Positions 1-33,053 of a DNA stretch of 33,053 nt are shown here, one piece after another. The stretch lies in the IMG/VR virus record IMGVR_UViG_3300007734_000590, positions 1 through 33,053 of that record, one strand, 5' to 3'. A model generated the notes under the pieces. The model was given only the letters and a program-made list of their open reading frames with translations, was not told where the DNA came from and made no database searches. Within the stretch, counting starts at the first letter, position 1. Every line of letters begins with the position of its first letter. A program made the translations under genes and the position numbers. The DNA comes from a virus.

Positions 1-2
1 TG

Positions 3-881
3 CCATCAGCTACTCCTTTTAATCCTGCGGCACCGATGGCCAACCCCACGTACGCGCAGCCGTCCGGTTTGCAAGGACTGCAAACAAATTTAAGTGGCCC
101 ACTGGGTTCCAACCTACCCCCACCATCTGTACCCCAAGTGGTTACTTCTGCGGGTACTGGAGCGCCTCCTGAGACAGACATACTAAAACAAATGATTAAC
201 CCTAACGGGGCGGAACGATTTGCAGGAACGCAAAACCTTATTGAAAATCCGGTTTCAGTTCCATCTGACATGTACACCAAAGAAAGCTTGCGAGTCCCAT
301 TGGATGAACAGCTTGGCCGGATGCCTACTGAGGCAATACCAAATACAACAATTCCAGCGCAAGCCGCTACTCCCGCATCAGATGCAATGTCCGGCATCAA
401 AGGACTCTGGAAAGATTTCAAAGACATGCCTTTGAAAGACAAGGCGATGTACGGCTATTTGGGTTCTGCTGCATACCAGATGCTGAACCAACCCAAGCCG
501 TACGAGAAGCCAAAATACAAGTCCACTTTTAATGCTGACGCATACACAGGCTACAACCCAGTTCCTCCAACACCGTACCGTCCTCAGTATGCACACGGCG
601 GTCTGGCTGATCTAGGCGGTTACTCCGATGGTGGGCGCATGCTCAAAGGGCCGGGAGATGGTATGTCTGACGACATTCCTGCGACAATCGCCAACAAGCA
701 GCCAGCACGCTTGGCCAACGAAGAGTTTGTAGTACCTGCCGATGTAGTGTCCCACCTTGGTAACGGCTCATCTGAAGCTGGTGCCAAACAGTTGTACAAA
801 ATGATGGACAGAGTTCGTCAGGCGCGTACTGGCAACAAGAAACAAGGCAAGCAGATCAACCCTGAAAAGTACCTCGCTTAA
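3..881 (+). CDS. Virion-associated protein, C-terminal part (5' end beyond window)
   Basis: The reading frame is open to the left edge of the window. An ATG at 36 exists, but no ribosome-binding site precedes it and the codons upstream (3-35) contain no stop, so I read this as the C-terminal part of a longer gene. The N-terminal half is Pro/Thr/Ser-rich and looks disordered. The C-terminal third carries a glycine-rich stretch (HGGLADLGGYSDGGR) followed by GPGDGMSDDIPA, EEFVVPADVVSHLGNGS and a basic end. I recognise this arrangement from phage structural-region proteins, but no biochemical role is known to me. It lies 2 nt upstream of the GNAT-like gene, in the same late operon. The function is unassigned, and a virion or assembly role is inferred from position. 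Confidence 0.75.
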   Translation, partial: PSATPFNPAAPMANPTYAQPSGLQGLQTNLSGPLGSNLPPPSVPQVVTSAGTGAPPETDILKQMINPNGAERFAGTQNLIENPVSVPSDMYTKESLRVPLDEQLGRMPTEAIPNTTIPAQAATPASDAMSGIKGLWKDFKDMPLKDKAMYGYLGSAAYQMLNQPKPYEKPKYKSTFNADAYTGYNPVPPTPYRPQYAHGGLADLGGYSDGGRMLKGPGDGMSDDIPATIANKQPARLANEEFVVPADVVSHLGNGSSEAGAKQLYKMMDRVRQARTGNKKQGKQINPEKYLA

Positions 882-883
882 AC

Positions 884-1291
884 ATGGCGCTTTACCACAT
901 TCCTCCAAATCAACTCCCATTTGTCTGGGACAAAGCCGCGCCGTTTTTGCAAAAAAGCATTGATACTGAACCGGACTTTATGACGCTTGAGCAGGTGGAA
1001 TACGCCATACGCATAGGCAAAATGTTTTTGGTGGTTTGGGATGAGCCGGATGAAGGCATTACTGGCGCGGCAGTAGTTGAGTTTATTGATTATCCGCGCT
1101 ATCGTGTTGGTCACGGAACTTTGCTTGGCGGAAAAGGTGTAGTAAAGCCGCATGTACTGCAAGAACTGGTAGCTTGGATGAAAGCTAACGGAGCCACGGT
1201 AGCCCAATGCTGGTGTCGTGACGAGTTGGTTCCCATGTATAAAAAGATGGGCATGGAAGAAACCCATCATGTAATGAGGATGAAGATATGA
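884..1291 (+). CDS. GNAT-like small protein, T7 gp13-type position
   Basis: A 135-aa protein with the size and pattern of a degenerate GNAT acetyltransferase fold: an N-terminal helix, a beta strand pair around KMFLVVWDE and GITGAAVVEFIDY, then a helix (VLQELVAWMKANGAT) and a last strand pair (AQCWCRDELVPMYKKMGMEET). T7 gp13, needed for assembly of the internal core, has a similar length and is also placed just before gp14, and I believe its family is grouped with acetyltransferases. Enzymatic activity is not implied. It starts 3 nt after the previous stop and its TGA overlaps the next ATG (ATGA). A gp13-like role is an inference from fold impression plus gene order. Confidence 0.65.
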   Translation: MALYHIPPNQLPFVWDKAAPFLQKSIDTEPDFMTLEQVEYAIRIGKMFLVVWDEPDEGITGAAVVEFIDYPRYRVGHGTLLGGKGVVKPHVLQELVAWMKANGATVAQCWCRDELVPMYKKMGMEETHHVMRMKI

Positions 1292-2631
1292 ATATCGTCA
1301 AAAGCCTGTTTCACTGGTTGACCGGGCACCAGTTCACCTTGTATATGGGCGGTGGCGGTGGCGGTGGGCCAAACACTACATACTCCCAGACTTCCAACAT
1401 CCCTGAGTATGCACAACCGTACGTTGAGCAGATGCTTGGCTCTGCTCAAGGTGAAATATTTAATAGAGATGCTTCTGGCAATCCCACAAACATAAAAGGA
1501 TACAAGCCTTTCAGCACAAACCCCAACGCATACGTAGCCGGTTTTTCGCCAATGCAAAACCAAGCAATGGGAACCGTGCAGAACATGCAAGTTGCGCCGC
1601 AAGAACAAGCAGCCTCAAACATGACGGCCTATGCTGGTGCAGGGGCAATGGGCACAAATTATCAGCCGGGTCAGTTTTCTGTAGGCCAAGCGCAAGCACC
1701 AAATTTGCAAAACTACCAGATGCAGGGGCCGCAAAACCTTTTTTCTCAGCAGTTCAACCAAAACTCTGCGCAACAGTACATGAGTCCGTACATGCAGTCC
1801 GTAGTGGATGTGCAGCAGTCCGCAGCCCAACGCCAAGCAGATATTGCAAGTACACAACGCGGCGCTCGTGCTGCCCAAGCCGGTGCTTTTGGCGGTTCTC
1901 GTCAAGCTATTGAGAATTCTGAAGCCAACCGTGCTCTGGCCGACCAGAAGGCCGCAATTCAAGCACAAGGTTTGCAAGGGGCCTACGGCCAAGCGCAGCA
2001 GCAGTTCAATGCGGATCAATCGCAACGCATGCAAGCTGGCTTGGCAAACCAAACAATGGGCTACAACGTGGGCAATCAAAACCTACAGTCCATGCTCGGT
2101 ACGCAACAACTTGGCGCTGGCCAGAACATGCAAGCACAGCTTGCAAACCAACAAGCCAATCAAGCCGCGCAACAAGCGTATGAGCAGTCTCGCCAGTACG
2201 GTGCAGGTCTTGGCATGCAAGGGTATCAGACAGGTTTGCAAGCCGCAGGCCAGTTGGGACAGCTTGGCCAAAACATTTACGGCCAACAAACCGGTATTGC
2301 TCAGTTACAGAACCAATACGGCGCACAACAACAGGCGTTGGAACAATCAAAAATCAACCAGCAGATTCAAGACTACGCTACTGCACAGCAGTACCCGATG
2401 ATGCAGTTGTCCAACATGAACGCTTTGACTCGCGGCATGCCTATGCAAAACACCAGCACAAGCGTGTACCAAGCTGCACCAAGTATTGGTTCTCAACTGG
2501 CTGGTCTGGGTACCGCAGCCTACGGTTTGTCCCAGATGGGTGCTCCAGCAGCAAGAGCCAAGGGTGGCCGGATCAAAGAAAAGAAACGCCCAGCGGGTTT
2601 GGCTGAGCTGGCACTGATGAAAATGCAGTAA
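1288..2631 (+). CDS. Gln/Ala-rich internal virion (ejection-type) protein
   Basis: A 447-aa protein. It opens with a run of seven glycines (residues 21-27) and then a conserved-looking segment (SNIPEYAQPYVEQMLG). The middle (about 110-370) is an extremely Gln/Ala/Gly-rich, mostly helical region with many short QxxA and GxQ repeats. The C-terminus ends in a basic glycine motif (AKGGRIKEKKRP). Translation probably starts at the ATG overlapping the upstream TGA (purine-rich GAGGATGAAGAT precedes it). An internal Met (residue 20) directly before the glycine run is an alternative. The position between a gp13-like gene and a transglycosylase gene suggests a T7 gp14-like core or ejection protein. 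That role is inferred; no catalytic motif is visible. Confidence 0.7.
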   Translation: MNIVKSLFHWLTGHQFTLYMGGGGGGGPNTTYSQTSNIPEYAQPYVEQMLGSAQGEIFNRDASGNPTNIKGYKPFSTNPNAYVAGFSPMQNQAMGTVQNMQVAPQEQAASNMTAYAGAGAMGTNYQPGQFSVGQAQAPNLQNYQMQGPQNLFSQQFNQNSAQQYMSPYMQSVVDVQQSAAQRQADIASTQRGARAAQAGAFGGSRQAIENSEANRALADQKAAIQAQGLQGAYGQAQQQFNADQSQRMQAGLANQTMGYNVGNQNLQSMLGTQQLGAGQNMQAQLANQQANQAAQQAYEQSRQYGAGLGMQGYQTGLQAAGQLGQLGQNIYGQQTGIAQLQNQYGAQQQALEQSKINQQIQDYATAQQYPMMQLSNMNALTRGMPMQNTSTSVYQAAPSIGSQLAGLGTAAYGLSQMGAPAARAKGGRIKEKKRPAGLAELALMKMQ

Positions 2632-2640
2632 GGAACACTC

Positions 2641-4866
2641 ATGCTTAACGTAAAAACCCTCACCGATACGATGTCCCGCATGCAGTTGCCGGACTTGCAA
2701 AAGTATGCTGCACTGCACAAGAACGATCCTTACATTGTGACGTTGGCGCTATCTATTGCCAACCAGAAAAAACAGATGCAAGCGGGTCAGGCTGGCCAAG
2801 CCGGAATGCAACCGCAACCTAAAGTGGCTGACCAGCAGATTGCCCAGATGGTGGCTCCTCCCCCACAGCAAAGGATGGCTGCTGCACCGCAACAAGCCCT
2901 GCCAGAAGATCAAGGTATTGGACAACTTCCTGCGCCCAACATGCAAGGTATGGCTGGTGGAGGCATCGTTGCATTTGATGACGGCGGCAAAGTGCCGGGG
3001 TATGCGGACGGTGTATTTACTGGTTTGAAGAAAAAATACAAAGAGCTACAAGGATACGACTTTGAAGGCGGCCCTGAAACGTTTGAGAAAGCGCTTAATG
3101 CGGAAGGTATCAAAGACCCACGCCAACGTGCATTCTTGAAATCTATCCACGACAAAGAGTCAAACCAAGCCCTCAATGCCCCCACACGTAAAAAATCTGG
3201 GGCAACAGGCCCAATGCAAGTTACCGAAGATGCTTGGACAGATGTTGCAGGTAAAGGTGAGCCATTAAAGAATCGCAGCGACCCGTATGACAACATGCGT
3301 GCTGGTATTCGCTACGCCTCAAACGGTTGGGCGCAATCTAATGGTGATCCTGTACTGGCCGGAACTTACTACTACGGTGGCCCCGGCGGTTTTGCTAAAG
3401 CTAAAAACAAAGAATCGGTGGCTTCTGCTGAAGATAAAGGCCAAACAACGCTTCAGTACGGCAATGATGTAGCCAATCGCATGAAAAGCTTTTTGCCAAG
3501 CAACATTACTCCCGGCGCACAAGCGCAAGCAGCGGCTCCTGCGCAAGCAGGTATTACTGCGTTAACGGACAGTGGGGAGTACACCGACCCAATGACTGGG
3601 TTTTCTTCAACCCCAGATACTGCGCCACCAATAAGCCAAAAACAAGCGCAAGACTTTAAAATTGCGCAAGACACTGCCGCTAAAAAAGAAGCGCTTGTAA
3701 ACCAAATACCGGGCCAAACCAGTAAAGCGCCGGAGTTCAAAGACACCAACACTTATTTTGGCGGTGTTGCTGACAGGGCAGGCATACCTTTAGAAGCTCA
3801 GCGCAATATATCTAATGCAATAAACGCAACAAGCGGGTTGACTGCGCCTGTTGGCAGTGTTAATCGTGCGGCTTCAACTGTTTCTAAAGGGCTTGAACCT
3901 ACGGCAGAAATGATTCAAAAAGCCGAACAAGCAGCTCAAGTTGCCAACACACCGCGAATACTACCTCCGGCTAAAGCTGGCCTTGAAGCGCTTGATGAAA
4001 CGTCTGCTGCTGCTCGCACTGCTGCTGAAAATGCACGCCGTATGAGGCAACTTGAAGAAGACCGTAAAGCCGCAACGGGCGCTCAGCAGTCTGTTGAAGC
4101 CGCTACTAAAACTGCCAGTATTGCTGACAAAACAGCTCGAGAAATTGCTGTTGCACAAGATGCCGCTAGACTAAACCACGCCAAGATGACAGGCGCTGCG
4201 CAAGGTTTAGCCGAAATGCAAGCTGTTGATAAAGCGGGGGGTATTCCTGATTTAACGGCTAATCAACCAACTGCTTTAACACCCAATGACAGAATGGGTG
4301 AAAGTGTTTTTGATCCAACCTATGGTGGTACGTTACCCCCCGAAGCTAAAAAAGAAGTCGTTGATGCGTTGAAAGAACAAACAGGTTCAACTACCAGTGA
4401 ACTCAAACAGCAAGCCGCCGACAGCGGAATGGATTGGAACAGCTTTTTGGTTCGTTTTGGTTTGGGCATGATGGCGGGAGATTCGCCGTACTTCTCACAA
4501 AACGTAGGCAAAGCAGGACTCGGCGCTTTGGATGCGCAAATGGCTGAACAGAAAGCCAAGCAAGCCAACGCCGCAACCCAAGCCGATATTGCGTACAAAC
4601 AAGCGTTGGCCAAGCACGCTACGATGCCGTCATCTGAAATACAAACGTTGGAGTGGGCACGTGATCCTAACAACATGAAGTTGCTCAAGCAGATTGCGCA
4701 AGCAAAGGCCGATCCAAAAGCAAGCGCACAAGAGGCTTTAGCGTTCTTGAAAGATGCAGGAGTTGTGCTCAAAGAAACCGACCCAGTGCTGTACAACGCT
4801 TTACGCAACAAAGTTTTGGGCGGTGTTCCCCCACAAATACAACCTTTTGCAGGTGAAAGATCTTGA
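2641..4866 (+). CDS. Virion protein with lytic transglycosylase (SLT) domain
   Basis: A 741-aa protein preceded by AAGGA six bases before the ATG. Residues about 130-285 form a soluble-lytic-transglycosylase-like domain: the probable catalytic Glu is E173 in HDKES, followed by GATGPMQVTEDAW and then GIRYASNG and LAGTYYYGGPGG. Such domains cleave the glycan strand of peptidoglycan, and in phage virions they open a path for DNA ejection. The N-terminus is Gln-rich with a glycine motif (AGGGIVAFDDGG, about 105-116). Residues about 290-650 are Ala/Gln/Lys-rich and probably coiled coil. By position and domain it corresponds to a T7 gp15/gp16-type ejection protein. It is followed by the giant gene. 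A free endolysin is less likely given the size and location. Confidence 0.8.
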   Translation: MLNVKTLTDTMSRMQLPDLQKYAALHKNDPYIVTLALSIANQKKQMQAGQAGQAGMQPQPKVADQQIAQMVAPPPQQRMAAAPQQALPEDQGIGQLPAPNMQGMAGGGIVAFDDGGKVPGYADGVFTGLKKKYKELQGYDFEGGPETFEKALNAEGIKDPRQRAFLKSIHDKESNQALNAPTRKKSGATGPMQVTEDAWTDVAGKGEPLKNRSDPYDNMRAGIRYASNGWAQSNGDPVLAGTYYYGGPGGFAKAKNKESVASAEDKGQTTLQYGNDVANRMKSFLPSNITPGAQAQAAAPAQAGITALTDSGEYTDPMTGFSSTPDTAPPISQKQAQDFKIAQDTAAKKEALVNQIPGQTSKAPEFKDTNTYFGGVADRAGIPLEAQRNISNAINATSGLTAPVGSVNRAASTVSKGLEPTAEMIQKAEQAAQVANTPRILPPAKAGLEALDETSAAARTAAENARRMRQLEEDRKAATGAQQSVEAATKTASIADKTAREIAVAQDAARLNHAKMTGAAQGLAEMQAVDKAGGIPDLTANQPTALTPNDRMGESVFDPTYGGTLPPEAKKEVVDALKEQTGSTTSELKQQAADSGMDWNSFLVRFGLGMMAGDSPYFSQNVGKAGLGALDAQMAEQKAKQANAATQADIAYKQALAKHATMPSSEIQTLEWARDPNNMKLLKQIAQAKADPKASAQEALAFLKDAGVVLKETDPVLYNALRNKVLGGVPPQIQPFAGERS

Positions 4867-4869
4867 TGG

Positions 4870-4906
4870 CATAATGCACACACCTTGGCGCAAAGTCCCG
4901 CCAAGG
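4870..4906 (+). promoter_or_regulatory. Leader of the giant gene: possible promoter plus 8-bp hairpin
   Basis: The 65-nt gap before the giant gene holds a perfect 8-bp inverted repeat, CCTTGGCG (4883-4890) and CGCCAAGG (4899-4906), with an 8-nt loop. A CATAAT box (4870-4875) lies just upstream, 18 nt after TTTGCA inside the end of the previous gene, so a sigma70-like promoter is conceivable. No strong T-run follows the hairpin, so it looks more like an RNA leader or attenuator structure than a terminator. The giant gene has no clear Shine-Dalgarno sequence. The hairpin is seen directly; its function is inferred. Confidence 0.35.
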
Positions 4907-4931
4907 GTTCTCAACTTTTAAAAGTAAAGCT

Positions 4932-7900
4932 ATGGCACAAAGTCTCCCATTACCAGACGGCACATCGGTAACTATCAGGGAGGGCGAAACGCCCGAAGAC
5001 ACGTGGCAACGTGCTATACGGGAATACCCTGAAGCTTTTCAACCACAAAAACCCAAAGAAGAAAAAAAAGAACCCACCCTTGGTGGGCAAGCCAAAGAAT
5101 TTTTAAAAGGTATTGTGCCCGGCGGTGTTGGGCTGTTGGAAACTGCGGGTACGGGTATATCCGCATTACTGCCACAAGAACAAGAACTTGCTACTCGACG
5201 TGCAATTGACGAATATGCAGCGGCGGCTAGAAAACCGTTTGAGGCAGCGCCGGGTTACGAAGACACAATAGGACGTAAGTTAGGTGAAGGGGTGGGGTCG
5301 TTCTTACCGCTTGTGCCGTTAATGGCTGCTGGGCCTTTAGGCGTAGCCGGTGCAGGTGCTTTAAGTTTAGGTGCGGGTGCAGGTGAAGCGCGTATAGGCG
5401 CAGAACAGGCTGGCGCAACACCTGAACAAATATCAAGAGCTACGTTGTTGGGCAATATTCCCGGCGCTTTTGATTTAATTACCCCTGCCAGAATACTTGG
5501 ACGTGTAGCTGAACCGATTAAAGCTGGTGCGGTGGCTATGGTTAAACGCGCCCTTGTTGCTGGTGGTGAAGAAGCGGCGCAAGAAGCGGCTCAACAAATT
5601 GCACAAAATTTAATTGCCAAAGGCGTTTACAAACCTGACCAAGAACTTTTAGCGCAAGTAGGAGAATCTGCGGCGTATGGCGGCGCTGTGGGCGCTATGG
5701 TGCAAGGCTTTATGGATTTGGCACTGGGACGTAGAGTGCACGGCACTTCTACAAAACAACCTGTACCAACTGCTACCGAAGCCGCTGGCATCCCCGAGCC
5801 TACCGTGCGTGGCGAACAACCGCCAGCAGAAACAGAAGTGGGTGATGAAGAAGCCGCCATATTAAAAGAAGCCATTGCCCCCAAGAAGAAGGCCGCAATG
5901 GATAAGCAGCTTGCTAAAGAACAGCAAGAGTACTTAAAGAAATACCAGACACTGGCAGCGCAACGAGAAACAGACCAAGCAGAACGTGAGCGTATTGCTG
6001 CGCTCACACCAGAAGAATTTGCTACGGAGCAGATGCAAGGTATTGGAAAACAACCCAAAGTAAAACCGGTTGACCAAGATGAACTGGCAGCATTGGGTTA
6101 CCAAACCCAACTACCGTTTGTATCTGGCGAAGTTGAAAACTACACAAGGCAGCAACTGGCGCTTGCAAAAGATAGGGAAGCTGCTCCTAATATCAACACC
6201 TATGTAGATTATTTGCTGGCTAAGCCTGATATGGCACGGCAAGTGGCAATGTCTGGCCAACCTGTGCCCGGTCTTTCTATAAAGCAAAGCCACAGCGTAA
6301 AAAGCATTTTGCTGGATAAGTTAGAAAAACAAGACCGTGATGCCGCTAAAGCGGCTGAACAAGCCAAACAAACTGGGTATGAGCGCGGTCGAAACCTGCT
6401 GGGGCAGCAGCAAAGCGATCAAACAAACCAACAACTCCTTAGTGCAGCCAGAGAAACACCTGCCGCCCAAGCGCAAGCATGGGAACGTGGTGAACGCGAA
6501 AGAATTGAAGCAAAAGAACAAGCAGAAAAAAACCGCATTGCTAAGCTGACACCTGAACAGTACAAGGCAGAACTTCGTCAAGTAAAACAAGAAGCATTGC
6601 CTGAAGGCGAAGAACCTGCGTTGATAAGTGAGAATGATCCGTTGCTCAAGCAACTGGTTAGCGCTTTGCCAAATGACAACGGGCGTGTGCTTCCGGGTCA
6701 AGTGTATGAAGGGTTGGGAGGCACGCGTACTGCACGCAAAGATTTACAAGCCCAGCTTGCTACCGCACGGATAACAGGCAACAAAGCCGAAATGTCGCGC
6801 ATCAAAGATCAGATTGATGCAGGCAAAGAAAAACAAGAAGTTGGTGGTTTTGGAACAACTTCAGAAGCTGCTAAAAGTATTGGGGGAGGGGTAACGCCCG
6901 AGTCTCGCGCCAATGAAGTAAAAGCAGATCAGTTTTCAGATCAACAACGTTCTATTTTGTTGGGGTTGGTAAAGCAGTTAAATACACGCAACCCTTTAAA
7001 CCCCGGACAAACCCGTAGAGACGCTACGCTTAGTCTGCCAAGTGTTTTTGAAAAACGCATAAGCGATGCCAAAGAAACTTTTGTTGCCGCACACGCCAAT
7101 GAAATTGAAGCACGCCGCGCTGCCTTTGATCTTCCGCCTATGGCAGATTGGGAACGTGCCGAAGCTCGTGCCCGTGCGTTAGAAGCATTGAATGAGTTGT
7201 CAAGCCGTTGGGGTACGTTTGGTGCACCCGTTCGGGCAGTTGCAGTACTACAGCAACAAGTTCGTGATGCTACGCACAATAATTTGTTGGATGCAGCCAA
7301 GCGTTTTAATCTACAAGCAGGCACGGAAACCCAAGAAAAGTTAGCTGCATTTACTAAACAACTCCAGAAGTACACCAACTATAAGGGCGAAGAAATAAGC
7401 GTTCCGCAACAGACTGGCCCACGGATTGCCGCCCCCAGTGAGTTGACGCTTAAAGGAACACCGCGCATTCCAACAAACGATAAAGCCGCTGCGCTTAAAT
7501 TTATTGACACGGTGTTGGATCAAGCCGAACGCCGCATCCGCGCTATTCCTGTTACAGAAAGAAAGCCTGTTGCCAAAGTTGGCAACATGGAAGATATTGC
7601 CAAGTTGTTTGAAGAAAGTAAAACTGGCGGCAAAACAGAAAAGCTAGATCAGGCAACGGTTGATTTGCTGCGTCGTTTTAGAAACAGTTTAGAAACTTCA
7701 ACCGATCCAGAATTTATATCGTTGGCGCGTGAACAAGTGCAACGCGTAATGGAAGGCAGTGCGCCTGACCCAATGGCGCTGCGTGACCTTGATGAAATGA
7801 TGAAGGGTCAGGAAGTATCGGGGCGCAGTGCTGGAAAACCGTTGTCCGCAGAAGATACAACCGCTGTTGCCCGTGGTGAAAAGAAATACGAAGCCCAACC

Positions 7901-10900
7901 GCAGAAAGAGTTGTTCCCTGAAGCCGGTGTGCAAGTTGCTCGTGCCACACCGCAAAACTTTCAAAAAATGTTGGACTCCCAAGACATCCAAGGTTTAAGA
8001 GCTGCTATTGCTAAACAAAAAGCAGACAACTTGGCGGCTTTGCAGTCCGTTGGTAAAGAGATACCCAACTTAAAAAACAAGCTGACCAAGGCCGAACAGA
8101 ACTACAAAGCCAAATTAGCTAAAGCACAAAAGACAACCCCCGATGCCAAAGCGTTGAGCCGAAGCATGGAAGAAGAACTGACTGCGGCCAATGAAACTTT
8201 AAGTGCAATTAGCCAGCAGTATCGGTTTGTTGGTGCCCAACTGTCTGAGTTGGAAAACATGCGCAACGCTTTGTTGGCGGCGGGTGAGAGCGGAACTATT
8301 GATGCCAGATTTGCTTTGGAAGCTAACGCTTTAATCCAACAAGAAAAAGCTTTACGCAAACAGCAAGATGAATTGACCAAACAGTTAACCCAAGCGCACG
8401 CGCTTGTCAGTTCTGTTGAATCGTTCCAAGAAGTAGAGAAAAAATTTGTTGCTCCTGTTCTGGAAGAAAACGAAAAAGCAAATAAAGATTTGGCCAAAGC
8501 TCAAGCAGATTTAACCAAAGCCAAACAAGAACGGCTTGGCGAATCTCGGATTGAAAAACTGCAAGCTAAAGTAGAACAAGAAGAACAGCAACGCGCAGAA
8601 AAACAAAAAATTCCAGAAGGTGAACGCGCCACCGACACGGAGCAGTACCGTGCTTCTTTGCAAAAAGGCCGTGAAGGTTTAGATTTGCCCGGCCTGCGTG
8701 TTGAAAAAGACACAACAGGCATGAAGGATGAGATACATGAAATCCGCAGTGAGATGGGCAGTCTCAATGAGCTTATTGCTAGTAAAAAAACTAAACCAGA
8801 AAAACGGGCTGAATTTGAAGCTAAGCTAGAAGATGCTGAAGAACGCCTTGCCGCTGTGTACGAAAACGCACCAAGGGTTACTACTGAGTTGCAGTCGCGG
8901 GATGAAGAACGGGCTATGCGTGAGTACGACGACGCGCAAGCAGCGGCATACGACGAAGCGAAAGCTAGACGCGCTAAACGTACCGGTGAAAAAACAGAAC
9001 GTCTTGTACACACACGCGGTACTGCACTTGTTAAATCCGTAACAGGGTCGGCTATATCTCAACCCCGCAAACCCAACAAAACGGTTGAAGTGGGTGAAGC
9101 AATTACAGACAAGCTGATAGAAGCAAAAACAAAACTGGCTGAGATACAGCGGCGTGTTGCTTATCTTAAAGACAACAACAAACACAAAGTAGCAGGGCGT
9201 TTAACCGATGCCTTTAAAGATTTGCAAGGCAAAGAACAGTTACAAAAACAAAAGCTTTCCAATATTCAAAAACGCCAAAGCAAAATTGTGGCTGTTGAAA
9301 AAGCAGCCACATCTGGCTACACAAAAGAAAAACAAAAAGAAGCCCTGCTCCAAGCCAAGAAGGAAGACGAGCGTTTTGCCCGTGGTGTTGAGGTCGAAAG
9401 CCCTGACTTGACGGCCACACAACGCAGCGCCATTGAAAGCAACGACATAACTGCGGCGTACTCCGATATTGCCAAAGACGCTAGTACCAGCAAGCTCAAC
9501 CGCGTTGTTGCACAACGGTTGGCTGAAATGCTTGGCGGCACAAACATCCGTATTCAAGACAAGGTGGTTGACAAAAACGGTAATGCCGTTCTAGGTTCAG
9601 CTACCAGCAAGCAAATTAATTTAAACCGCAACGGCGGGTTGACGCAAGAGATTTTGTTGCACGAAGGTACTCACGCAGCTACTGAGCGTGTGCTTCAGAT
9701 GGATGAAAGCAAACTCTCCCGCACGCAACTGATTGCCAAACGCGAACTCATGGCGTTGTACAAAGCTGTTCAAAACGATCCCCGCATTACCAGTAGCAGT
9801 GCCAAAGGCAGCTTGTCTGAGTTTGTGGCTGAAGTCATGTCCAACCGCAATTTGCAAGAACAGTTGCGTGGTAAGAAATGGAAACTATCGGATGCTTGGG
9901 CTGGGTTCAAGAGCATCATCTTGCGCATGTTGGGTATTAACCACCCAGAAACTATGCTGGGCGCTGCGCTCCAGTCAGTGGATGCATTGATGGTTCCGTC
10001 TGATGTGAAGTTGGACGTGAAAGAACGTGCGGTAAATAGGCGCCTGTCACAGAAAGACATTGCCGCGTTGCATACCGGCAGTAACTCCATGAAGCAGTTC
10101 GCCGATCAGTTTGGTCAGGACATCAAGGCAAAAGACCGCACGCCTGAAGATGTTGAACGTATTGCAAAAAATTACTTAATTGATATGGAACGCAATCCTG
10201 ATGAGTACGTTGCTGCACCATACACAATGCGGAACTTGATGCGCAGAAACGCAGTGCTTACCAAAGAACAGGAAGCGGGGCTTGTAAAAATAAAAGAACT
10301 TCAAACGCAATTAAACAAAGACACGCGTGACTTTACTGCGGGTGAACCTTACGACGAAAAGTCTGCGCACTACAAAGAAACAACAAAACAAATTGAAAAA
10401 CAACAACGCGAAATAGATCGCCTTGAAACAAAAATGGGTTCGTTGGATTATATTTCTGATACAAGAATGTCAGACGGCGAACAATATGACGACGACAATC
10501 CTTTGCACTACGTTGAAGCGGATGCAACTACATTCGCAAGTTTGAAGGCTCAAAGTAATGGGTACTTGCGTGACCAAGAAGCTCGCGCTATTCGGGACAA
10601 ACGTGCAGAAGATTTAAAATCTCTTGTGCAACTATTGTCAGGTAACCCTTCGTACACATTAGCTGAAAACGCACTGGTGGCAAAAGCGGCTTCTAAATTT
10701 GCAGTTGTTTCAGATAAGACTGGGCGTTTAAAGTTAGCGTCTATTGCAAACAATAACCGAAACGGTGTTGCCGTTGTCAGTCTTGACGCTGCGGATGCTG
10801 TTATTCGTGAGTTACGTGCTGGTAAAAATTTAAAAGAAGCGTTTCTTGATGGCGTACAAGCAAGCACGGATCGTGCAATTAAAGAAAATTTACGCAAAGA

Positions 10901-13900
10901 AGGTTGGCAAAAATTTAACCAAACCGAACGCGAAGAAACAGCACAAAGTTTAGCGGCGCTTTATACGGACGAAGAGTTTAATGAAGCGTTTGGTCAAACA
11001 GGTTACGACATTGAAAACGAAAATGAATTAATTGAAATGCTCATTAATGATGGGCTGCTACCAGATCGTCGCAGTAAACTAAGCAATATTCAAACAAACT
11101 TTGAAAAAGCAGCCATTGAACTTAACAAGGCGTGTGCTGGTACATCTTGGTGTACTGGCAGGGATGAAAACTACGCCCGTGACCACATTGCTGGTGGAGA
11201 CTTCTACGTCTACTATAAACAAGGCCGTCCAGAAGTTGCCGTGCGCATGACCGGTAAAAATGCAATTAAAGAAATTCGCGGTAATACAGACGATCAAGCG
11301 TTGAACAAAGAACAACAAGCAATTGCAGAAAACTTTTTAAATAGTAGTAACTTTGCAGATGCCGACGAGTATTTGTCGCAATTTAAACTTAAACAAAAAG
11401 CAATTGAAATTGCCAAAGGCAACGCTAAGTTTACGCCTGAAGATTTGATGAGCAGCAAAGTTGTGCGTAACGGTAAAATAAATGTTAAAAAGTTGTTGGA
11501 CTTTGAACTTATTGATGGGTACCGGGGGCTTCGTGGTCGCCCCACAGAAGAAGTTGAAAAATTCTTTGAAAGCAAAATTGAAAAAGCTGTTGAAGACGCA
11601 TACGAAAACGGATACTTTATTGGTTCGCGGATTGTAGTTAGTTTTGACGGCGTTAGTAACGTGGAGTTGAACGGCAAAAAATACCAACCTGATTTGAGTG
11701 ATATTAAAGCGGCTGAAACAATCAGCGTTAACACTGTTAACGGCAGAATAGAACTTCCTAATCTGGAGTCGGTACAAGCTTTAAACATTCACGGAGATGA
11801 AGACTACGTAACAGATTTGCATTTGCCAAAAGTAAAGTACATCCCTCAAATATTTGCTTTTGGCCGCGATGTTGATACGGCTGTTGTTACGCTTGCGCCA
11901 AACGCAACAGTGGGCCTTATTGACGGCAGCAATACAAACGACGCGCATATAACCGTTAACAACGTTGCTGTTGTTAAAAATGCTGAAGCACCAAAAGGTA
12001 GAACACTGTATTTAAAATTACCAGATACTAAGTATCTTCCGTTTGAAGGCAACATAGAAGCTGACGTTGTTATTTACGCTCCGCAACGTGTCGAAGGCGC
12101 TCCCCCCATTGAAGAAATGGTTGAGCGCGATGCTGAAGAACCGCGTTATGCGCGTGCGCAAGCCAAAGGGTTTGAAGACGAACTGAACGTGGCCAGCCAA
12201 GTAATTGCCAAACCCAAAACTGTAGGCCAACAAATCAAGGCAAACCTTGGCTTGGGATTCCGCACACAGGTTTTAGACAGGCTAGCACCGTTGCACCAAG
12301 TGGCTAAGGATATGCTGGAGCCGTTGAAAGGTATGCAGATGATGCACTACCTGTTGGCTTCAGACCAACGCATGTCTTATGTTCAGCAAGCCGTTGGCAA
12401 CGGCGTGCCCCAGCGTGTTCCGTACAAATACACTGATGGTCGTACTGAGTACATTGTTGAAAGCGTTAGTGGCGCTAATCTTGCCAACGTGGTGCGTACC
12501 TTGGCCAAAGCCCCCGGCATGAACGGTGAAGCGGCTAACCAGTTGTTTACCTTGTACTTGCTTGGCAAGCGTGCTGACCGCGTGGGCTACGACAAGCTTA
12601 ACTTTAGCGTTGACGCAAACTCAATTAAACAAGCTGTACGAAACATTGAAAGCAACGAAGCTTTGCGGGATGTGTTTGAGGAAGCGCGTACTGAGTACAA
12701 CGAGTACAACAAAAACTTGATGCACTTCTTGAAAGACACAGGCGTACTGCCCCCAAGCGTGGCCGATGAGTTAGCGGCTACTAACGACTACATACCCTAC
12801 TACCGCGAGCAAAACGGCAACGCTGAATTGGTGATTGGTAAAGAAGGTATTTACAAGATCGGTAACCTTGCAGACCAGCCCCAGTTGCGTGAGTTGATTG
12901 GCGGCGAAGACAAGATTCTTGACTTTGCTACAAGCTCTGTTCAAAACACTTCCATGATTATGGATGTGGGCTTACGCAACTTGGCTGCAAAGAACGCTAT
13001 GTTTGAGTTGGTAAGTCTGGACTTGGCACATTTCTTGGGTAAAGACACCGCAGCGCCAAATGTTGTCAGGTTTAAAGACAAGGGCGAAGAAAAGTTTGTC
13101 CGTGTTGATACTGATGCCGTGGGCATCCCCGCTGACTTACTGGTCAAGGGTATGGAAGGTATCCCGGTCAGCACTAATGCGTTGGTAAAGGTAATGGGTT
13201 TTGCTTCCAGTACTGTTCGTAAGGGTGTCATGTTGAACCCGTTATACCCCGTTAAACAAATACTGCGCGACTCTGTTGCGGTTCCTTTGCTTGCTGGCGC
13301 TGACTTTGCTGGCCCTCTTGGTGCGCTCAAGGCTTTGGGTAGTAGCGCAACCAAACAAAAACTGGAAGCACGCGGTATAACTGGTGGTCAGGTTTACACT
13401 GGAACAAACGAAGACTTGTCCCGCATCCTGAAAGACTTGATGGGTGGGCGCGTGGGACTATCCCAGTTTGTTGCCAAGGCCGAAGCTATTGCAATGGAGG
13501 CGGATGCTGCTACCCGCCGCGCTCAGTACGACTCCTACATCCGCCAAGGTTTGTCGCAGATGGAAGCCACTGTCATGGCACTTGAGTCCATGAACTTTAA
13601 CAAGCGTGGGCTGTCGCCATCCATGCACTTAGCCACTACGATAATCCCGTTCTTTAACTCACAGTTGCAGAGTTTGGATGTGCTGTGGAGAGCGGCTAGC
13701 GGTCAACTACCTATGAGTAAGCGTTTGGATATTCAGGGTAAGTTACTGCGCCGTGGCTCCCTTGTTATGGCAACCGCTGTTGCATACGCCCTGATGATGC
13801 AGGACGATGACGCATACAAGAACGCACGCCCTGAAGAGAAATACGGCAATTTCTTTATCCGCATACCGGGATTGAGCGAACCTATCAGGTTCCCCGTTCC

Positions 13901-14687
13901 GTTTGAAATTGGCTATATTCTTAAAGGTATTCCAGAAGCTATTGTTAACTCAATGGCAACTGAACACGGTTCTGAAGAAGCGTGGAAAGCTTTTAAAAGC
14001 ATTGCCATCCAGACAGTGCCCGGCGGCTCGTCCATGCTAATGCCTGCGTTGGTTAAGCCAATGATTGAGAACGCCACAAACTATTCGTTCTTTGGTCTGC
14101 GTGAGCTTGAAACACAGCGCGAACAAAAGCTGCTGCCGCAACAACGTTTCCGCGATAACACGTCTGAGTTGGCCAAAGAGCTTGGTGCAATGGTTGGGTA
14201 TTCGCCAATCAAAATTGACAACTTGATCCGTGGCTACACAGGCACGATGGGCTTAGCCGCAGCACAAGCGGTGAGCTTTGCAATGCCTGAGAAACTGGGG
14301 CCGCAAGAAGCAACCAAGCGCCTGTCTGACACGCCTGTTATTGGTTCAATGTTCCAGCCCAATGATGCTGGCGGCATCATCAACGCTACCTACGACCGCA
14401 TTGAACACATTGTGGAAGTCAAGCGCACATACGAAGACATGCTTAAGAAAGGTGAGATGTCTGAAGCCCGTGCGTTCTTGCAAGAGAACGTGAACGAGAT
14501 AGCATCGGCCTCCGTTGCTGGTAATGCCAAAACACAGCTTTCAAAAATAACTCAAGCTATGAACGCGGTCAAAGCGTCCAGCATGACACCTGATGAAAAA
14601 CGGGCAACGCTTGATCGACTGCAAAAACTGCGGATACGGATTGCCGATACTATGCGCGGAGTGCTCGATAAAACAGCACCCCAATAA
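4932..14687 (+). CDS. Giant polyvalent virion protein (3251 aa): HEGTH peptidase motif, PcfJ-like domain, LPD38-like C-terminus
   Basis: One uninterrupted 3251-codon gene. Residues about 100-270 are glycine/alanine-rich and hydrophobic, possibly membrane-active. About 300-1450 is charged and largely coiled coil. A metallopeptidase-like segment has HEGTH at 1577-1581 with candidate third ligands E1630 or E1634. SWCTG (2072-2076) followed by GGDFYVYYKQGRPEVAVRM and a helical part resembles PcfJ-related domains of mobile elements. About 2230-2390 contains strand-rich repeats (ELPNLESVQALNIHG, LHLPKVKYIP). From about 2400 to the end is a large helical region with NDYIPYYRE and MLNPLYPVKQILRDS, resembling LPD38. 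Polyvalent proteins of phages are thought to enter the cell with the DNA and protect it. Its position after the transglycosylase gene fits injection. Individual activities are untested; domain naming relies on motif memory. Confidence 0.85.
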   Translation: MAQSLPLPDGTSVTIREGETPEDTWQRAIREYPEAFQPQKPKEEKKEPTLGGQAKEFLKGIVPGGVGLLETAGTGISALLPQEQELATRRAIDEYAAAARKPFEAAPGYEDTIGRKLGEGVGSFLPLVPLMAAGPLGVAGAGALSLGAGAGEARIGAEQAGATPEQISRATLLGNIPGAFDLITPARILGRVAEPIKAGAVAMVKRALVAGGEEAAQEAAQQIAQNLIAKGVYKPDQELLAQVGESAAYGGAVGAMVQGFMDLALGRRVHGTSTKQPVPTATEAAGIPEPTVRGEQPPAETEVGDEEAAILKEAIAPKKKAAMDKQLAKEQQEYLKKYQTLAAQRETDQAERERIAALTPEEFATEQMQGIGKQPKVKPVDQDELAALGYQTQLPFVSGEVENYTRQQLALAKDREAAPNINTYVDYLLAKPDMARQVAMSGQPVPGLSIKQSHSVKSILLDKLEKQDRDAAKAAEQAKQTGYERGRNLLGQQQSDQTNQQLLSAARETPAAQAQAWERGERERIEAKEQAEKNRIAKLTPEQYKAELRQVKQEALPEGEEPALISENDPLLKQLVSALPNDNGRVLPGQVYEGLGGTRTARKDLQAQLATARITGNKAEMSRIKDQIDAGKEKQEVGGFGTTSEAAKSIGGGVTPESRANEVKADQFSDQQRSILLGLVKQLNTRNPLNPGQTRRDATLSLPSVFEKRISDAKETFVAAHANEIEARRAAFDLPPMADWERAEARARALEALNELSSRWGTFGAPVRAVAVLQQQVRDATHNNLLDAAKRFNLQAGTETQEKLAAFTKQLQKYTNYKGEEISVPQQTGPRIAAPSELTLKGTPRIPTNDKAAALKFIDTVLDQAERRIRAIPVTERKPVAKVGNMEDIAKLFEESKTGGKTEKLDQATVDLLRRFRNSLETSTDPEFISLAREQVQRVMEGSAPDPMALRDLDEMMKGQEVSGRSAGKPLSAEDTTAVARGEKKYEAQPQKELFPEAGVQVARATPQNFQKMLDSQDIQGLRAAIAKQKADNLAALQSVGKEIPNLKNKLTKAEQNYKAKLAKAQKTTPDAKALSRSMEEELTAANETLSAISQQYRFVGAQLSELENMRNALLAAGESGTIDARFALEANALIQQEKALRKQQDELTKQLTQAHALVSSVESFQEVEKKFVAPVLEENEKANKDLAKAQADLTKAKQERLGESRIEKLQAKVEQEEQQRAEKQKIPEGERATDTEQYRASLQKGREGLDLPGLRVEKDTTGMKDEIHEIRSEMGSLNELIASKKTKPEKRAEFEAKLEDAEERLAAVYENAPRVTTELQSRDEERAMREYDDAQAAAYDEAKARRAKRTGEKTERLVHTRGTALVKSVTGSAISQPRKPNKTVEVGEAITDKLIEAKTKLAEIQRRVAYLKDNNKHKVAGRLTDAFKDLQGKEQLQKQKLSNIQKRQSKIVAVEKAATSGYTKEKQKEALLQAKKEDERFARGVEVESPDLTATQRSAIESNDITAAYSDIAKDASTSKLNRVVAQRLAEMLGGTNIRIQDKVVDKNGNAVLGSATSKQINLNRNGGLTQEILLHEGTHAATERVLQMDESKLSRTQLIAKRELMALYKAVQNDPRITSSSAKGSLSEFVAEVMSNRNLQEQLRGKKWKLSDAWAGFKSIILRMLGINHPETMLGAALQSVDALMVPSDVKLDVKERAVNRRLSQKDIAALHTGSNSMKQFADQFGQDIKAKDRTPEDVERIAKNYLIDMERNPDEYVAAPYTMRNLMRRNAVLTKEQEAGLVKIKELQTQLNKDTRDFTAGEPYDEKSAHYKETTKQIEKQQREIDRLETKMGSLDYISDTRMSDGEQYDDDNPLHYVEADATTFASLKAQSNGYLRDQEARAIRDKRAEDLKSLVQLLSGNPSYTLAENALVAKAASKFAVVSDKTGRLKLASIANNNRNGVAVVSLDAADAVIRELRAGKNLKEAFLDGVQASTDRAIKENLRKEGWQKFNQTEREETAQSLAALYTDEEFNEAFGQTGYDIENENELIEMLINDGLLPDRRSKLSNIQTNFEKAAIELNKACAGTSWCTGRDENYARDHIAGGDFYVYYKQGRPEVAVRMTGKNAIKEIRGNTDDQALNKEQQAIAENFLNSSNFADADEYLSQFKLKQKAIEIAKGNAKFTPEDLMSSKVVRNGKINVKKLLDFELIDGYRGLRGRPTEEVEKFFESKIEKAVEDAYENGYFIGSRIVVSFDGVSNVELNGKKYQPDLSDIKAAETISVNTVNGRIELPNLESVQALNIHGDEDYVTDLHLPKVKYIPQIFAFGRDVDTAVVTLAPNATVGLIDGSNTNDAHITVNNVAVVKNAEAPKGRTLYLKLPDTKYLPFEGNIEADVVIYAPQRVEGAPPIEEMVERDAEEPRYARAQAKGFEDELNVASQVIAKPKTVGQQIKANLGLGFRTQVLDRLAPLHQVAKDMLEPLKGMQMMHYLLASDQRMSYVQQAVGNGVPQRVPYKYTDGRTEYIVESVSGANLANVVRTLAKAPGMNGEAANQLFTLYLLGKRADRVGYDKLNFSVDANSIKQAVRNIESNEALRDVFEEARTEYNEYNKNLMHFLKDTGVLPPSVADELAATNDYIPYYREQNGNAELVIGKEGIYKIGNLADQPQLRELIGGEDKILDFATSSVQNTSMIMDVGLRNLAAKNAMFELVSLDLAHFLGKDTAAPNVVRFKDKGEEKFVRVDTDAVGIPADLLVKGMEGIPVSTNALVKVMGFASSTVRKGVMLNPLYPVKQILRDSVAVPLLAGADFAGPLGALKALGSSATKQKLEARGITGGQVYTGTNEDLSRILKDLMGGRVGLSQFVAKAEAIAMEADAATRRAQYDSYIRQGLSQMEATVMALESMNFNKRGLSPSMHLATTIIPFFNSQLQSLDVLWRAASGQLPMSKRLDIQGKLLRRGSLVMATAVAYALMMQDDDAYKNARPEEKYGNFFIRIPGLSEPIRFPVPFEIGYILKGIPEAIVNSMATEHGSEEAWKAFKSIAIQTVPGGSSMLMPALVKPMIENATNYSFFGLRELETQREQKLLPQQRFRDNTSELAKELGAMVGYSPIKIDNLIRGYTGTMGLAAAQAVSFAMPEKLGPQEATKRLSDTPVIGSMFQPNDAGGIINATYDRIEHIVEVKRTYEDMLKKGEMSEARAFLQENVNEIASASVAGNAKTQLSKITQAMNAVKASSMTPDEKRATLDRLQKLRIRIADTMRGVLDKTAPQ

Positions 14688-14689
14688 GC

Positions 14690-14715
14690 CCACCCCGAAT
14701 ACACGGGGTGGCTTT
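14690..14715. terminator. Convergent-junction hairpin terminator
   Basis: A perfect 8-bp inverted repeat, CCACCCCG (14690-14697) and CGGGGTGG (14704-14711), with a 6-nt loop starts 3 nt after the stop of the giant gene. It is followed by CTTT on the + strand, and on the - strand it would lie beyond the end of the primase-helicase gene. The stem is GC-rich but the T-tract is short. It most likely ends late transcription and may act in both directions. Confidence 0.6.
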
Positions 14716-14780
14716 GGCATCAAACACCCTGAACTTCAAGGCTTGGTTTAAACCGTCACGCCGTATCGCATCCGTGTCAA

Positions 14781-14804
14781 GGCAGGGGACAAAGAAACCC
14801 TGCC
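14781..14804. terminator. Second hairpin in the convergent junction
   Basis: GGCAGGG (14781-14787) and CCCTGCC (14798-14804) form a 7-bp stem with a 10-nt loop, directly beyond the stop of the minus-strand primase-helicase gene. It is followed by CCCTTT on the + strand and by TTGACAC on the - strand. There is no long T-tract, so it is a weak terminator or only an RNA 3'-end structure. It is recorded because it fills the rest of the 122-nt gap. Confidence 0.35.
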
Positions 14805-14809
14805 CCCTT

Positions 14810-17701
14810 TCAAGACCCTTCCAAGGGTAACGGATTGATAATTGTTTCATCGGTTTCCGTGATTGATCTGCTGATCTTCATGGCGGTTACCCGCATCGGT
14901 GGTGCGCTGGTCTTGGACATCATGTCTTTCTTGCTGACGTAGGACACCGTGAACTGATCTTCTAGCTGGCGCTTGAAGTTGGTGTAGCCAAAGCTCATGT
15001 TCGAGCAGAACGCTTTAAGTAGGCGCTCTTCAATGAAGAAGTCTACATGCCCTGCTGTAACACCGTGCTCCACCCGCCCCATGACTTCGTTGCGTGTTGT
15101 GTTCCTGTCCACCAGTGAACCGTCACCCAAATGCGCCAGTGGGCCAGCTTGAGCGCCATACCTGACCACCACAAACTTGCCTTGGTACTCTTGCACAAAT
15201 GCGTTGAGCACGTCCTCGGCACTGCGGTAGCCGCCCTTGATACTGCCACGCTGGATGTTGATACGTTTGCGGTAGCTGTCTATTATCTCAGCCAAGGGGA
15301 ACTGTGCAATACCTGCATGCTCATTGTTCATGATGATGCCTGCGGCCACAGCGCAACCGATACCGGCCATCCAGAATCGCTCGTCGTTGGGAGCCTTGTA
15401 CTCAGCGTACATACGGCGCACGGTCTCGGGCACCAGCGTCTTGAGCATCTCAAGGTTGTCCACCATGTACTGCGCCAACGCTTCACCAGCTACGGCAAAG
15501 TTGTGTTGCAAGGACTTAATGATCTCAATCTCATCAGGCTCCCACATCAGTTTGTCGTCCATGACGTACTCAATCAGGCGGCGCATCTCACCCTCGGAGG
15601 CATGCTTGCGCGTACCCGACAGGTAGTCCACGGCGTGTGTGTTTGAAGACATGATGGCAATCGCCGCCCATGTGGACAGGTTCAAGCGTTCTTTGTTCGA
15701 CCCAGACTCCATGCGTTCTTTGCCGCGCCCCTCGCTCATACTAAGCAGAAAAGCAGGGAACCACTCAAAGTCCTCACGGTTCTTGCTGGTGATCTCATCG
15801 GTGATGAGTGCGTTGCTGTGCAGAAGACCAAGCCGCTGCTGCATGGCGACAGGTGAAGTACCCGCACCAGTGCGGTAGTGGATGGGATGCCCCCAGATTG
15901 ATGCCGCACCATCCAGCGCCAGCGACTTGCCAGTACCGGACTCGGTTGACGCACAGTGGATAGTCAGGCCGTGCAGTCCGGTGAAGCGCATCAGCGGTGA
16001 GCCAGCGCCCATGAGGATGATGGCCAAGTGATCCCAGAGTTTCTTTCTGACCAGCAGGTTGATGAACTTGCGCCAGTTCTCCAGCGTACCCACGGGCTTG
16101 GAGTTCATCGTGATGTTCTCAAGGCCGGGCATCGGCACTTCAATGGCTTCCTTGCGCGGAGAGTAAATCTTGCCGCCCCACACGTATGTATCAGCGGGTT
16201 GCCAACCACAGTAGTCCGGTACGTCAATCGGTCGCTTCTCGCTGCTCATCTTCTCAGCACAGGCACGCACGTAGTCATATAGGTTCTTGTCGTTGCCGGA
16301 GCCGAAGCTAGCCATGATGTTTTGTTGCGCCAGCGCCTTGATTGTTTCATCCCTGCTGACCACGGCTTTCTGTGGAAAGGAAATGTCCACAATCCTATAT
16401 TCACGCACGGCCAACATATGCACAAGATGTTCACCGTTATTGTTCAGGATGTCCACAGGAAACAAGTCGTAGGGCAGCAACATGATCTGGCGTTTCGTCA
16501 CGTTGCCTGTAGCGTCAGTGTCTTCCTTCTCCATGAACACGCCGCCCCGAACACCGTACGCATAACCCTTGGGTGCTTCAGGGCGGATTACTTTTTTTGC
16601 TGGCTTGCCCTCCGTGGTGGGTAGCTCCAGCGTAGTCTCGGCGGTGACCACGGCGGTCTCACGTCCAAGTGCCAGCGGGTTTGTGATCTTGCCCCTGAAC
16701 TGACACCCGTCACAAACGCCGGGATTCTCTGAGTCAAACTTCACGCATGGGTATGGCCCCTTGATCTCGGCCAGCTTCTGGTGCATGCGCTCGTGTGGGT
16801 ATGGGTGTAGGTCAGACAACCAGATCACAGCCTTCTCGCCATCGTTGCACTTCTGTGCAATGCTCAACCAGCCACGCCACAACGGCTCCATACCATCATC
16901 GGTTGCGTTCTCGGCGTAGTGCCTGAGTTGTTCACAGCCTATGCCATCGCGGGTCTTCTTGTAGATGTTCTTGAATAGCGTGACACTGTTCTCAAACAGC
17001 TTGACCGTGGTGGGGGTGTGGGGTGCGTCAGGGCGCTGGCCGGGCAGTGCAAGGGTTGTACTCTGCTGGCGCGGCAGCATCGGCATCGACCTAAGTTGGC
17101 TCTCAATGTGCTGAGCCAAGTCCTCAAAATCAAACGTGTCGCCCTCGGCTAGTATGCGCACTGGGCGCGGCGTAGCGTACTTGGCCTTGTTGTTGTACGT
17201 GCCGGGGAAGCGCAGTACTCGGGCAGAGTCGGCGGTCACCGTCATGTCAATGCTCAAGCCTTCTTGCTTACACAGGCGCTTGAGGTTCTCTGCAACAGGC
17301 TTCCATTCCTCAACAGCCACGTCCTTGGTGAACGGCCAATAGCAGTGCAAGCCACCGCCTGAGTCCACGATGTATGGCGTGCCCAACAAGTCCAGACCGG
17401 TCTTGACCATGAAGTCGTTGAGCGACATTGCCGCTGACTTCTTGGTGTCGTAGCCGTCCATGTCAATGAACAGCGACCGGATGAAGCGTGCGTTCTCGGC
17501 TGTGCGCTTGCCTTTGTTTTGAAATGTGGACAGCGCGAAGTAGATGTCCTTCTTGTCGCCCCACTTTGCTACGACTGCGGGTAGTTCCTCCAGATGTTCA
17601 ACAAAATTGTGCTCCTTCTTTTTTGTAGTTAGCTCTGCCGTACAGTACCACCCGTTATTCGGGGACGGCAAAACAACCGCTAGAAATTCAAGCGGGTTCA
17701 T
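14810..17701 (-). CDS. Primase-helicase: AEP-like primase fused to DUF927-type helicase
   Basis: A 963-aa replication protein. The N-terminus has archaeo-eukaryotic primase-like motifs: FIDMDG with D80 and D82, SGGGLHCYWPF with H119, and a later RVLRFPGTYN. A linker (about 255-345) resembles a primase C-terminal helical region and includes a Cys pair (CDGCQF). The C-terminal half has a P-loop, STESGTGKS with K592, and a Walker B-like LITDEITS, as in the DUF927 helicase family of phages and plasmids. It should lay down primers and unwind DNA at the phage fork. GAGG precedes the ATG. It is the last gene of the minus-strand replication unit, next to the HTH pair and the SSB-like gene. Confidence 0.85.
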   Translation of the reverse strand: MNPLEFLAVVLPSPNNGWYCTAELTTKKKEHNFVEHLEELPAVVAKWGDKKDIYFALSTFQNKGKRTAENARFIRSLFIDMDGYDTKKSAAMSLNDFMVKTGLDLLGTPYIVDSGGGLHCYWPFTKDVAVEEWKPVAENLKRLCKQEGLSIDMTVTADSARVLRFPGTYNNKAKYATPRPVRILAEGDTFDFEDLAQHIESQLRSMPMLPRQQSTTLALPGQRPDAPHTPTTVKLFENSVTLFKNIYKKTRDGIGCEQLRHYAENATDDGMEPLWRGWLSIAQKCNDGEKAVIWLSDLHPYPHERMHQKLAEIKGPYPCVKFDSENPGVCDGCQFRGKITNPLALGRETAVVTAETTLELPTTEGKPAKKVIRPEAPKGYAYGVRGGVFMEKEDTDATGNVTKRQIMLLPYDLFPVDILNNNGEHLVHMLAVREYRIVDISFPQKAVVSRDETIKALAQQNIMASFGSGNDKNLYDYVRACAEKMSSEKRPIDVPDYCGWQPADTYVWGGKIYSPRKEAIEVPMPGLENITMNSKPVGTLENWRKFINLLVRKKLWDHLAIILMGAGSPLMRFTGLHGLTIHCASTESGTGKSLALDGAASIWGHPIHYRTGAGTSPVAMQQRLGLLHSNALITDEITSKNREDFEWFPAFLLSMSEGRGKERMESGSNKERLNLSTWAAIAIMSSNTHAVDYLSGTRKHASEGEMRRLIEYVMDDKLMWEPDEIEIIKSLQHNFAVAGEALAQYMVDNLEMLKTLVPETVRRMYAEYKAPNDERFWMAGIGCAVAAGIIMNNEHAGIAQFPLAEIIDSYRKRINIQRGSIKGGYRSAEDVLNAFVQEYQGKFVVVRYGAQAGPLAHLGDGSLVDRNTTRNEVMGRVEHGVTAGHVDFFIEERLLKAFCSNMSFGYTNFKRQLEDQFTVSYVSKKDMMSKTSAPPMRVTAMKISRSITETDETIINPLPLEGS

Positions 17702-17718
17702 GTGTATCCTCGGTTGGG

Positions 17719-17907
17719 TTATTTAAACAGGTCGAGCTGGCGTTCGTCGTGCAGAGGGAACTCTTTCTCTGGGGCTACGGCAGTGAAGCGGCGCAGCAGT
17801 TCTATCTGCCAGTCAATGGGTGCGCCTTCAGGATTGTCATCAACGTACATGGCGAAGTACTTGATGAGTTCTGTGTTGCTCAGGGTGCGAGGTCGTAGTG
17901 TTGACAT
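17719..17907 (-). CDS. Small protein of unknown function between HTH and primase genes
   Basis: A 62-aa protein starting at an ATG preceded by GGAG (within the end of the HTH gene). An ATG 12 nt further upstream (17919) is possible but lacks spacing for that site. Sequence: MSTLRPRTLSNTELIKYFAM, then an acidic/hydrophobic part with IDWQIELLRRFTAV and a C-terminal QLDLFK. The last residues look like a short C-terminal binding peptide (QLxLF), as seen in proteins that contact the sliding clamp. That is speculative. It overlaps the HTH gene by 28 nt, so the two are probably translated together. Confidence 0.65.
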   Translation of the reverse strand: MSTLRPRTLSNTELIKYFAMYVDDNPEGAPIDWQIELLRRFTAVAPEKEFPLHDERQLDLFK

Positions 17908-18158
17908 ATTTTTCTCCATGCTTCATCTGCTGTTTTGGAATTCTTCAAGAACGTGAGCATTGTTTCAACTCGGTGTTCGTAGGCAACAAAAATTTCACCG
18001 CCTTCAAACCAGTTGTAAACAGTCTGCCGTGACACGCCCAATGCTTTTGCAATACGCACAACTGAAAAGTTGAGATGCACTGCCCAGCGCCCAAGCTGAT
18101 TGCCCGGGGTTTTTGGTGCACGCATGATTGCGTCGATTGTTTTTTGTGAGTAGGCCAT
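17880..18158 (-). CDS. Helix-turn-helix DNA-binding protein
   Basis: A 92-aa protein with a clear helix-turn-helix: NFSVVRIAKALGVSRQTVYN at about residues 32-51, followed by WFEGGEIFVAY and a C-terminal helix. The phage homologues I remember begin near MxYSxxTIxAI, so I chose the ATG at 18158. A longer version from a TTG at 18206 would add 16 residues with no conserved look. It is a likely transcription regulator of the replication unit or a plasmid-type copy-control factor, and it lies between the SSB-like gene and the primase-helicase. The target site is unknown. Confidence 0.75.
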   Translation of the reverse strand: MAYSQKTIDAIMRAPKTPGNQLGRWAVHLNFSVVRIAKALGVSRQTVYNWFEGGEIFVAYEHRVETMLTFLKNSKTADEAWRKICQHYDLAP

Positions 18159-18257
18159 ATTGTTTGGGTGGGGGTACTCGCTGCACTGTGGGCCGCATGG
18201 GTTCAAGACTCAATTGTTTTAAACCACAGCATCCGCTTTCCCCCCGAAACTCCTTAT

Positions 18258-19229
18258 TTATTCATCATCCCAGTCAGATACCAGATCAGCCAGCTTGCCT
18301 TTCTTGGCTGGCACAGCAGAACCCTTGGCAGCTTCCTTGCGAACTTCAGGTTCAGCACCATCGTCCTCGGCTACCGGAGCAGCCTTGGGCTTCTTGGCCG
18401 CTTTAACTTGCGTCTCTTCTGCTTCAGCTTCTTCAACTGCTTCAGCAGGTACGCTTTTGACAGGCTTGCCGGGAATCTCCATCTTGGGGGCGTTGGTCTT
18501 CACACCATCGCTCTGCGCCACGGTCATGACCACAGCACGCTTGGCATCATCGGACTCGGCTTGCTCCTTGATGATCTCGTACTCGTCGTCAGTCAACCAG
18601 CGTGTAGGTTTGAAGAACAGCTTGGGAGACTCGGCCTTAGTATCGAAGCGCATCTCGGTGACGATCTGCTCAGGATTGACCGGAGGGTTCTGCACCGCCA
18701 AGTAGCGTGCATAGGCTTGTAACGGACGCTTGTCACCTTCTTCCTTACCGAACACCGAAGTGGCAGGTAGGGTCAACTGCATCACATCCCCTGACGGGTT
18801 GTTGGCCAGCACAACAGCAAGGCGCTGTTGGTAGCGGCAAGCACGGCTATTACCTTGGCCAGAACCCGCGATGTTCTTCGGGCAGGTCATGCAGGTATCG
18901 GCTTGCTTGTTCTGTGCAGAAGCGTCAGGGCGTTCGCCATCGTTGCTCCAGCAGTCAGGGCCGGTGATATTGTCGGCATCGTAGGAGGCGACGTAGAAGA
19001 TGCGGCTGACCTTGGGGGCAGCTTTCACAATGATGATCTCCAGATGGCGGTCATCAATCGCGGCAACTTCCTTGCCACCAGCTACCAGACGGAACACGCC
19101 GCCTTTGATAGAGATGCGCTTGGTGTTGGATACGCCGCCGCCTGTGAGGGCTTTGGCTGTGTCGGACAGTTCGTTGTTACGAGCGAATGCAGGTACGTTT
19201 GCGGGGGAAAAAAGTGTGATATTACTCAT
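18258..19229 (-). CDS. Single-stranded DNA-binding-like protein with acidic tail
   Basis: A 323-aa protein from the ATG of MSNITLFSP; an in-frame upstream ATG at 19265 overlaps the previous gene and adds an unlikely N-terminus. The core (about 35-240) is strand-rich with a cysteine group C93, C113, C116 and C131 that could bind zinc. The last third is low-complexity Ala/Glu/Lys and ends in DLVSDWDDE, the acidic-aromatic tail style of phage and bacterial ssDNA-binding proteins, which recruits partners. Position between polymerase/helicase genes and primase-helicase fits. It does not look like the canonical short SSB fold, so the role is inferred from tail and context. Confidence 0.65.
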   Translation of the reverse strand: MSNITLFSPANVPAFARNNELSDTAKALTGGGVSNTKRISIKGGVFRLVAGGKEVAAIDDRHLEIIIVKAAPKVSRIFYVASYDADNITGPDCWSNDGERPDASAQNKQADTCMTCPKNIAGSGQGNSRACRYQQRLAVVLANNPSGDVMQLTLPATSVFGKEEGDKRPLQAYARYLAVQNPPVNPEQIVTEMRFDTKAESPKLFFKPTRWLTDDEYEIIKEQAESDDAKRAVVMTVAQSDGVKTNAPKMEIPGKPVKSVPAEAVEEAEAEETQVKAAKKPKAAPVAEDDGAEPEVRKEAAKGSAVPAKKGKLADLVSDWDDE

Positions 19230-19249
19230 GGTTGCGTTACTTTCGTGAT

Positions 19250-19486
19250 TTAGATTGCGAGCCATTGTTGCTCAGGTTTGATGTATTGCGTGTCAATGTC
19301 ATAGACACCTAGCACGGGCGACTGTTGCCACGTAATGATGTGGTAGCAAATCGGGCTAATCTTTAAGAAAAACTCGACTGTACTTTTCATATCTGTGCAG
19401 TTACCGATGGGCATGTAAACATGCCCAACACCTTTTTCAAAATCGTACTTAATGCTGGTGACTTGGCACCCAAAGGTCGTTTCCAT
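19250..19486 (-). CDS. Small hypothetical protein in replication cluster
   Basis: A 78-aa protein (METTFGCQVTSIKYDFEKGV...). The ATG at 19486 lies 7 nt after the upstream stop. An in-frame non-ATG start further upstream would overlap the previous gene and is less likely. It has alternating strand/turn character, with GVGHVYMPIGNCTDM and a C-terminal YDIDTQYIKPEQQWLAI. I do not recognise a family. Placed directly before the SSB-like gene, it may belong to the same replication complex, but nothing in the sequence proves this. Confidence 0.6.
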   Translation of the reverse strand: METTFGCQVTSIKYDFEKGVGHVYMPIGNCTDMKSTVEFFLKISPICYHIITWQQSPVLGVYDIDTQYIKPEQQWLAI

Positions 19487-19493
19487 ATTGCGC

Positions 19494-19898
19494 TCACTTG
19501 GTTGGTTTGGTGATACGGATTTCAAACTCAGTGTTTGAATTCAATCCCGGAGGTACAACCCCCGGATTCTCTTCAAGGAAGGTAGCCATGTTGGTTTGAG
19601 CGATGCGCTTCTCCAGCAGATCGACTACGCCGTGCTCAAGGATGAACTCCTTGAACGACGACCAGTCCTGCGTGTTGTAACGCGTCTTCGTCATCATGGA
19701 TACCGTCCCAAAAGGACTTTTGACAGATGAGACACCGAGTGCCTTCATCTGGTCTTTGATAGCGAACTTGATTTCATCTTGTTGCGCTTTGAGTAACTCC
19801 ACCTTGGTGTCGTACTCTTGTGTCAGTGTGTCGATCTCCAGCTTCATTTTGCGGTAGACCTTCACCAGTTTATCGAACGGAACTTGTTCTTCAGTCAC
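19494..19898 (-). CDS. Coiled-coil phage protein, possibly Gam-like (unassigned)
   Basis: A 134-aa protein. Residues 5-55 form a predicted coiled coil (KLVKVYRKMKLEIDTLTQEY and on). Then comes a compact C-terminal part with SVKSPFGTVSMMTKTRYN and FLEENPGVVPPGLNSNTEFE. Such long-helix plus small beta-domain proteins sit beside recombination genes in many phages and are sometimes called host-nuclease inhibitor-like, but I cannot confirm a Gam relationship. AGGAGAAGTAAAGTG precedes the start (AGGAG). It follows a 70-nt gap with a possible promoter and is therefore perhaps the first gene of a sub-operon. Confidence 0.65.
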   Translation of the reverse strand: MTEEQVPFDKLVKVYRKMKLEIDTLTQEYDTKVELLKAQQDEIKFAIKDQMKALGVSSVKSPFGTVSMMTKTRYNTQDWSSFKEFILEHGVVDLLEKRIAQTNMATFLEENPGVVPPGLNSNTEFEIRITKPTK

Positions 19899-19934
19899 TT
19901 TACTTCTCCTGTTTTTGTTTGTCTAAGGTTGGAC

Positions 19935-19962
19935 AGTGTACACAGTAAATTCGGGTTTGCAA
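19935..19962 (-). promoter_or_regulatory. Candidate promoter upstream of the coiled-coil/SSB sub-operon
   Basis: In the only sizeable gap of the replication cluster (19899-19968), the minus strand shows TTGCAA (19957-19962), a 16-nt spacer and TACACT (19935-19940). The -10 box is inside an inverted repeat, GTGTACAC (19936-19943), which could be an operator. The adjoining 13-mer GGTTGGACAGTGT (19927-19939, + strand) recurs with one change at 28287-28299. The match to consensus is moderate. Confidence 0.35.
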
Positions 19963-19968
19963 CTCCTT

Positions 19969-21528
19969 TCAAGAATTTATTTCTATCTCAAACATCTGGG
20001 TCAAAAGTAAGTTATCACTCACTTTCCCTTCCAGTGCTTTGAACATTTTCTTTTCAATTGGTGAGCCTTGGATGTGAATAACAGTAACTTTGTCTGAGTT
20101 CTGTCCCTTGCGGTCAGCCCGTGCTATGCACTGGATGTACTGCTCCACGCTCATCAGCGGCCCAAAGAACACCACGGTGTCGGCAGCAGTCAGGGTAATC
20201 CCGTGTGCCGTTGCTTGTGGCTGCATCACCAGCACCCTTGGCTCCTTCTCATGCTGGAACCTGTGAATGATGTCAGCGCGTTTGTTGGCAGCTACGCCGC
20301 CGTGTATGCACTCGTTGGGGATGTTCTTCTTTGTCAGATGTGTTTGTATGGTGTCGATGCTGGAACGGAACAACGCGAAGATGATGACCTTGCGATCCGT
20401 CTCATCCAGTATTTCTTCCAGCACGCCAAGCCGTGGGCCAGCATCGAACTCGATAACCTCTTTGTCGTCTGTGTACACAGCACCGCAACTGATCTGCAAG
20501 AGCTTACTTACACCAGCGGCAGCGTTGACTGCGCTGATTGTTTCACCAGCGGCCTGCACCAGCATGCGGTCTTTCAACAAGTGGTAGTACTTGGCCTGTT
20601 GTGGTGTCAGCGGTACTTCGCGTGTTGTTGTCAGCACGGGCGGCAAGTCAAGGCACTGCGCTTTACTAAAGCGTATCGCTGGTTGCAGTGCTTCGTGTAC
20701 CAGATCGGCTGCGTTGGCTTTCGGTGCCCACTTGTACAGCGTAATCTTGTTCATCACTTTGTCGCGCCATGACGTGTAGAAGTTGGGCACACCTTCAGGG
20801 TTCACGATCTTGGCCAAGCCGTACGCATCTGCTGGCGACTGCGATGCTGGAGTACCGGTCATCATCCACACGTGAGTGCTTGGTTTGATGATTGACTTCA
20901 GTGCCTTCCAGCGTTTGGTTGTCACCGTCTTGTATGCGTTGGCTTCATCTACGATCACCAGATCAAAGCGCCCATCAGCGTTGATCTCATCGGCTATCAG
21001 GTTCAGTCCTTCATAGTTAGCGATGACGAACTCGTAGTCTTGCTGGATCATCTCAATACGCCGACTAGCTTGAGGGTGGTGCGCGACGATGGCAGAGCGA
21101 TGGATGATGCTGTTGCTCAGGTCAGCCAGCCATGCAGACTGCATAATGGACAGTGGGCACAAGATCAAGACACGGCGTACATGTTTAATGTTTATCAGGT
21201 AGTCAGCCGCCCATAGTGCAGCAAGCGTCTTGCCTGTGCCGGGTTCGGAGAACACAAACGCTTTGCGGTGCATCGTCAAGAACGCTGCCGTCTCGATCTG
21301 ATGTTGCATAGGCTTGTACCTGCCCGGCCACTTATAGCGGCGTGTGATTGGTGAAGGTACGTCCTTCACCCCGAGGTTGCGTAGCACTCTGCATTCGTCC
21401 AGTCCCCAGTAGACAGCGACATCGAACCCACCGTCATCACGTTCAATGACTTTGTGTTTTGGAATGATGCTGTACTTATCTGGGTTTCTGGTTCTGAATA
21501 TTAGTGCCTTGTCTTCAAGGATTTCCAA
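19969..21528 (-). CDS. SNF2/SF2-type DNA helicase
   Basis: A 519-aa superfamily 2 helicase/ATPase. Visible motifs: Q-like KPMQHQ (72-77), Walker A SEPGTGKT with K100, Walker B VDEAN (D194, E195), motif III TGTP (224-227), and in the second lobe a motif VI ECIARADRKGQ-like segment (QCIARADRKGQ, near 465-480). This layout matches the SNF2-like helicases carried by many phages; these translocate on duplex DNA or remodel forks. The start is a TTG: GGAG lies 7 nt upstream, and the leader GGAGAAGCATC is identical to that before the ATG of the amidoligase gene at 32360. It is 17 nt downstream of the HNH gene. Confidence 0.88.
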   Translation of the reverse strand: MEILEDKALIFRTRNPDKYSIIPKHKVIERDDGGFDVAVYWGLDECRVLRNLGVKDVPSPITRRYKWPGRYKPMQHQIETAAFLTMHRKAFVFSEPGTGKTLAALWAADYLINIKHVRRVLILCPLSIMQSAWLADLSNSIIHRSAIVAHHPQASRRIEMIQQDYEFVIANYEGLNLIADEINADGRFDLVIVDEANAYKTVTTKRWKALKSIIKPSTHVWMMTGTPASQSPADAYGLAKIVNPEGVPNFYTSWRDKVMNKITLYKWAPKANAADLVHEALQPAIRFSKAQCLDLPPVLTTTREVPLTPQQAKYYHLLKDRMLVQAAGETISAVNAAAGVSKLLQISCGAVYTDDKEVIEFDAGPRLGVLEEILDETDRKVIIFALFRSSIDTIQTHLTKKNIPNECIHGGVAANKRADIIHRFQHEKEPRVLVMQPQATAHGITLTAADTVVFFGPLMSVEQYIQCIARADRKGQNSDKVTVIHIQGSPIEKKMFKALEGKVSDNLLLTQMFEIEINS

Positions 21529-21545
21529 GATGCTTCTCCGTTGTT

Positions 21546-21806
21546 TTATTTGAGCGAGTGGTCGTGATTACGTTTTGTTGTTCTGTTCGCCCCTGCTGGT
21601 TTAACGCGCAGATTACTTCTGCTTGTCGAACCGCCTTTGCTGATTGGCTTGATGTGGTCTACATCTTTGCCGTCACCTTTGTGCACCAGCCCTTCCTTCA
21701 TGAGCATGGCTCTGGCTTTGTTTCGCTCAGCACGCTTTTTTATAACGTCTGGTTTCTGTGCATACGCTGGGTATGTGTCACGGTCTTTGGGGTTTTTGTA
21801 AGGCAT
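21546..21806 (-). CDS. HNH endonuclease
   Basis: An 86-aa protein starting at the ATG of MPYKNPKDRD, which is preceded by AAAGGAACATTC. A longer in-frame reading would run into the upstream nuclease gene and has no such site. The C-terminal half has the HNH pattern: DVDHIKPISKGG (D50, H51), SNLRVKPAGANRTTKR (N65, N74). There are no zinc cysteines, so it is the compact cysteine-free type. The products may be homing-like nicking of DNA or a role in packaging/recombination. Free-standing position between a recombination nuclease and the helicase suggests part of the replication set or a parasitic insertion. Confidence 0.8.
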   Translation of the reverse strand: MPYKNPKDRDTYPAYAQKPDVIKKRAERNKARAMLMKEGLVHKGDGKDVDHIKPISKGGSTSRSNLRVKPAGANRTTKRNHDHSLK

Positions 21807-21816
21807 GAATGTTCCT

Positions 21817-22482
21817 TTAGTGTTTTGGGTTGTACTCACATGATTTAACTGGGCACCACGGACACAGCGCGGAGGACTTCGGGTTCCACACGCCTGTATC
21901 AAAGCACTGCTCTAACTTAGCCACACGCTCGCGGTACTTCCACCACTCAGCATCGGCATCGTCCAGCGCCATGCTGGACTTAACCATATCATTCTTGACC
22001 ACGAACAGCAACGCTGACTTGACCCTGCGGATGTGCGGGAAGTGCTTGAACACCATCATCGACATCAGCTTTAACTGGTCAAGGTCAGGGTAGCGGTTGT
22101 TGCCTGTCTTGTAGTCCACGACAGTGGCGGTCAGGTTGTCGTCGTCAATGATGAGCAAGTCAGCAATACCACGCACCCAGCGTTTCTTCTCATTGAAACT
22201 GCACGCTTGCAAGTCAGGCGTGATGCCCATCTCGTATTCGCATAGCTTCCTGCCCGGCTTGGCCAGCAACGCATCAAGAACTTCTTGAGCGTATGAGAAC
22301 TGCTTGGGCAGTGGTGTGCCGTCCCGTATGTACAGTTCAGCAGCGGTGTGAAACTCCTTGCCGTAATGCGTAGCCTCAGTTTCCTGAAACGGATATTTGT
22401 TAAGCACCTTGACTTCGTGATACCTGCGTGGGCATCCTTCAAAATCTTTCAGGGCGCTGTGGCTCCACGTTACTGTTTTCAT
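21817..22482 (-). CDS. PD-(D/E)XK (RecB/Cas4-like) exonuclease with putative Fe-S cysteines
   Basis: A 221-aa nuclease of the PDDEXK_1 type. Motifs: SALKDFEGCPRRY (N-terminal, C17), GKEFH (H45), EYEMG (E84), GIADLLII (D108), VVDYKTG (D123, K125), and a QLKLM helix (Q136). The C-terminus has CPWCPVKSC (C207, C210, C215), which with C17 gives the four-cysteine arrangement of Cas4/AddB-type iron-sulfur nucleases. It likely degrades or trims DNA ends during phage recombination. The ATG overlaps the previous stop by one base (TGATG). It is next to SNF2 helicase, HNH and polymerase genes. Confidence 0.85.
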   Translation of the reverse strand: MKTVTWSHSALKDFEGCPRRYHEVKVLNKYPFQETEATHYGKEFHTAAELYIRDGTPLPKQFSYAQEVLDALLAKPGRKLCEYEMGITPDLQACSFNEKKRWVRGIADLLIIDDDNLTATVVDYKTGNNRYPDLDQLKLMSMMVFKHFPHIRRVKSALLFVVKNDMVKSSMALDDADAEWWKYRERVAKLEQCFDTGVWNPKSSALCPWCPVKSCEYNPKH

Positions 22483-22793
22483 CAAAACCTCGCTGAGTTG
22501 ATTGCAATGTTTAAGCGTTTGGCAAAGCCTTCAACGAAGTCCTCACGCTTGTTGAGCTTGTGTTCTTCCATGTCCCGCAAGATGGCGTGAACCAATTCAT
22601 GCCAGAACGTTTCCTTGACATCATCAAGGTTGAACTTGCGCCCAGTCACACCGTTGCGTAAGCCCAGCTTGATCTTCTGCTCAAGGTACATCACACGCCC
22701 CATGTCCAGCTTGTCTTGCATGGCTTCAACAACTTCGACTGAGTACCATCGCTCACCTATTTTTATTTTCTTTGGCAGTGTTAATGCTGTCAT
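22482..22793 (-). CDS. Small HExxH metalloprotein (SprT-like)
   Basis: A 103-aa protein with a zincin motif FWHELVHAILRDM (H65, E66, H69) and a later glutamate (E88 in VEGFAKRL) suited as third zinc ligand. The N-terminal half has beta strands (KIKIGERWYSVEVVE). Phage proteins of this size and pattern are common in replication regions and often called metallopeptidase-like. SprT-type proteases act on DNA-crosslinked proteins, which would fit a gene whose ATG overlaps the stop of the DNA polymerase (ATGA). Protease activity is an inference. Confidence 0.72.
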   Translation of the reverse strand: MTALTLPKKIKIGERWYSVEVVEAMQDKLDMGRVMYLEQKIKLGLRNGVTGRKFNLDDVKETFWHELVHAILRDMEEHKLNKREDFVEGFAKRLNIAINSARF

Positions 22794-24757
22794 TGTTTTG
22801 CTTCTCCATATCTACGGTGTGCACCACCGTCAGCGGCCAGAGGTATCCCCGGCAAGTACTTCGGCTCCAATGTCATCTGGCCCAAGACCCAAGGCTTGGC
22901 TTCAGCGACTTCTGCATCAGGCACCAACACGATCTGTTCATCGTGCACTGTGCCTACCACTGGGTACTTCTTCGATACCCTCAACATTCCATCGGTCATG
23001 ACAATACGCGCTACGGCCTGCGTAACGTTATTGGTCAACTTCCCTGCATATAGCTTGGTAGCTTTTGGCCCGTATACCCACTGGCTCCTACCTTTGTCAT
23101 CTTTTGTGCGTTTCAAATCTGGGTAGAGCAAGCTCATCCCGTTTGGCAATTCTATACGTTCCTTGCTGAATGTCAAACACTTGTGCTCGTAAACCCTACC
23201 CCCATACAAACTGTCCTCGATAAGCTGTGAGCACATGTCCCAGAAGGTAGTAACGGGGTGGGCAGTGGCGCGGTAGATGTCGATGATCTTCTTGGCTGCA
23301 AGGCAGTGCGTCAACAGCTCCTGCTGTGTACAGGTGTGTGGTATCTCCAGCATCTTGGTTACGTTGTCCTCCCAGTCAATGAACTTCTGGGCATACGCCT
23401 GATCTACGCCAAGTGTCTTAGCAAAAGCTTTCTCGTATCGAACAGGCGGTGCGCCGAGGAAACCCGTGAGGAGTTGTGAAGCGAACGAAGCCCAACCCAA
23501 CCCATATCCGCAACCGAGCAACGCGCTTTTTGCAGACTGCCGTAGATCGGGGTGAGAGTCTTTAGATAGACCGGGTATGTTAAACATCTGCGCACCAAAG
23601 GCGGCGTAAGGGTCGCCACCAGCCTTGAATATATCCAGCATGTCTTGGTAATCTGCCAGCCATGCCAGAACCCTTGGCTCAATCTGAGATAGGTCACCAA
23701 CGACGAGGGAATATCCTTCGGGAGCCATGATTGCCTTGCGTAAGAAACTGCCGCGCTTGAGGTTTTGCATGTTGATTGCGCTGCCCTTTGCTGCCGTCCA
23801 GCGACCCGAGAGAGCACCGTAATACGATAGCGGAACCGGTAGTTTGCCGCGCTGACTGATGTCAAGAAATCGCTGTGCCCTCGTTCGTTCTGTCGTGGAT
23901 TTAACTTTAAGGCGTGCTTCACAAAGGAGGGCAACATCTTCACGTTCACTGTTGAGCAACGCTTGGAACATGGCATCATTCTTGGCGAAAGCGAACGCCG
24001 CTTTGCCGGTAGTTTTACTGACCTTAGTCGGGGGAGTAACCCCGAGGCTTTGAAGTACGTCAGCAAACTTCGGGTTCGATGCAAGCTCAGCCTCTTGTAT
24101 GCCGAGTCGTTGAAGTAATCCTTCACGTAGTTCTCCTTCTTCTGTTAATGCTTTGATGAGCATCTTGCTGTCAAGCTCAAGCCGTGGTCGTGTGTACATC
24201 TTGAGCGTCATGTCGATGAGCCGTAGTTCCGACGTAGGGTAGCCTTCACTGAAGCGCTTGAAGATTTCTTCACACAGGTATACATCATGCGCACAGTAAT
24301 CCGCAAGCGCTGCTTCAATATCTTCTGTAATAACAGCCAATCCATTAGTGGAGTGAACAGCTTGTCCTTTGGCGGGGAGACCAAAGTCGAGCGCCAGCTT
24401 CGCAAGGGAATTACCAACTTCCACGCCGCGTAAAGCGCGGCCCATTGATAGTGTGTCAAAGATGAAGGCTGGTCGTGCTCCGTAGACCCACTCCATAATG
24501 GATACATCGAACTGTGCGTTGTGCGCCAGCACTGCGGTTCGTCTCCAGTCAACTCCAGAAAAGTATTCACGTAGTCCCTCTCCTCCAACCCAGTCAGTTG
24601 GGCTATCAGTTCCGAACTCATGTACGCACGCTCCGAACGCCTTAAATCTTGTATCACGTATGTACTCCTCAGTTGTCATTTTTGATAACGTGTAGTCTTT
24701 GCTGTCCCACCGAGTTTCAAAGTCGATGGTGACTATCTTGTCAAACGGTTTAGTCAA
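22790..24757 (-). CDS. Family A DNA polymerase with 3'-5' exonuclease domain
   Basis: A 655-aa replicative polymerase. The N-terminal DnaQ-like proofreading domain shows Exo I TIDFET (D12, E14), Exo II LAHNAQFD, and Exo III DYCAHD. The polymerase part has motif A VVGDLSQIEPR, motif B RQSAKSALLGCGYGLGW, and motif C TVHDEQIVL (H605, D606, E607). It copies the phage genome with the primase-helicase and SSB-like protein of the same unit. The start is a TTG: GGAGG lies 7 nt upstream and the TTG overlaps the preceding stop (TTGA). No thioredoxin-binding insertion is obvious. Confidence 0.95.
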   Translation of the reverse strand: MTKPFDKIVTIDFETRWDSKDYTLSKMTTEEYIRDTRFKAFGACVHEFGTDSPTDWVGGEGLREYFSGVDWRRTAVLAHNAQFDVSIMEWVYGARPAFIFDTLSMGRALRGVEVGNSLAKLALDFGLPAKGQAVHSTNGLAVITEDIEAALADYCAHDVYLCEEIFKRFSEGYPTSELRLIDMTLKMYTRPRLELDSKMLIKALTEEGELREGLLQRLGIQEAELASNPKFADVLQSLGVTPPTKVSKTTGKAAFAFAKNDAMFQALLNSEREDVALLCEARLKVKSTTERTRAQRFLDISQRGKLPVPLSYYGALSGRWTAAKGSAINMQNLKRGSFLRKAIMAPEGYSLVVGDLSQIEPRVLAWLADYQDMLDIFKAGGDPYAAFGAQMFNIPGLSKDSHPDLRQSAKSALLGCGYGLGWASFASQLLTGFLGAPPVRYEKAFAKTLGVDQAYAQKFIDWEDNVTKMLEIPHTCTQQELLTHCLAAKKIIDIYRATAHPVTTFWDMCSQLIEDSLYGGRVYEHKCLTFSKERIELPNGMSLLYPDLKRTKDDKGRSQWVYGPKATKLYAGKLTNNVTQAVARIVMTDGMLRVSKKYPVVGTVHDEQIVLVPDAEVAEAKPWVLGQMTLEPKYLPGIPLAADGGAHRRYGEAKQ

Positions 24758-25023
24758 TTAAATGCCTCCTTTGGGGGTGCGCCAATAACGTTCAAGTAGC
24801 CGAAAAAATCATTGGCTTCCAGCATAAGTTCTGCCGCCTCCATCTCGTTGCAGTTGAGCGTGACGATACCGCCCAGCTTGTCGCTACCGTGGAACAAGAT
24901 GACCGCTTGCTTCCCATCAGGGCCATAGCACTGAATGAGTTCAAGTATCACCATCTTGAAATGTTGCTTCTCATCGTCATCCATCAGCGCCAGCCGCGCT
25001 TCTAAGTTTTGTTCTGTATCCAT
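24754..25023 (-). CDS. Small hypothetical protein before DNA polymerase
   Basis: An 89-aa protein starting at the ATG of MDTEQNLEARL, supported by GGGAG 8 nt upstream. A start 15 nt further upstream is less well placed. It is acidic, with a helical N-terminus and a strand-rich centre (KQAVILFHGSDKLGGIVTLN), followed by a helix (EMEAAELMLEANDFFGYL). No known family recognised. Its stop overlaps the TTG of the polymerase gene, so it is translationally coupled to it and could be a polymerase accessory factor, which is only a contextual guess. Confidence 0.65.
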   Translation of the reverse strand: MDTEQNLEARLALMDDDEKQHFKMVILELIQCYGPDGKQAVILFHGSDKLGGIVTLNCNEMEAAELMLEANDFFGYLNVIGAPPKEAFN

Positions 25024-25304
25024 TCTTTGATCTCCCATAGTTGGTTAATGTTTTCTTCGTTGACGACAAGGGCGTAGCCCCCGGCGTTTTGTATTCTGGT
25101 CAACTCACGTTCTTGCAAGGCTGTTGTTGTCCCCCTCCCTGCCTTGCACTCTATACCAAGGAACTGCCCGTCAAGGCATCCGATGATGTCAGGTATGCCA
25201 GCCCGACCCATGCCGTTTTGCATAGGTGAGAAATGGTACACCCCCATCTGGTCAAGTATCTCCTTGACCTTCTTCTTTACTTTCGCTTCAGGTGTTAATG
25301 CCAT
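25002..25304 (-). CDS. VRR-NUC domain nuclease
   Basis: A 100-aa stand-alone VRR-NUC protein of the PD-(D/E)XK superfamily. The core is complete: GMGRAGIPDIIG (D39), FLGIECKAGRG (E52, K54), then TALQERELTRIQNAGGYALVV with the conserved Q and the GGxAxVV strand. Related proteins cut branched DNA such as Holliday junctions. AGGAGG lies about 10 nt before the ATG. It overlaps the start of the next gene by 22 nt and the end of the zinc-knuckle gene by 17 nt. A role in recombination or replication-intermediate resolution fits the polymerase neighbourhood. Confidence 0.88.
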   Translation of the reverse strand: MALTPEAKVKKKVKEILDQMGVYHFSPMQNGMGRAGIPDIIGCLDGQFLGIECKAGRGTTTALQERELTRIQNAGGYALVVNEENINQLWEIKEWIQNKT

Positions 25305-25737
25305 TTAGTAATGCCCTCCTAATTTTTATTTGCAAACGTTTGGCTTCAACCATTTCAGGTGGAATATCTTCTTTCTTAAGCCTAGTCTTTCTGCTCAATG
25401 CGTGACGAACATCCCCATCCGTCAATTCTTCGTTTCGTTTTGCAGCATACTCCTTGTCTTTTATTTTTCGTTCTTCGCTACTTGAGTACACACGCTGGTT
25501 AGCGTTTAACTTTTCGCGGTGCACCTCTCGGTACTGCGCTGTGTAAGCAAGTATTTTGTCTTTGAGTTTGTGGTAACGGGCTTTTGCTTTTTCATTTTTT
25601 TGTTTGCGGTTGCGTTCACGGTAGACAGCTTGATATAAATTTAAACAAGCTTTGCAAGCCGCTTGCGGTTTCAGATTGAACGCAGCAAGCGGCTTTGTCT
25701 CCAAGCAGCGGCAACATTGTTTAGTTGCCTCCGTCAT
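25288..25737 (-). CDS. Zinc-knuckle, Lys/Arg-rich protein (endonuclease VII-like N-terminus)
   Basis: A 149-aa basic protein. The N-terminal 32 residues have C8 (or C9), C11, C28 and C31 in the pattern CxxC-x16-CxxC with TKPLAAFN between, as in the zinc-binding start of phage HNH/endonuclease VII relatives. The rest is a long charged helix (about 35-100) and a C-terminal part (TDGDVRHALSRKTRLKKEDI, PPEMVEAKRLQIKIRRAL). No HNH catalytic triad is visible, so nuclease activity is doubtful; it may be a DNA-binding derivative. GGAGGG precedes the ATG, which shares one base with the upstream stop (TAATG). Confidence 0.7.
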   Translation of the reverse strand: MTEATKQCCRCLETKPLAAFNLKPQAACKACLNLYQAVYRERNRKQKNEKAKARYHKLKDKILAYTAQYREVHREKLNANQRVYSSSEERKIKDKEYAAKRNEELTDGDVRHALSRKTRLKKEDIPPEMVEAKRLQIKIRRALLNGINT

Positions 25738-25928
25738 TAGCCCTCCAAAAAGTTTATGCTGGGTTTCTCATCCCGTAGTTCGGCGTACTCAAGCTGCACC
25801 TTCTGCACGTTGATGATCTTACCTGCGGTGTTATTCATCTCCGCCGCTGTCTTCACATCAATCGTGCCATTTTTGAGTGCCGTGTACAGGTCAGTCAAGT
25901 GGTTGTTCAGTTCAGTTATGCTCTTCAT
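25737..25928 (-). CDS. Small helical phage protein
   Basis: A 63-aa protein, nearly all helix: LNNHLTDLYTALKNGTIDVK, then AAEMNNTAGKIINVQKVQLE and YAELRDEKPSINFLEG. I recognise this pattern (NxxGKIIxxxKxQLEYAxLR) from small phage genes of unknown function that sit next to zinc-finger or HNH genes. GGAG lies 8 nt before the ATG, and its ATG overlaps the stop of the DUF3310 gene (ATGA). It may bind nucleic acid or a partner protein; no evidence is available. Confidence 0.7.
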   Translation of the reverse strand: MKSITELNNHLTDLYTALKNGTIDVKTAAEMNNTAGKIINVQKVQLEYAELRDEKPSINFLEG

Positions 25929-26170
25929 GCTGTTATCTCCTTTAGTTTCATCATGTAATGTCTACACTTACCTAAGTCATCACTCCCCTCTTTACGTCCA
26001 GCACGCAGTGCGTACTTGATAACGTTTCCTTTCAGATAGCCGACGAACTCCTCGTGCGTCAGCACTGACTCCATTAGTTCCCACGGCTGCACGGCCATCT
26101 CCTTGTAGTGGTTGCCGCTGATCTGTAAGTCGTCAGCCCGTGTGCCGTTGAAATGTTTATCCATGCTCAT
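25925..26170 (-). CDS. DUF3310 (SaV-like) protein
   Basis: An 81-aa protein with the DUF3310 signature: an N-terminal HYKEMAVQPWELMESVLTHE, then GYLKGNVIKYALRAGRKEGS and DDLGKCRHYMMKLKE. Such proteins are common as single small genes in phage early regions and as domains fused to nucleotide-metabolism enzymes; their function is not settled. An in-frame second Met (residue 3) exists, but GAGGAG 5 nt before the first ATG favours the annotated start. Start and stop both overlap neighbours by four bases. Confidence 0.88.
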   Translation of the reverse strand: MSMDKHFNGTRADDLQISGNHYKEMAVQPWELMESVLTHEEFVGYLKGNVIKYALRAGRKEGSDDLGKCRHYMMKLKEITA

Positions 26171-26373
26171 GCGTACTCCTCATCATCTTCTAGTGTGTGA
26201 ACGATCTTGTTGTGATCGTGGCGTTTGTGAATGTCGTCAATGACCAGTGGGTCTACGCGCTCGAATGGGTTCCAGTCGTTGTACTCACGCACTCCATCGT
26301 AGACCGGACGTTCTTTTGTTTGTTTTCTCTTAGCAAGCTTCGCAGCCACTTTGTCCCCCCGAGTTTGATCCAT
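26167..26373 (-). CDS. Small hypothetical protein, overlaps upstream gene
   Basis: A 68-aa protein. GGGGAG sits 8 nt before the ATG at 26373. The N-terminal 20 residues are basic (KVAAKLAKRKQTKERP). The rest (YDGVREYNDWNPFERVDPLV, then DDIHKRHDHNKIVHTLEDDE) is polar with an H/D-rich part. The first 121 nt overlap the ribbon-helix-helix-like gene in another frame, so the N-terminal half encodes two proteins if both starts are right. A GTG at 26343 with GGGGGG upstream is an alternative start that would shorten the overlap. No family is recognised. Confidence 0.6.
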   Translation of the reverse strand: MDQTRGDKVAAKLAKRKQTKERPVYDGVREYNDWNPFERVDPLVIDDIHKRHDHNKIVHTLEDDEEYA

Positions 26374-26450
26374 TCCTGATACTCCCCTTCTGTTAATCGT
26401 ACGCCCACTGCTCTGCCGGACTTGGTCAGCTCACTCTTTGGTCTTGGCAC
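26253..26450 (-). CDS. Ribbon-helix-helix-like small protein, GTG start
   Basis: A 65-aa protein starting at a GTG preceded by GGGGGAGG seven bases upstream; an ATG at 26504 in the same frame lacks a good site. It begins MPRPKSELTKSGRAVGVRLT and continues EGEYQEWIKLGGTKWLRSLL, a pattern I know from short phage proteins. A basic strand followed by two helices suggests a ribbon-helix-helix DNA-binding fold. The tail after residue 48 (STMECVSTTTGTHSSA) looks non-conserved and lies over the next gene. It overlaps the zinc-ribbon gene by 25 nt and the downstream gene by 121 nt. Confidence 0.65.
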   Translation of the reverse strand: MPRPKSELTKSGRAVGVRLTEGEYQEWIKLGGTKWLRSLLRENKQKNVRSTMECVSTTTGTHSSA

Positions 26451-26593
26451 TTGTGATCCTCCCCCGCTGTTCGTGTTAAGAAAATAAGCTGGCACTTGGT
26501 ACATCTGTACACAAACCCCTGCTCTACGATTGTGCTGCGCTCTCCATGTTGGCCGCGCAGCTTACCCCAAAATGTTCTGATCGCTTCAATCAT
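26426..26593 (-). CDS. Small zinc-ribbon protein
   Basis: A 55-aa protein: MIEAIRTFWGKLRGQHGERS, then TIVEQGFVYRCTKCQLIFLT and a final part with EDHKCQDQRVS. C31 and C34 (CTKC) and H47 and C49 (HKC) form a probable CCHC zinc site at the C-terminus, preceded by an N-terminal helix. The ATG lies within the end of the preceding small gene (8-nt overlap), giving coupled translation. A short nucleic-acid- or protein-binding factor is a fair guess. I know no specific function. Confidence 0.55.
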   Translation of the reverse strand: MIEAIRTFWGKLRGQHGERSTIVEQGFVYRCTKCQLIFLTRTAGEDHKCQDQRVS

Positions 26594-26747
26594 CATCGTC
26601 CTCTATGCTGTCGTTTATCAGTTGTTGTTTGACCAACTCCAACACACCAATCACTGTTGCCATGTATAGCGTCTCGTCGTACTTATGTACGGCTGCAAGC
26701 AGGTCGTCAACCAAGCCGTCAGCCAGTTTTCCTTGATTTAAAATCAC
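26586..26747 (-). CDS. Small acidic protein, GTG start
   Basis: A 53-aa protein starting with GTG that overlaps the preceding TGA (GTGA); AGGAGAAG lies 7 nt upstream. Sequence: a helical MILNQGKLADGLVDDLLAAV, then HKYDETLYMATVIGVLELVK and QQLINDSIEDDDD, ending in an acidic tail. It fills a gap of 239 nt otherwise without a gene. The coupled overlaps at both ends and the ribosome-binding site support that it is translated. No family is recognised. Confidence 0.6.
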   Translation of the reverse strand: MILNQGKLADGLVDDLLAAVHKYDETLYMATVIGVLELVKQQLINDSIEDDDD

Positions 26748-26956
26748 GCGGTCTTCTCCTGATATGAAATGTGTCTGTCGTACAACTTTGAAATTGTTTC
26801 ACGGTCAATGTAGTAGTTGCGCACCAGCGCAAGTTCCTTGATGTCTTTTATCAATGCCGCCATTGCATTCTTGTGATGCTTGTCATCAAGGTTGTATTCT
26901 TCTACCAGTTTGGCTCGCCATATCTTTTCGTTTCCATGTACTCGTAGATGTCTCAT
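26744..26956 (-). CDS. Small helical hypothetical protein
   Basis: A 70-aa basic protein (MRHLRVHGNEKIWRAKLVEE, then helical NAMAALIKDIKELALVRNYY and ETISKLYDRHISYQEKTA). AAGGAG lies 7 nt before the ATG, which overlaps the preceding stop (ATGA). The length and helix content would suit a small DNA- or protein-binding factor, but I recognise no family and assign no function. Confidence 0.65.
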   Translation of the reverse strand: MRHLRVHGNEKIWRAKLVEEYNLDDKHHKNAMAALIKDIKELALVRNYYIDRETISKLYDRHISYQEKTA

Positions 26957-27168
26957 GTGTAGTCTCCTTCTTCTGTATGCTCCAGCAGCCGTTTCTGCAA
27001 ACGAGCAATTCGCTTTTCGTTGTACTGAACAATGGACACGGCGTACTCGACAGCAGACTCCGCTTCCAGTTTCTTCTGGTGTGCTTCACGCAGCTCCTTG
27101 GCTATGATCTCCCGCAGCGTCCTTGACCGCAGAATCTCACGGATAAATTTACTGACTGCTTCTCTCAT
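26953..27168 (-). CDS. Small coiled-coil protein
   Basis: A 71-aa protein that is one long charged helix: SKFIREILRSRTLREIIAKE, then LREAHQKKLEAESAVEYAVS and a final basic IVQYNEKRIARLQKRLLEHT. It has heptad-like spacing of Leu/Ile/Val, suggesting a coiled-coil dimer. The ATG overlaps the previous TGA (ATGA). Function unknown. Confidence 0.65.
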   Translation of the reverse strand: MREAVSKFIREILRSRTLREIIAKELREAHQKKLEAESAVEYAVSIVQYNEKRIARLQKRLLEHTEEGDYT

Positions 27169-27368
27169 TCATCCCTCGCTTTCAGCATAAAGTCTGCCAT
27201 TTGATAGCAGTTTTTGGCTACAACATCATCATCACAGTCTTCTAACTTGTGGTTGGTTAAAACTGCTTGCATAGCTTTTGCTGCAAAGTAGTCACGCAAT
27301 GTCATGCCGTTTTGTGGCGTACCAAGTTCAATGAATGGTGTTTTTGGAAATGCTGGTGGGTTGTTCAT
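27165..27368 (-). CDS. Small phage protein with GMTLRDYFAAKAM motif
   Basis: A 67-aa protein. The centre, NGMTLRDYFAAKAMQAVL (residues 20-37), is a motif seen in many short phage early proteins, usually after a Pro-rich start as here (MNNPPAFPKTPF). A C-terminal helix (DDDVVAKNCYQMADFMLKAR) completes it. AGGGAG lies 8 nt before the ATG. The family has no known function. Start and stop overlap neighbours by four bases. Confidence 0.72.
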   Translation of the reverse strand: MNNPPAFPKTPFIELGTPQNGMTLRDYFAAKAMQAVLTNHKLEDCDDDVVAKNCYQMADFMLKARDE

Positions 27369-27583
27369 TTCTTCATCTCCCTGATGTAAACAGCCAGCGA
27401 ATCAGTCGTGTCCTTGCCAAAGCCTTTGAGCTTCTCAACGTGCAGCGCCACTTCTTCGATGATGTTGTTGCGTGTCTGTGGAGGCTCCATCTGTCGCTTG
27501 ATAATCTCTTGCCTGATTCTGCTGGTGCGCTCAATGTCATTGAACGCTTCGTCCTCTGGTGTTGGTCTGTTGAACTCAGTCAT
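27365..27583 (-). CDS. Small helical phage protein
   Basis: A 72-aa protein, helical throughout: DEAFNDIERTSRIRQEIIKR, then an NNIIEEVALHVEKLKGFGKD segment and TTDSLAVYIREMKK. The C-terminal pattern (FGxDTxxSxAVYIRxMK) looks conserved among short phage proteins. GGAGGGCGAG directly precedes the ATG, which lies inside the end of the small membrane-protein gene. Function unknown. Confidence 0.68.
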   Translation of the reverse strand: MTEFNRPTPEDEAFNDIERTSRIRQEIIKRQMEPPQTRNNIIEEVALHVEKLKGFGKDTTDSLAVYIREMKK

Positions 27584-27695
27584 CTCGCCCTCCGTTTTGC
27601 ATCCAGAATACAGCCCATCCGATCAGGGCACAGATAGCAATCAGCGCGACTGCACCAAACGCCATCAACGTTATCGTCACGAGTACGTCCCACAT
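27576..27695 (-). CDS. 39-aa single-pass membrane protein
   Basis: A very short gene: MWDVLVTITLMAFGAVALIA, then ICALIGWAVFWMQNGGRDD. Residues 4-32 form one hydrophobic segment, long enough to span the membrane, followed by a short polar tail. GGAGG lies 5 nt before the ATG, which begins 1 nt after the stop of the winged-helix gene, and its own stop overlaps the following gene by 8 nt. A host-takeover, superinfection or lysis-timing role is possible for such proteins, but nothing in the sequence chooses between them. Confidence 0.6.
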   Translation of the reverse strand: MWDVLVTITLMAFGAVALIAICALIGWAVFWMQNGGRDD

Positions 27696-27696
27696 A

Positions 27697-28236
27697 TCAA
27701 CCTCCAAAGATTTTCTTGAGGGCATCGTACAGGGTGCGTGCTTGCATCACACTCAAACTGTTTATGATTTCTACTTCTCTCTTTACCCACGACACCGCTG
27801 GCGCTGGCGTAGTATCGACCTTCAACGCGGCGATGCCTGCGCTTGGTGACTTACTCTTGATCTGCACGATCTTGTTCACACGCTTGCCCTCTGATCTGAA
27901 ATGCTTGGTTGACTTTAGCGGTGTGTACTCAGGCACGATAGTGGTGTATCTACCGTTGGCATCTTTCTTTGCAAATCCTTGCTTAACGTACTGCGTGATG
28001 AGTGAACCCACTGACCCTGTGTTGAACCCTTGCTTGGTTAGTGTGGTACGTATCTCCTTGCTGTTTTTGTTAGGGTTGTCTCGTATGTAGTTGAACGTCT
28101 CTCGTGACACGTTGTTGGTTGGTTTGAATATTTGCGGTAATGTGTTTGTTGGCACTGGCTTCTCCTGTTGTGTTTGTTGATCGTCTTGTTCCCATGCTTC
28201 GAGAACTTTGCTCATTTCACTTTTTAAGTCTGGCAT
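27697..28236 (-). CDS. Winged-helix DNA-binding protein
   Basis: A 179-aa protein. Residues about 42-100 read as a winged helix: SRETFNYIRDNPNKNSKEIR (helices 1-2), TLTKQGFNTGSVGSLITQYV (recognition helix region), then KQGFAKKDANGRYTTIVPEY (wing). The N-terminal 40 residues are Gln/Asp-rich and the C-terminus ends in a helix (SLSVMQARTLYDALKKIFGG). AAGGAG lies about 6 nt before the ATG. It follows the only obvious strong promoter on this strand (28257-28285), so it may control that promoter and so itself. It could alternatively be a replication initiator-like factor. Confidence 0.7.
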   Translation of the reverse strand: MPDLKSEMSKVLEAWEQDDQQTQQEKPVPTNTLPQIFKPTNNVSRETFNYIRDNPNKNSKEIRTTLTKQGFNTGSVGSLITQYVKQGFAKKDANGRYTTIVPEYTPLKSTKHFRSEGKRVNKIVQIKSKSPSAGIAALKVDTTPAPAVSWVKREVEIINSLSVMQARTLYDALKKIFGG

Positions 28237-28252
28237 TGCTTTCTCCTTGAAT

Positions 28253-28279
28253 AAAAAATGTACCTCGGTTTCCCGAGGT
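28253..28279 (-). terminator. Intrinsic terminator between small early genes
   Basis: On the minus strand ACCTCGG (28279-28273) pairs with CCGAGGT (28268-28262) around a GAAA tetraloop, followed by ACATTTTTT (T-run 28258-28253). This is a good rho-independent terminator for the small early genes upstream (29386-28319). The same bases also form the spacer and -10 box of a promoter. Confidence 0.7.
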
Positions 28280-28285
28280 TGTCAA
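28257..28285 (-). promoter_or_regulatory. Near-consensus sigma70 promoter before the winged-helix gene
   Basis: The minus strand reads TTGACA (28285-28280), exactly 17 nt, then TACATT (28262-28257). Start of transcription would fall near 28250, leaving a short leader with AAGGAG before the ATG at 28236. The whole spacer is the terminator stem, so the two signals share bases. An inverted repeat GGACA/TGTCC (28291-28307) just upstream may be an operator. Confidence 0.6.
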
Positions 28286-28318
28286 TGGTTGGACAATGTT
28301 AGTGTCCACTATCGGTCG

Positions 28319-28576
28319 CTATTGGTCGTTATCGTCCTTATCGGCGTACTCCACCGTCCAGCCGAGTGCCTCGAAGACAAGCTCGATACTCACGTCTGGT
28401 AAGTCTTGGGCTACGACTGTCGCAATCTTGTTCTGCTTGTCGATACGCACGACGGTGCTTGATCGAGGGATGCCCCAGATGCCGTTGTCTCCAATCAGCG
28501 TCAGAGCGTGCGATAGCCATAGCTTTGAGTTCTCCATACCCTCTGGGGTTTGCAGGTCGTAGTTGTTCTGGTTCAT
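28319..28576 (-). CDS. Small phage protein with WGIPRSSTVVRI motif
   Basis: An 85-aa protein starting at the ATG of MNQNNYDLQT, with GGAG 9 nt upstream; a TTG 27 nt earlier overlaps the preceding stop but has no ribosome-binding site. The centre (LIGDNGIWGIPRSSTVVRID) resembles a motif found in short phage proteins whose function is unknown. The C-terminus is acidic (EYADKDDNDQ). It is the last gene before the 28253-28279 terminator. Confidence 0.68.
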   Translation of the reverse strand: MNQNNYDLQTPEGMENSKLWLSHALTLIGDNGIWGIPRSSTVVRIDKQNKIATVVAQDLPDVSIELVFEALGWTVEYADKDDNDQ

Positions 28577-28599
28577 AGTCTGGTCTCCATACAAAAAGG

Positions 28600-28854
28600 T
28601 CAAAGGTTATCGTGAGGATTGCCAACAGGTAAATCAGATTCTTCAAAGTCATCATCCACCTCCGTGTTAAGTTTGTCTGCTTGCTCTTGTGCTTCATCCC
28701 ACGATGCGTACACACCACCGTCACTTTCACCATCCTCATCAATGACAAGGTATCCATCCTCGCCATCATCGTTACATACCACGTTCCACTGCACATCCTC
28801 ATCGCCTAAGTGCTTGGCTAGCAGTGCGTCATCGTGCGCATCTAAGTTTTTCAT
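28600..28854 (-). CDS. Small acidic protein
   Basis: An 84-aa very acidic protein. The ATG at 28854 is preceded by AAAGGAACATTC, the same leader as the HNH gene. A TTG five codons upstream is less likely. Sequence has a strand-turn part (EDGYLVIDEDGESDGGVYAS) followed by a helix and a Glu/Asp-rich C-terminus (VDDDFEESDL). Strong negative charge is typical for DNA-mimic or host-protein-inhibiting phage peptides, but no function is shown. Confidence 0.65.
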   Translation of the reverse strand: MKNLDAHDDALLAKHLGDEDVQWNVVCNDDGEDGYLVIDEDGESDGGVYASWDEAQEQADKLNTEVDDDFEESDLPVGNPHDNL

Positions 28855-28865
28855 GAATGTTCCTT

Positions 28866-29102
28866 TCAATATGCGTCTAAGAATTTACCATCATCATCGA
28901 GCAGTACATACCCGAGGCGCTCGCTACTGTCCATCATGTCCTTCGTGGTATGTATTGCGTCAAGCGTATCAGCCAAGTCACCACCGCACGCATACAACGT
29001 GCGGTACTCGGTCTGCAACCCGCCGATCTCTTTGAGTCCACCCATCTTCTTTGCCTCGGCATAAGATGAGTACTGACTTCTTCTCCAGAAATATAAAATC
29101 AT
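28866..29102 (-). CDS. Small hypothetical protein
   Basis: A 78-aa protein (MILYFWRRSQYSSYAEAKKM ... DTIHTTK-like middle, then ERLGYVLLDDDGKFLDAY). GAGGAG lies 8 nt before the ATG, which overlaps the preceding stop (ATGA). The C-terminal GYVLLDDDG resembles the GYLVIDEDG of the next gene, perhaps a shared small beta-hairpin. No family recognised. Confidence 0.65.
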   Translation of the reverse strand: MILYFWRRSQYSSYAEAKKMGGLKEIGGLQTEYRTLYACGGDLADTLDAIHTTKDMMDSSERLGYVLLDDDGKFLDAY

Positions 29103-29386
29103 TCTGCTATCTCCTCGTTGTAATCTTCAATCATGTGCCCTGCTATCTCGTACCAGTTCACATCCTTCAAGAACGCAAGCGCGTAGTCCAGCGCAATGTT
29201 CGGTGCGTGTGGGTCGCTCACGCTCATGGTGATTACCTCCTCGGCGTAGTCCTGCAACACATGGCGCAGTTGTTCAACAGGCAAGCCCAAGTCAAACATA
29301 TTCTCGATCTCAAGCCCATCGAATATCTCAAGGTTCACACGCCATGTGGCGTAGTTAGTCCAGCCGTTGTATTTTGTATCACTCAT
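29099..29386 (-). CDS. DUF7249-like protein
   Basis: A 95-aa protein beginning MSDTKYNGWTNYATWRVNLE. The NGWTNYxTWxVNL start is the mark of a family of small phage and plasmid proteins (DUF7249 as I know it) of unknown function. The rest is a helical middle (PVEQLRHVLQDYAEEVITMS) and a C-terminal part ending in HMIEDYNEEIAE. AAGGAGAAG precedes the ATG. It is the first gene after the terminator that ends the amidotransferase transcript, so it needs a promoter in or beyond 29387-29438 or read-through. Confidence 0.82.
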   Translation of the reverse strand: MSDTKYNGWTNYATWRVNLEIFDGLEIENMFDLGLPVEQLRHVLQDYAEEVITMSVSDPHAPNIALDYALAFLKDVNWYEIAGHMIEDYNEEIAE

Positions 29387-29403
29387 TTACTTCTCCTTTA
29401 GTT

Positions 29404-29433
29404 TAAAAAAATGGGGGTAAGCCTACCCCCATT
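29404..29433 (-). terminator. Strong intrinsic terminator after the amidotransferase gene
   Basis: On the minus strand AATGGGGGTA (29433-29424), loop GGCT and TACCCCCATT (29419-29410) give a 10-bp perfect stem directly followed by TTTTTT (29409-29404). A second hairpin of 8 bp with a GCGA loop (29441-29460) overlaps the stop codon of the gene. Together they mark the clear end of the amidoligase-amidotransferase transcript. Confidence 0.88.
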
Positions 29434-29438
29434 ACACG

Positions 29439-30533
29439 TTACACAAGCGCGAGCTTGTGTGACCAGTTCATGTAGTAGCACGCAACGTCAGCTACGTTAC
29501 CATGCAACCCATTGTCTACAGCATCCAGCAAGGCAACTGTGTCACCCGCAAGGAATGACTGGTAGATGCTGACTTCAAGCGCGGACATATCTTTAGTCGT
29601 AGTCCACTGCGTACCCGCGCACACCAACACATTGCAGAGAATGTTTATAGTAGTCTCAGGCACCTGCTCAAGCAGATCGGACAACGCGTCAGCATCCGCA
29701 CTCATGACGATCTCAAGCAGATCGCTAGGCTCGACAATGAACTCAGGCACAGCATCTTCAGGGAACTCATAGTCATTCTCGTCCCATGCAAGGTCATGCG
29801 CTGACAACTTGCGCGGCTTGATGCTACCCAAAACATCATCGTCATCCTTCCACGTATTAGATGGCAGTGAGCGATAGCCGCCGTATGTGTCATCGTAGTC
29901 AGCCATAGTGTCGTAGTAACGCGCAGCATACTTGGTCGAGTACTGGTACGAGGGGATCAAGCGGCTTGGTCTCCACGCATACGTGTTGCTGAACCACAGC
30001 CCGTCATGCTCAACGCCTTGGTCGTAGTTGACATGGCTCATCTTGCCGTCACCATCCATGAACACGAAGCGGTTGTCACCGATGAACTCGGCAAGCATAT
30101 CGCGGAACTTCTCGTTGTGTACCAGCGGTGGATGGTCAGCCGTAGGGCTGGCAAGATAGTCACGGATGAAGTGCCATGTGTCGGACTTGGTCTTGTCAGC
30201 ATCGTTGCCTGTGTGCAGGATGCCGTTGTGCATCATCGCTACGTAGCCCGGAATGACATCGTAGGGATGGCAGTTAGTCAGGTCAGTGTGACCATGCGTA
30301 GTCCAGCGAAAGTGAATCGCAAGCTCACGCGCATCGTTGGGTAACTTGCTGATGAAGTGAGTCGCATCAGCGAGAGACTTAGGCAACTGCTTGACAACCT
30401 TCAAGCCCTTGGTCGTGGCATACATGATGCCGATGCCATCAGGGTTGCTGGTGAAGATGTCGCTGAGCAACGCGTGTGTGTCGAGCAGAGTCGAACGGAT
30501 TTTGGCAGAAGTGCCAGTGATGATTAAACACAT
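29439..30533 (-). CDS. Class II (Ntn-type) glutamine amidotransferase
   Basis: A 364-aa protein of the N-terminal-nucleophile amidotransferase superfamily. After Met removal Cys2 is the nucleophile (MCLIITG). Further motifs: PDGIGIMY (31-38), HFRWTTHGHTDLTNCHPY (R76, H80, N87, H89), MMHNGILHTGN (N103, G104 oxyanion hole) and KSDTWHF (D118). The enzyme family hydrolyses glutamine to glutamate and ammonia for a partner. The C-terminal 170 residues are acidic/helical and not recognised. It follows the amidoligase gene by 21 nt, and AAAGGA lies 8 nt before the ATG, so the ammonia is probably used by that ligase. No synthase or transferase domain is fused to it. Confidence 0.88.
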   Translation of the reverse strand: MCLIITGTSAKIRSTLLDTHALLSDIFTSNPDGIGIMYATTKGLKVVKQLPKSLADATHFISKLPNDARELAIHFRWTTHGHTDLTNCHPYDVIPGYVAMMHNGILHTGNDADKTKSDTWHFIRDYLASPTADHPPLVHNEKFRDMLAEFIGDNRFVFMDGDGKMSHVNYDQGVEHDGLWFSNTYAWRPSRLIPSYQYSTKYAARYYDTMADYDDTYGGYRSLPSNTWKDDDDVLGSIKPRKLSAHDLAWDENDYEFPEDAVPEFIVEPSDLLEIVMSADADALSDLLEQVPETTINILCNVLVCAGTQWTTTKDMSALEVSIYQSFLAGDTVALLDAVDNGLHGNVADVACYYMNWSHKLALV

Positions 30534-30554
30534 GATTAGATTCCTTTATAAATA

Positions 30555-32360
30555 TTAAGACGATACGGTGAGGTTGTCAACACAGGTTGACTCGGATGGG
30601 GCAGCATTCTTAGCACCGACACGGCGGCGGATGCCGTACCAGTCGGACAGATGCGGATAGCGGTTGTCCGTAGACTTGAGCCACTTGAGGAACGATGCAC
30701 CGTTCAAGTCACGCATACTTGCAACGCGACAGAACATGACGACCGCATGAGTGAACTCGATCTGGGCAAGCAAGCGTTCTTTCTTGAGGGATGCACGGAA
30801 CACACGCAGCTCGATGGTGTTGAAGTTGCGCTCACCGACGTAGTACACACCCAAGCGGCTAGCCTCGGGGCTACGCAAGCAGGTCGTGTTGACCATGTAG
30901 TAACGGCTCGTACTCTTACCCTTCAATGCCTTGTTGGGATTCTCCATAGCTTGCTGCCCCTCGGCGGCACAGTAAGTACGGGCTTGCTCGTCAATGTGTG
31001 GATGACGACCTGCGAGCTTGCGAACGAAGTCAGCATTCTTCTCGTCATTGATGAACATGATGAACTTGCCCAGCGTCAGACGAGTGAACGCACGAGAGTC
31101 GATGTGAACGTGCATACCGCACTTGTTGGTGTTCCACGCACGATACTTGCTGTCGATAACCCACGCCTTGAAGCGTGCGATGTGGTCATGCAGACCACGG
31201 GGAGCCGTGACAACCTCGACACCACCCGAGGGCAACGAACCATCAGACTTACAGATGATGTAGTCCTCACCCAACTGGGTACGCAGATCAGTGACCGCCT
31301 CGGAGACAAACCCGCTGGTCACAAGCTCGACCTCGACACCCATGTGGAACTCACCGAACGGAGACGATGTGAACGACCCGTCCTTGTCAAGCAAGTCAAG
31401 CACGTTAGTGCTGTAGCCCATGAGACTACTCGTGTCGCTGTCGCTATCACTGTCCTCATCACTGTCCTCATCGTAGTCAGGCTCGTGCTCGTAGTACTCC
31501 TCGTTGCCGTCATGCCAGTACGCTACGTCGCGCAGCATCAGGATGCCCGTGTCATAAGTCTCAATGACCACACTGGTGTTCTCTGCACAGTGCTGGCAGT
31601 AGTCCCGATAACGTCCGCCGCCGATGCGTACTGTGCTGCCGTTGCCTGTGTGATCCCAGTGATCGCAGTAGTAATCAGTAAGACCGAAGCTAATGCCGTG
31701 CGTTTGGAACGCATCGTGTGCGGCTTGGGCTATGCGTCCATGCACCTCACTCTCTACGTCGTAGTCATCCATGAACGGCTGACTGAACAAGTCCTCGTCT
31801 TCCTTGATCGACTCGGCGATGAGTGCGCCCATGCGTGTGCAGAACTCTTTCTGTAACTTGAACCCGTACTCACTGCGATAGGTAGCGCCCTTGTAGCTGA
31901 TACGCCACTGCACAGGGTTGCCAAGCATCCTGCTCAGTCGATTCTCCATGTCGCTGATGATGCCGCGCATCATCTCGCGCTTCGTGCCCCAAGACAGGGT
32001 GTCACACAGCGCACCATACATACGATAGGTGAACGGCAAGCCCCACGTCATGAACCACTTGAGCAGGTCACCCGTGACTTCCTCGACTGTGCTCGTGGTC
32101 GCAGCGTTGTGGTGATCAGCTACATCCTCTGCGTACGTTTTAGCAGCGACATCGAGCGCAGCTAAGTCAGTGATGATCATCTCACGCATGGTGCGAGGGA
32201 GCATATCCCAGTCATCGTAGTCAACACGGGCACGATCAACCCCGAGCTTGCCGTAGCAACAGCGGTTGACAGTCAACCCAGTGAAACGATTGAACGCGTT
32301 GATGAACACGAGCTTGCGGACTTCTGCCGCGTTAACGATTGAAACCATGTACATTTTCAT
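30555..32360 (-). CDS. Amidoligase of the glutamine synthetase/GCS-like superfamily
   Basis: A 601-aa protein. Residues about 335-560 form an Amidoligase_2-type COOH-NH2 ligase domain: FHMGVEVEL (E343, E345), CKSDGSLPSGGVEVVTAPRG, GMHVHIDSRAF (H417, H419) and NTIELRVFRASL (E517, R519). Such ligases form amide bonds at carboxylates with ATP and metal. The N-terminal 270 residues are helical, with a possible zinc site (CDHWDH ... CQHC, about 225-255). An acidic Asp/Ser/Glu stretch (about 290-315) links the two halves. GGAG is 7 nt before the ATG. Together with the amidotransferase it makes a two-gene operon; the natural substrate is unknown. Confidence 0.85.
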   Translation of the reverse strand: MKMYMVSIVNAAEVRKLVFINAFNRFTGLTVNRCCYGKLGVDRARVDYDDWDMLPRTMREMIITDLAALDVAAKTYAEDVADHHNAATTSTVEEVTGDLLKWFMTWGLPFTYRMYGALCDTLSWGTKREMMRGIISDMENRLSRMLGNPVQWRISYKGATYRSEYGFKLQKEFCTRMGALIAESIKEDEDLFSQPFMDDYDVESEVHGRIAQAAHDAFQTHGISFGLTDYYCDHWDHTGNGSTVRIGGGRYRDYCQHCAENTSVVIETYDTGILMLRDVAYWHDGNEEYYEHEPDYDEDSDEDSDSDSDTSSLMGYSTNVLDLLDKDGSFTSSPFGEFHMGVEVELVTSGFVSEAVTDLRTQLGEDYIICKSDGSLPSGGVEVVTAPRGLHDHIARFKAWVIDSKYRAWNTNKCGMHVHIDSRAFTRLTLGKFIMFINDEKNADFVRKLAGRHPHIDEQARTYCAAEGQQAMENPNKALKGKSTSRYYMVNTTCLRSPEASRLGVYYVGERNFNTIELRVFRASLKKERLLAQIEFTHAVVMFCRVASMRDLNGASFLKWLKSTDNRYPHLSDWYGIRRRVGAKNAAPSESTCVDNLTVSS

Positions 32361-32391
32361 GATGCTTCTCCAGTTGATTTTGATTTAGTTT

Positions 32392-32406
32392 GTGTGTGAG
32401 ACACAC
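32392..32406. repeat. Inverted repeat 1 in the leader of the amidoligase operon
   Basis: GTGTGT (32392-32397), GAG, ACACAC (32401-32406) is a 6-bp hairpin located 32 nt upstream of the amidoligase start codon, in the expected 5' leader or promoter region. It may be an operator or an RNA stem. It stands 12 nt from a second inverted repeat. Confidence 0.45.
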
Positions 32407-32417
32407 GTCGATACAGC

Positions 32418-32436
32418 GAGAGAGAATTTCTCTCTC
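32418..32436. repeat. Inverted repeat 2 (19-nt near-perfect palindrome)
   Basis: GAGAGAGAA (32418-32426), one central T, TTCTCTCTC (32428-32436) forms 9 bp of symmetry in the 93-nt gap between the upstream small gene and the amidoligase gene. It lacks a T-run on either side, so a terminator is unlikely; a protein-binding operator for the amidoligase operon is the better guess. Confidence 0.5.
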
Positions 32437-32453
32437 ACTTGTTGACAGGATGA

Positions 32454-32747
32454 TTAGTCCTGCGTTGTGAATGGGTTGCTTGCAAGTGCAGCGATCAACT
32501 CATCCATGTATTCCTCATCGCTAAACCTCGCTATAAGTGCGTCACTCACTTTCTCTAAGTGCTTCTTTTCGGGTGATTTATAGAACCCGTCTGGCTCGTC
32601 TTCACACCAAGCGCCTAAGTTAAAAGCCCCCATCCAAGGTAGCCATGTATAGGGCACAGTGAATCTTCCTATCGTTATCTCCACTGTTGGAAACTTAATG
32701 TTATTGACTGCTTGTTCGTAGTCCTTTATTGCTTGTGCGTGACTCAT
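32454..32747 (-). CDS. Small hypothetical protein
   Basis: A 97-aa protein: helical start (MSHAQAIKDYEQAVNNIKFP), a strand pair (TVEITIGRFTVPYTWLPWMG), an acidic turn (WCEDEPDGFYKSPEKKHLEK) and a C-terminal helix (DALIARFSDEEYMDELIAAL). AAAGGAGAAG precedes the ATG, which overlaps the stop of the upstream gene (ATGA). No family is recognised. It is the last gene before the palindrome-bearing gap, so it probably ends a transcript. Confidence 0.65.
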   Translation of the reverse strand: MSHAQAIKDYEQAVNNIKFPTVEITIGRFTVPYTWLPWMGAFNLGAWCEDEPDGFYKSPEKKHLEKVSDALIARFSDEEYMDELIAALASNPFTTQD

Positions 32748-33053
32748 TCGTCTTCTCCTTTGTTAACTTCAAAATATCCAAGCCATTGCGTTCCCTCGAC
32801 TTGGGGTTGAAACATATTGATGTCGTATGGTGTGTCGTGTGGTACAGGTACTAGGTACAGGTTGTACGAGTAGCCGTACTTCTCCATGATGGACAGCAAC
32901 TCACGCAGGTCGCGTGTGGGTGTGGTCTGCGCCCAGTCAAACGCACTAGCGGCAAAGAAGTGCAGTTTGTAAGGCTGATTGTTGATGGGGTCTCCTCGCA
33001 TTACTGAATCGCGTTCTGCTTCAAGGGTGAACCACTCAACGTGCGTAACCTCA
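32744..33053 (-). CDS. Hypothetical protein, 5' end beyond window
   Basis: A partial gene: the frame is open to the right edge of the window, and the coding-looking residues before the ATG at 33001 (EVTHVEWFTLEAERDSV) plus the absence of a ribosome-binding site there suggest that translation starts outside. Visible part: DPINNQPYKLHFFAASAFDW, then AQTTPTRDLRELLSIMEKYG, YSYNLYLVPVPHDTPYDINM and a final QVEGTQWLGYFEVNKGEDE. A small alpha/beta domain is likely. It shares four bases with the next gene. Function unknown. Confidence 0.65.
   Translation of the reverse strand, partial: EVTHVEWFTLEAERDSVMRGDPINNQPYKLHFFAASAFDWAQTTPTRDLRELLSIMEKYGYSYNLYLVPVPHDTPYDINMFQPQVEGTQWLGYFEVNKGEDE

Follow-up and report, generated by a model that had tools for sequence, protein, structure and literature searches.

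Results and discussion

An exchangeable amidoligase and amidotransferase pair

The window, which is the whole 33,053 bp of the IMG/VR virus record IMGVR_UViG_3300007734_000590 (positions 1 to 33,053), encodes on its minus strand an amidoligase (30555..32360, 601 aa) followed by a class II (Ntn) glutamine amidotransferase (29439..30533, 364 aa). On balance, we consider it probable that the two form a glutamine-dependent amide ligase pair, targeted by a zinc ribbon and carried as exchangeable accessory cargo, for which a host component is a likelier target than replication or the particle. In the proposed mechanism, the amidotransferase would free ammonia from glutamine by means of its N-terminal Cys nucleophile, and the amidoligase would activate a carboxylate with ATP and form an amide, the acceptor being either this ammonia or an amine. 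The zinc-ribbon N-terminal extension of the ligase would probably help to recognise the target, which is more likely to be host-directed (takeover or counter-defence), and the pair would sit as accessory cargo in an exchangeable slot beside the replication genes.

Phage pairs of this kind are known and predicted (Iyer et al. 2009, as cited in PMC10580990, PMC5498523, PMC3890496 and PMC10945688), and the membership of the window pair in this kind, as originally proposed, is supported. The same four papers describe such pairs or larger sets with a predicted function in cell-wall modification or nitrogen and no proven substrate (PMC10580990, PMC5498523, PMC3890496, PMC10945688), and among the papers searched none defined the substrate of a phage pair, phage amidoligases having been predicted for over 15 years. 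What is new here is the genomic context, in which the pair behaves as accessory, replaceable cargo, and close relatives with a polymerase 91% identical to that of the window, differing by a clean swap of the pair for another module, provide a natural comparison.

The coordinates, minus-strand orientation and 21-nt spacing of the two genes are exactly as first noted. The pair shares its strand with genes for a family A DNA polymerase (22790-24757), an SNF2-type helicase, an exonuclease and a DUF927 primase-helicase, and the description of the locus as a putative early region is drawn from this same-strand gene content (polymerase, helicase, primase).

The amidoligase

The larger protein is an ATP-dependent carboxylate-amine ligase of the Amidoligase_2 type, as judged from Pfam, PHROGs, conservation and fold. 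Its score for Amidoligase_2 (PF12224) was 21.9 bits (E 1.8e-4) versus a gathering score of 22, and a distant homologue (L074) reached 107.9 bits; the amidotransferase scored 19.9 for GATase_4 versus a cut-off of 23. Since both single-sequence scores lie just below the curated cut-offs, either enzyme would be overlooked or at best marginally assigned in routine annotation. The PHROGs families for the two proteins are an amidoligase and an uncharacterised family.

Twelve positions are invariant across 40 amidoligase homologues, among them E343, E345, D373, S375, E382, H417, H419, T515, E517 and R519. The original prediction of a complete GCS-like amidoligase had named E343, E345, H417, H419, E517 and R519, all of which are found at these positions and conserved in 40/40 homologues. 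An AlphaFold model built from the same alignment (mean pLDDT 86.8) displayed the GS/GCS fold, with residues 331-601 resembling YbdK, glutamine synthetases, Dop and PafA at Z-scores of 9.5-11.7; YbdK, one of the GCS-like ligases, was the best structural match. The invariant residues and the fold comparison place the catalytic domain at residues 331-580 (30621..31370, minus strand). Querying PDB sequences with the amidoligase profile yielded no meaningful match. The Pup ligase PafA and the depupylase Dop share the GS-like fold (Z about 10) but have no sequence match to the window amidoligase, and a gene resembling Pup was not noticed.

The catalytic domain is preceded by a lineage-variable N-terminal extension, which in the model covers residues 1-295 (31476..32360, minus strand). 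The zinc-like motif that had been proposed for this part is real and reads C232-x-H234...C255-x-x-C258 (31587..31667, minus strand) in the alignment; wherever homologues include this region, the Cys residues are almost always kept. The acidic linker, also part of the original prediction, is located at residues ~294-312 (31425..31481, minus strand) and is modelled as disordered (pLDDT ~50). In 9 of 10 close pairs, the extension had a higher dN/dS than the catalytic part; such faster N-terminal evolution would fit recognition of a changing target.

The amidotransferase

The assignment of the smaller protein as a class II enzyme is based on Pfam, conservation and fold. Its glutaminase core (residues 1-194; 29952..30533, minus strand) contains the invariant residues C2, N30, R76, T79, G81, H89, H102, N103, G104 and D118, and the class II signature (a Cys after the initiator Met, RxxTHG, HNG and an Asp) is invariant or nearly so across 38 homologues. 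The predicted Ntn-type enzyme with Cys2 was borne out, as this residue is present in 38/38 homologues and residues 2-193 of the AlphaFold model (alignment of 38 homologues, mean pLDDT 84.5) adopt an Ntn fold resembling EgtC and GlmS. The C-terminal part (29442..29951, minus strand) is family-specific and modelled as a disordered linker (residues 194-238) followed by a predicted helical domain (residues ~252-359).

These folds are the same as those of EgtA and EgtC in ergothioneine synthesis, likewise a GCS-like ligase and an Ntn enzyme. In a comparable viral pair, the ligase would gamma-glutamylate an amine and the Ntn enzyme would later remove gamma-glutamyl from the product, with no ammonia passed. 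In structure, the amidotransferase indeed resembles EgtC most (Z 12.9), in a tie with GlmS (Z 12.4), and the YbdK match of the ligase points the same way; moreover, EgtC and class II glutaminases bind the same gamma-glutamyl group. However, EgtC was absent from the profile-to-PDB matches even at an E-value of 10, where the closest sequence was the glutaminase domain of GlmS (3e-7, with RWATHG...HP...HNG aligned), and the NCBIfam matches were exclusively GlmS models. In addition, the gene context differs and the module consists of just these two genes, and we regard the gamma-glutamyl route as distinctly unlikely. Under the preferred reading of a glutamine-dependent amide ligase, ammonia would likely pass between the two partners, in keeping with their co-occurrence.

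Pairing and selection

Searching with the amidotransferase alone as bait gave 57 viral loci, and a subsequent alignment search added the best 80 of 319 matches along with 19 loci from bacterial genomes. Within this set, including the best 80 of 319, an amidoligase was encoded just upstream of the amidotransferase, on the same strand and in the same order, in 128 of the 130 loci with room upstream, with a median intergenic gap of 31 nt. The two exceptions (L086, in an asparaginase II neighbourhood, and L089, with a giant ORF) appear to be class II amidotransferases of other kinds. Both enzymes evolve under purifying selection, with dN/dS values in close pairs of 0.26-0.48 for the amidoligase and 0.10-0.27 for the amidotransferase. 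The co-occurrence of the two genes across phages and the conservation of their catalytic residues, in 40 and 38 homologues, respectively, had been proposed as checks, and both came out in favour of the pair. The original interpretation, that ammonia from the amidotransferase serves a ligase acting on a carboxylate of a host or phage protein, a peptidoglycan peptide or a small defence-related molecule, is supported in part: the enzymes are intact, look like an obligate pair under purifying selection and belong to a known phage kind, with the choice of substrate keeping the standing of a prediction.

Among described phages, the pair was found in Marvin, MEP401/402, an uncultured podovirus and a Christensenellales phage; gut prophages are also among the loci carrying it, with ligases that contain two zinc ribbons or, in Bacteroidales, are shortened. 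In one locus (L007), an endonuclease-like ORF lies in the roughly 1 kb that separates the ligase from the amidotransferase, the gene order being kept. A DNA-level search of phage records with the module gave no match. The wHTH-like 179-aa gene next to the pair (27697..28236, minus strand) was considered as a universal third partner; it is present in 91 family loci and absent from gut and other phages, and its presence thus reflects local synteny rather than membership of the module.

In Bacteroidales, a ligase reduced to ~300 aa has portal and head genes nearby, and the role of the pair may therefore differ between lineages. The two gut Bacteroidales loci concerned (L074 and L085) combine a ~305-aa amidoligase and a ~178-aa amidotransferase near the terminase, portal and major head protein genes, and the target there may be a virion component. 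Amidation of a capsid or tail protein by the window pair as well would agree with this arrangement, but the pairs of the window family lie on the replication side and close relatives do without the pair, making a virion role for it very unlikely.

Several further loci deviate from the general pattern. The amidoligase is broken into two ORFs in L079 and L080, and the C. difficile phage AR1086-1 has an amidoligase with no amidotransferase detected beside it. Conversely, Bifidobacterium phage BP742P1 (L145) encodes an amidotransferase-like protein (4001-4501) with no detectable amidoligase in the fetched stretch. A contig from a Comamonadaceae MAG (JAUMYU010000051.1, L071) carries an amidoligase, an amidotransferase (45% identical) and a relative of the window polymerase; its place in a bacterial bin is possibly a hint to the host, or possibly a misbinned phage contig.

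Replacement of the pair by other modules

Relatives of the window were also collected with the polymerase as bait, and 80 of at least 599 were fetched; the IMG/VR relatives are metagenomic records, possibly fragments, and the loci are partly non-independent. Twenty loci were informative, having at least 2.6 kb upstream of the wHTH-like gene, which was recognised by a winged-helix-like stretch and synteny and marks the downstream side of the slot for all three cassette types. Exactly one of three modules was found upstream of this gene in 20/20 loci, none having two and none lacking all three: the amidoligase and amidotransferase in 6, a zinc-ribbon protein with an M20/M28-type peptidase in 9, and a set of AAA ATPase, DUF2201 and 319-aa proteins in 5. 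These counts are not all independent, as two of the loci (L214 and L216) look like near-identical contigs. Two modules together were not found across all loci examined, and no complete pair turned up elsewhere when 15 contigs carrying other modules were searched with profiles over their whole length.

The replacement is most evident in close relatives. The record 3300021963_000130, whose polymerase is the 91% identical one mentioned above, is without the pair and instead carries the zinc-ribbon protein P0003 (451 aa), the M20/M28-type peptidase P0004 (371 aa) and a third gene. The metal-ligand pattern of P0004, HxD...DD...EE...D...H, is invariant in nine homologues. Likewise, comparison of L001 (ligase 86% identical) with L227 demonstrated a clean replacement, the flanking DNA being 94.6% identical upstream and 87% identical downstream, so that the amidoligase pair and the peptidase cassette substitute for each other between homologous flanks. 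In the window, the exchangeable slot spans approximately 28874..32750; on the left it stops where DNA homology to a relative carrying the other cassette ends, and its right border, deduced from L001, is near the end of the window. The peptidase cassette (its peptidase belonging to phrog_4191) occurs at L227:3886-7147 and in L148, L150, L182, L186, L187, L207, L215, L218 and L222, never with the amidoligase pair. The third cassette (L167:2600-7112; also L169, L173, L174, L185 and L229) consists of an AAA ATPase, a DUF2201 putative metallopeptidase with a VWA-like domain and the 319-aa protein, beside a DUF3150 gene; it was assigned to the slot by a match on the wHTH side only, the upstream marker gene not being found in these loci.

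The mutually exclusive replacement of the pair argues against an essential role in replication or the virion and for an interchangeable, host-directed role; because relatives carry other modules in the slot, the target is likelier to be a host component than a need of replication or the particle. It also bears on a possible function in DNA hypermodification, in which the pair would put an amino or amide group on a modified base. The pair does adjoin replication genes, but close relatives replicate without it, and no thymidylate-synthase-fold gene was found in the contigs of 20 relatives by searches with positive controls. Thymidylate-synthase-fold enzymes make hydroxymethylated pyrimidines, and this role appears scarcely credible.

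Direct BLAST detected no homology between the zinc ribbons of the ligase and P0003. Profile comparison, on the other hand, identified them as homologous over 54 columns (probability 94%, E 1.3e-7), and the common ribbon offers a handle on the target. The fast evolution of the extension and a ribbon common to two alternative cassettes both agree with the suggestion that the substrate may be set by the N-terminal zinc domain. The three modules may even be equivalents aimed at one host target or signal, with amide-forming and amide-breaking (M20/M28-type) pairs bearing a homologous zinc ribbon and the AAA/DUF2201 set as the third, although we hold this only as a tentative and rather doubtful proposal. 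If true, takeover or counter-defence cassettes that use amide chemistry and stand in for one another would constitute a new class. The slot may also be no more than a hotspot for insertion, the cargoes being unrelated. PADLOC gave no defence-model match for either gene of the pair or for the alternative cassettes.

Comparison with other amidoligase systems

The mycobacteriophage Marvin has the same order of amidoligase and class II amidotransferase (gp105/gp106), with a ligase longer than the catalytic domain, but identity to the window proteins is about 26-29% and the genome position is another. The OM43 phages MEP401 and MEP402 and the uncultured podovirus MW202733 likewise have the two genes in this order, close to where the replication region begins, though with 27-36% identity, different neighbours and no DNA-level match to the window.

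In phiEco32, LUZ24, RIO-1 and PSA-HP1, an amidoligase and a class II amidotransferase are found among early genes, and it has been proposed for these phages that the cassette alters peptidoglycan stem peptides and blocks superinfection. By analogy, the window pair could modify the cell wall, a reading supported by the same enzyme kinds, by the similar location of the podovirus cassettes among replication genes (PMC5498523, PMC10580990, PMC3890496) and by the accessory distribution of the pair. The podovirus proposal is itself a prediction, however, and those cassettes add a gamma-glutamyl cyclotransferase, an ATP-grasp protein and a second ligase, in contrast to the two genes of the window. 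A gamma-glutamyl cyclotransferase was found in 0/25 relatives' records, with positive controls; the second COOH-NH2 ligase (PF14395) was also found in 0/25, in a search whose controls were likewise without positives. An export signal was not noticed in the pair. Overall, a cell-wall function of this type seems unlikely.

Auxiliary nitrogen metabolism has been suggested for Planctomycetes Phage-ZRK32, where genes with the same annotation would feed nitrogen into amino acids (PMC10945688). That phage, however, has a four-gene glutathione-like set, and neither a zinc-ribbon extension nor replacement by peptidase and AAA modules would be expected of a bulk metabolic enzyme, which renders such a function of the window pair highly improbable.

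Flanking hairpins and other observations

The pair had been described as bounded by palindromes upstream and a strong terminator downstream, and folding identified both. The intrinsic-terminator hairpin directly 3' of the amidotransferase stop (29410..29433, minus strand) combines a T run with a perfect 10-bp stem (dG -15.7, z -2.6). Two palindromes, GAGAGAGAAATTCTCTCTC and GTGTGTGAGACACAC, lie 5' of the amidoligase (32385..32445, minus strand; z -4.5). As a class, terminator-like sites are not in excess (3 observed versus 3.2 in shuffles), the hairpin at 29410-29433 being an unusually good one.

The flanking hairpins are swapped between the window (29410-29433 and 32415-32439) and L001 (5923-5946 and about 8938-8957). 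The AATGGGGGTA...TACCCCCATT hairpin is found 3' of the pair in the window and 5' of it in L001, with a hairpin of the GAGAGAAATTCTCTC type filling the other place and near-identical flanks, and the intergenic hairpins thus seem to be swappable units.

A large amide-chemistry cluster was observed in Stenotrophomonas phage StenR_269 (L144, 3950-12108), comprising genes for a cyclotransferase-like protein, two amidotransferases, a GS-like ligase, an ATP-grasp ligase and an amidoligase. Elsewhere in the window, a 741-aa SLT-domain protein, for which no relative was found in phage records, is encoded upstream of a 3,251-aa protein (4932-14687, plus strand), the C-terminal 800 residues of which match two uncharacterised PHROGs families.
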